Source of the DNA: Acinetobacter piscicola
GTDB taxonomy: Bacteria; Pseudomonadota; Gammaproteobacteria; Pseudomonadales; Moraxellaceae
Direction of reading: 5' to 3'
Length of the DNA: 64,000 nt
NCBI RefSeq assembly: GCF_015218165.1
Contig: NZ_CP048660.1
Location: 1-64,000, forward strand
The translations under genes and the position numbers were made by a program. A model generated the notes under the pieces. That model made no database searches. It was given only the letters and a program-made list of their open reading frames with translations, and had not been told where the DNA came from. Of the stretch, positions 1 through 64,000 are shown in pieces (positions within the stretch are counted from its first letter, which is position 1; each line of letters starts with the position of its first letter).

Positions 1-110
1 TTGTTGCATAAAGATTTCATAACTATATGATTTTAAAAGTTTTGATTATTTTTTGATCCAAAATTAAATTTATTTAAATCAGATGCTTACATATTTATAC
101 AACAGAGCCG
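1..110. mobile_element. IS-derived fragment with IS5-like ends
   Basis: The window opens with TTGTTGCATAAAG and a second end, TTTATACAACAGAGCC, lies near 95-110. The two are imperfect inverted repeats resembling the GGCTTTGTTG-type termini of IS5-family elements. No coding sequence lies between them, so this is either a miniature (MITE-like) derivative or the remains of a deleted IS. The left end is cut by the window boundary. Confidence 0.3.
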
Positions 111-120
111 ACTGAAGATA

Positions 121-307
121 CTATTAAATTAAAGAAGTCTAATTAGATATTTACAATCTAATAGAGTCTAACAACTTGCTTTAAGCTCTATTAATTTTGC
201 ATGGTGTCACGAGGAACCGGGATTTGCTATCAGTTCAATCTGGAATATCTGGCCCCAGTAGTCTGAAGCAATGGGATCGATGGGCAGGGCTCTGCCTTTG
301 CTGATAC
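121..307 (+). repeat. Dispersed 187-bp repeat, copy 1
   Basis: This segment matches 53471-53657 in the same orientation. It runs from CTATTA to TGATAC in both copies, with scattered substitutions and no indels. The first half contains ATTAGAT/AATCTAAT inverted repeats. Both copies lie beside IS5-type terminal sequences, so the repeat may belong to the flank or interior of a mobile element. No reading frame is convincing. Confidence 0.6.
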
Positions 308-425
308 ATCAGGCAGCTTAAAAGTATTTACGCCAGCCAATAGAAAAAACACCAAAGTTCACTACCAGATAGCGAGTTATAATTTAAATTTGAGCGAGTT
401 GGGGGATGCTTCAAATTATAAATCT

Positions 426-441
426 TTGTGCAACAAAGCCC
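426..441 (-). repeat. Solo IS5-type terminal repeat
   Basis: TTTGTGCAACAAAGCC is the exact reverse complement of the terminus at 53757-53772 (GGCTTTGTTGCACAAA). No transposase precedes it; 308-425 holds nothing I can identify. It is probably the surviving right end of a lost IS5-family copy. Confidence 0.5.
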
Positions 442-505
442 TACTATTCTGAAATGACAGCTTTGTCCGTTATAATTGTATAAACATTTTTAGTGTCTGG
501 TAATT

Positions 506-3500
506 ATGTCCTCATTGATCAATTTTCTATCTCGCTTTAGTACTGCAACTCTTCAGCGCAGCCAGAGCTATGCTAAACACATTGATAGGAAAACGATTGA
601 GTTCTTTGAGGAAAAAGACGGGGTTACGATGTATGCCCAAATTGAAGGGACAGATTATTACGATACTGCAATTACCTATAATCCCCAAAAAGACCGTTTA
701 ATCGATGACGACTGCACTTGTCCGGTTGGATATAACTGTAAACATGCTGCTGCTTTAGCCAAATTATTTTATCAAGAATATCGAGAAGGATATCTGAAGA
801 GCTATGTTGACTCTCAGTCATCATCTCACACTCAAAAAGATCGGGTTGCAATTAATCAAGCACAACGCTGGTTAAGTGAGTTTAAGCAGTATTTACAACA
901 TACCCAGTTAGAGCAGCAAAAGACAACGAGTAATTATTTACTTTATTATTTAGATCAGCCTTTAGGTCTATTCGGGTTAAAACTTGAGGTTCGCAAAGGT
1001 AGACGTAATAAAAGTGGGACGATCACAGGTGTCAGTTCTTATACTGAATATGGCAATATTCTAAAAAAACGTCTGTCTTTGCCTGATGGGAAGCGACAAT
1101 TATTTAATCAAATTTATTATTATGCCAAGCTCAATCAGAATGAGTTTTCTTATGGAAATAGTCTTGATATATCAGGCATTGTTTTAGAGCATTTTAAATC
1201 TTTCATTCAGAGTGGTGATGTCTATTGGAAACAAAAAAGTGATGCTCCACTTACATGGTCAGAACAAAGCTATCAGCTTGAATTTTCTTGGCAAAAGAGC
1301 ATTGAAAAACAGACTGAGCACTTAGATTTTGAGTTGGTCAATGGAAATGTTCGACTCAATTTAAAATCGAATCCACATCTTCAAATTCTTGTAAGTCAGC
1401 CACTTTGTTATATCGATATTCACAAGAATACGGTAGGGCAACTCTATAGTGAATATACATCGGATTTACTGTACTACCTTTGGCGGATGCCAGAGATGCC
1501 TGCGACGGTTTTGACTGAGTTTGAGCAGCTTACTCATCAATCTACAACGATACATAACTTGCCGAAACCTGGGTTTCTTCAAGAGATTGAAGTCTTACAG
1601 GGTAATCCCCAGCCAATTTTACGCTTTGGTGTTTTAGATAAATTTGATTGGAAATGGGAAGAGTCTGTTTGTGCTGAAATTGAATTCTCCTATGCAGGCG
1701 GGCGAATTAAAGCAGGTACATCAGGTGACAGTTTCATTGGTGAGCAGCATGACAAAATGGTGCGACAGCTTCGGGACTTAGTTCAGGAACAACAGTCAAT
1801 CCAGCGTTTACAGCTATTGGTCGAATCACTGAAGTGGGTGAAAGATCTTAGTTATGACCAGCAATTAAAACTGGATAAACAACGTCTCGATTCTATGGTT
1901 TTTGCTTTCTATGGAGACTGGATCAAACAGCTGATGCCCATCAATCAAATTGAGTTGATGGGCTGGCAGATAGAGCATCTGGAAAACAGCCCCTTTAACC
2001 TGCAATATGTTGAAAATTTAAATATTTCTATCACTGAAGCTGAAGGCCAGCAGGACTGGTTCAATATCGGGGCGACGGTTCAAGACAGTGCAGGCAATTC
2101 TTATAATTTACTTGATGCGCTCGTAGCTTTGGTGCGAGTAAATCCTGATTTACTTGATCCGCGGACTTTTATTCATCTGCATGACAGTCAAATTTTCACC
2201 GTGAAAACTGCAGTTGATCAACCTGATTTGGCGCTATCCGCTAGGGATATTAAGCCGGTATTATTGCATCTGCAGAGCATTTTACAGCAAGAAGAGCGCA
2301 GTATTGATCGCTATGATGCGAGTCAACTAGTAGAATTGCAGCATAATCTTGGGATGACATGGCAGGTCAGTGATCGCCTGCAGAAATTTGTACATAAATT
2401 CAAACAAGGCTATCAGCAACAACTGCCGACACCACAAGGTTTTCAGGGGGAGTTGCGTCTATACCAGCAGCAGGGCTTAGGCTGGTTACAGTTTTTAAGG
2501 GAAACCCAGCATGGCGGGATTCTGGCAGATGATATGGGCTTGGGGAAAACAGCACAAACTTTAGCCCATTTACTCATGGAAAAGCAGGCTGGATATTTGC
2601 AGGATAGTCCCGCCTTAATTGTTGCACCCACATCGCTGATGCATAACTGGTTCAAAGAAGCGGAGAAATTTACCCCAGAGCTCAAGGTATTGCTGCTACA
2701 GGGGCCCGATCGCCATCAGTATTTTGAGCAGATTCCGCACTATGATATTGTGTTAACCACCTATCCGCTTCTGGCGAGAGATGAAGAGCAACTAAAGCAA
2801 TATGAATATCATCAACTCATTTTGGATGAGGCGCAGAATATCAAAAATCCGCGCGCCAAAGCTGCACAGGTAGTACGGCAATTAACAGCGCGACATCGTC
2901 TATGTCTAACCGGTACACCTATGGAAAATCATTTGGGTGAGCTGTGGGCACTATTTTATTTCCTGATGCCAGGATTTTTATATTCACAAGAAATTTTTAA
3001 TAAAAAGTACCGTCATCCGATTGAAAAGCGCGGTGATGAGCAGTTAAGACAAAAGTTGGTCAACCGGATTAAGCCCTTCATTTTACGTCGCTTGAAAACT
3101 GACGTAGCCAAAGAGTTGCCAGAAAAAACCACGATTGAAGTCAATATTGATATGAATGACCAGCAATCCAAGTTATATGAGGCTGTTCGTGCCACGATGC
3201 AGGCAAGCATTCAGAAAATTGTGGCAGAAAAAGGCTTTAAACGTAGTCAAATTCAAATTTTAGATGCCTTACTGAAGCTACGTCAGGTGTGCTGCCATCC
3301 TAGCTTACTGAAACTGGATTCAGTGAAAATTGGGCAGGCGCATTCTGCCAAACTTGAACAGTTGATGGATATGGTCGTTCCAATGGTGGAAGAGGGGCGA
3401 AAAATTCTTATCTTCTCTCAGTTTACCTCAATGTTGGAACTGATTGAACAACAGTTCCATCACGCAGAAATTGGCTATGTGAAGCTGACTGGAAAGACCA

Positions 3501-3853
3501 AAAAGCGAGATGAAGTCATTACAGCGTTTCAGTCTGGACAAGTGCCGGTATTTTTAATCAGTCTGAAAGCAGGAGGGGTCGGTTTGAATCTAACTGCCGC
3601 AGATACGGTCATTCACTATGATCCATGGTGGAACCCTGCTGCTGAAGATCAAGCTTCAGATCGTGCATGGCGGATTGGACAGGACAAGCCGGTATTTGTG
3701 TATAAGCTGATTACTAATAAAAGCATAGAAGAAAAAATTCTTGCCTTACAGCAAAATAAAGCAGAACTGGCACACTCTATTCTAAGTACAGATCATGAAG
3801 GCGAAGCGAAACTGACGGAAAATGACGTGATGAACTTGTTTGAGAAATTTTAG
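506..3853 (+). CDS. SWIM zinc-finger SNF2-family helicase (1115 aa)
   Basis: A Swi2/Snf2-type DNA-dependent ATPase/translocase of the RapA/HepA-like bacterial branch. The N-terminus carries a SWIM motif (C70-x-C72 ... C78-x-H80), expected to bind zinc and nucleic acid. The helicase core fills the last 450 residues: Walker A DDMGLGKTAQ near residue 675, DEAQ box near 774, LTGTPMEN (motif III), and C-terminal motifs GGVGLNLTAAD and RAWRIGQ. The protein is full length with all ATPase motifs intact. Transcription runs away from the IS debris at 1-441, and it converges with the hipA gene at 3871. Such proteins act on DNA-protein complexes, but the substrate here is unknown. The family call is firm and the role is not. 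Confidence 0.9.
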   Translation: MSSLINFLSRFSTATLQRSQSYAKHIDRKTIEFFEEKDGVTMYAQIEGTDYYDTAITYNPQKDRLIDDDCTCPVGYNCKHAAALAKLFYQEYREGYLKSYVDSQSSSHTQKDRVAINQAQRWLSEFKQYLQHTQLEQQKTTSNYLLYYLDQPLGLFGLKLEVRKGRRNKSGTITGVSSYTEYGNILKKRLSLPDGKRQLFNQIYYYAKLNQNEFSYGNSLDISGIVLEHFKSFIQSGDVYWKQKSDAPLTWSEQSYQLEFSWQKSIEKQTEHLDFELVNGNVRLNLKSNPHLQILVSQPLCYIDIHKNTVGQLYSEYTSDLLYYLWRMPEMPATVLTEFEQLTHQSTTIHNLPKPGFLQEIEVLQGNPQPILRFGVLDKFDWKWEESVCAEIEFSYAGGRIKAGTSGDSFIGEQHDKMVRQLRDLVQEQQSIQRLQLLVESLKWVKDLSYDQQLKLDKQRLDSMVFAFYGDWIKQLMPINQIELMGWQIEHLENSPFNLQYVENLNISITEAEGQQDWFNIGATVQDSAGNSYNLLDALVALVRVNPDLLDPRTFIHLHDSQIFTVKTAVDQPDLALSARDIKPVLLHLQSILQQEERSIDRYDASQLVELQHNLGMTWQVSDRLQKFVHKFKQGYQQQLPTPQGFQGELRLYQQQGLGWLQFLRETQHGGILADDMGLGKTAQTLAHLLMEKQAGYLQDSPALIVAPTSLMHNWFKEAEKFTPELKVLLLQGPDRHQYFEQIPHYDIVLTTYPLLARDEEQLKQYEYHQLILDEAQNIKNPRAKAAQVVRQLTARHRLCLTGTPMENHLGELWALFYFLMPGFLYSQEIFNKKYRHPIEKRGDEQLRQKLVNRIKPFILRRLKTDVAKELPEKTTIEVNIDMNDQQSKLYEAVRATMQASIQKIVAEKGFKRSQIQILDALLKLRQVCCHPSLLKLDSVKIGQAHSAKLEQLMDMVVPMVEEGRKILIFSQFTSMLELIEQQFHHAEIGYVKLTGKTKKRDEVITAFQSGQVPVFLISLKAGGVGLNLTAADTVIHYDPWWNPAAEDQASDRAWRIGQDKPVFVYKLITNKSIEEKILALQQNKAELAHSILSTDHEGEAKLTENDVMNLFEKF

Positions 3854-3870
3854 TTTGGTTTCAGATTACC

Positions 3871-5160
3871 CTAATCATCTGTAAGTATCTGAAAGTCCGG
3901 ATGCAATTTTTTCCAATGTTCTCTTAATTTTTCTTTATGAACAGAAATCATAGGTAAGTCTAGTAATAGCACTGGCCATACCGACCGTGCTTTGTCCATG
4001 ATCGCGTGAAGTTGTTTTTCAATAACACGCCATGGAACACCGACTTTTTCAGCCCATTGTTCAAAGTGTTTCATCTCAGCTAAATACCAATCTTTATTTT
4101 TGGCAAGATTCAATGCGAAATGACGCTCATTTTCAATATATACACTAGTCATCAATATATCGTATGCGGAAGATAATCTTGGTGTTCTTTTGTCCTGATA
4201 AATCATACTCCAGTTTTTTAAGTGTACATCTCCATTGGCGAGCAAAATGTTGACAAGTAAGCGGCTGGCAAATTGCTGAATATCAAGAATTTTGTTATCT
4301 GAAAATTGATAAATGATCTTTCCTATCTGCTCATAATTTGTGGGGCTGTATTTCTGCTGTGGATATGCACCGAAGATCTGAGCAAAGTCTTCGATGTGAA
4401 TAAGCTCTGTAGTATCAGCAGTACTCTGTCTATCAAATCTTTTGATTGCAAAAGCATATTGCTCTTGGGGTAAATTTAATGGTGGAAGGTTTTGTAAGAG
4501 TGCCATATCCACCAAGCGAATCTCAGGGACATCTATTCCGACCATTTTGGCAAGGCTCATCATAGAATATTCATTTAGCGGAACAAAAGCATGTCTGGAA
4601 GAAGGAGTTTTGATAATCCAGTCCCCGAGTAGAGCCGTTTCCGTTGCCTGTGCTAGTGTAAAACGCCCATCTTTGGCTTTCATGGAAAACTTCATTTGGA
4701 CGCCAGCCAAGGAAAACTTATTATCTGTTCGAATCTCTTGCTTTAAAATTTGATCTGGATTCGAGATCTGCAGTTTGAATTTTATTTCATCTGGAATTTC
4801 TTCTGGATCTAATGGAGTCGCAATGAGTGCTCCAGGTAAATCATGACCTAAAGCTGCCAATAACTGAAATTCATTGTCTATATGTACTTTGAGGCTTTGT
4901 GCAATCAGTTCACGTAATGCACCTTCTGGTAGCAAGTTTGATAGCAAGGGGTGTAAGCGCTGATGAGTAACATAGGTCTTTTCTAAAATTTTATCCGCTT
5001 GAGGATACAAGGGGGAAGTCAGCAGGCTCAAGGTCGGACGTTGCTGATCAAAGCGGAAAGAATCTGTAAAAACCAGAATATTTTTTCCGCTCTGAAATCC
5101 TGCCAAGTATCCAACGATACCGTGATGTAATGTTAATTTCAGGACGGCAACAGTATTCAT
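3871..5160 (-). CDS. hipA: HipA-like serine/threonine kinase toxin (module 1)
   Basis: Kinase toxin of a type II HipBA module. In E. coli HipA phosphorylates GltX and arrests growth. Family signatures are present: an N-terminal couple_hipA region, the loop LAGVQMKFSM, catalytic NGDVHLKNWS and metal-binding YDILMT, so the kinase should be active. I chose ATG 5160 (MNTVAVLK) rather than an upstream start at 5190. It overlaps the hipB stop as ATGA and has a strong GGAGAGG ribosome site. At 429 aa it is close to the family length. The gene is co-transcribed with and translationally coupled to the antitoxin at 5157-5465. The natural target is unknown. Confidence 0.9.
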   Translation of the reverse strand: MNTVAVLKLTLHHGIVGYLAGFQSGKNILVFTDSFRFDQQRPTLSLLTSPLYPQADKILEKTYVTHQRLHPLLSNLLPEGALRELIAQSLKVHIDNEFQLLAALGHDLPGALIATPLDPEEIPDEIKFKLQISNPDQILKQEIRTDNKFSLAGVQMKFSMKAKDGRFTLAQATETALLGDWIIKTPSSRHAFVPLNEYSMMSLAKMVGIDVPEIRLVDMALLQNLPPLNLPQEQYAFAIKRFDRQSTADTTELIHIEDFAQIFGAYPQQKYSPTNYEQIGKIIYQFSDNKILDIQQFASRLLVNILLANGDVHLKNWSMIYQDKRTPRLSSAYDILMTSVYIENERHFALNLAKNKDWYLAEMKHFEQWAEKVGVPWRVIEKQLHAIMDKARSVWPVLLLDLPMISVHKEKLREHWKKLHPDFQILTDD

Positions 5161-5465
5161 GGTTCCTCTCCTCCGAGAAGATCTTTCCATGGTTTAGTCA
5201 TTAAGTCATCCTGATCTTCAATAGTGACTTTAATTTCATCATTCAATAATTGTCTGATCAAATGAACCTTATCATCAGGGATGAGCATCAGTTGAGCATT
5301 TAATCCTGCCGCTATAATTTCTAAGGTCTCTAATCGAGGGTTGCCCTGACTTTCCAGTTTTTGGTACTGCTGTCTTGAAATGCCTGTACGGGATTGCATA
5401 TCAATTTGCTTTAAGCCCAATTGGGTTCGTCTTTTTTTGATTTGCTGAAGTAAAGACTTATTCAT
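5157..5465 (-). CDS. hipB: HipB-like XRE antitoxin (module 1)
   Basis: A 102-aa DNA-binding antitoxin. The helix-turn-helix lies at residues 16-40 (LGLKQIDMQSRTGISRQQYQ). The acidic C-terminal tail may contact HipA. It is the first gene of the pair; its TGA overlaps the hipA ATG. HipB proteins normally bind both HipA and palindromic operators in their own promoter. A palindrome lies just upstream at 5497-5516. The assignment is solid from the HTH plus hipA neighbour, but complex formation is inferred. Confidence 0.85.
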   Translation of the reverse strand: MNKSLLQQIKKRRTQLGLKQIDMQSRTGISRQQYQKLESQGNPRLETLEIIAAGLNAQLMLIPDDKVHLIRQLLNDEIKVTIEDQDDLMTKPWKDLLGGEEP

Positions 5466-5496
5466 TGTAGATACATTTATTTCTTTTGGATCCTAT

Positions 5497-5516
5497 AAGA
5501 AACATATTAGTTTCTT
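5497..5516. promoter_or_regulatory. Palindromic operator upstream of hipBA module 1
   Basis: AAGAAAC, six bases, then GTTTCTT: a perfect 7-bp inverted repeat about 30 bp upstream of hipB. Its position suits autorepression by HipB. It does not match the E. coli TATCC/GGATA operator, so this is a positional inference. Confidence 0.5.
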
Positions 5517-5519
5517 TTT

Positions 5520-5856
5520 TTTTGAAAAGCAATTTATGACTTTATCATTTCGATCTGTAAAAGCCCTAGCTACGTAGTGATCTGAAATCACTCTGAAAAT
5601 ACAGTTAAAATACGCGGTTCAATTTACCTTAATCTACTTACGTAATTGGCAGCCAGATCTGAACTGTTGGCAACTCTCTGGCAAAATTTCCTGACAGCCC
5701 TGCATTTAACTGCCTAGCGCAATCTGATAATAAATAATAACAAACCCGCCGTGCAGTTAGCATACAGTAAGTAAAGGAATGGTTGACTGTGATCATAAAA
5801 ATAGCATATCAAGCCGGAGGGAAACTAGACGGCTAAGTATAGTAACATCAATAGTT
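5520..5856. other. Intergenic, no recognisable gene
   Basis: These 337 bp lie between hipB and the IS701-type element. The only open frame with a ribosome site (AAGGA then ATG 5779) gives about 26 codons and stops at the IS left end. It could be the 5' stump of an interrupted gene or chance. No RNA or terminator was recognised. Confidence 0.4.
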
Positions 5857-6957
5857 TAGGACTTACGCATTGACGGATTAAAAAAAGTATTAAAATACTT
5901 TATAAAGTATCTGTGATCAGACGAATTAAACATGCTTCTACAGCAACTTGTACTCTACCCATTTATATGGGCTTTCTCATGACAGAACCGAACTCTATTA
6001 GCTGCACACAACTTGCCGAGACTTATAACATCTCGCATGATAGTGTAAATCGCTTTCTAGAGCGTGAAGACTACACACCTCACGACCTATATCAAGAAGC
6101 AATTCAACATATTGATAATAATAAACTTATAGTCAGTATTGATGATACTGTTTTAGATAAACCGTATAGTCAGCATATGGACTTAGTTAGCTATTTTTGG
6201 TCAGGCAAACACCACCGATCTGTCAAGGGTATTAATCTCATTACCTTGTATGCGACAGATCAAAATGGTCAAAATATTCCAATTAATTTCCGATTTTATG
6301 ACAAATCTCAAAGTAAAACCAAGAATGATTACTTTATGGAGATGTTAAGTGAAGTACTCAGTTGGGGTGCAAAGATTCAATTTATTACAGGTGATAGTTG
6401 GTATTCATCGACTGCAAATCTAAAAACCATAAGAAAATATGGTATTCGATTTATGTTTGGTATCGACTGTAACCGTAAGGTTTCCCCAGAAAAAGGACAA
6501 TGGTTTCAACTGCGTTTATTACCAGATTTCCATCAGGGTCAAGTGGTCTGGCTCAAAGATTTTGGCTTTGTACAATTATTTAAGACTCAGTTAAAAGAAC
6601 AGCAGAGGTTTTATATTGTGTATCAAGATGAAGATGATTTATTGTCCTTTGAGGGTTTTCATGAATTACATTCAAGTCATTGGAAAATAGAGTAATATCA
6701 CCGGGTGATTAAACAAGTTTGTCATATTGAAAAGTTTCAAGTGAGACGATCTAAACTGATTTTGAATCATATTTTTTCAGCCTTAATGGCCTACGTCGAG
6801 ATACAAAAGAACCAGTTTGAGCGGATCTTTGAAAATGTATATCGTTGGCAGAAGAAATTATTTAGACCAATCATCAAAGACTTCATTGATGACTTTATTC
6901 TCGATAAAAATCATCTGCTACCACAGAGAATCTATAAATAATACTGCGTAAGTCCTA
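5857..6957 (+). mobile_element. IS701-family element, ISAba11-like
   Basis: Bounded by perfect 13-bp inverted repeats: TAGGACTTACGCA on the left and its reverse complement on the right. The length is 1101 bp, which from memory matches ISAba11. The flanking pentamers (TAGTT and TTTTA) differ, so no target duplication survives. That suggests an old insertion or a rearrangement at one end. Confidence 0.75.
5913..6941 (+). pseudogene. IS701-type DDE transposase with in-frame stop
   Basis: Two open segments, 5913-6695 and 6696-6941, are in the same frame and separated only by a TAA codon at 6693-6695. Together they give a transposase of about 340 aa. The first DDE aspartate is in IVSIDDTVLD and the second in FITGDSWYSS. 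The stop falls at the conserved third motif (HWKIE-stop-YHRVIK), where a Gln or Glu codon is expected; a single C-to-T or G-to-T change explains it. Termination there removes the C-terminal helices after the catalytic region, so this copy is probably inactive. Confidence 0.8.
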
Positions 6958-7171
6958 TTTTATATAAAATCATGAAATATATAGAAATATAGGTTTATTT
7001 TTTGTTTGTTTTTTTAATCAAAATTATGAAAAAACTATAACAGTAAGAGAAAATAATTTAATAAAAATGGTGTGCTTTTTTAATTTGGTGTGTTGTAACT
7101 AAATTTTCATATATATTTAACTAGACATTAATTATTCAATTCAAAAACTTTTCTTTAATCTGGCTTGGAGA

Positions 7172-8404
7172 ATGGAATTGCTTGTTACCCGTTATAAGCC
7201 TTGGATCATGATCATACTACTGGTTTTGCTCGTCAGTTTTGCTATATATCGCTGGTGGCAAGGACCATTGTTACCTACTTATGAAGTCGTATCTAGTCCA
7301 TTGATTCAGACAGTTGTTGCTTCAGGACGGGTAGAGAAAGTATCTCGGACTCAGATTGGTAGTGAAATTACAGGGGTTGTTCTTGAGCGCTTGGTTCAAG
7401 AGGGAGATCGGGTCTCTCGAGGGGATGTTCTTTTAGTACTGAAATCTGATGAAATTTCAGCGCAGGTGCGGCAGGCAGAAGCTGAATTAAAGGAACTCGC
7501 AACCACTAGACGTCCGCAAGCAGAATTCGATTTAGCGAATGCCAAAGTGCAATTAGAACAGGCTCAAAGAGAAGCGGTACGCAGACGAAATACCGAATTA
7601 GGAATATTATCAGCAGAGGAAAGGGAGAAATCGATAGAGGCAGAAAAACTCGCCCGTAATAATTTGGAATCAGCTCGATTAAAAGTTGCTTCACTTGCCC
7701 CAGATAAAGTTGAAGAGACAAAATTACGTGAACAACTCGCTGCATTACAAGCGCAACTCGCCAAGACCAAAATTCGCGCAGAAGTTTCAGGTATTATTTT
7801 AACCCGTAATGTTGAGCCAGGGGATTTGGTGCAACCGAGTCAGACTCTGTTCACTATTGCACTGGATGGTGCGACTGAAATACGAGTGCCATTTGATGAG
7901 CGAAATTTACCACTGCTGGCTTTACAACAAAAAGCATCAGTGATTACGGATGCCTATCCAGATCAACCTTTTCCTGCCCATATTAATTTTATTGCCCCAA
8001 GTATTGATGCTCAACGTGGCACAGTAGACGTTCGATTAACAGTTGATCCAGTCCCTGATTTTTTGCGTCAAGACATGACGGTATCGGTAAATGTTGAAAC
8101 CAACCAGCGCGAGCGAACCATGGTCATTCCAAATGATGCTTTAAGCAGTATAAGTGGCAACAAGGCTATGGTTATTTTAGTAAGAGATAGAAAAATTCAA
8201 CGTCATCCTATCACACTGGGTTTACGTGGTTTGGTCATGTCGGAAGTTGTAGCTGGATTGAAAGAAGGTGATCACGTCCTTACCGATGCAGAATCAGTGC
8301 TTAAAGATGGAACTCGTGTCCGAATAGAGCAAACTAAACGTGTCTTGCAGAATCAAACGCATCCGACAAATAGCAAAAATGAATTACCGGTGAAATTCGA
8401 TTGA
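7172..8404 (+). CDS. HlyD/MacA-type periplasmic adaptor (efflux membrane-fusion protein)
   Basis: A 410-aa adaptor linking an inner-membrane ABC transporter to an outer-membrane channel. One N-terminal membrane anchor (residues 11-28) is followed by a biotinyl-lipoyl half (SGRVEKVSRTQIGSEITG), a charged coiled-coil hairpin (about 100-200), the second lipoyl half (ISGIILTRNVEPGD-like) and beta-barrel domains. The start has a good TTGGAG site. The next two genes encode an FtsX-like permease and an ATPase, so this is a three-gene MacA-MacB-like system with MacB split into two proteins. No outer-membrane partner is adjacent. The substrate is unknown: macrolide, lipid or peptide are all possible. 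Confidence 0.85.
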   Translation: MELLVTRYKPWIMIILLVLLVSFAIYRWWQGPLLPTYEVVSSPLIQTVVASGRVEKVSRTQIGSEITGVVLERLVQEGDRVSRGDVLLVLKSDEISAQVRQAEAELKELATTRRPQAEFDLANAKVQLEQAQREAVRRRNTELGILSAEEREKSIEAEKLARNNLESARLKVASLAPDKVEETKLREQLAALQAQLAKTKIRAEVSGIILTRNVEPGDLVQPSQTLFTIALDGATEIRVPFDERNLPLLALQQKASVITDAYPDQPFPAHINFIAPSIDAQRGTVDVRLTVDPVPDFLRQDMTVSVNVETNQRERTMVIPNDALSSISGNKAMVILVRDRKIQRHPITLGLRGLVMSEVVAGLKEGDHVLTDAESVLKDGTRVRIEQTKRVLQNQTHPTNSKNELPVKFD

Positions 8405-9624
8405 AAAACTTTTTTGGGCGACTTTGGGCAGAGTGGACCATCGCAATCAGTTTTTTGCGAGAGGGTCGCACACAGTCGATGATGATTACCATTGGCGTCG
8501 CGGTGGGGGTAGCGGTCATTGTGTTCATTAGCGCCTTAATTCAGGGCTTACAATCGAATATTGTAGAAAGGACTTTAGGGACGCAGGCGCATATTCGTTT
8601 GCTTTCACCAGATGAGGTGAATCACATTGTGCCACCAGTAGCAGGAACACTTCAGTTGTTACAAGAAGATAAGCGTGCACAACGCTTACGTTCTATGAAT
8701 AATTGGCAGCAGATGACTGGGACTTTAGATCAGTTACCGGTGTTGACTGCGGTTTCTCCTGTGGTCTCTGGTCCTGCATTTGTACAGCGCGGAGATGCGA
8801 TTCAATCGGTTGCATTGGTTGGTATCAACCTTGAACGTTATCAACAGATTATTCCGTTGAAGCAATATATGGTGAGTGGTGAATTACGGGTCAGTGCGGA
8901 TAATGTATTAATTGGGCGTCAATTAGCCAAAGATTTGGGTGTGCAAGTCGGGAGCAAATTAAGATTAGATACTGGGCAACAGAAAAATGCAGTGGTGAAT
9001 ATCTCTGGAATATTTGAACTGGGCGTGCGTGAATTGGATGCGCGCTATGTCTATCTGGATTTGAAACAAGCGCAATCTTTACTTAATTTGCCGGGTGGGG
9101 TCACCGTGATTGATCTGACGATCCAAGATATTTTTCAGGCGGATCAAGTTGCCTCACAAATTAGACGCCTGACTGGATTAAAAGCAGAAAGCTGGATTGA
9201 AACCAATGCTCAATTAATGAATGCGATTACCGCTCAAAGTCTTTCGACCAACATGATTATTGTTTTTGTAGGGATTTCAGTCGCTTTTGGCATTGCCAGT
9301 GTGATGTCGGTGAGTGTGGTGCAACGGACTCGGGAAATCGGTATTTTACGTGCAACTGGGGCTACACAAACGCAAATTTTAAGAGTTTTCTTATTTCAGG
9401 GAGCAATTTTTGGTCTGCTTGGTTCGATGCTTGGTAGTGTTGTCAGTTATTGTCTAATTTGGGGATTTAATCAGTTTGGTCCCGGTTTGTTTTATATTTC
9501 GATTTCAATCAAGCTTATCTTGTCAGCATTATTCTTGGCGACTTTAACGGGAGTTTTGGCTGCTGCAATACCATCCCGTCGGGCTGCTGCACTCGATCCT
9601 GTGGAGGCAATTCGTCATGTCTGA
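8401..9624 (+). CDS. MacB/FtsX-type ABC transporter permease
   Basis: A 407-aa inner-membrane permease with FtsX/MacB topology. It has one N-terminal membrane helix (about residues 20-45), a large periplasmic MacB_PCD domain and three C-terminal helices (about 280-400) ending SRRAAALDPVEAIRHV, the usual family terminus. It starts at TTG, overlapping the adaptor stop by 3 bases (TTGA), which implies translational coupling. It lacks an ATPase domain, which is supplied by the overlapping downstream gene. Confidence 0.85.
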   Translation: MKNFFGRLWAEWTIAISFLREGRTQSMMITIGVAVGVAVIVFISALIQGLQSNIVERTLGTQAHIRLLSPDEVNHIVPPVAGTLQLLQEDKRAQRLRSMNNWQQMTGTLDQLPVLTAVSPVVSGPAFVQRGDAIQSVALVGINLERYQQIIPLKQYMVSGELRVSADNVLIGRQLAKDLGVQVGSKLRLDTGQQKNAVVNISGIFELGVRELDARYVYLDLKQAQSLLNLPGGVTVIDLTIQDIFQADQVASQIRRLTGLKAESWIETNAQLMNAITAQSLSTNMIIVFVGISVAFGIASVMSVSVVQRTREIGILRATGATQTQILRVFLFQGAIFGLLGSMLGSVVSYCLIWGFNQFGPGLFYISISIKLILSALFLATLTGVLAAAIPSRRAAALDPVEAIRHV

Positions 9625-10336
9625 TTCATCTGAGGAAGTACTACGTTTAGAAGCATTGCGAAAGTCCTATAATGTTGGGCAACCTAATGAAGTGGAGGTA
9701 TTACATGGAATTGACCTGTGTATTCAACGGAATGACTTTGCTGCATTAATTGGTCCTTCTGGTTCAGGCAAAAGTACTTTACTGAATATTCTTGGCTTAT
9801 TAGATCAGCCTAGCTGTGGTGAGTTGTACTTGTTGGGTCAGGCAACAAGTCGTATGGATGATATGGCTCGGACAGCATTACGTGGCAACAGTATAGGTTT
9901 TGTGTTTCAATTCCATCATCTTATACAGGCCTTTACTGCCTTAAATAATGTGCTTATGCCATTAATGCTGAAGCAAGGCAAGCCAGATCAATCTGCGTTG
10001 CAATATGCCCATGAATTATTGGCCGCTGTAGGGTTAGATAAGTTTGCTGACCGTAAACCAAATGAGCTTTCTGGAGGGCAGCAGCAACGCGTAGCGATTG
10101 CACGTGCACTGATTACTCAGCCTGCACTATTGTTGGCCGATGAACCGACAGGTAATCTTGATACTCAAACTGCTGCGGAAATGTTTGAATTATTTCGTAA
10201 AGTTCATCGCGAACATGACTGTGCAGTCTTATTGGTGACTCATGATCCTAGATTATCGGCAACCTGTGATCGAACCATTAATTTGGTGGATGGGAGAATT
10301 CAGAGTGATTCCAAAAATGATATAAGCTCAGTGTGA
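9617..10336 (+). CDS. MacB/LolD-type ABC transporter ATPase
   Basis: A 239-aa nucleotide-binding subunit that powers the permease at 8401. It has Walker A GPSGSGKST (about residue 54), the Q-loop in FVFQFHHLI, the signature LSGGQQQR, Walker B LLLADEPTGNLD and the H-loop LVTHD. The length and motifs match the MacB/LolD group, with no fused permease. It overlaps the permease by 8 bases, so all three genes form one operon. It converges on the sensor kinase gene at 10344. Confidence 0.88.
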   Translation: MSDSSEEVLRLEALRKSYNVGQPNEVEVLHGIDLCIQRNDFAALIGPSGSGKSTLLNILGLLDQPSCGELYLLGQATSRMDDMARTALRGNSIGFVFQFHHLIQAFTALNNVLMPLMLKQGKPDQSALQYAHELLAAVGLDKFADRKPNELSGGQQQRVAIARALITQPALLLADEPTGNLDTQTAAEMFELFRKVHREHDCAVLLVTHDPRLSATCDRTINLVDGRIQSDSKNDISSV

Positions 10337-10343
10337 ATGTGAA

Positions 10344-11723
10344 TCACGTATCTGGGAAAAGCAGTTCAAAGCATATACCTTCTGCGCTATTAATCGCCTG
10401 ATACATCCCTTGATGAAGCGTCATAATAGATGCCACAATGGATAGTCCTAAACCACCTGTTTGATGATAACTTTGTCTACTGGAACTGCATTGATAAAAT
10501 CGCTCAAAGATATGCGGCAAATGTTCCGAGGCAATTTCTAAACCACTGGTCACGACCGATAGCGCAATCATAGGCAGTTTGTTGATAATCTTTCGATAGC
10601 TATGCACATAAATAGTCCGGTGCTTGCCGCCATGAATCAGGGCATTCGAGAGCAGATTATACAGAGCTTGTTGTAACTGTTCTGGATCTGCCAATAGCTC
10701 AGTTGCCTCAAGCTTTAAAACAAAATTGCAGTGTTGTTCTTCGGCTTGATACTCAAAAATGCTGAAGATATTTTCTATAAAGGATTGTAGTTGAATCTTC
10801 TGTTTGTTTAAGTAAACTTTGTGTGCATCTGCGCGGGCTAGAAATAGCATGCTGTCAATCATTCTTTTTAAGCGTTGATAGTCCTCTAGGTTGGAAATCA
10901 GTACTTCCTGATACTGTGAGGGACTGCGTTCACTCATGAGTAAAATTTCGGTTTGTCCGATTAAATTATTCAATGGTGTTCTAAATTCATGAGCAATGTC
11001 TTCTGAAAAACGATTCAGCTGGCTATATCCCAGCTCAATACGGTCGAGCATAGCATTGATATCGGAGGCCAGTTGTGCAATCTCTTGAGGAGGATAGGGC
11101 AGATTGAGTCGCTGTTCAAGTTGCTGAATATTTATCGCATGGGTTTGTTCTCGCAGGGTTCTTAATACTTTTAATCCCAGATGGCTAGCAATAGCACAAA
11201 GGATGAAAATCGCCAAGATACCTGTGAAAACATAGATGACAAGACTCTTTTGAAAAGGTGCAATGATGCCTAAACGTTCAGACCACTGTTTGCCTGCAAT
11301 TAACAGATACGGCTGGCGATTAATTTGAATGGTTTTCCAGGCAATGCGGGTGGGATAAGCATGCGCCGATAAATCTTGGAATTGAATTTGGGGCTGATGG
11401 GTAAATTCAGGTAGAGGAATGCCAAGAGGATTAATGCTGATCAGCGCCTGATCACCCTGAATCAATAAAAACAAATTATTCTGATTTCCCAACATGTTTT
11501 GATACAGCTTCGGGCGAGCGATAATCTGTTCAATATTGCTACTGTCTTGTAGTAATATTTCCAGTCGCTCAATTCGCTCAATCAAAGCCCTATCTTGTTG
11601 AGCAATTAAAATCTGGTTGATACCCAGATAGGTCATAAATGCTACACAGCACAAGACCATTGCAGCACACCCTGTAACCAAGAGTGTTAATCGGAGTTCT
11701 AGAGAACGAATCGGTTTCAACAT
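10344..11723 (-). CDS. CusS/HprS-like sensor histidine kinase
   Basis: A 459-aa membrane sensor. It has TM1 near residues 12-34, a periplasmic domain of about 130 residues, TM2 near 160-182, a HAMP region and a phosphoacceptor box DIAHEFRTPLNN. The ATPase N-box is NLLSNALIHGG and the G-box GGLGLSIVAS. This arrangement resembles heavy-metal (CusS) and oxidative-stress (HprS) kinases. Its ATG overlaps the regulator stop by one base (TAATG), so the pair is coupled. The stimulus is not visible; context with a transthyretin-like protein favours HprS-like peroxide or copper sensing. Confidence 0.85.
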   Translation of the reverse strand: MLKPIRSLELRLTLLVTGCAAMVLCCVAFMTYLGINQILIAQQDRALIERIERLEILLQDSSNIEQIIARPKLYQNMLGNQNNLFLLIQGDQALISINPLGIPLPEFTHQPQIQFQDLSAHAYPTRIAWKTIQINRQPYLLIAGKQWSERLGIIAPFQKSLVIYVFTGILAIFILCAIASHLGLKVLRTLREQTHAINIQQLEQRLNLPYPPQEIAQLASDINAMLDRIELGYSQLNRFSEDIAHEFRTPLNNLIGQTEILLMSERSPSQYQEVLISNLEDYQRLKRMIDSMLFLARADAHKVYLNKQKIQLQSFIENIFSIFEYQAEEQHCNFVLKLEATELLADPEQLQQALYNLLSNALIHGGKHRTIYVHSYRKIINKLPMIALSVVTSGLEIASEHLPHIFERFYQCSSSRQSYHQTGGLGLSIVASIMTLHQGMYQAINSAEGICFELLFPDT

Positions 11724-12409
11724 TATTTCTCTGCCGAAATTTTATAGCCCAAACCGCGAACAGTATGAATTAACTTTATATCATGTCCCTCATCAATTTT
11801 ACTACGTAAACGCCGTACCGCTACATCAATAAAATTGGTATCGGTATCAAAATTGATTTGCCAGACTTCAGAAGCTATTTGCCTGCGCGTAATAATTTCA
11901 TTCGGATGGCGCAGCATAAAGCGCAACAGATTGAATTCTTTTCTACTGAGTTCTATCGACTGCTCGTTACGCCAGACTTTATGATGGATCAAATCCAATT
12001 TCAAATTGGCAATTTCTAATTGGTTTTCCTGTGCATACTGCTGGCGTCTAAGTAGACTTTTAATTCGGGCCAGTAATTCAATATAAGAAAAAGGCTTGGC
12101 CAGATAATCATCGGCGCCCAGTTCCAAACCTTTGACCCGATCAATCACCTGATCTTTTGCTGTAAGAAAAATGACCGGAATTTGGGAAAATTGTCGCAAG
12201 ACTTTCAGGACTGCCCAGCCATCAATATCGGGCAACATTACATCTAATATGACTAGGCTATATGCATGCATCTTTAACTTTTCCAAGCCTTCTAGTCCTG
12301 AGTGGACGCATTGCGCCTCATAGCCAGATTCATTTAACCCTTTAACCAGATATGAGGCGATCTTCGCTTCATCTTCGATAATTAGAATACACATTTTGTT
12401 CAGACTCAT
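11723..12409 (-). CDS. OmpR-family response regulator, CusR/HprR-like
   Basis: A 228-aa two-domain regulator. The receiver domain has the acidic pair EDE near residue 12, phosphoacceptor D in LVILDVMLPD, T in FLTAKD and K in YLAKPFS. The C-terminus is a winged-helix DNA-binding domain (RLRSKIDEG, HTVRGLGYKI). It is the first gene of an operon with the kinase. A long palindrome between it and the divergent gene at 12497 (12416-12444) is the likely target, allowing autoregulation and control of the divergent pair. Confidence 0.88.
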   Translation of the reverse strand: MSLNKMCILIIEDEAKIASYLVKGLNESGYEAQCVHSGLEGLEKLKMHAYSLVILDVMLPDIDGWAVLKVLRQFSQIPVIFLTAKDQVIDRVKGLELGADDYLAKPFSYIELLARIKSLLRRQQYAQENQLEIANLKLDLIHHKVWRNEQSIELSRKEFNLLRFMLRHPNEIITRRQIASEVWQINFDTDTNFIDVAVRRLRSKIDEGHDIKLIHTVRGLGYKISAEK

Positions 12410-12415
12410 TTTAAA

Positions 12416-12444
12416 GATGACAATTTTGTAATGTGATTGTCATC
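12416..12444. promoter_or_regulatory. Palindrome in divergent promoter, probable CusR/HprR-type box
   Basis: GATGACAAT, eleven bases, then ATTGTCATC: a perfect 9-bp inverted repeat. Its centre also contains ACAATTTTGTAATG, close to the E. coli HprR/CusR box (remembered as CATTACAAAATTGTAATG). It lies 7 bp before the regulator gene and about 50 bp before the divergent gene, suiting binding by the neighbouring response regulator. Confidence 0.6.
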
Positions 12445-12496
12445 CTTCAAATCATTCAGGTTGTATAAAATTTTTAAAACTTAATTCAGGGCAATC

Positions 12497-12988
12497 ATGA
12501 TGAACAAACTCAAAGGGCTTATTGCAACAGTAATGCTGATGAGTAGCAGTACTTTTGCACAATCCGTTCAATTGAATCAAGTTTATTCACTTGATTCTCA
12601 GTCAGCACGAACTCTTATGGATGCTGCGGTGACTGCGTGTCAAAAAATACAGCACAATATTGCTGTGGTGGTGGTGGATCGAGGCGGAAATACGTTAATG
12701 GCAAACAGGCATGAAACTGTCGGACCGCATAATTTGGGCGCAGCTGAAAAGAAAGCCTATACCGCCTTATCGACCAAAACGGCGACTATGTTGTTAAGTC
12801 AAAATGCCCATGAAAACAAGGATGTAAAAAATTTAACCACCTTATCCAATCTACTGCTGTTGGGTGGCGGTGTACCTGTGCGTTATGAAAATCAGGTGGT
12901 CGGTGCCATTGGTGTTGCCGGAGCAGGGGGTGCAAAAAATGACCATTACTGCGCTGAAACAGCTGTTAAGTCTATTTTCAATCCTTAA
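12497..12988 (+). CDS. Secreted HbpS/GlcG-family (DUF336) protein
   Basis: A 163-aa protein with a cleavable signal peptide (residues 1-22, ending TFAQ). The rest is a haem-degrading/HbpS-like (GlcG, DUF336) fold: VVVVDRGGNTLMANRHE, the LGAAEKKAYTA helix, and GGGVPVRYENQVVGAIGVAGA. HbpS of Streptomyces binds haem and feeds a two-component system; here the divergent neighbour is a two-component system. It is likely periplasmic. The first gene of a pair, it lies 10 bases before the transthyretin-like gene. Direct haem binding is untested. Confidence 0.75.
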   Translation: MMNKLKGLIATVMLMSSSTFAQSVQLNQVYSLDSQSARTLMDAAVTACQKIQHNIAVVVVDRGGNTLMANRHETVGPHNLGAAEKKAYTALSTKTATMLLSQNAHENKDVKNLTTLSNLLLLGGGVPVRYENQVVGAIGVAGAGGAKNDHYCAETAVKSIFNP

Positions 12989-12998
12989 GGAATTCATC

Positions 12999-13400
12999 AT
13001 GTTTAAAAAATTATTGCCACTTTCAACACTATTGTTGACCTCAATGACTTTCGCACAAACTAACCCTTTAAGTGTGCATGTGTTGAATCTAGAAAATGGT
13101 CTACCCTCAGCTCAAGTCGAAGTGGTACTCGAAAAAAGTACTGGGAATAAATGGGTGAAGTTAAATCAGCAATATACTGGTCCTAATGGCCGTATTACTG
13201 GATTGTTTCCTGAAAATCAGAAGCTTGAAGCCGGTATTTATAAAGTTACTTTTAAAACTGAGGACTGGTTTAAAAAAAATAAGCAAGATACTTTCTTTCC
13301 TGAAGTTCCTGTAATTTTTAAGGTAGATGGAAGTGTCAGCCATTATCATATTCCTCTACTTTTAAGTCCTTATGGATATTCGACTTATAGAGGTAACTAA
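12999..13400 (+). CDS. hiuH: Periplasmic transthyretin-like / 5-hydroxyisourate hydrolase
   Basis: A 133-aa protein: signal peptide (residues 1-19, SMTFAQ) then a transthyretin-like domain. Signatures are LSVHVLNLENGLPSAQV near the mature N-terminus, the central GRITGLF and the C-terminal YRGN. The classical enzyme ends YRGS, so the last residue differs. HIUase hydrolyses 5-hydroxyisourate in urate breakdown. In E. coli the periplasmic hiuH lies beside hprRS, matching this arrangement next to a CusRS/HprRS-like pair. I chose ATG 12999 because it starts the signal peptide; a longer upstream frame overlaps the previous gene and is not credible. Confidence 0.8.
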   Translation: MFKKLLPLSTLLLTSMTFAQTNPLSVHVLNLENGLPSAQVEVVLEKSTGNKWVKLNQQYTGPNGRITGLFPENQKLEAGIYKVTFKTEDWFKKNKQDTFFPEVPVIFKVDGSVSHYHIPLLLSPYGYSTYRGN

Positions 13401-13409
13401 GACTTAACA

Positions 13410-13436
13410 GGGCTAGTTTAACTAGCCCTTTTATTT
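13410..13436 (+). terminator. Rho-independent terminator
   Basis: The stem GGGCTAGTT/AACTAGCCC is followed by TTTTATTT, 10 bases after the hiuH stop. It closes the HbpS-hiuH transcript. Confidence 0.85.
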
Positions 13437-13534
13437 GTGCTGAGTCCGTAAACTAGAGAAAAATCACAAAAAATTCATGATTGTATTGTTATTCTTTTAG
13501 TCAGATTAAAGTCGATAAAGCTTATTGACGCTTC

Positions 13535-13813
13535 GTGATGATTAAAAACGAGAATGGTATGAATCAATTTTCTGAAGAGGACTTATCCAGAATTATAGAA
13601 ATGGCTTGGGAAGATCGAACTCCTTTTGAAGCTATTTTATGTCAGTATGGTTTAAATGAAGCGGCGGTGATTCGCTTGATGCGGCAAAATATGAAACACA
13701 GTAGCTTTAAAATGTGGCGTGCACGCGTGACTGGCCGAAAAACCAAACATCTGCAGCTGCGTTTACCTGATGTGATACGGGCCTATTGTTCACGCCAATA
13801 CAGGCGTTTCTAA
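13535..13813 (+). CDS. DUF2805 (TIGR03643) family protein
   Basis: A small conserved protein of up to 92 aa. The core, [20 protein letters not shown] through [20 protein letters not shown] to KTKHLQLR, is the TIGR03643/DUF2805 signature. The start is uncertain: GTG 13535, ATG 13538 or ATG 13559 (MNQF), the last giving the usual family beginning. It has no known function. Members often occur beside photolyase/cryptochrome-related genes, as here. Its stop overlaps the DUF2256 stop on the other strand, so the two genes converge tail to tail. Confidence 0.75.
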
Positions 13814-13962
13814 GTGTTTGATTTTGATAAACGTCTGGACTCACGTTTACATCGTTCAGAACAGTATCTGACTTCCTCCCAGCAGCGTTGCCATTTTTTG
13901 CGCCAAGTAAAAGGACGCAAACAGTGCATACAGATTTTTTCAGGAAAATGCTGTTTTTTCAT
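13810..13962 (-). CDS. DUF2256 zinc-ribbon microprotein (50 aa)
   Basis: A short gene that is easily missed. The 50 residues begin [18 protein letters not shown] and continue [20 protein letters not shown]. That is the DUF2256 pattern of C-x2-C ... C-x3-C with the conserved TWRKKW core, expected to bind zinc. It starts 3 bases after the photolyase stop, so it is the second gene of that operon. DUF2256 proteins are repeatedly found with this photolyase family. Function is unknown. An open frame on the opposite strand here is its antisense shadow. Confidence 0.8.
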
Positions 13963-13965
13963 GGT

Positions 13966-15489
13966 TTATAACTCATCAATCTGGCTAAGAAGTTGCTGGG
14001 CATGGCTGATAATCTGAGGCCGATCTTTAAGCTTGTCCAGCTGTCGATAGATCATGCACATACGTGGATGAGTACGGAATGTCGCTTCATGCCGGATCAT
14101 GAAATACCAGTACAGGCTGTTGAAAGGACAGCTGTCCGGTTCGGTACGGGTTTTGACATTGTAGCTACAGTGCTTGCAGTAATCCGACATCTTATGGATG
14201 TAATTACCCGAAGCGGCATAGGGCTTGCTGGCCATCAAGCCGCAATCGGCATGCATCACCATGCCCAGCGTATTCGGCAGTTCCACCCATGCATAGGCAT
14301 CGGCATAGATTCCCAGATACCACTCGCTGATCTGCTGCGGGTCTACACCAGTTAATAAAGCAAAATTGCCAGTCACCATCAAACGTTGGATATGATGTGC
14401 ATAGGCATGCTGAAAGGTATTACGGAAACACTCCGCCATACAGTTCATCCGGGTATGGCTGGTCCAGTAAAATTGCGGCAGCGGAGTTGAGTGCTGCAGG
14501 GCATTGCGGCTGGCATATTCCGGCATGTACAGCCAGTAAATCCCGCGGACATATTCGCGCCAGCCGAGAATCTGCCGGATAAAACCTTCGACTGCATTTA
14601 ACGGTGCATGACCAGCATGGTAGGCTGCTTCTGCAGCATCACAGACTTCTCGGGGCAGCAGCAAGCCACAGTTCAAATAGGGTGAGAGCAGGCTGTGAAA
14701 CAGCATGTCTGCACCCTGAACCATGGCATCCTGATAATCGCCAAAATGCGGCAAACTGTAGGCAATGAAATGCTCCAGTGCAAGCAGGGCATTGCTACGC
14801 GTGGTGGCCCAGCGAAAATCGGCAAGGCTGCCGGGGTGATGGGAAAACTCGCGTTCAACCAGTTCCAGTACATCCAGATCAATCTGATCGCGTTCAAAGT
14901 ACAGTGGCGCGGTCAATGGTGGACTGCCTGACCAAGCCTTGCGATTGGCACTGTCATAGTTCCATTGCTGTCCAAGCGGCTGCTGTCCCTGCATTAAATA
15001 GCCGGTCTGCTTACGCATTTCCCGATAAAAATATTCCATACGCAGTGTCTGGTAACGGCTGGCCCAGTGCCGGAACTGCTCCGGACTGCAGAAAAAACGC
15101 TCGTCATTCAGACACTGTATCGGCAGTTGCAGCTGCTGGCTCCAGTGCTGTTCAATCTGCTGCTGCAAGCGGTATTCTCCGCATTGGGTCATGACCAGTA
15201 CTGTGACGGGGAACTGCTGTTGCTGTGCCTGCACAAAATCCAGCAGGCTACGAATCGGACTGCCGGATTGAAAAGCATGATAACGTACACGCCAGCCTTC
15301 TGCTTTGAGTTCTTTGGCAAAATGACGCATGGCGCTAAAAATCAGGGCAATTTTCTGCGGATGATGGGCGACATAAGTGGCTTCCTCAACAACTTCGGCC
15401 ATCAGGATCACATCCCGGGTACGGTCCAGTGTCTTGAGTGTAGCAAGCTGATGATGAAGCTGATCACCCAGAATTAAACCGAAACGCAT
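13966..15489 (-). CDS. FeS-type cryptochrome/photolyase (DPRP family)
   Basis: A 507-aa member of the deoxyribodipyrimidine-photolyase-related family, whose characterised member PhrB of Agrobacterium is a (6-4) photolyase with a 4Fe-4S cluster. The N-terminal Rossmann-like domain (MRFGLILGDQLHHQL) is followed by an all-helical FAD-binding region (WREYVRGIYW, TGNFALLTGVDPQQISEW). The cluster cysteines are visible as C-x2-C-x12-C in DYCKHCSYN ... CPFN. It probably repairs UV lesions or senses blue light using flavin. It forms an operon with DUF2256. The region is richer in G+C than the island further right. Confidence 0.88.
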   Translation of the reverse strand: MRFGLILGDQLHHQLATLKTLDRTRDVILMAEVVEEATYVAHHPQKIALIFSAMRHFAKELKAEGWRVRYHAFQSGSPIRSLLDFVQAQQQQFPVTVLVMTQCGEYRLQQQIEQHWSQQLQLPIQCLNDERFFCSPEQFRHWASRYQTLRMEYFYREMRKQTGYLMQGQQPLGQQWNYDSANRKAWSGSPPLTAPLYFERDQIDLDVLELVEREFSHHPGSLADFRWATTRSNALLALEHFIAYSLPHFGDYQDAMVQGADMLFHSLLSPYLNCGLLLPREVCDAAEAAYHAGHAPLNAVEGFIRQILGWREYVRGIYWLYMPEYASRNALQHSTPLPQFYWTSHTRMNCMAECFRNTFQHAYAHHIQRLMVTGNFALLTGVDPQQISEWYLGIYADAYAWVELPNTLGMVMHADCGLMASKPYAASGNYIHKMSDYCKHCSYNVKTRTEPDSCPFNSLYWYFMIRHEATFRTHPRMCMIYRQLDKLKDRPQIISHAQQLLSQIDEL

Positions 15490-15762
15490 AGCTATTCCAG
15501 ACCCAATGAAAGATAGCGCAGTGTAAATTCAGAGAGTTCAATTTTTTGTGAAAATAAATATCAACCCGTATGTTGAATCAATTCAACTCGACCAGATGAT
15601 CCTCTGACATCGCATAGGAATCATAATTGCTGCAATAAAAGACTGTTCATCTCTACAATGCTAAAGCTAGTTGATGAAACTTACTTTGCATGATTTCTGA
15701 GTTCATAATTGGTGTGAAAATTATGTGATTTTAATCAAAAAGATACAAATTATTATGCTTGT

Positions 15763-15857
15763 AATTTAGGTGGCGTGCACCTAGTATCTGGCTAGAAGTT
15801 ACTCCATGTAAGCTTCCTTAGTTTTGTCCCATACATCCCCAGTATGGGATTTTTTTT
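15763..15857 (+). ncRNA. Candidate small RNA ending in a strong terminator
   Basis: Between divergent genes at 15489 and 15879 there is a TATTAT box at 15751-15756 and, about 100 bases later, a canonical intrinsic terminator. No open frame lies between. The layout fits a roughly 95-nt transcript. The -35 element is weak. The alternative is an attenuator-like leader of nudC. I do not recognise a known RNA family. Confidence 0.4.
15828..15857 (+). terminator. Rho-independent terminator before nudC
   Basis: The stem CCCATAC/GTATGGG with a 7-base loop is followed by ATTTTTTTT. No protein-coding gene precedes it on this strand, so it ends a non-coding transcript or a leader. Confidence 0.85.
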
Positions 15858-15878
15858 AATCAGGGAATTCTCACGAGC

Positions 15879-16646
15879 ATGCATTCAAAAGCGTATATTT
15901 TTAGACAGCAGCAATTATTGGTGGATGAGCATTTTCAGTTGCCGCAGGTAGCCAAACTGCAGCACGACTTGAACTTGACGGAAAATGGCGAGATCATTGC
16001 TCGTGACCTGAAAGAAGACGAACCGGTGCCTGAAGGTTATCAGCTGGTTCCGATCCGACAACTAGTGCAAGTCTGGAACAGACCACAATTTGAAGAGGCC
16101 AGCCGTGCGGTACAGTTACTGGAATGGCGCCGTAACCACCGCTTTTGCAGTAAATGCGGCCATGCCACCCAGCAACACGCCAGCCAGTATGCCATGGTCT
16201 GTCCATCCTGTGGCTATAACCAGTATCCACGGGTGAATCCCTGTGTGATTACCATCATTACCCGGGGCGAAGATGAAATTCTGCTGGCAAAAAATGCCCG
16301 CAATAAAACCCAAATGTACAGTCTGATTGCCGGCTTTGTTGAAGTCGGAGAAACCCTGGAAGAGGCAGTCCGCCGTGAAACCCTAGAAGAAGTTGGGCTG
16401 CAGATCAAAAACATTCAATATCTGGCCAGCCAGCCGTGGCCGTTTCCCAGCAATCTGATGATGGCCTTCAAGGCGGAATATCATACAGGGGACATTCAAA
16501 TTCAGGAAAATGAACTGAGCGATGCGCAGTTTTTCAAATTTGATCAGTTACCCGAAATTCCGTTCAAGGGCAGTATTGCCTATGCCATGATTCAGCATGT
16601 GATGCATGGTACCCCTGTGGCAGATGACAGCAAAGAATGGCTTTAA
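15879..16646 (+). CDS. nudC: NAD(H) pyrophosphatase / RNA-decapping Nudix hydrolase NudC
   Basis: A 255-aa Nudix enzyme that splits NADH and removes NAD caps from RNA 5' ends. It has a zinc ribbon (CSKCGH ... CPSCGY), the Nudix box built on GFVEVGET and RETLEEVG, and the NudC-specific SQPWPFPSNLM. Its length is typical. ATG 15879 follows an AGGGAA site and lies 22 bases after the terminator at 15828-15857. It is monocistronic in appearance and unrelated in mechanism to the lipid genes that follow. Confidence 0.93.
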   Translation: MHSKAYIFRQQQLLVDEHFQLPQVAKLQHDLNLTENGEIIARDLKEDEPVPEGYQLVPIRQLVQVWNRPQFEEASRAVQLLEWRRNHRFCSKCGHATQQHASQYAMVCPSCGYNQYPRVNPCVITIITRGEDEILLAKNARNKTQMYSLIAGFVEVGETLEEAVRRETLEEVGLQIKNIQYLASQPWPFPSNLMMAFKAEYHTGDIQIQENELSDAQFFKFDQLPEIPFKGSIAYAMIQHVMHGTPVADDSKEWL

Positions 16647-16766
16647 CCCGGAAACCAGTCTAGGACTTTTTTAGCAGCACGCCTCCTGAATCACATCATT
16701 TCGTCTTCACGCTTTGTTCACATGCTGTTGAGTTATCTTAAGCCTAAAATCAAACAAGGCTAAAAA

Positions 16767-17315
16767 ATGAAGATGCTATTCAAGTCTGTTTTGGCAGCGA
16801 CAACGCTGGCGATAATCAGCTTAAGCTTTACTACGCAAGCTGAAACGGTTCCACCTCAGGCAGTCGATCAGGTTGATATCCAGAAGTATGCTGGTAAATG
16901 GTATGAAATTGCGCATTTACCGATGTATTTTCAGCGTAAATGCGTATCGAATATCTCGGCACAATACACTGTCAATGCCGATCAGACTATGGGCGTATTA
17001 AATAGCTGCCGGATTGAAAATGGTGAAATGATCAGCTCTGAAGGGGTGGCCTATCCGCAAAATCAGGGCAACAGCAAACTAAAGGTCAGCTTTTTGCCGC
17101 CAGGTTTAAGATGGATTCCGTTTACCAGAGGGCATTACTGGGTATTACGCGTGGATCCGGAATATAAAGTGGCACTGGTCGGTGGACCGAGTACCAAATA
17201 CCTGTGGATTTTATCGCGTGAACCGCAACTGGATGAAGCAACTTATCAGTCATATATAGACACTGCAAAACATTATGGTTACGACGTTACAAAACTTATC
17301 AAATTGCCTCATTAA
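16767..17315 (+). CDS. blc: Secreted bacterial lipocalin (Blc-like)
   Basis: A 182-aa lipocalin. It has a signal peptide (residues 1-25, ending TTQAE), then the lipocalin start motif AGKWYEIAHLP with the G-x-W triad and the C-terminal WILSREPQLDE. There is no lipobox cysteine at the cleavage site, unlike E. coli Blc, so it is probably soluble periplasmic. Lipocalins bind fatty acids or lysophospholipids and often accompany the cyclopropane-synthase/photolyase cluster, as here. It has its own terminator at 17330. Confidence 0.85.
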   Translation: MKMLFKSVLAATTLAIISLSFTTQAETVPPQAVDQVDIQKYAGKWYEIAHLPMYFQRKCVSNISAQYTVNADQTMGVLNSCRIENGEMISSEGVAYPQNQGNSKLKVSFLPPGLRWIPFTRGHYWVLRVDPEYKVALVGGPSTKYLWILSREPQLDEATYQSYIDTAKHYGYDVTKLIKLPH

Positions 17316-17329
17316 TCTGCTAACCTTTT

Positions 17330-17369
17330 GCCGAACTGACCACTCTCTCTACACAGTTCGGCTTTTTTT
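17330..17369 (+). terminator. Rho-independent terminator after lipocalin
   Basis: GCCGAACTG pairs with CAGTTCGGC across a 15-base loop, followed by TTTTTTTA. Confidence 0.88.
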
Positions 17370-17453
17370 ATTTCATTTCACATAAAATTCATATCTGACT
17401 GATTACACTCATCAAATAGAATAAAGACAATCGCTTGAAAATAGGATGAGTCC

Positions 17454-18440
17454 ATGTTGAAAAGTCTGATGCGATGGATAGACAGCTGGTCTACACCCAC
17501 AGCGCCCGAAACACTGACGGCTGAAAACAGCAAGATTCAGTGGCTGAGGATTTTACCCTTTATTCTATTACATCTAGCCTGTCTCGCCGTGTTCTGGGTG
17601 GGAGTGTCGTGGTTTGCGATTGGCTTTATGCTGCTGTTCTACCTGATCCGCATGTTTTCCATCACCGCTTTTTTTCATCGTTATCTGTCACATAAAACTT
17701 TTCAGACTTCGCGTCCGGTACAGTTCCTGTTTGTGTTGATGGGTACCATGAGTGCGCAGCGTGGCCCGCTCTGGTGGGCGGCGCATCACCGTTATCACCA
17801 TCGCTATACCGATACCTTGCAAGACCCGCATTCCTCCACGCATGGTTTTTGGTACAGCCACGTTGGCTGGTTTTTAAACGAATATAACTTTGCCACGCGT
17901 AAAGAAGTCATTAGAGATTGGCTGAAATATCCGGAACTGATCTGGCTGGACCGTTTCAGTTTAATTGTGGTGGTGCTGACCGCGGGCGGGATTTATGCGC
18001 TAGGGGAGTGGCTGGCTATGACCTGGCCGCAACTCGGTACCTCCGGCCTGCAATTGCTGGTCTGGGGGTTTGTGGTCTCCACTGTGTTGCTGCTCCATGC
18101 CACTTTGTGTATTAACTCATTGGCGCATCATTATGGCAGCCGGGATTTTGACACTGAAGATCACAGCCGCAACAACTTATTCTTGTCAATCATTACCTTG
18201 GGCGAAGGCTGGCACAACAATCACCATTATTATGCCGGCAGTACCCGGCAGGGTTTTTACTGGTGGCAGATTGATGTGACCTATTACCTGCTGAAACTCA
18301 TGTCTTTGTTCGGGCTGGTCTGGGGACTCAAGCCGATTCCGCCACGGGTCTATGATGTCAGTAAAATTGCCCGGGCTCGAAAACAGAAAAAAGCTGCCAA
18401 GACCGGCACTCCGACTATTCATTCAAAGGAATCGCCATGA
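17454..18440 (+). CDS. Acyl-CoA delta-9-type fatty acid desaturase
   Basis: A 328-aa integral membrane di-iron desaturase. The three histidine boxes are present: HRYLSH, HHRYHH and HNNHH. Four hydrophobic segments lie between them (about 30-75 and 160-215). It introduces a double bond into acyl chains, which would supply the unsaturated substrate for the cyclopropane-synthase-like enzymes downstream. It is the first gene of an operon continuing to at least 23580, with an ATGA overlap to the next gene. Chain and position specificity cannot be read from sequence. Confidence 0.88.
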   Translation: MLKSLMRWIDSWSTPTAPETLTAENSKIQWLRILPFILLHLACLAVFWVGVSWFAIGFMLLFYLIRMFSITAFFHRYLSHKTFQTSRPVQFLFVLMGTMSAQRGPLWWAAHHRYHHRYTDTLQDPHSSTHGFWYSHVGWFLNEYNFATRKEVIRDWLKYPELIWLDRFSLIVVVLTAGGIYALGEWLAMTWPQLGTSGLQLLVWGFVVSTVLLLHATLCINSLAHHYGSRDFDTEDHSRNNLFLSIITLGEGWHNNHHYYAGSTRQGFYWWQIDVTYYLLKLMSLFGLVWGLKPIPPRVYDVSKIARARKQKKAAKTGTPTIHSKESP

Positions 18441-19720
18441 AAATTGCAATTATTGGTTCAGGTATTTCCGGTCTGTATGCTGCCTGGAAACTCAGCAAAG
18501 CGCATGAAGTCACAGTCTTTGAAAAGAATAACTACTTTGGTGGTCATACCGATACCCATCAGCTGAATATCGATGGTGAACAGGTTGCGGTGGACAGTGG
18601 CTTTATTGTGTTTAACGAGCATAACTATCCGCTGTTCTGCGCCATGCTAAAAGAACTTGGGATTCAATCGCAAAGCAGTGACATGGGCTTTTCGGTGAAT
18701 AATCAGGTCAGTGGCTTACAGTACAATCCTTCAAAAAAATTCTCGTTATTGTTCCGACCTCAAAACTTTTTTAATGCAGATTTTCGCGCGATGTTGTCGG
18801 ATCTGTTCCGTTTCTATGCGGCCAATAAAGATCTGGATGTGGGACAGGTCGATGCACAGCTAAGTATTGATGAGTATTTAAATCACCATGGTTATAGCGA
18901 TGCCTTCCGTCATGAACATCTCTATCCGATGTGTGGAGCGCTGTGGTCCTGTCCGGTGGAACAGGCCGGACAGATTCCCTATAAATTTGTGGTGAGCTTT
19001 TTCCAGCATCATCGCATGTTGCAGCTCAAAGACCGTCCTTTATGGCTGACGGTCAAGGGTGGATCAGCTCGCTACGTCCGTGCCATTCAGGCCCAATGCA
19101 ATATCACGCTTCGTAAAGCTGCTGTGCATCAGGTGTCTCGCAGTGCCAATGATGTGCTGATTGAAACCCAACAGGACAGTGAGCGTTTTGACTGGGTGAT
19201 TTTCGCCAGCCACGCCGATGACAGCCTGAAACTGCTGAAAGACCCGACCGCGCAGGAGCTGGACGTGCTAGGCAAGTTCCACTATCAGGATAACCGCATG
19301 GTGGTACATTCCGATACCTCTATCATGCCCAAATCCCGTCGCCAGTGGGCCAGCTGGCATGTACACGTCACGCCGACTCAGGTCACTGAACAGACGCCAT
19401 TCCAACACAGTGGCACACATTATGGCTTTAGCTACTGGATGAACCAGTTGCAGAACCTGAACTGCAAAACCCAAGTCTTTGCCACCCTGAATCCTAATTT
19501 TGCCCTGAATCCGAAAAAAGTCTGGGTAGAACGACATTACCGTCATCCAGTGTTTGATGCCCCGGCGATTGAAGCACAGCAACGCTGGGTCGAGGTCAAC
19601 GGCCAAAACCGCACTTCATACTGTGGTGCTTACTGGGGCTGGGGCTTTCATGAGGATGGGGCGCGTAGCGCATTATGGGTAGTCGATCAGCTATTAAAAC
19701 AGGCCGAACAGGCAGACTAG
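18437..19720 (+). CDS. FAD/NAD(P)-binding amine-oxidase-like oxidoreductase
   Basis: A 427-aa flavoprotein of the family found next to DUF1365 and cyclopropane synthases. The N-terminal dinucleotide fold reads IIGSGISGLYAAW with the second-strand FEKNNYFGGHTDTH, and a C-terminal FAD contact is YCGAYWGWGFHEDG. Substrate is unproven; homologues in photo-oxidative stress clusters are thought to act on modified acyl chains. It overlaps the desaturase by four bases (ATGA) and lies 6 bases before DUF1365. Confidence 0.85.
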   Translation: MKIAIIGSGISGLYAAWKLSKAHEVTVFEKNNYFGGHTDTHQLNIDGEQVAVDSGFIVFNEHNYPLFCAMLKELGIQSQSSDMGFSVNNQVSGLQYNPSKKFSLLFRPQNFFNADFRAMLSDLFRFYAANKDLDVGQVDAQLSIDEYLNHHGYSDAFRHEHLYPMCGALWSCPVEQAGQIPYKFVVSFFQHHRMLQLKDRPLWLTVKGGSARYVRAIQAQCNITLRKAAVHQVSRSANDVLIETQQDSERFDWVIFASHADDSLKLLKDPTAQELDVLGKFHYQDNRMVVHSDTSIMPKSRRQWASWHVHVTPTQVTEQTPFQHSGTHYGFSYWMNQLQNLNCKTQVFATLNPNFALNPKKVWVERHYRHPVFDAPAIEAQQRWVEVNGQNRTSYCGAYWGWGFHEDGARSALWVVDQLLKQAEQAD

Positions 19721-19726
19721 GAGCGC

Positions 19727-20524
19727 ATGATGCAGATGTATCCACTTGCGATCGCCACTGCTGAAATCTGGCATCGACGTTATTTACCCCAAGCCCATGC
19801 TTTTAAAACCCAGCTGAGCTATCTATGGTTTGATCCAGATCAACTCGCGACGTTTACCCGAAAATCCTGGCTGTGGTCATCTAAACGCTGGAATTTCCTG
19901 ACCCTAGATGAGCGAGATTTTCTGACTATGGAATGTGGCTCGATTCGGCAGAAGATTGCACGCCTGCTGATCAAGCGGGAAAACTACCTGCTTCCGCATG
20001 CCGCGTCTATCCGGGTGCTGGCTTTACCGCGCACACTGGGTTTCCGTTTCAATTCCGTAGTATTTTATCTGGTCTTTGGTGCCACCGACCAGTTGCTCTT
20101 TGTGTTGAGTGAAATCACCAACACACTGTGGAATGAACGACAGGTCTACATTCACGACTGCCGAAACAATGCAGACGAACATGCGCCGTACCAGAGTCAC
20201 CAGTTTGACTTTAAAAAGGCCTTTCATGTGTCGCCGTTCATGCCGATGGCACTGGATTACCGCTGGCGCTTCAGCTTTTCAGATCAAAAAAATGTGATTC
20301 ATATGCAGCTGTTTGACCAGAACGTTTTGCAATTCGATGCCACCCTGAAATTTTCCTTGCAGGCCATCACGGTTCCTTCACAGCAGCATCGCTATGCTGT
20401 ACTGAAAGTTCTTGAACCCTTCAGGATGGTCAGCGGAATTTATCTGCACGCCTTTCGTTTATGGAAAAAGAAAGTTCCATTTTACCGACATCCTAAAAAA
20501 GAAAAAGGAAACACATTGCGATGA
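19727..20524 (+). CDS. DUF1365 family protein
   Basis: A 265-aa conserved protein of unknown biochemical role. Signatures are HRRYLPQAHAF near the start, GFRFNSVVFYL and AFHVSPFMPM in the middle, and a basic C-terminus. An AGGAG site precedes ATG 19727. It ends in an ATGA overlap with the methyltransferase that follows. DUF1365 is nearly always encoded between an FAD oxidoreductase and a cyclopropane-synthase-like gene, as here, so it probably acts in the same lipid modification. Confidence 0.85.
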   Translation: MMQMYPLAIATAEIWHRRYLPQAHAFKTQLSYLWFDPDQLATFTRKSWLWSSKRWNFLTLDERDFLTMECGSIRQKIARLLIKRENYLLPHAASIRVLALPRTLGFRFNSVVFYLVFGATDQLLFVLSEITNTLWNERQVYIHDCRNNADEHAPYQSHQFDFKKAFHVSPFMPMALDYRWRFSFSDQKNVIHMQLFDQNVLQFDATLKFSLQAITVPSQQHRYAVLKVLEPFRMVSGIYLHAFRLWKKKVPFYRHPKKEKGNTLR

Positions 20525-21717
20525 AGACACTATTCATGGGAGAGCAAAGCACACTGCCGGTGGTACTGCGCCACCTGCTGAAATTACGCCATGGTCAGCT
20601 GATTTTTAAAGGCGTCTGGAACGGGGCTGTCGGGGAAAATAGCGATTTACAGGCGGTGATACAGGTGCATGATGTTCGTCTGATGGATCTGCTGTTCCGT
20701 AATGGTGTACTGGGTGCTGCCGAAGGTTTTATCCGTGGCTACTGGAGCAGTGAAGATCTGGTCGATGTGATCCGCATTTTGGCACGTAACCGCGATGTGC
20801 TGGACCAGATGAATCAGAATGCTGTGGCCAAAGCCAGCCAGTTACTGTTAAAGGTCTGGTATAAATCGCGCAAGAATTCGATTGATGGCAGCCGCAAAAA
20901 TATTGCCGAGCATTATGACCTGAGCAATGACTTTTTCAAGCTGTTCCTGGATTACAGCATGATGTATTCAAGTGCTGTGTTTAAAGAGCCGGGCATGACC
21001 CTGGAACAGGCTTCGGATTATAAAAAAGAGCTGATCTGCCAGAAACTGCAACTCAAACCGATGGATCATTTGGTCGAAATTGGTAGCGGCTGGGGCGGTT
21101 TTGCCATTTATGCCGCGCAGCAGTATGGCTGCAAGGTCACCACCATCACCATTTCCAGAGCACAGTATGATGAAGCCGTGGCCCGGGTCGCTGCAGCAGG
21201 ATTGTCACATCGTGTGACTGTGCAGCTGAAAGATTACCGCTTACTGGAAGGCAAATACGACAAGCTGGTGTCGATTGAAATGATCGAGGCCGTAGGTGAG
21301 CAGTATTTACCAACTTATTTCCGAAAATGCCGCGAGCTCCTCAAGCCGAATGGTCTGGCCCTGATTCAGGCCATCACCATTGAAGATGCACGCTATGCCA
21401 AAGCCCTGAATACCGTGGACTTTATCAAGCGCTATATTTTCCCGGGCAGTTTTATTCCCTGTATCAGTGTCATGACCCAGACCGCTTCTGAGCAAAAACT
21501 GCGACTCAAACATTTGGAAGATATCGGCCAGAGCTATGCCCAGACCTTGCACTGCTGGCGTCAGCGTTTCTTGCAGCAGCATGATCAGGTACTTGGGCTT
21601 GGCTTTGATGAGCGTTTTATCCGCATGTGGGATTTTTATCTGTGTTATTGCGAAGGTGGCTTCCGCGAAGGCGTGATCAGTGATGTACATCTGCTGTTCG
21701 AAGCCAGTGCCTACTAA
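20521..21717 (+). CDS. Cyclopropane-fatty-acid-synthase-like SAM methyltransferase (copy 1)
   Basis: A 398-aa enzyme of the CFA/mycolic-acid-cyclopropanase family. An N-terminal domain (about 1-100) precedes the SAM-dependent core, with motif I VEIGSGWGG near residue 183, SIEMIEAVGEQYLP and the family-typical RYIFPGSFIP. It transfers a methylene or methyl group from S-adenosylmethionine to an unsaturated acyl chain. The operon position after DUF1365 is the canonical one. A second, shorter paralogue follows at 22531. Which product each makes (cyclopropane, methyl-branched or furan-type) cannot be told from sequence. Confidence 0.88.
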   Translation: MKTLFMGEQSTLPVVLRHLLKLRHGQLIFKGVWNGAVGENSDLQAVIQVHDVRLMDLLFRNGVLGAAEGFIRGYWSSEDLVDVIRILARNRDVLDQMNQNAVAKASQLLLKVWYKSRKNSIDGSRKNIAEHYDLSNDFFKLFLDYSMMYSSAVFKEPGMTLEQASDYKKELICQKLQLKPMDHLVEIGSGWGGFAIYAAQQYGCKVTTITISRAQYDEAVARVAAAGLSHRVTVQLKDYRLLEGKYDKLVSIEMIEAVGEQYLPTYFRKCRELLKPNGLALIQAITIEDARYAKALNTVDFIKRYIFPGSFIPCISVMTQTASEQKLRLKHLEDIGQSYAQTLHCWRQRFLQQHDQVLGLGFDERFIRMWDFYLCYCEGGFREGVISDVHLLFEASAY

Positions 21718-21742
21718 GCCAAGATAAAACAGGAGGGACGAA

Positions 21743-22522
21743 ATGCTGCTGAATTTACTGATGCTGAATGTCTTTATCATGCTCTGTAGCTGGCTGCTGG
21801 TGACCTATAACCGCAGAGCAGGGCTGGTCGATGTCGCTTGGAGTTTCAGTATTGCCCTCAATGTGATTATTGCCGCTTGGGCAATTGACAGTGCACCGAT
21901 GTTGGTTCGCTTATTTCTGGGACTGGCGAGTGGGATCTGGTTTTCACGGCTGACTTGGCATCTGTTACGGCGCTATGCCAGTGAAACCCAAGAAGACACG
22001 CGTTATGCCAACATGCGCCGAGCGATGGGGGAGTATCAGCATCTTGGTTTTCTGGTGTTTTTTATATTTCAGGCAGGATTGGCTCTACTGTTTTCTTACC
22101 CAATGCTGAAGCTGTTAAGTATCTCGACCGAGCAATGGAATGACTGGACTTTGGTCACTGTGATTGGGGCGGGCATGATCATGCTATCCGCTTTGATAGG
22201 CGAAAGCACTGCCGATCAGCAACTTTACCGTTTTAAGCTAGATCCACAGAATCAAGGTAAAACCATGGATCAGGGTTTGTGGAAATATTCGCGCCATCCC
22301 AATTATTTCTTTGAATGGCTGCACTGGTTTGCCTATCCGGTCCTTGGTCTGGCAGCAGGTGCCTATGGATTATGGATTTATCCGCTGCTGATGTGGCTGT
22401 TTCTGTACTACATCACCGGGATTCCCTTTAGTGAACAACAGGCGCTGGCACATCGCGGCGACAACTATAAAGACTATCAACGACGAACTTCAATGTTTAT
22501 TCCGTGGCCACCCAAACAGTAG
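21743..22522 (+). CDS. DUF1295 membrane protein (steroid 5-alpha-reductase-like)
   Basis: A 259-aa polytopic membrane protein with at least six hydrophobic segments. The C-terminal motif WKYSRHPNYFFEW and the GDNYKDYQRRTS tail are typical of DUF1295 and of isoprenylcysteine methyltransferase/steroid reductase folds, which bind NADPH or SAM at that site. In related clusters it may reduce a lipid double bond. An AGGAGG site (GGAGGGACGAA) precedes ATG 21743. It lies between two cyclopropane-synthase-like genes in the same operon. Confidence 0.82.
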   Translation: MLLNLLMLNVFIMLCSWLLVTYNRRAGLVDVAWSFSIALNVIIAAWAIDSAPMLVRLFLGLASGIWFSRLTWHLLRRYASETQEDTRYANMRRAMGEYQHLGFLVFFIFQAGLALLFSYPMLKLLSISTEQWNDWTLVTVIGAGMIMLSALIGESTADQQLYRFKLDPQNQGKTMDQGLWKYSRHPNYFFEWLHWFAYPVLGLAAGAYGLWIYPLLMWLFLYYITGIPFSEQQALAHRGDNYKDYQRRTSMFIPWPPKQ

Positions 22523-22530
22523 GTAAATAC

Positions 22531-23580
22531 ATGGACTTTATGATTCAACAATCTTTAAAACTGGTCGAAAGCGGCAAGCTGCCCGATTCGGTGATTCGCG
22601 CGGGCATTCGCAGCCTAAGCAAAAAACGTCTGGCACAAGAAGGACGCTTTGACCCGGCACTGGCAGCTCGGCGCTATATGGATGTGCTGCATATGCTGAA
22701 AAATAGCGAGATTGCCATCGAGACAGACAAAGCCAATGAGCAGCATTATGAACTGCCCACCGCATTTTTCCAGGCGGTGCTGGGCAAGCGTCTGAAATAC
22801 AGTGCTAGCCTGTTTGAACATACTCATACCACGCTGGACCAGGCGGAAGAAGCGGCACTTGCCAGCTATTGCCAGCGTGCACAGTTAAAAGATGGACAGG
22901 ATATTCTGGAAATTGGCTGTGGCTGGGGATCGTTGAGTCTGTATATGGCCGAGCATTATCCCAAGGCTCGCATTACTGTGGTGTCGAACTCCTCGACCCA
23001 GCGCCAGTACATTCAAGAACAGGCCAATCTGAAAAAACTGCAGAACCTGACGGTGATCACCTGCGACGTCAATGTACTGCAACTGGAACCCGCGTCCTTT
23101 GACCGCGTAGTTTCGGTGGAAATGTTTGAACACGTACGTAATTACCAGAAACTGTTTGAAAATATCAGCAGCTGGCTGAAAGCGGATGGTCTGCTCTGGT
23201 GCCATATTTTCTGTCACCGTTTCCTGCATTATCCGTTTGAAGTGAAAAATGAATTCGACTGGATGTCGAGATATTTCTTTAGTGGCGGACTGATGCCGGC
23301 AGCGTCTACCTTTCTACATTTCCAGCAGCATTTGCAATTAGAGCAGCACTGGCAATGGGCGGGTACGCAGTATGAACGTACCGCAAATGCTTGGCTAGAA
23401 AATATGGATGCTAAACAGGCCGAGCTAAAGCCCTTGTTTGAAAAAACTTATGGCGCAGATGCCGCAATCTGGTGGCAACGCTGGCGGATTTTCTTTATGG
23501 CCTGTGCCGAGCTGTTCGGTTATGAGCATGGACGCGAGTGGGTGATCGGTCACTTTCTGTTTAAAAAGAAAACCGTATAA
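22531..23580 (+). CDS. Cyclopropane-fatty-acid-synthase-like SAM methyltransferase (copy 2)
   Basis: A 349-aa paralogue of the enzyme at 20521. The SAM motif reads LEIGCGWGSLSLYMAE near residue 132 and is followed by VVSVEMFEHVRNY. It is shorter at the N-terminus than copy 1 and its active-site region differs (MSRYFFSGGLMPA), suggesting another acyl substrate or product. I chose ATG 22531, 8 bases after the DUF1295 stop, over a GTG inside that gene. The kinase gene follows directly in the same operon. Confidence 0.85.
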   Translation: MDFMIQQSLKLVESGKLPDSVIRAGIRSLSKKRLAQEGRFDPALAARRYMDVLHMLKNSEIAIETDKANEQHYELPTAFFQAVLGKRLKYSASLFEHTHTTLDQAEEAALASYCQRAQLKDGQDILEIGCGWGSLSLYMAEHYPKARITVVSNSSTQRQYIQEQANLKKLQNLTVITCDVNVLQLEPASFDRVVSVEMFEHVRNYQKLFENISSWLKADGLLWCHIFCHRFLHYPFEVKNEFDWMSRYFFSGGLMPAASTFLHFQQHLQLEQHWQWAGTQYERTANAWLENMDAKQAELKPLFEKTYGADAAIWWQRWRIFFMACAELFGYEHGREWVIGHFLFKKKTV

Positions 23581-23619
23581 TTGAATGGCGAATCGGATGG
23601 GGTAGCGGGGAATGCACCA

Positions 23620-24942
23620 ATGTTAAAGCTGTTCAGGGACAAACACGATCATCCTCTAGGTGAGGTGTTTAACCGCTATTACTGGCTGCAAATCGGATTC
23701 ATTGCCCTGTCTGTGGTGATCGGGATTGGCTTCAGTGCCTGGGTGATTAAAGGTTCTTTGCTCAGAACGGCGCTAGAACAGGAAATGTCACACTACTGGC
23801 AGCGGCTGGAACGTAATCCGGCTGCTGAACTGCCCGATACCAAAAACTTGTATGGTTATCGCTGGAGCGATGCACCGCCAGTCCAATTTCGCCACATACA
23901 GCTTGAGCAAGGGGTGAACCGGCATTTTGTCGATGGCAAAGAGCGCATGACCGTGTATGGTGAAAAAGACGGACAGCATGTGCTGCTGGTGTTTGGCGAA
24001 AGCAACGTCAACAAGCTGGTGTGGCTGTTTGGTCTGGCACCGCTGATGGTCAGCTTGTTTGTGCTGTATAGCGTGCTGTGGTGGTGGAACCGTCGGGCCC
24101 GGCGCTATTTTTCCCCGATTACCCGTCTTGCTAATGCGCTGGAGCATATTGACTGGGAACATCAGAAAAATCAGGCTTCGCCTTTTCAGGACATCCGCAC
24201 CGACTCCAATCTGGAAGCTGAATACCTCAAGCAGGCGCTGGAAAAATATCATCAGGTATTAAGCGAATTTATTCAGCGTGAGCGTGAATTTACCGGAGAT
24301 GTCAGCCATGAGCTGCGCACGCCACTGACCATTTTAAAAGGCAATGTGCAGCTGTGTCAGGCACGCTATGGCGACAACAAGTCCTTTACCCGCCTGCATA
24401 ACACCATTGAAGACATGCAGCTGCTGGTGGATACCTTGCTGGCTATTGCCCGCAATACCACCAATACTTTAACTGCTGAACAGACCATGCTTTCAGAATG
24501 TCTGGACAATCTGGTGCAGGATCTAGAGATTGTCAGTCATAACAAAGGTATGCAGATTGACCTGCAAAAAGACCTCGATGAACAGCCGCGTAAACTTTAT
24601 CCATCCATGACCAAAATGGTGTTTGGTAATATTCTGCGCAATGCGCTGAACTATTCACAGGGCACAGAAATTGATGTGATTCTGGAAAAAAATAAAGTGC
24701 TGATTGCTGACAATGGGGTCGGCATGCCTTTACCTAACAATTCTAAGGTTCAGGAACTGTCTGGCCAGCAGCTACAACTGGAAATCAAAGGGCATGGCAT
24801 TGGATTGCAATTGGTGCAAAAGCTATGCAAACAGCTAGGTTGGCGTGTGGAGCTGTTTGACAGGCAATATTATATTGGCACCCATCAGAATGTTGACCTG
24901 GCAATGACCACTGGACTGATTGTCGTTGTGTACCTAAATTAG
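23620..24942 (+). CDS. Sensor histidine kinase of the lipid/photolyase cluster
   Basis: A membrane kinase of about 440 aa. It has TM1 near residues 22-45, a short periplasmic domain rich in charged residues, TM2 near 130-152, the phosphoacceptor box DVSHELRTPLTIL and ATPase motifs NILRNALNYSQ and KGHGIGLQLV. I prefer ATG 23620 (GGGGAA site) to the TTG at 23581 that abuts the previous stop. It is the last gene of the desaturase operon and overlaps, tail to tail, the response regulator gene on the other strand. It would sense membrane or oxidative stress and phosphorylate that regulator, but the regulator is frameshifted. Confidence 0.85.
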   Translation: MLKLFRDKHDHPLGEVFNRYYWLQIGFIALSVVIGIGFSAWVIKGSLLRTALEQEMSHYWQRLERNPAAELPDTKNLYGYRWSDAPPVQFRHIQLEQGVNRHFVDGKERMTVYGEKDGQHVLLVFGESNVNKLVWLFGLAPLMVSLFVLYSVLWWWNRRARRYFSPITRLANALEHIDWEHQKNQASPFQDIRTDSNLEAEYLKQALEKYHQVLSEFIQREREFTGDVSHELRTPLTILKGNVQLCQARYGDNKSFTRLHNTIEDMQLLVDTLLAIARNTTNTLTAEQTMLSECLDNLVQDLEIVSHNKGMQIDLQKDLDEQPRKLYPSMTKMVFGNILRNALNYSQGTEIDVILEKNKVLIADNGVGMPLPNNSKVQELSGQQLQLEIKGHGIGLQLVQKLCKQLGWRVELFDRQYYIGTHQNVDLAMTTGLIVVVYLN

Positions 24943-25633
24943 GCTTCATCTTCGAAAGCAATCTTTAAACCAATCCCGGATATGGTGTAAATCAGCTTTT
25001 GTTCAAAGGGTTTATCGACCATTTTGCGTAAATTATAGATATGACTGCGCAGAGCATCACTTTCTGGCTCTTCGTCACCCCAAAGCTCCATCATAATTTC
25101 CTGTTTGGTCAGTACTTTAGGAGAGTGACGCATCAGTAGCTTCAAAAGTTTAAACTGAATTGGAGGCAATTCAATGTTCTGGCCAGCTCGAGTTAGCTGC
25201 TGTGTTGCGGGGTCCAAAATTAGGTCATGAATTTGCAGACGACTGTTGGATACTTCACCCAGGGAGCGTTTGATCAGGGCCTTGACCCGAACCACCAGCT
25301 CGTTAAAGTCAAAGGGCTTGACCAGATAATCATCCGTGCCGGAATTGAAGCCTTTGAGTTTATCATCCAAGGTATCCCGAGCGGTAAGCATCAAGACAGG
25401 TAAGTCCAACCCCTCTTCATTGCGTAACCACTCGCGCACAATTCATAACCAGAACCATCAGGCAAATTAATGTCTAGTAGCAAGATATGGTAGCGTTGCT
25501 GTTTCAGTAATTGTCTAGCAGCACTCAGATTGCGGGCATGATCGACCACAAAGCCATGTTCTTCCAGAAACTCGCATAGGGTAGAGGCCAGTTCATAATG
25601 GTCTTCAACCATCAGGATAAAATGTTTCGACAT
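24939..25633 (-). pseudogene. OmpR-family response regulator, frameshifted
   Basis: Two overlapping frames together make one regulator. 25633 down to about 25441 encodes the receiver start (MVEDHYELAS, phosphoacceptor D in LLLDINLPDGSGYE). From about 25441 down to 24939 another frame continues with REWLRNEEGLDLPVLMLTARD, the lysine in YLVKPFD, and the winged helix ending LIYTISGIGLKIAF. One extra A at GAATTG near 25441 would restore YEIVREW. This is either a real inactivating mutation or a one-base sequence error. It lies in an operon with the chalcone-isomerase-like gene, 11 bases downstream of it. Confidence 0.8.
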
Positions 25634-25644
25634 AGCGGCAGATA

Positions 25645-26145
25645 CTAATTTAATAATTGCTGTTTTAATTTAGCACTAAATGGCTGGGGACCCAGCCATA
25701 TATTAAAATATTGTTGTGCCAGAGGATGTTTAAGCTGCCCTAAACCTTGCTGGTTCAAGGATAAGCTCAGGGTCTGTGTAGCATGGTTGTATTTTAAACG
25801 GTATAGGTCGCCTGATCTGACCGGACGATACAAATCGGTGATTGGGTTGAATAGAGCATGTATTTTTGCGTCTTTAACATTACGTTTCAGTAAATGTGTG
25901 GCCGCACGCTTAAATGCCCATTCCGGAATATTCTGTGTATAGGAAAAGTCCATCTGTATATTTTGTTTTTCCCAGAATTGGCTACAGTTTTGGGCAAAAT
26001 AACTGGCCATACCGACCTGTTTTTGACCCACCATCAGCGGACCATTGCCGCATTGATTCAGGCTTTGTGCCTGTGCCCATGTACTGAAGCTACATCCCAT
26101 CACTAACGCCGTGCTGATCGCTATTTTTTGAAAGGCAGTAGCCAT
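25645..26145 (-). CDS. Chalcone-isomerase-like periplasmic protein
   Basis: A 166-aa protein with a signal peptide (residues 1-26, TWAQAQS). The mature part ends with YFNIWLGPQPFSAKLKQQLL, a signature of the bacterial chalcone-isomerase-like family, which binds fatty-acid-like ligands rather than chalcones. A GGAGGGG site precedes ATG 26145. The start lies inside the end of the upstream NTF2-like gene, so the two are coupled. Its regular partnership with DUF1365 and cyclopropane synthases supports a role in handling modified lipids. Confidence 0.75.
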   Translation of the reverse strand: MATAFQKIAISTALVMGCSFSTWAQAQSLNQCGNGPLMVGQKQVGMASYFAQNCSQFWEKQNIQMDFSYTQNIPEWAFKRAATHLLKRNVKDAKIHALFNPITDLYRPVRSGDLYRLKYNHATQTLSLSLNQQGLGQLKHPLAQQYFNIWLGPQPFSAKLKQQLLN

Positions 26146-26696
26146 GAGTAGACCCCTCCAACATAAGGCAGGGAACGGTACAGGCCGTTCGCAGGGTCCC
26201 AGAAATCCTGCTGGAAAATAATCTTGTTGTTTTCGTTGATCTTGATTTCACTGATACCGTAAGAGTCCATACTGCGGGTCGTGCCGAACATTTTAAAATC
26301 ATAGGCCATATGCCAGTGCACATAGGCAGAGTCCTGATGATAAGAAGCGTTTAACAGCTTGACGCTGACCTTGCTGACCCGTTTGTTCATGCCTTGAAAG
26401 TGCTCCAGCAGATTTTGACGGGATGAAAATTGCGATAGAGTATCGTTAATAAACAGCTGGTCAGCATACAGCGATCCGGCTCTTTCCACAAATTCCGGTG
26501 TGCCCAAGGTATTAAAGGCTGAGGTAAAGCGGAGGCCGATATCCTGAGCTTTAGCCTGATCCAGCGCTATCCCCTGAATACCGTTTCTGGATTGGGCATA
26601 ATCGGCTGAATAACTGGGAATACTTTTACATCCGGCTAACAACAGAAGCGGCAAGGATAAGGCTGTAGCAATAAGTGTTTTTACAAGTCTCATCAT
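26121..26696 (-). CDS. NTF2/SnoaL-like lipoprotein
   Basis: A 191-aa protein with a lipoprotein signal (LLLLAGC, cysteine about residue 23) and an NTF2-like cone fold suggested by LRFTSAFNTLGTPEFVERA ... SQFSSRQNLLEHF ... YVHWHMAYDF. Family members often bind small hydrophobic ligands. It is the first gene of a three-gene operon with the chalcone-isomerase-like protein and the response regulator, transcribed towards the desaturase operon. No substrate can be assigned. Confidence 0.75.
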   Translation of the reverse strand: MMRLVKTLIATALSLPLLLLAGCKSIPSYSADYAQSRNGIQGIALDQAKAQDIGLRFTSAFNTLGTPEFVERAGSLYADQLFINDTLSQFSSRQNLLEHFQGMNKRVSKVSVKLLNASYHQDSAYVHWHMAYDFKMFGTTRSMDSYGISEIKINENNKIIFQQDFWDPANGLYRSLPYVGGVYSWLLPFKK

Positions 26697-26811
26697 CAGT
26701 GTCCGTATGAAGTGTATCTTTATACCTTAGGCAGCACAGCGTGAACAGAATGTGAAATAGACGTTATAGATGAGCAATTGAATAGAATTTTTCAAATCAA
26801 AGATTAAATGT

Positions 26812-27693
26812 TTAACTTTTTTCTTCGGCCATTAACCAATCAATGATATTCATAACATCACGATTTTCGTTATTTTTTCTGACCATTGCATAAAAATTAT
26901 AGTCACAATAGATAAAACCAAAAGGGGCAATGATCTTTCCATTTAACATTTCTTTTTCTACTAGAATTTGAGGTGCTATGGCAATTCCTAACCCAGACAC
27001 GGCAGCTTCTATCATTAAATTCAGACTATCAAAATAACGGTCATTGGATTTTGGGGAAAAGCCTATTTGAAACTGATTAAACCATGTATGCCATGCACTT
27101 TTATTTGAGTGGGTATGAAGTAATGGATAGTTTAAAAGATCATTTACGGAATGAAGAAGATTTATTTCACGATTACAAATAGGACCCATGTTATCGGGAA
27201 ATAACAGAAATTTATTCAAAAAATTGGGAAGTAAATGATGCTCACTGACGCTATTGATAAATATATCAACCTTCTCTTTTTCTAACAATTTTAAGTCATT
27301 ACATGTCATTAATTTGATATGGATATTGGGATAAATGACTTCGAGCTTTTCTAATCGAGGAATCAGCCAATTTGCCATAAAACTATGAGAAGCGCCTATG
27401 ACAACTTCTACTTCTGAAGTTTTATTTGTTAACTCAAAGACGCATTGTTCTAAACGATTAAAAAGCTCCATACAAACGAGCGATAATTCTTCGGCATCCG
27501 CCGTCAGAGAGATGGTCGAGGAATGTCGAATAAACAATTTTTTATCCAACCATTCTTCTAACTGCTTTATTTGATGGCTAATCGCGCTATGGGTTACACA
27601 TAATTCTTCGGCAGCTAAGCTGAAACTTTTATTTCTAGCGACAGCCTCGAATGCTTTTAAAGCATTAAGAGGAGGTAATGTTCTGCGTTTCAT
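26812..27693 (-). CDS. LysR-family regulator, TrpI/GcvA-like
   Basis: A 293-aa LysR-type regulator. The winged HTH is at residues 8-60 (LKAFEAVARNKSFSLAAEEL, THSAISHQIKQLEEWL), followed by a substrate-binding domain. It is divergent from trpBA with a 102-bp gap, exactly the arrangement of TrpI-trpBA in Pseudomonas, where indoleglycerol phosphate is the co-inducer. On that basis it probably activates trpBA. The sequence is of the GcvA/AmpR/TrpI subgroup, but I cannot separate these by eye. Confidence 0.8.
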   Translation of the reverse strand: MKRRTLPPLNALKAFEAVARNKSFSLAAEELCVTHSAISHQIKQLEEWLDKKLFIRHSSTISLTADAEELSLVCMELFNRLEQCVFELTNKTSEVEVVIGASHSFMANWLIPRLEKLEVIYPNIHIKLMTCNDLKLLEKEKVDIFINSVSEHHLLPNFLNKFLLFPDNMGPICNREINLLHSVNDLLNYPLLHTHSNKSAWHTWFNQFQIGFSPKSNDRYFDSLNLMIEAAVSGLGIAIAPQILVEKEMLNGKIIAPFGFIYCDYNFYAMVRKNNENRDVMNIIDWLMAEEKS

Positions 27694-27795
27694 GTTGTAA
27701 AATTTTCTAACACCTTAAGCTCAAAATATATCAATTATCATCAAAATGAAAATATTTTAAGATCAAACAAGTTTTGATAGTAAAAGAGATATGAG

Positions 27796-29007
27796 ATGAC
27801 AACCCCTTATACAGGTAATGGTCCTGATGACTTGGGATTTTTTGGTCAATTTGGCGGATGTTATATGCCAGAAAGCTTAATGCCTGCACTTCAAGAATTA
27901 GAGCAAGCCTTTAATACTGTTCGGCACAAACCTGAATTTTGGGCTGAATATCAGCAGATTTTAACGGACTTTGTTGGTCGTCCTAGTCCTCTTTTTTATG
28001 CAAAAAACCTAACAGCTTATGCAGGCGGCGCTCGAATATATTTCAAGCGAGAAGATTTGAACCATACGGGTGCGCATAAGATCAATAATTGTGTAGGGCA
28101 AATCTTATTAGCCAAATTTATGGGTAAAACCAGAATCATTGCAGAAACGGGTGCTGGGCAACATGGTGTTGCAACAGCAACGGTTTGCGCGCTGTTTAAG
28201 ATGAAATGTACCATTTTTATGGGAGAAACAGACATTCAGCGCCAACAAATGAATGTTGAACGCATGAAATTACTCGGTGCTGAAGTCAGAAGTGTTCAAA
28301 AAGGTCGTGGGACTTTAAAAGATGCCATGAACGAAGCATTACGTGACTGGATTCGTCATGTGGATACAACCTATTACCTATTGGGTACGGGTGCAGGCCC
28401 TCATCCATATCCCACCATGGTCAGAGAATTTCAGAAAATTATTGGTTTAGAAGCCAGAAACCAAATACTCCTGAAAGAAAATAGACTGCCTGATGCTCTA
28501 GTTGCTTGCGTTGGTGGGGGATCAAATGCATTAGGGTTGATGTATCCTTTTCTAGAAGACCTGAATGTCAAAATGTTTGGCGTTGAGGCAGGTGGAAAAG
28601 GAATAAATAGCGATGAACATGCCGCCTCTATTTGCAAAGGTCAGGTCGGTGTGCTGCATGGCAATTTAACCTATTTATTACAAGACTTAGATGGGCAGAT
28701 TTTAGAAGGGCACTCTGTATCAGCTGGATTGGATTATCCTGGTGTTGGTCCAGAGCATGGCATTCTGTTTGAAACAGGACGTGTGACATACACGGCGATC
28801 ACCGATCAAGAGGCTGTAAATGCCTTTCAGCTTTTAAGTCAACAGGAGGGTATTATTCCTGCGCTTGAGAGTTCTCATGCAATTGCATATGCGATTCAAC
28901 TTGCTCAAGAGATGCAGCCAGAACAGATCATTATTGTCAATTTAAGTGGCAGAGGAGACAAAGACTTAAACACGGTCAAAAAATATCTTGCAGGAGCTAC
29001 AGCATGA
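27796..29007 (+). CDS. trpB: Tryptophan synthase beta subunit
   Basis: A 403-aa PLP enzyme condensing indole with serine to make tryptophan. The PLP lysine is in [10 protein letters not shown] and the phosphate-binding loop is [20 protein letters not shown] and [14 protein letters not shown] are also conserved. Full length. It overlaps trpA by four bases (ATGA). This is the TrpB1 type that pairs with TrpA. The isolated LysR-trpBA arrangement, without trpF, differs from what I recall of the core Acinetobacter locus, so this may be an accessory copy. Confidence 0.93.
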
Positions 29008-29792
29008 ACCGTCTAGATCAAAAATTAAAGCAATTGAAACTGGAAAATCGAAGCGGTTTGGTCTGTTACTTTACTGCTGGAGATCCTAATTTTACAGAAA
29101 GTTGTCGTCTGTTAAGCCAATTGGGTCAAGCAGGGGCTGACATTATTGAAGTGGGTATTCCATTTTCTGATCCAGTGGCAGATGGAGAGATCATTCAGGC
29201 AGCGCATCTTCGGGCTTTAGATGCAGGTCTAACGGTAAAACAGACCATTGAGTTGGTAAAAGTAATCAGGCTGCATGATGACCAGACACCAATAATTTTC
29301 ATGACTTATTTAAATCCGATTATGCAATATGGTTTTGAGACACTTATCGCCGAAACAGAAAATCTTATAGATGGAATATTGATTTTAGATGCTCCATATG
29401 GATATCGAGAAAACTTTGAAGTGCAGTTAAATGAAAAAAATATGCATTTAATTGCAATGACCGCGCCGACGACCCCAGTTGAAAGGTTAGAGCAAATTTC
29501 AGCGCGCGCGACAGGGTTTTTATATCATGTTGCAGAAAATGGATTAACAGGAGGAGACTTCAATCTATCTAATCTTGAGAAAAAGATAACTGAAATTAAG
29601 CCGATTTTTAATATTCCTGTTGCAATTGGTTTTGGGATCAAAAATGAAAGCCATGTTAAAGCACTAGCCAATAAAGTAGATCTTATTATCATTGGCTCAG
29701 CGCTCGTCGATACTTTTTTTAATAAGGGAATGAATGCGACTTTAGAAAAAGTCACAGTTTTTTCGCAAATCCTGAGAGAAAATAAAGAATAA
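29004..29792 (+). CDS. trpA: Tryptophan synthase alpha subunit
   Basis: A 262-aa TIM-barrel lyase that releases indole from indoleglycerol phosphate and channels it to TrpB. The catalytic Glu is in [11 protein letters not shown] and the Asp in VADGE. The phosphate-binding end GFGIKNESH is present. Translationally coupled to trpB. The 126 bp after it hold an imperfect hairpin near 29858 without a T-run, then the end of the broken ribA. Confidence 0.93.
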
Positions 29793-30055
29793 GACAGCTT
29801 CTTTGATAGGTATTCTTTAAAACCATAATTGAATATAAAACAATATTTTATCTTGGCCTTCTCCCGTGAGGGAGATGGAACTTTATACGTGGATTTTTTT
29901 TCGAAAAGTGATCGCTTTTTAAAAATCACTATTATCATATAGATGTGACATGCGTTTTTGCTTTGTTTCAAGATAAGCTTTGTTAAAGATATTTAAACCA
30001 ACTTTTGAACCGTACCGGGTTTGTCGGAGAGTCAATATTCTGAGAGACTATCCCG

Positions 30056-30373
30056 ATGACAAAATTAAAATATACCCCTGAAATCAGAGAAAGAGCGGTT
30101 CAACTATTGATTGAATCTGAAAAAGATTATCCATCGAATTGGGCTGCGATCACAGCTATTGCTCCTAAAATCGGTTGTACTCCTGAAACATTGCGTGTTT
30201 GGTATTTAAAGCATATGGATCAACTAAATCCTGCCAAAGTACAACAGATATCTGACCAAGAAAAAATGAAGCAAATGGAACGTGAAATTAAAGAATTAAA
30301 GCGTGCCAATGAAATTCTACGCAAAGCAGCCGCTTTTTTCGCCCAGGCGGAGCTCGACCGCCCACACAAATAA
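30056..30373 (+). CDS. IS3-family transposase OrfA
   Basis: A 105-aa DNA-binding subunit with an HTH_Tnp_1 helix-turn-helix (residues 1-60, WAAITAIAPKIGCTPETLRV) and a leucine-zipper-like C-terminus (KQMEREIKELKRANEILRKA). It ends FFAQAELDRPHK, as usual for this IS3 subgroup. Its TAA overlaps the OrfB ATG by one base. A run of six T at the Phe-Phe codons (about 30336) in the -1 frame could support programmed frameshifting to an OrfAB fusion. Confidence 0.88.
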   Translation: MTKLKYTPEIRERAVQLLIESEKDYPSNWAAITAIAPKIGCTPETLRVWYLKHMDQLNPAKVQQISDQEKMKQMEREIKELKRANEILRKAAAFFAQAELDRPHK

Positions 30374-31275
30374 TGGTGGATTTTATCCATAACAATAAAG
30401 ATCGATATGGTGTTGAAGCGATTTGTAGAATTTTACCGATTGCAGCTTCGACCTATTATCGGGCTTTAGATCTCGTTGATAACCCAGAACATCGAGCGAA
30501 ACGTGCTCTGCATGATTTACATCATGCAGAGCAAATCAAACGTATTTGGAAAGAAAGTTTAGGTCGATATGGTGTACGTAAAGTTTGGCAAAAATTGAAA
30601 CGTGAAGGCTATGTTATTGCACGTTGTACAGTTGCTCGATTGATGCAGAAGCTAGATATACAAGGTGTTTGGCGTGGTAAGAACAAACAAACTACCCGCA
30701 GCCGAGATGATCAAAAACGAGCAGATGATTTAGTGAAACGGAATTTTAGTGCTGATCGACCTGACCAATTATGGGTCAGTGACTTTACGTATATTCAAAC
30801 CAATTCTGGCTGGGTCTACACTGCATTTATTATTGATGTGTTCTCGCGAGCAATTGTTGGATGGAAAGTATCAACACGGATGAATACAGATATGGTACTT
30901 GATGCACTGGAGCAAGCATTGCATGATCGAGGCATGCCAAAGAACGTGATTCATCATTCCGACAGAGGTGTGCAATATCTTTCCATTCGCTATACCAATC
31001 GTTTAGAAGCAGCAAATTTACGAGCATCAGTCGGTACAACGGGTGATTCATACGATAATGCTTTGGCTGAAACGGTGAATGGCTTATACAAAACAGAGGT
31101 GATTGAATATTTAAAAGCAGATTGGCAAGGTTTAGCAGATGTACAACTTGCGACACTAAACTGGGTCGATTGGTTCAATAAAGAACGTGTACACAGCGCA
31201 CTGGGTTATGTATCGCCTTTTGAGTTTGAAGCAATGTACTATGATAAGATTAATCCGTTAGGTCAGGTGGCCTAA
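30373..31275 (+). CDS. IS3-family transposase OrfB (rve integrase core)
   Basis: A 300-aa catalytic subunit of the IS. An HTH_21 region (NNKDRYGVEAICRILPI) precedes the retroviral-type integrase fold, with DDE residues in WVSDFTYI, HHSDRGVQY and the Glu of LAETVNGLYK. It is intact and probably active alone or as an OrfAB fusion. Identical in translation to 55290-56192. Confidence 0.9.
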   Translation: MVDFIHNNKDRYGVEAICRILPIAASTYYRALDLVDNPEHRAKRALHDLHHAEQIKRIWKESLGRYGVRKVWQKLKREGYVIARCTVARLMQKLDIQGVWRGKNKQTTRSRDDQKRADDLVKRNFSADRPDQLWVSDFTYIQTNSGWVYTAFIIDVFSRAIVGWKVSTRMNTDMVLDALEQALHDRGMPKNVIHHSDRGVQYLSIRYTNRLEAANLRASVGTTGDSYDNALAETVNGLYKTEVIEYLKADWQGLADVQLATLNWVDWFNKERVHSALGYVSPFEFEAMYYDKINPLGQVA

Positions 31276-31925
31276 CTTAAATAAAAAAGTCTCCGACAAA
31301 CCTGGTACGGTTCATTTTAAAGGAATACGTTCAACAACATTAATTCCTAAATCAGTTAAAGATTTAATTTTAAGGGGATTATTTGTAATGAGTTTTACAT
31401 TCTTTATTTTTAAATAATCTAACATAATGGTACACATATCATATTTACGAGCATCTGCTGGTAAATTTAATAATAAATTGGCGTCAAGAGTATCATGTCC
31501 TTGATCTTGAAGGGCATAAGCTCGAATTTTATTGGTTAGTCCTATGCCGCGACCTTCTTGGCGTAAGTATAAGATCACACCTTGACCTGCATCATTAATC
31601 ATTTTCATGGTTGAATGTAATTGGGGGCCACAATCACATTTGAGTGATCCAAAAGCGTCACCTGTTAAGCACTCTGAATGAATTCTAACGAGTACAGGTT
31701 GATTAGAAATAGTACCCATGCCTTTAGCAAGAGCGATATGTTCTTCACCAGTACTTTGGTCTTGAAACGCTATAATTTCAAAATCACCAAATGCAGTTGG
31801 TAGTTTTGCTTTTGAAACAAACTCTATAGCCATTTAATTATACCCCTGTATTTTAAGAATTTAGAAACTTTCAACTATTACTTTCCACCTAAAATAGTTC
31901 TCAGATAGTGAAATTAGTGTGAAAA

Positions 31926-32072
31926 CTGAATGGGCTAGATCCGTATGCCTATTTAAGTGATGTGCTAAAAAGGTTGACGACTCATAAAGTGACCCAAATA
32001 GAAGAATTACTGCCACACCGCTGGAAATCCAACTCAAATTAAAAATAGACATGGGTTTCAGTGGACGCTTAC
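31926..32072 (+). pseudogene. IS66-family TnpC 3' remnant with right terminal repeat
   Basis: Codons 31926-32042 give a TnpC C-terminus (LDPYAYLSDVLKRL, then IEELLPHRWK and a stop). It is followed at 32061-32072 by GTGGACGCTTAC, the inverse of the IS66 end at 62356 (GTAAGCGTCCGC, one mismatch). Everything upstream of the last 38 codons is gone. This is the trace of an old IS66 insertion between ribA and the island. Confidence 0.7.
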
Positions 32073-32284
32073 TAAAAATCTAACTTAATTTTCTCTTAAT
32101 TATAAGTTTTTAAAGGAAACGGAAGTTGAGTTAAGATGCCACCATCTCAGCAAAAAAAATCAAATAAGAAAAGTAGATATTCAATAAATTAAATAATTTT
32201 TAAGCTTTATGACATCACCTGTCATTTTCTCTTTCTATATTTGTCTTGTTTATTTGAGTCTCTTAGGCTTAATCAAATGCTGCA

Positions 32285-32479
32285 ATGAAAAGTACCCAGG
32301 AAAAGAAAATCGATATGATAATACGTTCAGGCCCATTTACCAATAAGCATAGTAAGAAGGCTTTAAAGCGTATTTTTAGAGCATTAATACAGGGAAAAAT
32401 AAACTGGGCTGAATTAAAGAGATTCTATTTAGCAATGTTGCACTTAGAATGTTATTTAGAGAGACTAAACATTGTTTAA
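32285..32479 (+). CDS. Hypothetical small basic protein (64 aa)
   Basis: A lysine- and arginine-rich 64-residue frame (KKALKRIFRALIQGKINWAE) ahead of the WYL regulator. There is no clear ribosome site and no family that I recognise. It could be a small island protein or a chance frame in AT-rich DNA. The flanking 32073-32284 and 32480-32549 hold nothing else recognised. Confidence 0.35.
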   Translation: MKSTQEKKIDMIIRSGPFTNKHSKKALKRIFRALIQGKINWAELKRFYLAMLHLECYLERLNIV

Positions 32480-32549
32480 ATTAAAAATTAATTAATTTTT
32501 TTTGTGATTTATTGTTAATTTTTGTTTTTTTAATGTGTTATATTTCAAG

Positions 32550-32579
32550 CATATCAAAACTTTAAAAGTTTGGTATATG
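32550..32579. promoter_or_regulatory. Palindromic operator upstream of WYL regulator
   Basis: Core AAACTTT-A-AAAGTTT (32557-32571) is a perfect 7-bp inverted repeat, extended by an imperfect CATATC/GTATATG pair. It is 23 bp upstream of the WYL gene, just after a possible -10 at GTTATATT. This placement fits autorepression by the WYL protein, as for BrxR/CapW-type regulators. Confidence 0.5.
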
Positions 32580-32602
32580 TTTTAAATAATTAGAGAAAAT
32601 TT

Positions 32603-33511
32603 ATGCAACGTGATGATTCTATTCATGAGCGTTTAGCTGACCGATTGGCCAATATTTTAACGAAGTTAAATATTGGACATCAGTTAAGTATTAAAGATCT
32701 AGCATCTGAGTTTGGAGTGAGTACACGTACTATTTCAAGAGATTTTGATCGTCTTAATACTTATTTGCCGTTGCTGCAGGATGCTGAAAATAAAAGATAT
32801 TACTTGGAGGCAAATTATTTAGGAAAAATTGCTCCGAAAGATATCCGTAATTTTGCGCAGCTCTCAGGAATTAGTCATTTGTATCCGTCATTGGATATGT
32901 CTTTTCTGCGTGAACTTTTAGATAGTCGAGCACAACAGATTTATTGTGCTAAAGGTTACTCTTTTGAAGATGCAAGTCAGTTTAAAGAGTTATTTAAGAT
33001 TGTTGGAAAAGCGATTCAAGAACATAGGCAAATTGGTTTTGTATATAAAGGGGAACCTAGGCTGGTTCAGCCTTATCGTTTGATTCATCATCATGGTAGT
33101 TGGTATCTAGCAGCGGTAAGAAAAAATCAACTACGTACTTATCGCATTTCACATATTCAACTTATGCACGCTACGCATGAATATCCTCAATTTATTCCAG
33201 ATCAAAATATTGTAAAAATTGTGGAAGATGATGACAGCATCTGGTTTGGACAGGATAAACAGGAAATCATTTTATCTATTGATAGTCAGGTTGCTTTTTA
33301 TTTTAAACAGAGATCAATATTACCCGAGCAGCAAATTGTAAGAGAGTTGGGGGATGGTGGTTTATTGGTCTCCTCAAAAATTAATCATGATATGCAACTG
33401 TTGCCTCTAATCCGGTTTTGGATTCCACATCTTAAAATTGTAAATCCAGAAAGATTACAAGATGAGATGGAAAAGGGACTAAAGGAATATTTAGAGCGTA
33501 GGAGTTCATAA
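32603..33511 (+). CDS. HTH-WYL domain transcriptional regulator
   Basis: A 302-aa regulator. An N-terminal winged HTH of the DeoR/HTH_11 type (SIKDLASEFGVSTRTISRDF, residues 30-50) is followed by a WYL domain (about 130-215) with the literal motif in HHHGSWYLAAV, RTYRISHI nearby, and a C-terminal extension (WCX). This is the architecture of BrxR/CapW-like repressors that control phage-defence islands, probably by sensing nucleic-acid or nucleotide ligands. It is the first gene of a co-directional array to 46926 and overlaps the next gene by one base (TAATG). Confidence 0.85.
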   Translation: MQRDDSIHERLADRLANILTKLNIGHQLSIKDLASEFGVSTRTISRDFDRLNTYLPLLQDAENKRYYLEANYLGKIAPKDIRNFAQLSGISHLYPSLDMSFLRELLDSRAQQIYCAKGYSFEDASQFKELFKIVGKAIQEHRQIGFVYKGEPRLVQPYRLIHHHGSWYLAAVRKNQLRTYRISHIQLMHATHEYPQFIPDQNIVKIVEDDDSIWFGQDKQEIILSIDSQVAFYFKQRSILPEQQIVRELGDGGLLVSSKINHDMQLLPLIRFWIPHLKIVNPERLQDEMEKGLKEYLERRSS

Positions 33512-33702
33512 TGGCGTGGAAGCCTAAACCAATGAAAATACAATGCCATCAATGTAAAAAAATAGGAATTTTTGCACCAAAAAGTGATGTGATTTTAGGT
33601 TTTCCACGATGTGTAAAATGTGGAATGGTAATGAAAATTGTAGGAAAAGTGACATTATTAGATTGGGTGATATATCCACTAACTTATATACGTAATATTT
33701 AG
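33511..33702 (+). CDS. Zinc-ribbon microprotein (63 aa)
   Basis: A 63-aa protein with two C-x2-C knuckles (CHQCKK and CVKCGM) spaced for a zinc ribbon. A hydrophobic C-terminus (VTLLDWVIYPLTYI) might touch the membrane. Coupled to the WYL gene by TAATG overlap and 19 bases before the large ATPase gene. Function is unknown; the tight packing suggests it belongs to the same system. Confidence 0.65.
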   Translation: MAWKPKPMKIQCHQCKKIGIFAPKSDVILGFPRCVKCGMVMKIVGKVTLLDWVIYPLTYIRNI

Positions 33703-33721
33703 AATATTTAGAGCATAAATA

Positions 33722-36700
33722 ATGGACTTAATAAAACAGCAAAATTTAAAAGATGATGTTGATATTTTTATTGGGGAATTATCTCAGACACAAGGATGGA
33801 GTAATACTCCAATTTTAAGCCTGAATAAACACCAATGGGATGAAAAATTTGAGCTTAATAATGGCAATGCTCGTTTTTTTCGTATTACTGAGCTTTCTGC
33901 TGAAGAGGAAGCAACATTAAGACAAGACCTTGAAAATGTTATCGCCTGTTTGGATCATCCTGATTATTGTTGGGTATACTATATTTCGGGTACATCGGAA
34001 GGGATTGAACTTTATCTAGGGGTGGTAAATAAGGTTCAAAAATCGGGTGTACATGAATATAGCGAACTGCTAACCAGTCAGTTAGAGGGTAATCTGACGG
34101 GTGTGCAATTGGAAAAAGTTAGCAGCGAAGATTTATCTGTAAAAATCATTCAACCATTACAGGAATCGATACATTTTGGGTTGTTGCATGGCGTACCCTC
34201 TCGCAGTATCGACCAGCAATCACAGACTGGACAGAACATTACACAGGGGATAGATCGTCTTGCTCGTGGTTTGTCAGGTGAGGTCTGGCAGCTTCTATTA
34301 GTGGCTGAGCCTGCACAGGAATTTGAGATTAATCAGCAAATTGATGAGTTATTACAGCTTTCATCTGATTTACATCCACACATTAAACACTCACAACAGT
34401 TGGGTTTTAATCAGGGCGAAAGTAATTCAAGTACCTTTGGGCGCAGTACCAGTCATGGTTTAACTCAAAACTCTGGAACAAGCTATTCTAAGACCGAGGG
34501 AACAGGTGATAGTGAAACACTTACCCGTCAAAAAGGAAAAAATACGGGAGGAGGTTCATCTGATGGTAAAAGTGGTAGTTCTTGGAGTAGTGGTACTTCA
34601 AAAAGTTGGGGAGATAATACCTCTGAATCTAAAGCTACAGGAACAAGTAGTAATGAATCTACAACATTAGGAAAAAATACAGGAAAATCTATTTCTAAAA
34701 CCGATTCAGATAATACTTCTACAACTCAAGGGACAAATACAGGTTCTTCTAAGTCAGATACCCTTGAATACGTGAATAAAAAGATTGAACGTGTACAAAG
34801 TCATATCAATGACAAATTGATTGAGCGTTTTGATTTAGGGCGTAGTAAAGGTATGTTCCGTACCGCAGTCTATTTAGCTGCACCAACACCAGTCGTTTAT
34901 AATCGTTTATCTCGTGCGATGGTGTCCGTTTTTCAGGGCAATCAATCGCATTTTTCTCCACTTAAAGTAACAGATTTTTCTTTACAAAAAAAACAAGTTC
35001 ATAATCTATTTTTAGTACAGCGTTTGCCACAGTCAAATATGAGTAATCAACTGGCATTGATTCACAGTATTCCACAGGCTAAACAGGTATTTTCCGCAGC
35101 AACATGGCTTAATGCTAATGAGCTTTCTTTATTGGCAGGTTTACCAAGTCGTGAAGTAGCAGGCATTAAATTACGCAAAAATGTTGATTTTGCAGTAAAT
35201 CCAGTGAATCCAAAAGATGGTTTTGATTTGGGTGTTGTGGTGCAGCATGGACGTAGACTTAAAGATAATGTTGTTCGTTTGGATAAAAAACTACTTAATC
35301 AGCATATTTTTATTTCAGGGGTTACAGGTGCAGGTAAAACCACCACTTGCCAACAGATTTTGATTAACTCAGGTTTACCTTTTTTGGTTATTGAGCCTGC
35401 TAAAACTGAATATCGTAGCCTATCGAAGCATCATCCTGAAATTGAATATTATACTTTGGGTAATGAAAAAGTTTCACCATTTCGTTTTAATCCATTTGAA
35501 TTATTACCGAATGAGCCTTTATCAGGTCATATTGACATGCTTAAAGCAACATTTGCCGCAGTATTTCCAATGGAAGCCTCAATGCCGTATTTGATTGAAG
35601 AAGCAATTGTTCGTAGTTATGAGCAGAAAGGCTGGGATATTCATTATGATGAAAACTATATTTATCCTGACCCTTGGAATTGTGGGGGACAAAGTTTTCC
35701 AATTTTTTCCGAAGTATTATTGACCTTAAAAGAAGTGATTAAATCGAAAAACTTTGGTCGTGATTTACAAGAAAAATATGAAGGCTCATTGATCTCTCGT
35801 CTGGATAATTTAACTACGGGCGCAAAAGGTCGGATGCTGAATACTCGCAATTCAATTGACATCAATGAGATACTTGATAAAAAAGTTGTGATTGAGTTAG
35901 AGGATTTACGAGATGAACAAGATAAATGTTTAATGATGGGCTTGCTGATTGGGCGTGTGGCTGAAGCAGTTAAACAACGTCATAAAAAAGACCATAGTTT
36001 TCAGCATTTAACTTTGTTGGAAGAAGCTCACCGTTTGTTATCTAAACCACACGGCGGGGAAGATAGTTCTAAACGTTTGGGTGTAGAGCTATTCGCTAAC
36101 CTTTTAGCCGAAGTCCGCAAATATGGTGAAGGTTTGATTATTGCTGATCAAATTCCGAATAAATTGACACCAGAAGTCTTAAAAAATACCAATACCAAAA
36201 TTATTCATCGACTATTCGCTGCTGATGATCGTCATGCGATTGGCGATACGATTGGTTTAGATGATGAACAAAAAGAGTTTTTAACCTTGCTTACTGCAGG
36301 TGAAGCGATTGTCTATAGTGCAGGTTGGCATGAAGCAGTCAGGGTACAAGTACACACGCCAAATGATACCAATGCACCTGAAATAGACGTTGATATCATT
36401 AAGCAACTTGGGCAACAACGCATGTTTGCACAAAGAGCAAGACTCTATCCCAATTTATCAGCGAGTGAAGACTGGAATGTGTTAGGGGTAGAAACTTTTA
36501 ATCAATATATTGTGGATGCAACCAAATTTTTGAATTTAATGATTCGATGGGTAATTAGCCCAAGTCAGGAATGGGTTAATCGTCTTGTAAGCTCTTTGGA
36601 TAATCTCAAAGGTAAGTATCCATCGATTACTCAAACTCAGGCGTTGAAAGATTTATTTAAAGATATTGCACCCGTGTCTAGAGATAAAAGTTATACGGAT

Positions 36701-36865
36701 GGTAAAACTGCTTATCAGTTATACGATATTTTATTTGGATTAATTAATAATAACCAGTTACCAGCAGATACAAAAAGCGGTGATAACTTTCCGATTGAAA
36801 GTGAGAATAAGCGTCCTCTTTGGAATGATATCTCACTTGTATTTAAACAAATTCAGTCAATTTAA
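33722..36865 (+). CDS. DUF87/HerA-like ATPase with Ser/Gly-rich insert (1047 aa)
   Basis: A large motor-type ATPase. The N-terminal 220 residues match nothing I know. Residues about 230-350 are a low-complexity Ser/Thr/Gly/Asn linker (GKSGSSWSSGTSKSWGDNTS). The FtsK/HerA-type domain follows: Walker A GVTGAGKTTT near 535, IEPAKTEYR, and Walker B TLLEEAHRLL near 765, then EVRKYGEGLIIADQIPNKL (sensor region). HerA-like ATPases translocate DNA or protein and are recurrent in defence islands (Dnd, SIR2-HerA). No nuclease domain is fused. It could equally be a peptide-handling motor for the small proteins encoded next. Confidence 0.8.
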   Translation: MDLIKQQNLKDDVDIFIGELSQTQGWSNTPILSLNKHQWDEKFELNNGNARFFRITELSAEEEATLRQDLENVIACLDHPDYCWVYYISGTSEGIELYLGVVNKVQKSGVHEYSELLTSQLEGNLTGVQLEKVSSEDLSVKIIQPLQESIHFGLLHGVPSRSIDQQSQTGQNITQGIDRLARGLSGEVWQLLLVAEPAQEFEINQQIDELLQLSSDLHPHIKHSQQLGFNQGESNSSTFGRSTSHGLTQNSGTSYSKTEGTGDSETLTRQKGKNTGGGSSDGKSGSSWSSGTSKSWGDNTSESKATGTSSNESTTLGKNTGKSISKTDSDNTSTTQGTNTGSSKSDTLEYVNKKIERVQSHINDKLIERFDLGRSKGMFRTAVYLAAPTPVVYNRLSRAMVSVFQGNQSHFSPLKVTDFSLQKKQVHNLFLVQRLPQSNMSNQLALIHSIPQAKQVFSAATWLNANELSLLAGLPSREVAGIKLRKNVDFAVNPVNPKDGFDLGVVVQHGRRLKDNVVRLDKKLLNQHIFISGVTGAGKTTTCQQILINSGLPFLVIEPAKTEYRSLSKHHPEIEYYTLGNEKVSPFRFNPFELLPNEPLSGHIDMLKATFAAVFPMEASMPYLIEEAIVRSYEQKGWDIHYDENYIYPDPWNCGGQSFPIFSEVLLTLKEVIKSKNFGRDLQEKYEGSLISRLDNLTTGAKGRMLNTRNSIDINEILDKKVVIELEDLRDEQDKCLMMGLLIGRVAEAVKQRHKKDHSFQHLTLLEEAHRLLSKPHGGEDSSKRLGVELFANLLAEVRKYGEGLIIADQIPNKLTPEVLKNTNTKIIHRLFAADDRHAIGDTIGLDDEQKEFLTLLTAGEAIVYSAGWHEAVRVQVHTPNDTNAPEIDVDIIKQLGQQRMFAQRARLYPNLSASEDWNVLGVETFNQYIVDATKFLNLMIRWVISPSQEWVNRLVSSLDNLKGKYPSITQTQALKDLFKDIAPVSRDKSYTDGKTAYQLYDILFGLINNNQLPADTKSGDNFPIESENKRPLWNDISLVFKQIQSI

Positions 36866-36879
36866 GTGGAGTAAATGCT

Positions 36880-37116
36880 ATGGGATTTTGGAGTAGTATT
36901 GGTTCAGCTATTGGTTCTTCATCTAATCAAGTAAAAGAAGAAGACCCAACCTATAAAAAATATGCCGCTGAGATGAGTAATTTTAAACTTGAAGATAAAA
37001 ATGTAAAAACAGCTTTAAGTACTAAAAAACAAGAGTTTCAGCTTCATCAGATGCAGGATGAGTTGGACGATATAGATAGTATTGATGACGTAAAGAAACA
37101 TTTTCAGGAGAAATAA
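36880..37116 (+). CDS. Small protein with MGFWSS leader, paralogue A (78 aa)
   Basis: A 78-aa protein. The N-terminus MGFWSSIGSAIGSSS is Gly/Ser-rich and weakly hydrophobic. The remaining 60 residues are charged and helical (EEDPTYKKYAAEMSNFKLED ... QMQDELDDIDSIDDVKKHF). The first 12 residues are almost identical to those of the next gene, which points to a shared targeting or recognition signal. TGGAG site 8 bases before ATG. No known family. Confidence 0.65.
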   Translation: MGFWSSIGSAIGSSSNQVKEEDPTYKKYAAEMSNFKLEDKNVKTALSTKKQEFQLHQMQDELDDIDSIDDVKKHFQEK

Positions 37117-37117
37117 A

Positions 37118-37798
37118 ATGGGATTTTGGAGCAGTGTAGGTTCAGCAATTAGTAGTGCATGTTCTTCGATTGGTTCAGCAATTGGCAGTGCTTGTTCCAG
37201 TATTATGGGAGGAATTAGTAGTGTGATTAGTAATGCGGGTTCACTGTTTTCAGCCTTAGCCGTTGTGATTCCAATTACGGGAGCTTTAGGTAAGGTTGTT
37301 GCGGCCCTTGATATTATTGGCAAGATTCTGGGTGTACAAGAACCTGACGAAGATACTGATGATATTGGTGATCGTGCGATACAGGCGCAGGAAGCAGGGA
37401 TTAGTCCTGAAAATTATGCGACTTATCAGGAGTATTCAGCGGCAATCAAGAGTTTTGAACTTGACCCAAAACGTTCTGCTGAAATTAGTGACCTTGACAA
37501 AAAACTTGCAGGGATTGCAACGCAGGCATGGGCGTATGAAGAAAAATTTGGTGTAGATGGTGTTGGATTATTAACCAAAACAGTAGAATCGCCTGATTAT
37601 TTTACAGGCGATCGTTTAGCAAGTTTTCTTGATAAAGTTGAAAATATATCTGATGTTGTTCAATACTTTGATGGCAAACTTTCATCAAATGAACGTAATG
37701 CAGTGGAAGCGAAATTGGTTGAAGCAGAAAAGACAATCAATCCAGAAAAAACCAATGCAGACATTTACAAGGAACTGGACACCTATCGTCATGAGTAA
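37118..37798 (+). CDS. MGFWSS-leader protein, paralogue B, with glycine-zipper-like N-terminus
   Basis: A 226-aa protein. Residues 1-70 form a small-residue-rich hydrophobic stretch with internal repeats (SVGSAISSACSS, SIGSAIGSACSS) followed by ALAVVIPITGALGKVVAAL. This could insert into a membrane in the manner of glycine-zipper or pore-forming peptides. The rest is acidic, soluble and helical, ending in a region that overlaps the next gene by 8 bases. AGGAGA site. No homologous family recognised. A membrane-active effector is one possibility, a structural scaffold another. Confidence 0.65.
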   Translation: MGFWSSVGSAISSACSSIGSAIGSACSSIMGGISSVISNAGSLFSALAVVIPITGALGKVVAALDIIGKILGVQEPDEDTDDIGDRAIQAQEAGISPENYATYQEYSAAIKSFELDPKRSAEISDLDKKLAGIATQAWAYEEKFGVDGVGLLTKTVESPDYFTGDRLASFLDKVENISDVVQYFDGKLSSNERNAVEAKLVEAEKTINPEKTNADIYKELDTYRHE

Positions 37799-38723
37799 AC
37801 AAAAAGTAACACCTAATGATGACTTACAACATTACTTATGTATTTTGGCATTTAAAGATCATCTGGTCGCATACCAAAGTATGCAATCAGAACCTTGGCA
37901 GTTAATTCAAATTAAAGGAAGTCAGCAATATCTACACAAGGATAAGGTGAGTAGCTTAAAAGATGTATTAAGCGATATTTCTGCTAACTTGAATTTAAAA
38001 GATGGCTTGGCAAAAGTAAAAGTGAGTCTGCTTTATCAACAGGGGCAAGATAAACTATTTATTGATGCTGTGAAAAACTTACAGGAATATCACTGTAAGA
38101 CATGGCAAATACTCAATTGGGATAGTATCTATCAATATGCTTTACAGATATTGAATATCGAACAGGTATTTTTTGATACTCAAACAGTAGATCACCCATG
38201 GGTACAAGATCATTTCTTGCCATTAGTTTGGCATGAAAACAGTATTGAGCATCAACAGCAAGCTTTAGCTGCTTTACGTCAGGAAAAAAATCAGATTGAA
38301 GAGCAGCTTGCATTAATGCGCTCTGATGCAGAACAAGCCTTGGCTCAACAAGTGGATAAACTTGAAAATGATAAGCAACAGTTACAACAACAGATTGTTG
38401 ATGCAAGAGTGCAATTGCAAAAATTGCAGCAGCCTGACTTAGAAAGCCTTTTGGTTTTTCTACCTGTCATTTTTAAAGATTTCTGGAATGTGGTACGTCC
38501 TGATGAACTGGCGATGATTGTTGGGGTACTTAATACGCCATCAGTGCCATCACCATACCATTCACCAAGCCTAAGCACAGTTCAACAAAAGAAACGTCAA
38601 TATTTAGCACTGTCAGAAGAAAGTCAGGGCAAAATTTTGGATTTATGTCGAGAGTTGGTACATAACCATAATGCGTTACAAGTACATCAGGAATTTAAAG
38701 CTTTAGTCGGGGCGTTGGATTAA
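37791..38723 (+). CDS. Coiled-coil protein of unknown function (310 aa)
   Basis: I chose ATG 37791 (MSKQKVTPNDD), which overlaps the end of the previous gene, rather than longer frames reaching into it. Residues 1-150 form a globular part (YLCILAFKDHLVAYQSMQSE). Residues about 165-220 are a long coiled coil (LAALRQEKNQIEEQLALMRS). The C-terminal 90 residues are helical. No J-domain HPD motif is present. It ends 2 bases before the GrpE-like gene. It may be an adaptor for the Hsp70-like proteins, by position only. Confidence 0.65.
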   Translation: MSKQKVTPNDDLQHYLCILAFKDHLVAYQSMQSEPWQLIQIKGSQQYLHKDKVSSLKDVLSDISANLNLKDGLAKVKVSLLYQQGQDKLFIDAVKNLQEYHCKTWQILNWDSIYQYALQILNIEQVFFDTQTVDHPWVQDHFLPLVWHENSIEHQQQALAALRQEKNQIEEQLALMRSDAEQALAQQVDKLENDKQQLQQQIVDARVQLQKLQQPDLESLLVFLPVIFKDFWNVVRPDELAMIVGVLNTPSVPSPYHSPSLSTVQQKKRQYLALSEESQGKILDLCRELVHNHNALQVHQEFKALVGALD

Positions 38724-38725
38724 TT

Positions 38726-39616
38726 ATGGCAAAAGATGACAACATGCCTACTAAAAAAGAAATCATTCAATTTCTTGAACGTGTAGAACAATTAAACGAG
38801 GACGACAACGTGTTTAAAGAAAAATTGGGTGGCTTATTACGCAAAATTGTTGGTAAAACAGCAACCCAAAATGATACTTCGCCTATACGACATGATACAA
38901 AATCGGAAAATCATTTATTATCAAACTCAAAACTGACAGAGCTTGAACAGCGTATCCATGCTATACAGCAGGATAATGATAACTTAGGTCAAAAAATAAC
39001 ACAGCTTAAACATACTAATAAGAAATTAGAGGAAGAAAATATGGGGATTTTGGATTTATTTAAGCGAAAAGAACAAGATGTTAGTCATTTACAGCAGCAG
39101 ATTAGTGGATTAAGTCAAGACAACCAAAAGCTTAAACAAAATAATGAGTCTTTAAGTACTGAAAATCAAGATTTAAATAAAAAACTTGGTTCATTTAACT
39201 GGGCAAATTCACTTAAATCAGAATTTAATTTTTTAAAACAAGTACAGTCACATCCAGAGCTTGCCAGTATTTTATTGCCAAATGGTGATGATAATGTCCT
39301 GCAATTAATTGCGATTGCATCTCAATGGAATAACGTGTTACGAGTTTGGGATGCTTTAGCAACACAAATTAAAAATACACAACAAGCAATTTCTGTAACA
39401 GAACAGCAGATTATTGAGCATGGTTTGGCTTTATTTAATCTGACTCTACAAAGTAATCAGGCAACCTTGAAAAATCCAGAGTTTGGTGAAAGTTATGATT
39501 ATGATATTCATCAAAAAGTATCAGGTAGTGGTGGAAGTATTGAGCAAGTATTACTCGCAGGTTTATATAATGCCGCAGGCGAAAATGTAAGAGCTGCAAT
39601 AGTAACTACACGTTAA
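38726..39616 (+). CDS. Coiled-coil protein with GrpE-like C-terminus (296 aa)
   Basis: A long coiled coil (about 70-160: KITQLKHTNKKLEEENMGI, LQQQISGLSQDNQKLKQNNE) is followed by a helical domain and a C-terminal segment, GSIEQVLLAGLYNAAGENV then RAAIVTTR. That tail resembles the beta-wing of the exchange factor GrpE (G-x-V-xx-VLQKGY ... RVLRPAxV). GrpE has the same overall plan of coiled coil then small beta domain, and its partner is Hsp70, two of which follow here. I therefore infer a dedicated exchange factor. The similarity is short and judged by eye. Confidence 0.5.
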   Translation: MAKDDNMPTKKEIIQFLERVEQLNEDDNVFKEKLGGLLRKIVGKTATQNDTSPIRHDTKSENHLLSNSKLTELEQRIHAIQQDNDNLGQKITQLKHTNKKLEEENMGILDLFKRKEQDVSHLQQQISGLSQDNQKLKQNNESLSTENQDLNKKLGSFNWANSLKSEFNFLKQVQSHPELASILLPNGDDNVLQLIAIASQWNNVLRVWDALATQIKNTQQAISVTEQQIIEHGLALFNLTLQSNQATLKNPEFGESYDYDIHQKVSGSGGSIEQVLLAGLYNAAGENVRAAIVTTR

Positions 39617-39667
39617 TTTTAGAAATGAATAAATTCCCCTTATATAGCAAAGAGACAAGGAGGAATA

Positions 39668-39703
39668 ATGATGAATAGAAATAGCCTAAGAACAGGGAAG
39701 TAA
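39668..39703 (+). CDS. Leader mini-ORF upstream of Hsp70-like gene (11 aa)
   Basis: A near-perfect ribosome site (AAGGAGGAATA) precedes ATG-ATG-AAT and an 11-codon frame (MMNRNSLRTGK). Its TAA shares one base with the ATG of the Hsp70-like gene (TAATG). It may raise translation of the large protein by coupling. It is too short to be judged by composition. Confidence 0.4.
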   Translation: MMNRNSLRTGK

Positions 39704-42525
39704 TGAGTCAATCCACCACGTATGATGTTTATTTACTTAAAGCCAAGCAACAGGTATTACAAAAACTTATAGTAAATGACATAAATAATAAGCTTGCTGA
39801 AACAGAAAAAGCATTAGAGAGTTATTTTAAAACACAACGTTGGTGGACGATTAATAATGGTGAAGTGATCTTAGATAATCAAACAGGTCTTTTATGGCAA
39901 GGTAATCCGAAAGGAACTCAATATAAATATGATCAGCAAGATGCTGCGAGTATGAATATTGGTCATATTTTAGGTTTATTAAATTGGAAACTCCCTACAG
40001 CATTACAACTAGAGAATCTTGTTAAAGGAGAGCCAAAATTTCCACTAAAAAAAGGAGAATTTTTTGAAATAAATAACTGGTGGGCATGGCTTACATCAGA
40101 TAAAAAAGTAGCAAAGTTAAAAGAGAAAAATATTGGCTTTGGTCAGTTTTTTGAGAAAAGAACTAGAGAGCCAAACCCTAAGGCATTTACTGCTTACTCT
40201 CGCTGGTCACCAAGCTCAAGAGAAGCATATAATGAATTTCAAATTGCTAAAGTCATTGCAGTCAATGCTTCATTTCAAGATAGTTCTTATATTGATCGAA
40301 TTAACACATTTTTAGAGATTGGTTTGGACTTTAAACCCTTTAGTAATCAAGAAGATTCAGATTATAAAGCATTCTTAATGACTCTATCAAAATATAAATT
40401 ATTGTTATCATTAAACTCAAAAGAGCAATTAGATATTATTACATCGTGGAAAAATATTGATTATTTTTCTGTTCGCTTACCTGTCATAGATGCTGCAGTT
40501 TTTACTGATAATCATAAAGGTTTATGGGAATTCTACGCTCCAGAATCTCAACAGGATAAATTTAATAAAGTTCAGTCCGAAACCTCTGTACGTGGTCGAA
40601 ATCCTGCTTTAGATATTCAATATGCACCCGTTGCAATTGACTTTGGTACAAGTAGTACGGTCGTTGCCATTCGTCAAAATGGGCGCGATGAATTATTACG
40701 TATTGGAATACAGGGAAAAGACTTAAATAAAGCGATTAGTGCAGAGCAATTTGAAAACCCAACGATTTTAGAGTTTTTAAACCTTAATGAATTTCAAACT
40801 GCATGGCAAAGTGAAGCCTATCGTCCTTTGGTTAATTGGGATCATGTACATTGTTCGCATGAAGCCAAAGCCAGTTTAAATAATAATAAGGAAGCAGATA
40901 GCAAGGTTATTTCAAGTATATTCCTACGTTTAAAACAATGGGCATTACGTGATGCTCAACAAACCAGAGTTGTGATTACTGACCAACGAGGCACAGAATA
41001 TACGGTTCAACCATTAACGGAATATAACCCTGTTAAAGGTCAAGCGATTCAAATCAATCAAAACTACCCTGAACTTGATCCAATTGAACTCTATGCTTGG
41101 TTTTTGGGTATGAATATCAATTGGCGTGGTCGTGGCATATTTCTTGATTACTACATGACTTTTCCAGTCGCATATCCAATTGAAGTAAAAGATAAAATTC
41201 TGGCTTCTTTCCGCCGTGGTTTAATGCGTAGCTTGCCAGAATCATTAATTGCTGATGAGCAGTTTAACCTGTTTAGTGTTCGGGAATGGGCTTCTGAACC
41301 TGCCGCCTATGCAGCCGCAGCTTTGGAAAAACTCAATATTGAACCGACTGAACAAGGCGTTGCTTATGCTGTATTTGACTTTGGTGGAGGTACAACCGAT
41401 TTTGATTATGGTATTTATCGAGAACCGAATGAGCAGGAAGAAGACTTATACGATCATGTAATTGAACACTTTGGTGCATCGGGTGACAAATTTTTAGGCG
41501 GTGAAAACTTACTGGAAAATCTTGCTTATATCGTCTTTAAATATAATCAGGAAATTTGCCGTAAACAAAAAGTAAGTTTTACAAAGCCACTAGATGCCGA
41601 AAAATTTATAGGTCATGAACAACTCATTGATGATAGTCAAATGGCGTATACCAATACGTCTTTATTGATGGCAGCACTACGTCCATTTTTAGAAAAAGGT
41701 CAATTTGCTGATGGTTTTGCAGGAGCTTTGGATATTAAGTTGCTCAACCGACAAAATGAGGTTGTAAATTGTCAATTTACGGTCAAACAAGATGAATTAT
41801 TATCTTATCTAAAATGCCGTATCTATCAAGGTTTCGTTAATTTCTTTGTAGAGCTAAAACAGGCATTTACAACACAGCATCAAGCTTTACCTAAAGTTAT
41901 TCATATTTTGCTAGCAGGAAATGCTAGTCGTTCCAAATTGGTGAAAGAATTATTAGTGGGCATTGAGAAAAAAGATCAAACCCAAACCACACGATTAAAT
42001 CTAAGCACAATTTTTGGTCAGGATATTCCTGAATTTAAAATTCATTATCCACTAGATGCTGACCTTAAACATCATGATGTCATTACTGCAAAAACAGGTG
42101 TGGCATTGGGTTTATTACGCCTTTGCCCTGGAGAGGGCTTAAAAGTCATTAACCATGCCAAAACAAATGATGATGCAAATAGTCCATTCCAGTTTTATGT
42201 TGGTCGTCAAAAACGTGGGGTATTTGAAGTCATGATAAAACGTGGCGATGCGTACCATCAATGGCAGCAGATTGGTGCTGTGAGTGAAGATGGGATTTTC
42301 CTATTACTTTATAGTTCTTTGGCTCAAGCCTTAACGGATGAAGGAATGAAACGGGGAGCAACAGGTCTATTTGATCAGCGTATCCGTTTTGCTGGCAACA
42401 CCGCAGGGCAAAAAGTTTTCGCTCGTATTCTCGCTCCAAGTGAGATTGAATTGTGTTCAGCAACTGATCTGGACGAAATACAAGTAACGGGTGGTAATAA
42501 TTTACAGCAAATTAAATTGTCATAG
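39703..42525 (+). CDS. Hsp70-like ATPase with DUF1566-like N-terminus, paralogue 1 (940 aa)
   Basis: Residues about 45-110 resemble the DUF1566 (Lcl-type) fold: WTINNGEVILDNQTGLLWQG and LNWKLPTALQLENL. From about residue 308 there is an actin/Hsp70 ATPase: phosphate-1 VAIDFGTSSTVVAIR, phosphate-2 VFDFGGGTTDFDYG near 560, and the adenosine motif ILLAGNASRSKLVKEL near 740. The C-terminal 140 residues do not look like a classical Hsp70 substrate-binding domain. It should be an ATP-driven clamp or assembly factor with its own client type. It is followed by a clear paralogue. SrfB-like virulence proteins are a distant alternative comparison. Confidence 0.8.
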   Translation: MSQSTTYDVYLLKAKQQVLQKLIVNDINNKLAETEKALESYFKTQRWWTINNGEVILDNQTGLLWQGNPKGTQYKYDQQDAASMNIGHILGLLNWKLPTALQLENLVKGEPKFPLKKGEFFEINNWWAWLTSDKKVAKLKEKNIGFGQFFEKRTREPNPKAFTAYSRWSPSSREAYNEFQIAKVIAVNASFQDSSYIDRINTFLEIGLDFKPFSNQEDSDYKAFLMTLSKYKLLLSLNSKEQLDIITSWKNIDYFSVRLPVIDAAVFTDNHKGLWEFYAPESQQDKFNKVQSETSVRGRNPALDIQYAPVAIDFGTSSTVVAIRQNGRDELLRIGIQGKDLNKAISAEQFENPTILEFLNLNEFQTAWQSEAYRPLVNWDHVHCSHEAKASLNNNKEADSKVISSIFLRLKQWALRDAQQTRVVITDQRGTEYTVQPLTEYNPVKGQAIQINQNYPELDPIELYAWFLGMNINWRGRGIFLDYYMTFPVAYPIEVKDKILASFRRGLMRSLPESLIADEQFNLFSVREWASEPAAYAAAALEKLNIEPTEQGVAYAVFDFGGGTTDFDYGIYREPNEQEEDLYDHVIEHFGASGDKFLGGENLLENLAYIVFKYNQEICRKQKVSFTKPLDAEKFIGHEQLIDDSQMAYTNTSLLMAALRPFLEKGQFADGFAGALDIKLLNRQNEVVNCQFTVKQDELLSYLKCRIYQGFVNFFVELKQAFTTQHQALPKVIHILLAGNASRSKLVKELLVGIEKKDQTQTTRLNLSTIFGQDIPEFKIHYPLDADLKHHDVITAKTGVALGLLRLCPGEGLKVINHAKTNDDANSPFQFYVGRQKRGVFEVMIKRGDAYHQWQQIGAVSEDGIFLLLYSSLAQALTDEGMKRGATGLFDQRIRFAGNTAGQKVFARILAPSEIELCSATDLDEIQVTGGNNLQQIKLS

Positions 42526-42585
42526 GGACATAACCTGTCCCAACCAAACATCAAAATTGAGAAATAGTTAAATCGGGGAACATAA

Positions 42586-45516
42586 ATGAGTCAAAGTTTT
42601 GAAACTTTTGTACCAACTTTAAAACATCAAAAGCTGCTTGCTACAGCAGAAGCAATCGCACTTGAAAATGATAAGGTAGAAGATGCGAAAACGTTGAAAC
42701 AAGCCACCGAGGCAGCAGTAGCTTATTTTGAGAAATATCGTTATTGGTGGATTAATGATGGGGAAATGATCTTTGATAGAGAAACAGGGTTGTTATGGCA
42801 GGGGAATCCAAGTAATAAAAAATATTATTATTGTCATCAGGAGCAAGCTAACCAAGATTTAGCACCTTTAAAATTAGGTGGGTTAAGTGATTGGCGTGTG
42901 CCTTTAGATGCTGAATTATGGAAGATTACACAGACAAAGGAATTTCCATTAAAACGAGGGCAACGTCTTAGATTGTTAGATTACCACTTTTGGTTAACTC
43001 AAGATAATAAGGTATTGTATTTGGATGAAAGTAATGAATCTAATAAACGTAATGATTCATGGAGCGATGCAAGAGTTTTAGCTGTAAATTCATTTTTTAA
43101 ACAAAAACCAACAACGCTTATAGCACTAAAAGCTTTTTCTGAGAAAAAATGGAAAATCCGTCCGCATTTTATTACTGTGCTCCAAACAGAGATAGATCAA
43201 TGTATTGCTGATTCTAAGTTTAGTCATGATATTTACCAAACATTTGTAAATAATAAAGAATATTGGTTAAAAAATCCATTTGCTATTCCATCAGAATTAG
43301 AACAGTTGAGGAAATTTCTAACGACTTATGTAAATGAAGAACTCAAAGAATTTTATGAAAATTTAGTTGTATTAGAAAAGATATCTAAAAAGAAATATGA
43401 CTATAAACCACAAGTTGATCCAATTGCAGTCTGGCAAAATATTGACTATATCAGCACACGCTTACCAAAAATTGATGCTCTAAAATTTACTGATGTTGAA
43501 CAAGGTATGTGGGAATTTTTTGTTCCTAAAGCTTTACAGGGTAAATATACAAAAGTTCAATCCAAACAATTCTGCCGTGATCGTAACCCTGTTTTGGATA
43601 TTCGGGAAGCTAATGTCGCAATTGATTTTGGTACAAGTAGTACAGTTGTTGCCATTCGTAAAAATGGCAAAGATGAATTATTGCGTATTGGGATGCAGGA
43701 AAAAGATTTTGCCAAAGACGTCATTACTGACCAACAATATGAAAACCCGACTGTTTTAGAATTTTTAGATTTACAAAACTTTTTGAATGAATGGCAAAGC
43801 GAAAGTTACCGTCCATTGGTTGATTGGGATAATATCCATTGTTCACATGAGGCAAGAGCCGCATTACGCAACAATAATAGTAATACCAAAGTGGTGAGTA
43901 GTATTTTTGCTCGCTTAAAACAATGGGCATTGCGAAATGAGCAAACGGCAAAAGTTCGTTTACGTGACCAACAAGAGTATGAATATCAACTACAACCTTT
44001 AACTGAATATAACCCAGTCAAAGGTCAGGCAATTCAAATCGGTAAAGACTACCCACAACTTGACCCAATCGAAGTTTATGCGTGGTTTTTGGGAATGACC
44101 ATTAACTGGCGAGAAAGAGGTATATTCCTCAACTATTATTTAACTTTTCCTGTGAAATATTCAAATGAGGTGAAAGCCCGAATATTGGCAGCATTTCGCC
44201 GAGGACTACAACGTAGTTTGCCTGAATCATTGATTTATGATGAACGCTTTAATGAGTTTAGTGTAGAAGAGTTGGCTTCTGAACCTGCTGCTTTTGCTGC
44301 TGCAGCATTAGAGCGTTTGGAAATTGAACCTGATGATGGTGGTGTTTCCTATGCTGTATTTGACTTTGGTGGTGGCACAACCGATTTTGACTATGGCTTC
44401 TATCGCAATCCAAATGACGAAGAGCACGATGAGGGATGGGATCATGTCATTGAACATTTTGGTTCATCTGGTGATCAATTTTTGGGTGGTGAAAATTTAC
44501 TGGAAAACTTGGCATATCTAGTATTTCAAGCCAACGGTAGTGAATGTAATAAAAAGAAAATTGCATTTACCAAACCATTGGATGCAGAAAATTTTGCAGG
44601 TTCAGAACTACTCATTGCACAAACACAGGCTGCTTATACCAATACCACGTTAATGATGTCTAAACTAAGACCATTATGGGAAGCTGGAAAAATTGATCTT
44701 GACTCTAAAGGGACAGAAACGTTTAAACTCATTAACAAAGATGGGCAAACTGTAGATTGTGAAATTGCAATAAAACAGGATGAATTGATTAAGTTTCTTG
44801 AAAATCGTATTCGTCAGGGTTTAAAAGACTTCTTTATAGCTATGAATGTTGCATTTAAACAGCAGCATCAAAAGCTACCTGAATTGATTCATATTCTTTT
44901 AGCTGGAAATTCAAGTCGATCACGAATTGTGTTAGGGCTACTTGGGCGTTTAGATGATGAGAAATCTAAAGCCTTATATCAATTGTTGTTGACAGATTTA
45001 GCAGAGATTTTTGAGGATTTGCCTAATCTGGAAATTCATTTACCTTTAGATGCTGATCCTAAAAATGCTTATGCACCAACCGCTAAAACAGGTGTAGCGT
45101 TGGGGCTATTACGTTTGTGTCCTGGGGAAACACTAAAAGTCGTCAACCATGCTGCGGAGGATAATACCGATAGTCCATTCCAATACTTTATTGGTGCATT
45201 TAGACGAGATACTTTGCAAGTGGCAATTCATCGTGGACAGACTTATCAGGAGTGGGCGGAACTCGGTAAGCCCCTCAATGGTGTGTTGGTTATGGGCTAT
45301 ACAACTTCATCTAGTGCAGCACTTGAAAATCAGGTTAAACGTGGTGATAAAGGTGTGTTTGAACAAAACTTACGATTATCGGGTAATATCCAAGGTCATA
45401 AGGTATTTGCTAAAGTACTTTCACCAAATGAAATTGAAATCTGTACCGCGCAGAGTTTGGATGATGTTCATCGCCAGCAAACCAATAATAACCGTATCAT
45501 TCAATTAAGCATTTAA
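42586..45516 (+). CDS. Hsp70-like ATPase with DUF1566-like N-terminus, paralogue 2 (976 aa)
   Basis: Same architecture as the preceding gene. The N-terminal segment reads YRYWWINDGEMIFDRETGLL and LSDWRVPLDAELW. The ATPase has VAIDFGTSSTVVAIR near 345, VFDFGGGTTDFDYG and LLAGNSSRSRIVLGLL. The ATPase half is very similar to paralogue 1 while residues 110-330 have diverged. This suggests duplication followed by specialisation of the client or partner surface, perhaps acting as a heterodimer. GGGGAA site before ATG. Confidence 0.8.
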   Translation: MSQSFETFVPTLKHQKLLATAEAIALENDKVEDAKTLKQATEAAVAYFEKYRYWWINDGEMIFDRETGLLWQGNPSNKKYYYCHQEQANQDLAPLKLGGLSDWRVPLDAELWKITQTKEFPLKRGQRLRLLDYHFWLTQDNKVLYLDESNESNKRNDSWSDARVLAVNSFFKQKPTTLIALKAFSEKKWKIRPHFITVLQTEIDQCIADSKFSHDIYQTFVNNKEYWLKNPFAIPSELEQLRKFLTTYVNEELKEFYENLVVLEKISKKKYDYKPQVDPIAVWQNIDYISTRLPKIDALKFTDVEQGMWEFFVPKALQGKYTKVQSKQFCRDRNPVLDIREANVAIDFGTSSTVVAIRKNGKDELLRIGMQEKDFAKDVITDQQYENPTVLEFLDLQNFLNEWQSESYRPLVDWDNIHCSHEARAALRNNNSNTKVVSSIFARLKQWALRNEQTAKVRLRDQQEYEYQLQPLTEYNPVKGQAIQIGKDYPQLDPIEVYAWFLGMTINWRERGIFLNYYLTFPVKYSNEVKARILAAFRRGLQRSLPESLIYDERFNEFSVEELASEPAAFAAAALERLEIEPDDGGVSYAVFDFGGGTTDFDYGFYRNPNDEEHDEGWDHVIEHFGSSGDQFLGGENLLENLAYLVFQANGSECNKKKIAFTKPLDAENFAGSELLIAQTQAAYTNTTLMMSKLRPLWEAGKIDLDSKGTETFKLINKDGQTVDCEIAIKQDELIKFLENRIRQGLKDFFIAMNVAFKQQHQKLPELIHILLAGNSSRSRIVLGLLGRLDDEKSKALYQLLLTDLAEIFEDLPNLEIHLPLDADPKNAYAPTAKTGVALGLLRLCPGETLKVVNHAAEDNTDSPFQYFIGAFRRDTLQVAIHRGQTYQEWAELGKPLNGVLVMGYTTSSSAALENQVKRGDKGVFEQNLRLSGNIQGHKVFAKVLSPNEIEICTAQSLDDVHRQQTNNNRIIQLSI

Positions 45517-45583
45517 TTCAGTGGATTGAGGTTGTTTATTTTAGGGTAAGCAACCTATTTAGTTTTTTAGATTGGGAAGAAAA

Positions 45584-46246
45584 ATGCTTTCGGATATCCA
45601 GCAAACCTTTAAACAAAACCGTGAAAACTTTAATGAAGATTTTCGTTTACGGATTCATCGTTCATTAAGCTGGTTACAGCGAGCAGAACAGGCCAAACAA
45701 GAACAAGACTTTGATTCACAGTTTATTTTTCTGTGGATTGGTTTTAATGCTGTTTATGCGAAAGATTTACGTGCAGATTTACGCAGTGCGGATAAGGGGG
45801 CATTTGTACAATTTATCTATCGGATTTGCTATTTAGATAAAGAACAGAAAATTTATTATTCAGTTTGGAATACCTTCTCAGGTAGCATCCGTATTTTGTT
45901 AAATAATCAATTTACCTTTCAGCCTTTTTGGGATTATCACAATGGTTTAATCACAGAACAGATTTGGGTCGAAAGTTTTGAACGAAACAAGAAAAAGGCA
46001 TTAAGTGCTTTAAGCCAAAAAGATACTCCTGAAATACTCATTGCTGTTTTTAATCATCTATATACTTTACGTAATCAAATTATTCATGGCGGAGCAACTT
46101 TTAATAGCACAGTGAATCGTGCTCAACTTAAAGATGCCTGCAATATTCTAGCGACATTAATTCCTGAAATGTTGAAAGTGATGTTAAATCATTCTCATGA
46201 TAAAACATGGGGTAAGCCATTTTATCCTGTAGTAAAGATTGCTTAG
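45584..46246 (+). CDS. HEPN-like protein (220 aa)
   Basis: An all-helical protein. The C-terminal third has LRNQIIHGGATFN, an R-x4-H motif in the place typical of HEPN domains, many of which are RNases in toxin and defence systems. The N-terminal region (RSLSWLQRAEQAKQEQDFDSQFIFLWIGFNA split by helices) also matches HEPN-like helical hairpins. I chose ATG 45584 (GGGAAG site) over the TTG at 45572. RNase activity would need the R and H; many HEPN proteins are non-catalytic. Confidence 0.6.
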   Translation: MLSDIQQTFKQNRENFNEDFRLRIHRSLSWLQRAEQAKQEQDFDSQFIFLWIGFNAVYAKDLRADLRSADKGAFVQFIYRICYLDKEQKIYYSVWNTFSGSIRILLNNQFTFQPFWDYHNGLITEQIWVESFERNKKKALSALSQKDTPEILIAVFNHLYTLRNQIIHGGATFNSTVNRAQLKDACNILATLIPEMLKVMLNHSHDKTWGKPFYPVVKIA

Positions 46247-46335
46247 GTATAAATATCAAATGATATAAAATATTTAATTTTATTAACTTAATAATATTTT
46301 AAAAAAATTGGAATGTGGTCTATTAGGGTGATCTT

Positions 46336-46926
46336 ATGAATCAAAAGATATCAAATGAAAATTTATTGGTTGGCTTAAAAAAGCAACTTCAAAAGGTTTT
46401 ATTTAATCAACAGCAATTATTACTAAATTTAGAGCAGAATGATTTAGTCCCACAGCATAATGCCGAGAAGCCTCGTGTATTTGATAACAAGACAGTACCT
46501 GAAATGAAAAATGTATTACAAGGGGAATATACAAAACTCGAAAATTTCGAAGTTGTATTAGCTGTTGTTGGTACGATGAAAGCAGGTAAGTCTACAACTA
46601 TTAATGCGATTGTTGGTCGAGAGGTATTACCAAATAGAAACCGTCCTATGACTGCGTTACCTACACTCATAGCACATAAAAAAGATCAAAAAGAACCGAT
46701 TCTTACTTGTGATGTAAAGGACATTAATAAATATATTGCAAACCTTAAAAAAATTACACTATCTGAATTTCAAACAGATGAGAGAGTAACAAGTTATAAC
46801 GAGATTGTCGAACTAATCCAAAATATACAACAAGGTTATAAATTTAAAAAACAATATAAAGGCGAGGAAGCAATTTTTAGCTTCTTGGCAAACTTAAATG
46901 ATCTAGTTCGTTTATCTAGAATTTGA
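46336..46926 (+). pseudogene. Dynamin-like GTPase, 3' truncated by IS3 end
   Basis: 196 residues remain of a dynamin-family GTPase. The P-loop lies in VVGTMKAGKSTTIN and the switch-I threonine in NRNRPMTALPT. Bacterial dynamin-like proteins are usually 500-800 aa, so most is missing. The frame ends LSRI-stop where the IS3 left end supplies TGA (46924-46926). No continuation is visible beyond the IS fragment. In an intact locus this would remodel membranes; in defence systems such GTPases mediate membrane protection or abortive infection. AGGGTG site present. Confidence 0.75.
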
Positions 46927-46991
46927 ACCGTACCGGGTTTGTCGGAGAGTCAATATTCTGAGAGACTATCCTGATGACAAAATTAAAATAT
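46924..46991 (+). mobile_element. IS3-family left-end fragment (68 bp)
   Basis: Matches the first 68 bp of the copies at 30006 and 54923 with one mismatch, then diverges abruptly before OrfA can continue. Only the left end survives, so a deletion removed the rest together with the 3' part of the GTPase gene. Confidence 0.85.
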
Positions 46992-47166
46992 TACCTCAAA
47001 TAATTAAGGTTCGGTTACTAAGTCTGTAAAACAAACCCATTGCAGAATAGTATTTAACTATCACTGATTTTTGTTGCTTAATACAGATTTTAACAGTGGT
47101 TACTTTTTTGGTTACTACAATGTAGAATATCACAAAAATATTCATAAAAAACATATATATAAATAT
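46992..47166. other. AT-rich gap before the integrase
   Basis: No gene seen. It contains two GGTTACT repeats (around 47097 and 47113). A recombination site could lie here, but no tRNA or attachment core is recognisable. Confidence 0.3.
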
Positions 47167-47197
47167 TTATGTGATGCGTAATATACGCATCACATAA
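47167..47197. promoter_or_regulatory. Perfect 14-bp palindrome upstream of integrase
   Basis: TTATGTGATGCGTA, three bases (ATA), then its exact reverse complement. It lies 62 bp before the integrase start and has no T-run, so an operator or recombination-arm site is more likely than a terminator. The half-site TACGCAT recurs in the hipA module-2 promoter (50086-50096 on the complement). Confidence 0.5.
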
Positions 47198-47258
47198 GAA
47201 TGCTTATTTTTGATATAATTACAATAACGGGGATCATTATGCTGGTTTATAAAAATTT

Positions 47259-48470
47259 ATGAGTCTTACGGAAACACAAATACGAAAGTCATATCCAAAG
47301 GAAAAAGTTTACTTTTTAGCTGACGATGATGGTTTAAGTTTAAAAGTCTATCCGAATGGAAGAAAATCTTGGAGTTATCGTTACTCAGTTCCAGAAACGG
47401 GTAAAAGACCACGAGTAACTCTAGGTACATATCCAGAGATGAATCTCAAAGAAGCTAGAGTGGCCAGAGATTCCTATAAGGCAACTAAATTTTCTACACA
47501 AAATTTAGTTCAGGAAAAAATTAAAACTTTTAAAGTTGTTTGTGAAGAATGGTTAGAGTTTAAAAAAAATAATTCATTTAAAGACCAACCACGGGGTGGT
47601 GTAATCCAATTGGCGAATACATGTTTAATTAATGACATTTATCCACTTATTGGTGATAAATGTTTTGATAAAATTAAAAGAACTGATTTAGTTACGGTTA
47701 TTAAAAAAATTGAAAATAGGGGAGTTAAGGAACCTGTAAAAAAAGCATATAGCTATTTAAACCAAATCTATGATTTTGCAGTTGCAATGGGATACTGTGA
47801 ATATAATCAAGCTTATGGTCTCAATAAAATATTATTAAAAGGAAAATTAAAGAAAAATTATCCCTATTTAAAAGATGAAGAAATTTCTAATTTTATTCTT
47901 AGAGTAACTCAATTAAATACAAATCCAATTATAAAAAAAGCGATACTATTTAAATTATATACTGGAGTCAGGGGGGCAGAGTTATTATCTGCAGAACCTC
48001 ATCATTTTGATTTTGACAACAAACTTTGGAAAATACCTGCTTTACATATCAAGCAATATCGTCGAAAAGTGATAGCAGGTTATAATATTCCAGATTTTTT
48101 AGTTCCATTATCATCGCAAGCGGTAAGTATTATTAGATCTGCACTAGAGTGGTCACAAGGAGATCGTTATGTTTTTGCTAGCCCAAAAATTAAAGATAAA
48201 CCATTGCATTTTAACACAATAAATTCAACCATCCGTAAGATGGGATATAAAACAGATGAGTTATCCTCACATGGCTTAAGATCAACATTCAGTACTATTT
48301 TAAATAATTCAGGCTTATTTCAAGACAACTGGATTGAAGCTCAACTTTCACATGTAGATAAAAATAAAACTCGCGCTAGTTATAATCACGCAGATTATAT
48401 TCAACAAAGAGCTGACATGATGCAATGGTGGGGTGACTATTTAGAAAATAAATCCAAATCTAGTTTATAG
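47259..48470 (+). CDS. int: P4-type tyrosine integrase
   Basis: A 403-aa site-specific recombinase. An N-terminal DUF4102 arm-binding domain (LSLKVYPNGRKSWSYRY, VTLGTYPEMNLKEAR) precedes the SAM-like core-binding and the catalytic domain. Catalytic residues are Arg in TGVRGAELL, the H-x-x-R of SSHGLRSTF, the His of AQLSHVDKNK, and Tyr in RASYNHADY. Such integrases mobilise genomic islands, usually at tRNA genes, though no tRNA is visible here. It lies beside the truncated GTPase and ahead of hipA module 2, so it may have brought in the defence-like array or the hip module. Confidence 0.9.
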   Translation: MSLTETQIRKSYPKEKVYFLADDDGLSLKVYPNGRKSWSYRYSVPETGKRPRVTLGTYPEMNLKEARVARDSYKATKFSTQNLVQEKIKTFKVVCEEWLEFKKNNSFKDQPRGGVIQLANTCLINDIYPLIGDKCFDKIKRTDLVTVIKKIENRGVKEPVKKAYSYLNQIYDFAVAMGYCEYNQAYGLNKILLKGKLKKNYPYLKDEEISNFILRVTQLNTNPIIKKAILFKLYTGVRGAELLSAEPHHFDFDNKLWKIPALHIKQYRRKVIAGYNIPDFLVPLSSQAVSIIRSALEWSQGDRYVFASPKIKDKPLHFNTINSTIRKMGYKTDELSSHGLRSTFSTILNNSGLFQDNWIEAQLSHVDKNKTRASYNHADYIQQRADMMQWWGDYLENKSKSSL

Positions 48471-48485
48471 GTAATTTAAATTAAA

Positions 48486-48764
48486 CTATTTTGATTTAAT
48501 AATAAATTTTAAACCAAATGCATTTAACAACTTATTTATAGAATCTAATGTTGGATTACTATCTGGTTGCTCCATTTTCTGTAAAGTTTGTGGTGCTATT
48601 TTAGTAATTTTACTCATTTCAGTTAATGTTAAATGTAGTTCTTTTCTAATGTATGATGCAATCTGGTAAATTTCCCACTCAGGATTGTTATTTATATTTT
48701 CTAAGACTTGTAAGCGTTTATTCATTTGCTCGATTGGCGTCATAGGCTTATAACGTTTATCCAT
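48486..48764 (-). CDS. XRE-family HipB-like antitoxin (module 2)
   Basis: A 92-aa protein with a helix-turn-helix in its C-terminal half (LHLTLTEMSKITKIAPQTLQ). It is preceded by an N-terminal extension (residues 1-35) not usual for HipB. The gene follows its toxin, the reverse of the classical order, and its ATG overlaps the hipA stop by 8 bases with an AGGAG site. It converges with the integrase. Confidence 0.75.
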   Translation of the reverse strand: MDKRYKPMTPIEQMNKRLQVLENINNNPEWEIYQIASYIRKELHLTLTEMSKITKIAPQTLQKMEQPDSNPTLDSINKLLNAFGLKFIIKSK

Positions 48765-50061
48765 TAGAAAGCTCCTGAATCTGTTGACATATATTCAATA
48801 TACGATGATGACTATTTTGTAGAATCTCATCATCTATATTTATTTTTTTCATTTCATCAAGCAAATTTTCATAAAGTGGCAATTGTTGAGTAATTGTGTG
48901 TTTAATTTCACTTGAATCTATTCCTGTACATTCTTCTATTTGCGTTATGACTGATTCCCATAAAGGCATTCCACCATGATCGTCTTTTTCCCAGCGTGTT
49001 GTGCGTGCAATTCCATCAGGATGAAGCCACATTGGGGCAAAATCGAAGAGGGGTGTCAATTGAATTGTGCCATTATTTAAACGTTGAATTGCGGTATTAC
49101 GGGTATGGTTGTCTTTATTTCCTAATGCAACATTAGCGATATCTCGTCTCAAATATTCAAAAATTTCAGCTTTTGGTGATGAGCAACATTCCATGAGCAA
49201 TATACAAATTTGATTATGCGTCATTTTAACACCGAAGCCAGCTTTACCGCTTAAAGAGGCCAAGCTTTCTTGCGCAATTCTTTCGACTTTACCATTGATA
49301 ATTTGGCGATCAAAACGTGGAATAAATAGCGTCCTCTGGTGAAGCTCTAAATCCTTAAACACTCTTAGACCTAAGTACCGAGCTATTTTCATGTAGATTG
49401 CTTCATGTAACAGTATTTTTTCCAGTTTTTGATCATTTCCACGACTAAATTTAACTAGCCAATGCTTTGCCGCTAATTCATCTGGAAGACTGTGATCTAA
49501 ATAAAAAAGACCATCATACCCTTGAGTTAATAGTAGTTTAGGCCACTCACCTTGAACACCTGAAGAACCAGCAACAAATAAACCATATGATGCAAGTGAC
49601 TCAATGAAGTCTTCTTTTCTTTCAATAATTTCCCTTAGGCTAAATCCACGAGGTTTTACAGTTGGAAAATGATCTTGAAGCCAGTCATAAGCTTCTTTAA
49701 TTCGTAGATTACCAATAGGATTACCTGCCCCAGATTTCAGTAGGGGCCAATCAGCTTGTTCTTCTGCATTAATTGAGAAGCCCAGCTGATTTAAAAGCTC
49801 CTTTCGCCCATAGCCTTGAGGTAACAAGTCCATGAGAAATGCTGGCCATTGGTTTTCTAAACTGTTTTTTACATTGACTGGAAATTGGAATGATAGAGCA
49901 TGGCCATCTCTTAAATCCATATGTTCAATAGCATATTCAAATAGGTATGATGTTCGTGTAGATGCTCTCCAGCCCTGCTCTTGATTAGCAGTTAGTTCAA
50001 CAATAGCACAATCTTGCCATTCGTTATTTTGAAAAATTTGAAGTGTGCAATATTTATTCAT
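48757..50061 (-). CDS. HipA-like kinase toxin (module 2, toxin-first)
   Basis: A 434-aa HipA-domain protein. The catalytic motif is LGNKDNHTRNT and the metal-binding motif LFDFAPM. The loop region reads VAGSSGVQGEWPKL. It diverges strongly from module 1 and module 3. A TATAAT box (complement of 50079-50084) with flanking TTAATAC repeats provides its promoter. Being upstream of the antitoxin-like gene, it may be a variant in which the HTH partner has another role. The kinase residues look intact. Confidence 0.8.
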   Translation of the reverse strand: MNKYCTLQIFQNNEWQDCAIVELTANQEQGWRASTRTSYLFEYAIEHMDLRDGHALSFQFPVNVKNSLENQWPAFLMDLLPQGYGRKELLNQLGFSINAEEQADWPLLKSGAGNPIGNLRIKEAYDWLQDHFPTVKPRGFSLREIIERKEDFIESLASYGLFVAGSSGVQGEWPKLLLTQGYDGLFYLDHSLPDELAAKHWLVKFSRGNDQKLEKILLHEAIYMKIARYLGLRVFKDLELHQRTLFIPRFDRQIINGKVERIAQESLASLSGKAGFGVKMTHNQICILLMECCSSPKAEIFEYLRRDIANVALGNKDNHTRNTAIQRLNNGTIQLTPLFDFAPMWLHPDGIARTTRWEKDDHGGMPLWESVITQIEECTGIDSSEIKHTITQQLPLYENLLDEMKKINIDDEILQNSHHRILNICQQIQELSNG

Positions 50062-50096
50062 ATGTGTATTAAAATAAAATTATACATGCGTATTAA
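50062..50096 (-). promoter_or_regulatory. Promoter and direct repeats of hipA module 2
   Basis: Read on the minus strand, TTAATACGCAT and TTAATACACAT flank a consensus TATAAT (50084 to 50079). Repeats straddling the -10 suggest a repressor site, probably for the XRE protein at 48486. Confidence 0.45.
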
Positions 50097-50516
50097 GCTA
50101 ATATTTACTTATTATAGTAAATTTATAATGTACTTTCTACAGTAAATTCTTTAATTGTAAAAACAGATTTAAATCTAGCCGCTATCAAATTTAAATTACT
50201 ATCTGAGTGTCGATATCACATAGCTCTGTATATTTATTAAACACTATTACCGTATCTAATCCTCCCCATATTACAGCTCAAAGTTACTACGTTCTATCAA
50301 AGATATTTTTCTATTTAAGAGTATAGATCTCTTTTATAAATCAAAAAACGATCTACTTTTTGCTGACTATTTATACCGAAGAATTTTGAATATTCATGCA
50401 TTGGACTGACTGCCGCCGCTTTCCTAGAAACAACTTAAGTCATACAATAAAACATTTTTTTATTTTTTAATCATTTACGAGTTGACAAAAAGTACACATT
50501 TTTAGGCTGATTTTTT
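50097..50516. other. AT-rich intergenic region
   Basis: 420 bp between hipA module 2 and the IS982 target duplication. No gene, RNA or terminator could be recognised. Confidence 0.4.
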
Positions 50517-50523
50517 TAGTTTA

Positions 50524-51525
50524 ACGTGAATTCGGCTTAAGCAGATTTTAATTCAATAGGTTTTAAAATCTGCTGAATTCCTGAATTATATCCATTCACA
50601 AGTACCAACGCATATAAGGTTAAAGCTGAGAATATTGTCGTCAATAATCCTATTTTTGATCTATGGCGAGTGTGTTCAAGATCAAATTGACTTTTCATCA
50701 AATTAAATGGTGCTTCAATAATTCCACGTTTTTTTAATACAGCATGATCAAATGGATCTAAAACTTGTGGTTTCATATTTCTTTTTACACGTGTAATCAG
50801 TTGAACACCAACTTCTGCAAGGCGATCCTTCCAATTCTTACCAATATAGCCACGATCACCAAACAACTTACCTTTTAATTTTGAGTGTTCTATTAATTCT
50901 GGTAATACTTTACGGTCATCAACGTTACCTGTTGTTATACAATAAGAAACTAAGCGTCCAACATGATCGCAAATCAAATGAATTTTGAAACCATAAAACC
51001 AATCTACAGAGGTTTTCCCCCGACTTGCGCTGTCTACAAATACACGGTGTTGCTGAATACGTTTATTATGACACACAGCTAATTTGGTAGAATCAATAAA
51101 AGCAATTCCAGAGGATTGCACCTTTAAACTCTCAATAAGAGCGACAAAATACATCACATATTTTGCTTTTAATTCAATGAATCGGTTATAGCTAGGTAAG
51201 TTTGGAAAGTAAGAGCAAAGAAAAGGCTTAGCCCAATAAAGATAAAAAGCCTTGAAGTTTCTACTCCCTGTTAGATGAAACCACAATAATAAAGTGAGAA
51301 CTTCAGAAGCACTGATTTTACTTTGGCGCAATCGCTTAGCTTGTCCTGAAGTAAGCCTATATTGTTCAACATTGTTGGTAATATCAGCACAAAAATCATC
51401 AATTAAACAAAAAAGTGTTGTAAGCTGTGTATCGATAGGCATTTGAGGTTATTCAGTTTTTTGTCGTGATTAAATTGTGACTCAAATGCCTATTCTTTAT
51501 CAAATTTCTTATCCCGAATTCACGT
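50524..51525 (-). mobile_element. IS982-family element, copy 1
   Basis: 1002 bp with 12-bp terminal repeats (ACGTGAATTCGG at the left, inverse at the right). A 7-bp target duplication, TAGTTTA, flanks it (50517-50523 and 51526-51532), so this copy arrived by simple transposition. Confidence 0.93.
50537..51442 (-). CDS. IS982-family transposase
   Basis: A 301-aa DDE transposase. Catalytic residues are likely the Asp of GIAFIDSTKL, the Asp of LFGDRGYIGK and the Glu of GIIEAPFNLMK. These motifs are typical of IS982 (DUF4372/DDE_Tnp_1-like). The gene fills the element and looks intact. The same protein is encoded, interrupted, at 54554-56771. Confidence 0.9.
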   Translation of the reverse strand: MPIDTQLTTLFCLIDDFCADITNNVEQYRLTSGQAKRLRQSKISASEVLTLLLWFHLTGSRNFKAFYLYWAKPFLCSYFPNLPSYNRFIELKAKYVMYFVALIESLKVQSSGIAFIDSTKLAVCHNKRIQQHRVFVDSASRGKTSVDWFYGFKIHLICDHVGRLVSYCITTGNVDDRKVLPELIEHSKLKGKLFGDRGYIGKNWKDRLAEVGVQLITRVKRNMKPQVLDPFDHAVLKKRGIIEAPFNLMKSQFDLEHTRHRSKIGLLTTIFSALTLYALVLVNGYNSGIQQILKPIELKSA

Positions 51526-51532
51526 TAGTTTA

Positions 51533-51789
51533 TATATTAAAAAACTCAACCTTTGCAAGATTACAGAGATTTATATCATTAAATTACTTTATTTATAAGT
51601 ATATAATTTAATTGTTAATATTTAGTTTTTAGTGGGCTAAAATTTAGATCATTTAATATTGGTTTGGTCACTTTATTTTAGATATTCTAGTTTATAAAAG
51701 TCACCGATGTTTTGATACTGATTTTCATGAGAAATAACAACAGTATATAATTTAATATTATAATGAATCTTAATCCTCATGAAAATGTT
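51533..51789. other. AT-rich intergenic region
   Basis: 257 bp between the IS982 right duplication and the end of hipA module 3. Nothing recognised. Confidence 0.4.
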
Positions 51790-53055
51790 TTATATTAAAT
51801 TCAATAAATGAATATTATGCTCAATCCTATTTTGGATCATTTGCAGAGTCTCTGCTTGAATTTGTCCAGGTAATAGATCATGAGCGATATCGCTGAATCG
51901 GCTTGCAACCTTACAAATCGAGCCAATAATTTCATCGACTTCTTGGGCAGAAAGTTCCGCTTCCTGAGTACCAAGTTTTACAAGAGCTTGTCGAGGAATA
52001 TCCAGTGCCTCACCCATGATATCCATTTGATGATATCCCCCTGGTCCTTCACAGAAAGTAACATCATAGGCAGGGGAGAGTTTCCATTGTCCATTTTGGG
52101 ACATCAGAAATGAAAAGTTTTTGCAATGATCATCTCGATTATTGAAGACTACATTGAAAACAGCTCGCTTGAATGCAATTGCTTTTTCGCGAACATCATT
52201 GGTGCAAAAGTGTGCAGCGCGAAGAAAGTTACTGTAGTCTAAACTCCCTGGTGATTTAAAATCAGCTCCAGTGAAGGCAGCTAAACTTTGCATAGGGATA
52301 CGCATACCATCATGGCGGTCAAATCTTTTTGATGCAAATGCGGTTAATCCATTCGGAAGAGTAAAATATTGAGTGTCAGGGGTGACAATATCACAATGAC
52401 GTAAACATTCTGCATAAACAGCTTCAATTGCACAAACTTCAGGATGCTCTTGCTGAGCGGGAAATTTGATCAGCCAGGCTTCATGTTGATGTGAGCTAAC
52501 TGTTGAGAATTCGTTGGTGACAGGATCACGATAGACGAGTGCTTTTGGCCTTGCACCTTGTGGTGATCCACCCATAACTAATAAATGCTGTAAAAATTCT
52601 GCACCTTCTCCTTTGAGAACTTCCTGGACTTCTTGAGCGAGTTTAATCAGTGGAATATTTTCAGTTAAGGCTAACTCAAGTGCTGAAGGTTCAAAGGATA
52701 ATGCCCCCATCGCATTTGTATTAATATACGTGAGTCTTTCTAATGGCCCAATCCGTGCTGGATTGAGTCCATTTTTTTTAAATAAGCGATCCATAAGAAG
52801 CATGCCCCAACCATCGGGTAGGGCATCATATATAGGACCTGGCAATCCCATTTGATGGGCAGGAAAGTTTGTTCTCAATGACTCACCTTTTAACGGAAGT
52901 AGGTAAGAGGAAAGTTCTAAACCTTTACTGATCGCTTCTGCACTATATTCAAAGGCGATTAATGGCCGACCTGTGATTGCGGTTGAGGAGACCAGTGTAC
53001 CCCAAAGCCAATATTCACCCCATCCATTGTAGTAAACATTAAGTTTTTTGAGCAT
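51790..53055 (-). CDS. hipA: HipA-like kinase toxin (module 3)
   Basis: About 421 aa starting at ATG 53055 (MLKKLNVYYNG, AAGGAAA site), 4 bases after the antitoxin stop; a longer frame reaches into that gene and is not preferred. The catalytic motif is NNRDDHCKNFSF and the metal-binding motif SPAYDVTF. The Gly-rich loop reads VMGGSPQGARPKAL, the HipA family P-loop-like element. This is a conventional hipB-hipA order. Only weakly similar to the other two HipA proteins of the window. Confidence 0.87.
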   Translation of the reverse strand: MLKKLNVYYNGWGEYWLWGTLVSSTAITGRPLIAFEYSAEAISKGLELSSYLLPLKGESLRTNFPAHQMGLPGPIYDALPDGWGMLLMDRLFKKNGLNPARIGPLERLTYINTNAMGALSFEPSALELALTENIPLIKLAQEVQEVLKGEGAEFLQHLLVMGGSPQGARPKALVYRDPVTNEFSTVSSHQHEAWLIKFPAQQEHPEVCAIEAVYAECLRHCDIVTPDTQYFTLPNGLTAFASKRFDRHDGMRIPMQSLAAFTGADFKSPGSLDYSNFLRAAHFCTNDVREKAIAFKRAVFNVVFNNRDDHCKNFSFLMSQNGQWKLSPAYDVTFCEGPGGYHQMDIMGEALDIPRQALVKLGTQEAELSAQEVDEIIGSICKVASRFSDIAHDLLPGQIQAETLQMIQNRIEHNIHLLNLI

Positions 53056-53059
53056 GGAT

Positions 53060-53362
53060 TTATTTCCTTTTGATACGTTGTCGAGCCGTATTGCTCTCAT
53101 AGCGGAGAATGTCATTTACACTGTTTAAATGAGGTTTGAAGAGTTCCTCTAATTCTTTTAATCGGCCCAATACCATGGCAACACGTACTAAGTTTTCAAA
53201 TGAAACATTTCGACCAGCTTCCAGATTAGATACTGTATTCACGCTAATACCAGCACGTGTAGCGACGTCTGACTGAGTCATTTCCAGATAAAGTCGTTCT
53301 TTGCGAAGCCTTTCACATAACAAAGTAACAACTTCTTCAGGTTTTTTGAATTTTAAATCCAT
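53060..53362 (-). CDS. hipB: XRE-family HipB-like antitoxin (module 3)
   Basis: A 100-aa HTH protein. The DNA-binding part is RLRKERLYLEMTQSDVATRA then GISVNTVSNLEAGRNVS. A basic C-terminus (ARQRIKRK) follows. It is the upstream gene of the pair and should bind both its operator and HipA. No clean palindrome is obvious upstream. Confidence 0.82.
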   Translation of the reverse strand: MDLKFKKPEEVVTLLCERLRKERLYLEMTQSDVATRAGISVNTVSNLEAGRNVSFENLVRVAMVLGRLKELEELFKPHLNSVNDILRYESNTARQRIKRK

Positions 53363-53470
53363 AATATTGGGTCTTATTCCTATATATGTATATTAAACCA
53401 TAAAATAATGGAGTTATAAAATAAACTGACTTAGTCAGTAAGGAGGGTACTTTATTGGCCTGATTAGCTC

Positions 53471-53657
53471 CTATTAGATTAAAGAAGTCTAATTAGACAT
53501 TTACAATCTAATAGAGTCTAACAACTTGCTTTAAGCTTAATCAGTTTTGCGTGGTGTCGCGAGGAACCGTGATTTGCTATCAGTTCAATCTGGAATATCT
53601 GACACAAGTGGACTGGAGTAATGAGATCGATGGGCATCGCTTTGCCTTTCTTGATAC
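53471..53657 (+). repeat. Dispersed 187-bp repeat, copy 2
   Basis: Matches 121-307 in the same orientation without indels (see copy 1). Here it is followed 17 bp later by an IS5-type end. Confidence 0.6.
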
Positions 53658-53674
53658 CTTATTCATTACTGATT

Positions 53675-53756
53675 GGCTTTGTTGCACAAACCTACGGTTA
53701 AAGGCTTATTCAATATTATAATTCTCAAATGAATAAGCCCACTGTTAGCGGCAGTG
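53675..53756 (+). mobile_element. IS5-type left-end fragment
   Basis: Begins GGCTTTGTTGCACAAACC and continues like the left end at 53757 (TATAATTCTCAAATGAATAAGCC versus TATAATTTTCAAATGAAGAAGCC, counted in parts) for about 70 bp before diverging. It is a truncated copy of the same or a sister IS, sitting in tandem with it. Confidence 0.7.
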
Positions 53757-54470
53757 GGCTTTGTTGCACAAACCTATCTGTAAAGGCTTTTTCAGCGATA
53801 TAATTTTCAAATGAAGAAGCCTACACACAAAATCTACCGTACAACCAATTGGCCCGCATATAACCGAGCACTCATGAGTCGCGGAAATATTGCCATTTGG
53901 TTTGATCCTGCTACGCAATGGTATGCTCCATCAAAAGGCAAACAAGGGCGAAATCAAACCTACTCCGACGCAGCTATCCAATGCTGCTTAATGATTAAAT
54001 CCTTATTCCGTCTATCTTTACGTATGGTCACTGGCTTTGTGCAAAGTCTGATTAAACTTTGTGGATTAAATTGGACCGCACCAGATTACAGTACGCTTTG
54101 TAGAAGACAAAAGCATATTGATATTGCAATCAGCTACCAAAAAAGTAGCGATGGGCTGCATCTACTCATAGACTCTACAGGCATGAAGTTTCTAGGTGAG
54201 GGCGAATGGAAACGCAAGAAACATGGACCTGAATATCGTCGCCAATGGCGTAAACTTCATATTGGTATAGATGCTAAAACCCTTCAAATACGCGCTATTC
54301 AACTCACTACAAATAATGTGAGTGATTCACAAGTGCTTGGTGATTTACTCGATCAAATTCCACAAGATGAGCAGATTGACTCTGTTTATACCGATGGAGC
54401 TTATGACACCAAGCAATGCCGTCAGGTCATTGCAGATCGGCAAGCGCATGCAGTGATTCCACCTAGAAAA
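53757..54470 (+). mobile_element. IS5-family element truncated by IS982
   Basis: Starts with the GGCTTTGTTGCACAAA terminus and carries the 5' two-thirds of a transposase gene. It is cut at 54470 by the IS982 end. No right end follows beyond that IS982. Confidence 0.85.
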
Positions 54471-54476
54471 ACGTGA
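53811..54476 (+). pseudogene. IS5-family (IS903-group-like) transposase, 3' truncated
   Basis: 221 codons of a transposase usually about 300 aa. The first Asp is in LLIDSTGMKF with the family sequence GEGEWKRKKHG, and the second Asp in VYTDGAYDTK. The catalytic Glu region is lost where the IS982 begins, and the last two codons come from the IS982 end. Confidence 0.85.
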
Positions 54477-54972
54477 ATTCGGGATAAGAAATTTGATAAA
54501 GAATAGGCATTTGAGTCACAATTTAATCACGACAAAAAACTGAATAACCTCAAATGCCTATCGATACACAGCTTACAACACTTTTTTGTTTAATTGATGA
54601 TTTTTGTGCTGATATTACCAACAATGTTGAACAATATAGGCTTACTTCAGGACAAGCTAAGCGATTGCGCCAAAGTAAAATCAGTGCTTCTGAAGTTCTC
54701 ACTTTATTATTGTGGTTTCATCTAACAGGGAGTAGAAACTTCAAGGCTTTTTATCTTTATTGGGCTAAGCCTTTTCTTTGCTCTTACTTTCCAAACTTAC
54801 CTAGCTATAACCGATTCATTGAATTAAAAGCAAAATATGTGATGTATTTTGTCGCTCTTATTGAGAGTTTAAAGGTGCAATCCTCTGGAATTGCTTTTAT
54901 TGATTCTACCAAATTAGCTGTGTGAACCGTACCGGGTTTGTCGGAGAGTCAATATTCTGAGAGACTATCCCG

Positions 54973-55290
54973 ATGACAAAATTAAAATATACCCCTGAAA
55001 TCAGAGAAAGAGCGGTTCAACTATTGATTGAATCTGAAAAAGATTATCCATCGAATTGGGCTGCGATCACAGCTATTGCTCCTAAAATCGGTTGTACTCC
55101 TGAAACATTGCGTGTTTGGTATTTAAAGCATATGGATCAACTAAATCCTGCCAAAGTACAACAGATATCTGACCAAGAAAAAATGAAGCAAATGGAACGT
55201 GAAATTAAAGAATTAAAGCGTGCCAATGAAATTCTACGCAAAGCAGCCGCTTTTTTCGCCCAGGCGGAGCTCGACCGCCCACACAAATAA
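54973..55290 (+). CDS. IS3-family transposase OrfA (copy 2)
   Basis: Same 105-aa protein as 30056-30373: N-terminal HTH, C-terminal leucine-zipper-like helix, TAATG junction with OrfB. Confidence 0.88.
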   Translation: MTKLKYTPEIRERAVQLLIESEKDYPSNWAAITAIAPKIGCTPETLRVWYLKHMDQLNPAKVQQISDQEKMKQMEREIKELKRANEILRKAAAFFAQAELDRPHK

Positions 55291-56192
55291 TGGTGGATTT
55301 TATCCATAACAATAAAGATCGATATGGTGTTGAAGCGATTTGTAGAATTTTACCGATTGCAGCTTCGACCTATTATCGGGCTTTAGATCTCGTTGATAAC
55401 CCAGAACATCGAGCGAAACGTGCTCTGCATGATTTACATCATGCAGAGCAAATCAAACGTATTTGGAAAGAAAGTTTAGGTCGATATGGTGTACGTAAAG
55501 TTTGGCAAAAATTGAAACGTGAAGGCTATGTTATTGCACGTTGTACAGTTGCTCGATTGATGCAGAAGCTAGATATACAAGGTGTTTGGCGTGGTAAGAA
55601 CAAACAAACTACCCGCAGCCGAGATGATCAAAAACGAGCAGATGATTTAGTGAAACGGAATTTTAGTGCTGATCGACCTGACCAATTATGGGTCAGTGAC
55701 TTTACGTATATTCAAACCAATTCTGGCTGGGTCTACACTGCATTTATTATTGATGTGTTCTCGCGAGCAATTGTTGGATGGAAAGTATCAACACGGATGA
55801 ATACAGATATGGTACTTGATGCACTGGAGCAAGCATTGCATGATCGAGGCATGCCAAAGAACGTGATTCATCATTCCGACAGAGGTGTGCAATATCTTTC
55901 CATTCGCTATACCAATCGTTTAGAAGCAGCAAATTTACGAGCATCAGTCGGTACAACGGGTGATTCATACGATAATGCTTTGGCTGAAACGGTGAATGGC
56001 TTATACAAAACAGAGGTGATTGAATATTTAAAAGCAGATTGGCAAGGTTTAGCAGATGTACAACTTGCGACACTAAACTGGGTCGATTGGTTCAATAAAG
56101 AACGTGTACACAGCGCACTGGGTTATGTATCGCCTTTTGAGTTTGAAGCAATGTACTATGATAAGATTAATCCGTTAGGTCAGGTGGCCTAA
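55290..56192 (+). CDS. IS3-family transposase OrfB (copy 2)
   Basis: Same 300-aa rve-type catalytic protein as 30373-31275, with an intact DDE triad. Confidence 0.9.
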   Translation: MVDFIHNNKDRYGVEAICRILPIAASTYYRALDLVDNPEHRAKRALHDLHHAEQIKRIWKESLGRYGVRKVWQKLKREGYVIARCTVARLMQKLDIQGVWRGKNKQTTRSRDDQKRADDLVKRNFSADRPDQLWVSDFTYIQTNSGWVYTAFIIDVFSRAIVGWKVSTRMNTDMVLDALEQALHDRGMPKNVIHHSDRGVQYLSIRYTNRLEAANLRASVGTTGDSYDNALAETVNGLYKTEVIEYLKADWQGLADVQLATLNWVDWFNKERVHSALGYVSPFEFEAMYYDKINPLGQVA

Positions 56193-56784
56193 CTTAAATA
56201 AAAAAGTCTCCGACAAACCTGGTACGGTTCAGTGTGTCATAATAAACGTATTCAGCAACACCGTGTATTTGTAGACAGCGCAAGTCGGGGGAAAACCTCT
56301 GTAGATTGGTTTTATGGTTTCAAAATTCATTTGATTTGCGATCATGTTGGACGCTTAGTTTCTTATTGTATAACAACAGGTAACGTTGATGACCGTAAAG
56401 TATTACCAGAATTAATAGAACACTCAAAATTAAAAGGTAAGTTGTTTGGTGATCGTGGCTATATTGGTAAGAATTGGAAGGATCGCCTTGCAGAAGTTGG
56501 TGTTCAACTGATTACACGTGTAAAAAGAAATATGAAACCACAAGTTTTAGATCCATTTGATCATGCTGTATTAAAAAAACGTGGAATTATTGAAGCACCA
56601 TTTAATTTGATGAAAAGTCAATTTGATCTTGAACACACTCGCCATAGATCAAAAATAGGATTATTGACGACAATATTCTCAGCTTTAACCTTATATGCGT
56701 TGGTACTTGTGAATGGATATAATTCAGGAATTCAGCAGATTTTAAAACCTATTGAATTAAAATCTGCTTAAGCCGAATTCACGT

Positions 56785-57319
56785 TAATTATGATTGTTGG
56801 ATGAAAACAGGGAGACAATGTGAAATTGCAGTAGAACCTTTGTTTGATTATGTAATATGTACTGGAGGATTCTCAGCATTTGGAGGTTCTAAGATATATA
56901 ATTTACATAATGGTAATGTCTATACCGCGGGTGGTATTTCGTTAACTGGAACTAAAGATATGAAAGATCATGCAAAAACGGTAGGAGATATTGCTGAAAA
57001 AAGTATAGATAATAAATTTAAAATAGGAGCTACTAAGCTGAATAAACTAAGAAAAATGTTTAGTGGTAGCTGCATGGCAGGATATATATTAAATAAACCA
57101 TCAGGTTTGACAAATTCAAAAGCTACTGATGAATTTCTAACAGGCATGGGAATATCTCAGAGTGTTGGATGGTGGGGAGCTAGGATTGGAGTTACAACTC
57201 CTGCTGGCTCCTTCTTTGATAGGAATGGACCTGTTGGTGTGGAAGTTGGTATGGGTACTCCTGGAGTAGATATAAGTGTAAGTGATAGTAAGCCTACTTT
57301 AGTTCGTACACAAGATTAG
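56785..57319 (+). pseudogene. Displaced Rhs-type toxin C-terminus, 5' truncated by IS982
   Basis: An open frame runs straight out of the IS982 end (NYDCW, then MKTGRQCE from ATG 56801) to 57319. The 172-177 residues are Gly-rich with no Rhs core left (GGFSAFGGSKIYNLHNG, GVEVGMGTPGVDISVSD). Being followed by a small lipoprotein gene and an Rhs core scrap, it is best read as the orphan toxin tip of an Rhs polymorphic toxin. The toxin activity is not recognisable. An internal ATG could still allow expression. Confidence 0.55.
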
Positions 57320-57329
57320 AGGTTATAAA

Positions 57330-57779
57330 ATGAAAAAAATACTATGTTATATTATACTATCTCTTTTACTTATAAACTGCACATCATTAAATAATAGTAA
57401 AAATGATGAAATAGATTTAAAAGAATTATCTGAAAAACTATTTAAAGAATATAGTTTTAGTTATGAGACTCTCCGGAAAAAAAGCTCTACTCAACTTGTG
57501 GTTTTAAAAATAAGTAAAGAAAATTTCTCTAATAATGATTATGAAAAAATAAAAAAAGCGTTATTAGCTGATAAATGGAGTTTGATTGATTCATATAATA
57601 ACTATTATAGTTTTTGTAAAACAAATGATTACTCTGTTGATATATTAAATCCTATTTATAGTAAACATTACTCAAGAGATGGTGATGAAGTTAACTTTAC
57701 TAGTAATGATTATTGGTATTTCGCTTTTTATTACAATAAATTAGGGATTAATACATGTATGGAATATTACAGAAATTAA
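57330..57779 (+). CDS. Lipoprotein, putative immunity protein of the orphan Rhs tip
   Basis: A 149-aa protein with a lipoprotein signal (MKKILCYIILSLLLINC, cysteine 17). The mature part is acidic and rich in Lys, Asn and Tyr. It lies 10 bases after the toxin-tip frame with a GAGG site, the usual place of the cognate immunity gene. Periplasm-facing location would suit a toxin acting there. No family recognised. Confidence 0.55.
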   Translation: MKKILCYIILSLLLINCTSLNNSKNDEIDLKELSEKLFKEYSFSYETLRKKSSTQLVVLKISKENFSNNDYEKIKKALLADKWSLIDSYNNYYSFCKTNDYSVDILNPIYSKHYSRDGDEVNFTSNDYWYFAFYYNKLGINTCMEYYRN

Positions 57780-57800
57780 AACGCCATTTACTCGCTGAGA

Positions 57801-57890
57801 ATAATTTAACTTTATTTGGTTGAGAAAGATGAATTAGAACGGGTTATATTTTATCACTGTGTAGGTACTCCACAAACTCTCATTAAGTAA
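57801..57890 (+). pseudogene. Degenerate Rhs core scrap
   Basis: The sequence encodes NLTLFG then, after a deletion and frame change, ELERVIFYHC-VGTPQ, ending at TAA 57888. These match LTLFGW and ELERVAFYHCDQVGTPQ of the Rhs at 57891-60374 but with intervening sequence lost. It marks a past recombination in the Rhs core. Confidence 0.65.
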
Positions 57891-60374
57891 GCGTCTGCTG
57901 ATGCGCAGCAAGTCAAATATATCAACAGTTCAGAGGGAAAAGACAAAGGCCAGCTTAAAGCAATTGTTTATCCTGATGGTTTAAAAGAACAATTTGAACA
58001 TGATGAAGAAGGACGCTTGCTGAAGCATACGGATACCAAAGGTTTAAACACGCAGTACCGTTATAATGCTGCGGGTTTGCTCGAACAGTGTATAGATGCG
58101 AACCGCCATCAAATTGGCTACCAATGGGACAATCAAGGGCGTATTCAAAAGCTTACCAATCAAAACCATGCGGAATATTTATTTAGTTATAACCGTTTTG
58201 GGCAATTGGTACATGAACAAGCTTTTGATGGGGAAGAAAAGAACTATAGCTACAATGAAAATGGTCAATTGTTTCAAATTCGCCAGCCGAATGTTTTTAC
58301 TCAATTTGCCTACTTTGCTGATGGCATGATTGCATCAAAAACTTATACCCATGTGCAAACGCGTCATAGCCAAACCGAAGAGTTTGAATATAATCTGAAT
58401 AACCAACTGAGCAAAGCAAAAAATAAAGAAAGCCAAAGTGATTTCTATCGAAATGCGCTTGGGCAATTGGTACGTGAGCATCAGCATTACAACGTGCCAA
58501 ATTTAAAGCCGATGACAGCTGTATTGCGTTATGAGTATGATGAGTTAGGTAATTTAACGAAAACGATTCGTCCCGATGGGCAAGTTCAGACCAATCTAAG
58601 CTATGGTTCAGGGCATATCTATGGTATTGCATTTAATCAACAAGATATGGTCGCGTTCCAACGTGATGACTTACACCGTGAAACAGCTCGTATGTTGGCC
58701 AATGGCTTAATTCAAAGCAAAAATTATAATGATGTCGGTCTGCTGAGTTCACAAATTATTCGACCAGAACAAGAAACTGCAGGTCGTGTACAGCATCGAG
58801 CAGAACGGCATTATCAATATGATCAAAATTATTTGCTCACCCAAGTGAATGACAGTCGATTAGGTAGGCTGACGTATCAGTATGATGCAATTGGCCGTTT
58901 AACACAGATTCAAAGCCCACACCAAACTGAAAGCTTTGCTTTTGACCCAGCAGGGAACTTGATTGACCCGATTGCCACGCAGGCGTCTCAAGTGAAAAGT
59001 AATTTGATCGCTCAATATCAGGGTAAAAACTATAAATACGATGCGCAAGGCAATGTGATTGAAAGCAGCCATGCAGGTAAAACATTAAAACTGACGTGGG
59101 ATAACCTGAACCGTTTGATCCAAAGTGAGCTTAATGGTCAGGCGACTGAATATGGTTATGATGTATTTGGAAGGCGTTTATACAAGAAAAATCAAAATGC
59201 GCAAACCCTGACCTTATTCGGCTGGGAGGGTGACCTGATGATTTGGGAGTCACAGCAATCTAATGACGTTGAAGAAAACTACACTAAGCATTATGTCTAT
59301 GAACCGCAGAGTTTTGTACCGCTGCTGCAAACGGGTTATACAGGGTTTATCAAGCTTTTAGAAACGCCTGACTATGCCCAATTTCAGCATCAGGATTATT
59401 CGGTTTATAAAGATCCGATTTGGAAAACAGAAACCCGAAAGAATAAAGCTGAGTTGGAACGAGTTGCTTTTTATCACTGTGACCAAGTGGGTACGCCACA
59501 AAAATTGACTAATGAGTTAGGTGAGTGTGTTTGGGAAATAAAACAGGATGCATGGGGTGAAGCTATAGAAATAAAAGCCACTAATGCATTGCTTGAAGAC
59601 ACTAATATTCGTTTCCAAGGCCAATATTACGATGACGAAACTGGCTTACATTATAACCGTTACCGTTATTATGAGCCGTATAGTGCAAGATATGTAAGTA
59701 AAGACCCGATTGGATTGTTTGGTGGGTTGAATAACTCTTCGTATGTGAGTGATCCGAATCAGTGGGTTGATCCGATGGGGTTAACTGAATGGACTGGTTC
59801 AAGTTATCAAGTTAGTGTTCTTGCCGGAACAGGAATTAAATATGATTTAAGATCCCAATGCCTAAATAATGAAAGAGGTGTCGCATCAATAGTTGTTGGT
59901 GGTGGCTCATATGGGCGGGGGGGCACTTTAGGAGCGGCAGGAAGTAGATCAGTAACTTTTCATGACCCATATGATGGTGTTTATAAAGACGCATTGAATG
60001 GTGGGTGGGGAGATGTAAGTGCTAGTGTTGTATTATTTAGAGGTATAGGTTTTGGTAAAACTGGTTTAGGTGAAGCATCTAGTGATGGCTTAATGTCGAC
60101 ATATGATAGAGGAGTCGCTGCTAGTGCTGGAGTTTCAAGTGGACATGTTATACCTAGTTTATCTAGCTATAAGGTTGAAGCTTGTTTTACAAATGACCCA
60201 CGTGGGCCCATTTGTAATGGTCGAAATGGTAGATGTGAAAAAAGTGTACCTAAACCAAAGCCTCGATCATATATCGATCCCAAAACCATTCCTGAGTATG
60301 ATCCTCGCTCTCATGCACATATTCCGCCAAATAATGTCAACATTAATGACATTTTTAACAAAATGAGTTTTTAA
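57891..60374 (+). pseudogene. N-terminally truncated Rhs/YD-repeat toxin
   Basis: About 828 codons open from the TAA at 57888, with a possible restart at TTG 58017. The YD-repeat core (NTQYRYNAAGLLEQ, YQYDAIGRLTQIQS, YKYDAQGNVIES) runs to the Rhs hallmark RYYEPYSARYVSKDPIGL and DPNQWVDPMGL near 59770. About 196 residues of variable toxin follow (LAGTGIKYDLRSQ to NDIFNKMSF). Rhs proteins are normally above 1300 aa; the N-terminal domains and half of the core are absent, so the shell cannot form. No vgrG or PAAR gene is nearby. Toxin chemistry is unrecognised. Confidence 0.75.
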
Positions 60375-60380
60375 GAGGTT

Positions 60381-61268
60381 ATGTACAAAATGCTGAAAAA
60401 GAAATTATTAGTGAGTCTAGCTGTAAGTATATGTATTACTGCTTGTAATGCTTCAAATACATCATCTGATTTAAATATGACATTTGAACAAGCTGAGCAG
60501 TTAAGATCACAAGCAGAAGCTGCACCATCAAACTCTGATGAAAAGAAAGAATATTATAAAAGACTCGAACCTATTTATGAAAACTTGGCAAAAGAGGGTA
60601 ATAGTGATGCTCAACTAATATTGGCAGATATTTATTTTAAAGCGCTGAGTGGAACTTATGATACTAAAAAATCATTTGAGTGGACAAAAAAATCGGCAGA
60701 TAATGGAAATGTCTCCGCTATGTATAATACTGGTTTTAAGTACTACACTGGAACTGGAGTTCAAAAAAGTATAGAAAATGCAAAAAAATATTATCTTAAA
60801 GCTGCTAAGTTGAATGATGTTGATGCAATGGGCTCTATAGGCTCTATTTATATTGAAGAAGGAAATATTGAAGAAGGGTTAAATTATTTAAAAAGTGCAG
60901 CCGAAAAAAATGATGCTCTTTCATTATTTGAGTTAGGGTTGATATATTGCGAAGGTGTGGTTGTTAAACAAGACTATAAAATTTGTAATAATTACTGGGA
61001 AAAATCTGCATCATTAAATAATGCTGAGGCTGCTTTAAATTTGGGTATTAATTTGATAAATAGTAATGGTATCACTAAAGATGTGGATCGAGCTATTAAG
61101 TATTTTGAATTAGCTAGTAAAATGAGTAAAGGACAAGCATCTTATAACTTAGGGGTCATATATTCATCTCCAGATTATAATAAGTTAAATGAAAGTTTAT
61201 CTCAATTTTACTTTAATAAAGCATATGAGCAAGGCATCTCAAGTGCTAAAGAAAAGATAAAACAGTAA
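60381..61268 (+). CDS. Sel1-repeat lipoprotein, putative Rhs immunity
   Basis: A 295-aa lipoprotein (signal LLVSLAVSICITAC; start at ATG 60381 or 60390). It has about six Sel1-like repeats, for example AMYNTGFKYYTGTGVQKSIE, LSLFELGLIYCEGVVVKQDY and ASYNLGVIYSS. Sel1-repeat proteins make alpha-solenoids and serve as immunity proteins for some type VI effectors. It starts 7 bases after the Rhs toxin stop, supporting that role, which remains an inference. Confidence 0.75.
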   Translation: MYKMLKKKLLVSLAVSICITACNASNTSSDLNMTFEQAEQLRSQAEAAPSNSDEKKEYYKRLEPIYENLAKEGNSDAQLILADIYFKALSGTYDTKKSFEWTKKSADNGNVSAMYNTGFKYYTGTGVQKSIENAKKYYLKAAKLNDVDAMGSIGSIYIEEGNIEEGLNYLKSAAEKNDALSLFELGLIYCEGVVVKQDYKICNNYWEKSASLNNAEAALNLGINLINSNGITKDVDRAIKYFELASKMSKGQASYNLGVIYSSPDYNKLNESLSQFYFNKAYEQGISSAKEKIKQ

Positions 61269-61311
61269 GTATTCAAATAATTTTCTGTAATTTATAAGAG
61301 ATAGCATAATA

Positions 61312-62055
61312 ATGCTCAAAAATAAAGTTCTGTTTACTTCCGCTATAAGCATTGTTATATGTAGCTTAATTGCTTGTACAAATTTGAATAAACAGGACAA
61401 GTTCCCTACGCTCGAGGAAGAGTGTAAATTAGCAGGAAGTAGTAGTAAGCAGTGTGAAATTCTTAATTTAAAAGATTTATCCTTAGATGAAAAAGAGAAT
61501 CTAATGGGATGGGTCTATCTAAATGGGTTAGATAATATCAAACCTAATTATGATAAAGCTTACTATTGGTTTGAAAAGGCTGCAAAAGCTAATAACCATG
61601 AAGCTATAAATTCATTAGGTATGATTTATTTTGCTGGGTTAGGAAAAGATAAGGATTTTCAAAAGGCTGAAGAATGTTTTTTAGAAGCAAATAGGTATGG
61701 TAACAAAGATGCTAAATTGAACTTGGCAGAACTATATAGAGTTAAAGATTTTGGTCGATCACCAGATTTTGAAAAAGCAGAGCGTTGGTATTTATTAGGA
61801 GTCCAAGATAATCCTTCACGGGCATATGAGGGGTTATCAAAAATGTACTTGGATCAGGAAAACTATGAAAAGGCATTTAGTTTCTCTGGAAAAGCTGCTG
61901 AACTAGGTAATCCTGAAGCACAATATAATTTAGGGGTTTTCTTTGAGCAAGGCGTGTATGTAAAAAAAGATAAAAAGCAAGCTGAGTTTTGGTATGAAAA
62001 AGCAGCTAAGCAAGGACATTTGAACGCAATTAATAATTTAAATATTCTTAGATAA
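61312..62055 (+). CDS. Sel1-repeat lipoprotein 2
   Basis: A 247-aa lipoprotein (SIVICSLIAC lipobox). It has at least four Sel1-like repeats, for example AINSLGMIYFAGLGKDKDFQ and AQYNLGVFFEQGVYVKKDKK. A paralogue in role of the previous gene, 43 bases downstream of it. Tandem Sel1 lipoproteins behind a toxin tip look like an accumulated immunity array. A terminator follows at 62070. Confidence 0.75.
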   Translation: MLKNKVLFTSAISIVICSLIACTNLNKQDKFPTLEEECKLAGSSSKQCEILNLKDLSLDEKENLMGWVYLNGLDNIKPNYDKAYYWFEKAAKANNHEAINSLGMIYFAGLGKDKDFQKAEECFLEANRYGNKDAKLNLAELYRVKDFGRSPDFEKAERWYLLGVQDNPSRAYEGLSKMYLDQENYEKAFSFSGKAAELGNPEAQYNLGVFFEQGVYVKKDKKQAEFWYEKAAKQGHLNAINNLNILR

Positions 62056-62069
62056 AAATAAATGGAAAG

Positions 62070-62111
62070 GCTTCATTATGTAATCATTTTTATAATAATG
62101 AAGCTTTATTT
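62070..62111 (+). terminator. Rho-independent terminator after Sel1 genes
   Basis: GCTTCATTAT pairs with ATAATGAAGC across a 15-base loop, then TTTATTTT. Confidence 0.75.
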
Positions 62112-62270
62112 TCCGGGGTTATATGAAAAGATACTGTTTGATAGGTTTTTTAAATAAAATTATTTTCTTGTTTTTGTAACTAAAGAGAAAAGTATTAGCA
62201 GGTTTTTTTATTTCTTACCAATTATAGTCATTTATTAAAAAGTAAAATAACTGAAAATAAGGAAAAATAA

Positions 62271-62396
62271 ATGAAAGAAATACTTTTACTAGCAATTTTA
62301 TTGGGGTTAACTGGGTGTAGTGATAATGACCAAAAAAGCAGTGTGCAAGAAAATAGTAAGCGTCCGCTGAACACACCTTATGAATTCATCCTATAA
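62271..62396 (+). pseudogene. Lipoprotein gene truncated by IS66
   Basis: AAGGAAA site then MKEILLLAILLGLTGC, a lipoprotein signal, followed by SDNDQKSSVQEN. At 62356 the IS66 end takes over and the frame stops within it at 62396. It was the next lipoprotein of the Rhs-associated row. Confidence 0.7.
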
Positions 62397-62441
62397 GCCT
62401 TAATTTAGTCCCCACTTAGAAACAAGTGGGGACTTAAATTT

Positions 62442-62825
62442 ATGACTACAAATAATCAGACATCCATCGCATCTCTTGCGAAAAAACGAAGAACATACAG
62501 TCCTGAATTTAAACAGCAGATCGTTCAGGCTTGTAAAGCACCGGACGTTTCAATTGCTTCAGTCGCTTTGCAACATGGATTGAATACAAATCTTGTATCC
62601 AAATGGATTCGCTTAATTGATGCTAAGCCAGGGAGTGATCGCTCACCACTACCGAATAAACCTGCATTTATTGCCTTATCTTGCTCTGCACCATTAGATC
62701 CTACTCCTACTGACATGTTAAAAGTTCAAATTACTTTACCCAACTCAAAAGCAGAAATTGGCTTGAAATGGCAAGTATCAGAAATATCTGCTTTAGCAGA
62801 ATTACTCAAGGCACTTGCAACATGA
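62442..62825 (+). CDS. tnpA: IS66 TnpA
   Basis: A 127-aa HTH protein of IS66 (RRTYSPEFKQQIVQACKAPD, ASVALQHGLNTNLVSKWI), required with TnpB and TnpC for transposition. Its TGA overlaps the tnpB ATG (ATGA). Confidence 0.88.
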   Translation: MTTNNQTSIASLAKKRRTYSPEFKQQIVQACKAPDVSIASVALQHGLNTNLVSKWIRLIDAKPGSDRSPLPNKPAFIALSCSAPLDPTPTDMLKVQITLPNSKAEIGLKWQVSEISALAELLKALAT

Positions 62826-63157
62826 TCCGCATTGATGAAATCTGGTTGTCTACTCAGCCCATGGACATGCGTGCAGGAATGGATACTGCCATGGCTCAGG
62901 TGGTGAGAGCCTTTGGCTACATCAAACCGCATTGTGCTTACCTGTTCTGTAATAAACGTGGCCATCGCATGAAAGTGCTGGTACATGATGGACTGGGCAT
63001 CTGGCTGTGTGCCCGGCGGCTGGAACAGGGAAAATTCCACTGGGCTAAAGTTCACCAGGGTGAAAACGTAGCTCTCAGTCCAGAACAGTTACAGGCACTC
63101 ATTCAGGGTTTGCCCTGGCAGCGCATTGGACGACAGCAAGTGGTCACAATGCTCTAA
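62822..63157 (+). CDS. tnpB: IS66 TnpB (Orf2)
   Basis: A 111-aa IS66 Orf2-type protein, recognised by IDEIWLSTQPMDMRAGMD, KVLVHDGLGIWLCARRLEQG and the C-terminal QALIQGLPWQRI. I start it at ATG 62822, overlapping tnpA; an earlier in-frame ATG lies inside tnpA. Confidence 0.9.
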   Translation: MIRIDEIWLSTQPMDMRAGMDTAMAQVVRAFGYIKPHCAYLFCNKRGHRMKVLVHDGLGIWLCARRLEQGKFHWAKVHQGENVALSPEQLQALIQGLPWQRIGRQQVVTML

Positions 63158-63231
63158 ACTAGGCTGCTACATTCTACTATTCTCCAAACGTTCTATTTCC
63201 TCTGCGTCATGACCTCAGGCATACTGCGGTC

Positions 63232-64000
63232 ATGAATACACTGCCTGACTTAAGCCAACTGACCCATGAACAACTGCTGGAATTTACCCTGCAGTTGGCG
63301 ATGCAGCATCAGTCTCTGGCACAATCAAATCAAGAATTAGAAAAATCAAACCAGCAATTGGATGCCAAAGTTCAGCATCTTTCTATTCTCAATCAAAAAT
63401 ACGAGCATGAACTGGCGCTGTTTAAAAAGCATAAATTCGCCCAAAAGAATGAACACTTAACGGCAAAACAAATCCATCTATGGGACGAAGCGGTCGAAGA
63501 AGATATCGCAGCCGTTGATCTGGAATTAGAACGATTAAATGCAGATAAAACCGATGCAGCGACACAGAAAGCCAAAACCAATAAACCTAAACGTCGACTG
63601 CTGCCAGATCATCTACACACCATCCGTATTGAGCATGAACCTGCATCAACCCAATGCAGTTGTGGCTGCCAGTTACGTCGTATCGGCGAAGATATCAGTG
63701 AAAAACTGCATTTCAGACCGGCACAGTTCTACAAGGAACAGCATGTTCGTGGCAAATGGGTCTGTGGTCAGTGTGACACCCTGACTCAGCAAGCGATGCC
63801 TGCCTATGTGATTGATAAAGGCATTGCTTCACCTGAACTGCTCAGCCATGTGCTGGTATCGAAGTATGCCGATCATTTGCCGCTGTACCGTCAGCGCCTG
63901 ATCTATCAGCGGGCTGGCATTGATCTGTCCAGATCCACTTTATCTGACTGGATTGGTCGCTGCGGTGTGGAACTGGAGCCTCTGGCCAATACCTTAAAAG
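63232..64000 (+). CDS. tnpC: IS66 TnpC transposase (partial, runs off window)
   Basis: The first 256 codons of the DDE transposase. An N-terminal coiled coil (SNQELEKSNQQLDAKVQHL), a zinc-finger-like region (CSCGCQLRR ... CGQC) and the start of the catalytic part (ADHLPLYRQRLIYQRAGIDL) are visible. It is open to the window edge with no stop. Confidence 0.88.
   Translation, partial: MNTLPDLSQLTHEQLLEFTLQLAMQHQSLAQSNQELEKSNQQLDAKVQHLSILNQKYEHELALFKKHKFAQKNEHLTAKQIHLWDEAVEEDIAAVDLELERLNADKTDAATQKAKTNKPKRRLLPDHLHTIRIEHEPASTQCSCGCQLRRIGEDISEKLHFRPAQFYKEQHVRGKWVCGQCDTLTQQAMPAYVIDKGIASPELLSHVLVSKYADHLPLYRQRLIYQRAGIDLSRSTLSDWIGRCGVELEPLANTLK

Follow-up and report, generated by a model that had tools for sequence, protein, structure and literature searches.

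A recurring gene block with Hsp70-like and HerA-type ATPases in Acinetobacter piscicola resembles an undescribed kind of anti-virus defence

Judged by its sequence, a block of ten co-directional genes from Acinetobacter piscicola resembles a type of anti-virus defence not described before. It lies in a window of 64,000 nucleotides, which is the whole stretch of DNA analyzed. The core of the block consists of a HerA/FtsK-type ATPase, a protein termed MGFWSS, a coiled-coil protein, a GrpE-like protein and at least one Hsp70-like ATPase. We see an even chance that it represents a mobile operon for defence against phages (or plasmids), gated by a chaperone-type receptor and with an output acting on the membrane. 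This reading is proposed because the core is conserved, the flanks in relatives are rich in defence genes, the distribution is patchy and the Hsp70-like proteins carry a variable Lcl/DUF1566 insert.

The open reading frames place the block upstream of an integrase gene, with a spacing between the ten ORFs of -8 to +210 bp. The original prediction of ten co-directional genes was correct once an ORF of 78 aa was included. The WYL, HerA-like, twin Hsp70-like, HEPN and integrase ORFs were all present where they had been placed, and the predicted "MGFWSS pair" was found to be real, consisting of the 78-aa ORF and the adjacent 226-aa ORF. The coiled-coil gene had been left unnamed. The features are:

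32603..33511, + strand: WYL-domain transcription regulator (HTH_11, WYL and WCX); accessory
33722..36865, + strand: HerA/FtsK-superfamily ATPase; core
36880..37116, + strand: mini-MGFWSS, 78 aa; accessory
37118..37798, + strand: MGFWSS protein, 226 aa; core
37791..38723, + strand: coiled-coil protein, about 310 aa; core of the five-gene form
38726..39616, + strand: GrpE-like protein; core
39703..42525, + strand: Hsp70-like ATPase "a" (H70a), 940 aa, with an inserted variable Lcl/DUF1566 domain; core
42586..45516, + strand: Hsp70-like ATPase "b" (H70b), 976 aa; core paralogue
45584..46246 (TTG start at 45572), + strand: HEPN-domain protein; accessory
46336..46926, + strand: 5' stump of a CrfC/dynamin-like GTPase gene; pseudogene, no working part
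46922..46991, + strand: insertion-sequence left end (70 bp; 99% identity to copies elsewhere)
47259..48470, + strand: tyrosine integrase (Phage_integrase 2e-17, Arm-DNA-bind_3 3.4e-17)

The tyrosine integrase adjoining the operon is possibly the gene of a mobile element.

All five core genes lie in the same order and direction in 29 of the 69 loci read, the window among them. This count is biased because 63 of the loci were gathered through the Hsp70-like gene, and because the window and these loci also supplied the sequences for the family profiles. HerA and MGFWSS occurred together in 38 of the 69 loci, of which 29 had all five genes, six lacked the coiled coil and three lacked an Hsp70-like gene; among the 35 loci that combine HerA, MGFWSS and Hsp70-like genes, the coiled-coil gene occurred in 29. 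Order and strand were the same in all 29 full loci. The other 31 loci had an Hsp70-like gene and no HerA in the available stretch, which was short for some contigs and spanned at least 9 kb ahead of the Hsp70-like gene in at least 10. Since the five genes recur jointly in a single order in 29 of 69 loci, their association exceeds chance. The predicted multi-gene unit is thereby recovered as a recurrent one, and independent scatter in relatives was not observed for its five core genes. The HEPN, WYL and dynamin genes, which had been counted as members, fall outside the conserved set.

The 63 loci came from a contig search with an alignment as query, while a single protein as query returned no relative. 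A search by MGFWSS alone gave five other genomes, all five with HerA adjacent; Hsp70-like and GrpE-like genes followed or preceded in two of the three with enough contig. The Hsp70/GrpE/coiled-coil part was also found next to dynamin-like GTPases in other loci, which there form an alternative partner of the Hsp70 part. The modules thus recombine, with the HerA-MGFWSS part and the Hsp70/GrpE/coiled-coil part each found in other settings.

Within the genus the distribution is patchy. An Hsp70-like gene was present in 3 of 175 same-genus genomes, own genome included; of the other two genes one was split by stop codons and one matched only residues 788-930. None of 50,697 phage records carried the Hsp70-like gene, one of 72,556 plasmid records gave a partial match of 30.6%, and viral contigs gave three weak matches to the Hsp70-like protein over about 80 residues. 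For HerA, 136 plasmid records matched, one of them spanning at least 80% of the query, together with two phage records. E. coli relatives sought by DNA similarity to the Enterobacter HerA gene gave no match.

Known defence genes abound in the flanking regions of the related loci. At E<=1e-20, 96 PADLOC families were matched in one set of 72 flank proteins and 108 in another of 69, compared to 7 families in 103 proteins of a control that was gammaproteobacterial only; the numbers are counts of families, with overlapping models. BrxL, Hhe, GajB and type I and IIG restriction were among the families listed, and a complete type I restriction system (hsdR, hsdM and hsdS) lies no more than about 1.1 kb from the core in L056, L064 and L067. 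None of the seven neighbours in the window itself matched PADLOC at 1e-8.

The two Hsp70-like proteins have the Hsp70/actin-like ATPase fold and are 52% identical, with differing inserted domains. Neither matched PF00012 in Pfam at E<=0.1; the three places listed for PF00012 in the own genome are all on another contig. Searching PDB sequences with the alignment of Hsp70-like proteins gave nothing at 0.01, and the C-terminal residues to 940 aligned to the peptide-binding domain with helical lid (SBD) in some rows only and with high rmsd. The original prediction of two DUF1566-Hsp70 fusions was right with respect to the twin Hsp70-like genes. Their DUF1566 matches (28.6 and 29.5 bits) are below the Pfam cut-off of 34.9, yet the domain is annotated in 44 of the 120 homologues listed, out of 1122 found.

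In near-identical homologues the ATPase part was 94-98% identical while the Lcl/DUF1566 insert could be as low as 27-30%. For H70b and P0050 the ATPase/C-terminal part was 98% identical and the insert 30%, and for H70a and P0018 the values were 97% and 29%, relative to a shuffled background of 23-24%. The variable domain was delimited by alignment columns, as a regular-expression cut had segmented only 84 of 118 proteins. A divergence this near to the shuffled background resembles that of a swapped recognition domain. The first 59 residues of H70a were divergent from P0018 and P0019 too (0.52 and 0.47), and 12 of the 14 proteins in the H70a group share one type. Hypervariability of the insert is not universal across groups. 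In five Iodobacter/Janthinobacterium-type loci, which are without HerA, insert and rest were alike (0.87-0.96 vs. 0.88-0.97), in three enterobacterial loci the insert evolved mildly faster (0.81-0.87 vs. 0.96), and a difference above 0.25 was seen in only four of the 20 locus pairs whose backbones were at least 75% identical.

The GrpE-like protein has a coiled coil and a C-terminal block similar to the head of GrpE. The predicted GrpE-like partner was found to be present and core, with a weak match to GrpE (profile-profile comparison by hhalign, E 0.0067, probability 5.7%, 62 head columns); GrpE was not among the 25 listed of 38 Pfam families for the family alignment. The coiled-coil protein has a conserved C-terminal block, was found by its family HMM in the window at 7.7e-79, and matched PADLOC DruC at 4.6e-5.

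The 226-aa MGFWSS protein has a hydrophobic Gly/Ala/Ser-rich N-terminus, a helical C-terminal domain and no Pfam match. Its AlphaFold2 model is all-helical (pLDDT 81.7, with low confidence for residues 1-41) and gave no match in a fold search against PDB at E<=0.001. A transmembrane-like hydropathy threshold was passed by 24 and missed by 12 of 36 MGFWSS proteins, with the hydropathy peak within the first 110 residues in all 36. The same threshold was passed by 6/38 coiled-coil, 0/40 GrpE-like, 1/65 Hsp70-like and 0/4 HEPN proteins. MGFWSS is thereby a candidate membrane effector. The mini-MGFWSS has an MGFWSS start followed by a short charged tail and is optional among loci; similar short ORFs were found in L028, L047 and L069, while a short "MGFWSS-like" ORF in L070 was unlike the others and was dropped.

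Of the accessory genes, the WYL gene encodes a protein matching Pfam WYL (1e-12) and PADLOC WYL (2.9e-27), as well as the PADLOC models Cas3c (1.4e-11) and mad1 (0.0057). It probably regulates expression of the operon, and relatives were found in L011 and L024 (BLAST) and L020 (phmmer). The HEPN protein matched HEPN_RiboL-PSP at 3.1e-5 with 24.4 bits, below the cut-off of 28.4. Its R-x4-H motif (RNQIIH or equivalents), of the catalytic R-x4-6-H type of HEPN RNases, was kept in all four family members, which makes it a candidate RNase effector, and the gene is near the core in three relatives. The dynamin-like GTPase, predicted as a component of the island, is a stump of 196 codons that matched the CrfC model at 6.1e-45 over positions 16-195 of 742 only. 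The ORF ends within the insertion-sequence end, and the same insertion sequence was found elsewhere in the genome, including at 30004 and 54923 of the window. By BLAST the stump had no match in other HerA-containing loci and one weak match, in L071, a dynamin-kind locus; with PADLOC models it gave E 0.011 for LeoA and 0.0034 for mad8. Because it is truncated by the insertion sequence and has no match in another HerA locus, dynamin was rejected as a component of the operon.

For the proposed defence operon we envisage that each Hsp70-like protein would be a receptor whose variable domain binds a structure of the invader, and that its nucleotide state, set together with the GrpE-like protein, would switch it. 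The coiled-coil protein would couple the receptor to the HerA-type hexameric ATPase, which would deploy or assemble MGFWSS in the cell membrane so that the infected cell is halted. The mini-MGFWSS may restrain the larger protein, and HEPN could be an optional second, RNA-cutting output. The earlier idea of a chaperone-gated, membrane-active system survives in this form, with MGFWSS as the membrane candidate from its hydropathy and without the dynamin, which is broken here. A broader proposal, which we regard as possible but tentative, is that Hsp70-type ATPases serve as dedicated immune receptors, with a conserved chaperone motor, an exchangeable lectin-like domain and paralogues side by side, and can be attached to different killing modules, either HerA with a membrane-seeking protein or dynamin-like GTPases. 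If true, this receptor class would be unlike NLR-type STAND proteins, CRISPR or CBASS.

Alternatively, the defence could act on nucleic acid, with the HerA hexamer translocating or blocking invading DNA, MGFWSS as anchor or adaptor, HEPN cutting RNA and the Hsp70-like proteins sensing or regulating. HerA/FtsK relatives are DNA pumps. The HerA-like protein matched Pfam DUF87 (2.6e-5), the Walker A (GVTGAGKTT) and Walker B (LLEEAH) motifs are conserved across the family alignment, and the family profile matched HerA-type chains in PDB with a best E of 8.2e-11. In agreement with such a role it also matched the CedD DNA-translocating ATPase model at 2.6e-24, with 85.8 bits relative to a cut-off of 600, and the HEPN motif is conserved. 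However, none of the window's core genes encodes a nuclease domain recognized by Pfam, and the curated NCBIfam HerA_antiphage model gave only 47.2 bits relative to a cut-off of 800. We consider this alternative rather unlikely. A role in secretion or contact-dependent antagonism, where a VirB4/FtsK-like ATPase exports MGFWSS outside or into neighbours while the chaperones keep the cargo soluble, is improbable. Conjugation or secretion is suggested for a like ATPase with a small helical partner in the CoCoNuT study (PMC11090510), but Pfam revealed no secretion partner among the ten proteins scanned from the window, HerA passed the hydropathy threshold in only 1 of 32 proteins, and the relatives' flanks are rich in defence genes. 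It is just as improbable that the block is a stress or protein-quality system, in which the Hsp70-like and GrpE-like proteins remodel aggregates with HerA as an unfoldase-like partner; this would fit the Hsp70 ATPase fold but not the patchy presence in the genus, the variable insert or the defence-rich flanks. A chance pile-up of unrelated island genes is hardly credible. It holds for the dynamin stump and suits the inconstant WYL, HEPN, dynamin and integrase neighbours but is contradicted for the core by the five genes recurring in one order in 28 relatives.

The original prediction that no named defence system fits was borne out, as PADLOC profiles claimed none for the ten window proteins scanned (78-aa ORF excluded). 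Strong matches were limited to WYL (with Cas3c) and HerA/FtsK models, the latter being mad8 (2.1e-20) and HerA (2.4e-19); DndH on the ATPase (3.8e-5) and DruC on the coiled coil ranked next. System-specific genes of BREX, Dnd, DISARM, Zorya, Druantia and other PADLOC systems were not found at strong scores, and of the MADS set mad1-mad8 only mad8, on HerA, was strong. The anti-phage families HerA_antiphage, PADLOC HerA and mad8 belong to the same ATPase superfamily as the window HerA, but their partner genes were not matched at strong scores by the other window proteins scanned. We recognized no description of this gene set among the open-licence PMC papers listed by literature searches.

The nearest likeness in print is the third variant of the extended Type III-A CoCoNuT, which has an EccE3-HerA ATPase and a small helical protein (PMC11090510). 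In both that variant and the window, a small helical protein is encoded beside a HerA-type ATPase whose insertion varies in length and, in the window protein, is rich in Ser/Thr/Gly; the pair has been published without a name. A CoCoNuT-type locus (L135/L142) carries the HerA and MGFWSS families of the window next to a VWA gene, a second VWA-like gene, PP2C, a kinase, an SF1 helicase and a DUF2357 gene with one cold-shock domain; Pfam did not recognize the GTPase and HEPN candidates of this locus. From the gene arrangement rather than sequence comparison, we infer that its HerA and MGFWSS are the families of PMC11090510. The window differs in that HerA-MGFWSS is accompanied by genes for Hsp70-like, GrpE-like and coiled-coil proteins, and no McrB/McrC pair, VWA, phosphatase or kinase was recognized in its ten proteins (Pfam, E<=0.1). 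The operon was rejected as a CoCoNuT, having no McrC-type DUF2357 or McrB-type GTPase, and with the Hsp70 family HMM the L142 DUF2357 protein gave no match up to E 10.

The GAP1-N2 double-GTPase systems are predicted conflict systems (Kaur et al., 2020; PMC7159879). In a minority of them HSP70, GrpE and in some cases another protein with an HSP70 domain are linked to other switches, but they are built on a DO-GTPase and GAP1, and the HSP70 theme is predominantly actinobacterial and firmicute. With respect to Eleos/LeoA, dynamin-like GTPases of the alternative architecture in L012 matched LeoA (2.8e-18 and 2.2e-13), whereas the window has only the CrfC-like stump, no intact dynamin-like pair and different partners. 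A chaperone also takes part in phage sensing by bNACHT25; there it is the host's own DnaJ (PMC12169576), whereas the window has dedicated Hsp70-like genes with a variable insert.

If the proposed reading is right, it would add a conserved modular defence family in proteobacteria and firmicutes, in the latter in other arrangements, and provide the HerA-plus-small-helical pair of CoCoNuTs, which has no name, with a set of partners. It would also suggest that Hsp70-type ATPases can be variable immune receptors and not folding helpers, and near-identical proteins with different recognition domains would then constitute a natural experiment on what is recognized.

Ten ORFs, all in one direction and spaced -8 to +210 bp apart, were found at 32603-46926 of the window, in a genome of 4.28 Mb. 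This agrees with the original prediction of ten tightly spaced co-directional genes, as does the integrase gene located directly beyond the block. The features were, in gene order and followed by the related insertion sequence:

First of the ten ORFs: WYL regulator
HerA/FtsK-type ATPase, 1047 aa
36880-37116: short MGFWSS protein, 78 aa, beginning with MGFWSS
Full-length MGFWSS protein, 226 aa, beginning with MGFWSS
After the MGFWSS genes: coiled-coil protein
After the first coiled-coil gene: second coiled-coil protein, with a GrpE-like end
39703-42525 and 42586-45516: two Hsp70-like ATPases (H70a and H70b)
After the Hsp70-like pair: HEPN protein
Last of the ten ORFs: dynamin-like stump
30004-31314 and 54923-56231: insertion sequence, two copies of one element, the left end of which recurs at 46922, where the dynamin stump ends

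The dynamin-like GTPase that had been assigned to the operon is just a stump. The last ORF matched the CrfC model at positions 16-195 of 742 only, and in a genome search with the sequence behind the ORF, 46922-46991 shared 99% identity with the left end of the insertion sequence. The dynamin-like gene of the window is broken and was probably cut at the insertion sequence end. Two putative HipA-like ORFs (48757-50061 and 51790-53115), the first adjoined by a small HTH-like ORF, were also present in the window.

An alignment of 21 Hsp70-like proteins was used to scan a collection of genome contigs, which gave 63 loci. Core-family profiles built from these and the window were run on 69 loci (the 63, five stretches of other genomes and the window). 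HerA and MGFWSS were found together in 38 of the 69. All five core genes were present in 29 of these 38, window counted, invariably on one strand and in the order HerA, MGFWSS (one to three genes), coiled coil, GrpE-like and Hsp70-like (at least one gene). Three of the 38 had no Hsp70-like gene, and six had GrpE-like and Hsp70-like genes without a coiled-coil match. The usual gene order was kept in two of these six, L058 (a Campylobacteraceae MAG) and L139 (a genome of the window's phylum), while the Hsp70-like and GrpE-like genes preceded HerA in L060 (Heliorestis), L061 (uncultured Ruminococcus), L070 (Heliophilum) and L134 (a genome of the window's class). The expected co-occurrence of the gene set thus holds for the five core genes, but in 31 of the 69 loci an Hsp70-like gene was found with no HerA in the stretch read, on contigs that were in some cases short. 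At least ten of these span at least 9 kb before that gene (L011, L012, L018, L029, L031, L032, L038, L043, L045 and L055). The Hsp70-like gene of L054 (Acinetobacter sp. CFCC 10889) is split in two (9989-12723), while the other core genes there have long ORFs.

Since the 63 loci had been collected via the Hsp70-like gene, a search with the MGFWSS profile alone was added. It found 3 of 369 genomes of the class and 4 of 398 of the phylum, the window's own in both, and HerA adjoined MGFWSS in all five other genomes. Three of these five had enough contig; two carried Hsp70-like and GrpE-like genes and one, G363, a CoCoNuT-type locus. In G363 (L135, contig C20, 1567-14468; L142, 890-9569) HerA-MGFWSS is preceded by a sigma-54 activator, whose match to CARF is sub-threshold, and followed by genes for a VWA protein (1.5e-17), a PP2C, a kinase and an SF1 helicase. 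The second gene after HerA-MGFWSS was VWA-like in look, with no Pfam match; nor was there a Pfam match for two ORFs at the places of the GTPase and HEPN genes. Further along, a gene encodes a DUF2357 protein that has a single cold-shock domain. This arrangement is consistent with the third extension described for Type III-A CoCoNuTs, in which a small helical partner accompanies a HerA-type ATPase that carries a variable insertion, both of unknown function (PMC11090510). Judging from arrangement alone, we therefore take the HerA-MGFWSS pair to be already in print, unnamed. The G363 locus suggests membership of the small helical protein of CoCoNuTs in the MGFWSS family of the window. No mention of the pair joined to an Hsp70/GrpE-like set was found in the PMC11090510 section on this extension.

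The modules recombine, as the Hsp70/GrpE/coiled-coil part also occurs with other partners. It was found beside dynamin-like GTPases with HerA absent from the stretch read: groups c6 and c10 in L011, L012, L018, L071 and L073 (the last without a GrpE-like match), and group c33 in L042, L050 and L053, with an additional MGFWSS and coiled-coil gene in L042. Dynamin_N was confirmed in one member each of c6, c10 and c33, and a c11 member matched it below the cut-off. The c6 protein of L012 matched the LeoA model (2.8e-18). Separate c31 proteins are encoded in L012, L018 and L073, and the single member scanned has an Lcl_C domain.

The Hsp70-like ATPases had been described as DUF1566 fusions. The inserts of the window proteins matched PF07603 (Lcl_C, DUF1566), a family with a C-type-lectin-like fold, below the cut-off only, but 44 of 120 listed homologues carry the annotation. 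Among the homologues listed, the closest named ones came from Acinetobacter species, which makes this the probable genus of the window. We compared 116 of the 120 (>850 aa) and the two window proteins, grouping those at least 90% identical from insert end to C-terminus. In the H70b group (18 proteins) median identity was 0.95 from insert end to C-terminus, 0.86 over the ~65 N-terminal residues and 0.43 within the insert; the corresponding values for the H70a group (14 proteins) were 0.96, 0.85 and 0.73, with a shuffled-insert background of 0.23-0.24. Joined at 50%, the inserts formed five types in the H70b group and three in the H70a group, one of which is present in 12 of the 14. H70b and its homologue P0050 were 0.98 identical from insert end to C-terminus and 0.30 in the insert. 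For H70a these values were 0.97 and 0.29 against P0018, and 0.94 and 0.27 against P0019, with 0.52 and 0.47, respectively, in the first 59 residues. Results from the fetched loci speak against general variability: of 20 pairs with at least 75% backbone identity, just four showed a drop of more than 0.25 in the insert. No excess insert divergence was found in ten Iodobacter/Janthinobacterium-type pairs from HerA-less loci, and only a mild one in three enterobacterial pairs. The HerA-less Iodobacter/Janthinobacterium-type loci L029, L031, L032, L038 and L055 partly share a neighbourhood, and their insert is conserved, not variable.

A predicted Hsp70-like structure was of middling quality (pLDDT 66.8), but matched DnaK ATPase domains at residues 315-817, and those of MreB nearly as well. 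The GrpE-like gene of the original prediction showed a likeness to GrpE in a head block of 62 columns, at an E-value of 0.0067, compared to 0.13 for the MGFWSS family as control; a GrpE identity is a lead only. MGFWSS was predicted to be helical, and a structure search with the model found no solved relative. The protein is hydrophobic towards its N-terminus (residues 1-75 have a median GRAVY of 0.86, vs. -0.54 for the remainder), and 24 of 36 proteins exceeded a transmembrane-like threshold. Short MGFWSS ORFs (67-78 aa) lie beside the full-length gene in four five-gene loci: the window, L028 (7536-7769), L047 (7025-7234) and L069 (7149-7349). Three of the four have a HEPN gene, an association noticed post hoc (Fisher p 0.004, 29 loci); in the fourth, L028, the stretch stops shortly beyond the core. 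The R-x4-H motif was kept in all four HEPN proteins.

Around the HerA loci, 141 of 153 ORFs of 250-1300 aa were compared to PADLOC at E<=1e-20; all eight of L051, which nearly duplicates L021, and four of L061 were left out. Matches were obtained to 96 families for a batch of 72 proteins and to 108 for a second batch of 69, counts that are inflated because many models describe one protein, compared to 7 families for a control of 103 of 116 ORFs from 16 gammaproteobacterial genome stretches. Among the 25 families listed per batch were BrxL, Hhe, GajB and restriction genes of types I and IIG. The type I models had three member proteins each, and hsdR, hsdM and hsdS lie within 150 bp beyond the core in L056 and L064 and ~1.1 kb beyond it in L067. 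The surroundings of the relatives are rich in defence genes, but none of the window's own seven neighbours matched PADLOC at 1e-8. The Hsp70-like gene was found in 3 of 175 genomes of the genus, its own counted; one of the other two copies was split by stop codons and one matched residues 788-930 alone. A distant Hsp70-like relative (30.6%), annotated as two hypothetical proteins, was found on Helicobacter plasmid NZ_AP024820.1 (38973-40463).

Altogether, an immune system fits these sequence features better than a housekeeping function, since the core is conserved, its flanks are rich in defence genes, the distribution is patchy and a fast-changing domain is carried on a conserved ATPase. In such an immune system the Hsp70-like protein with its variable insert would be the receptor and its ATP cycle with the GrpE-like partner the switch, which the coiled-coil protein may couple to an output in which HerA would deploy MGFWSS at the membrane, with HEPN as a possible optional output.
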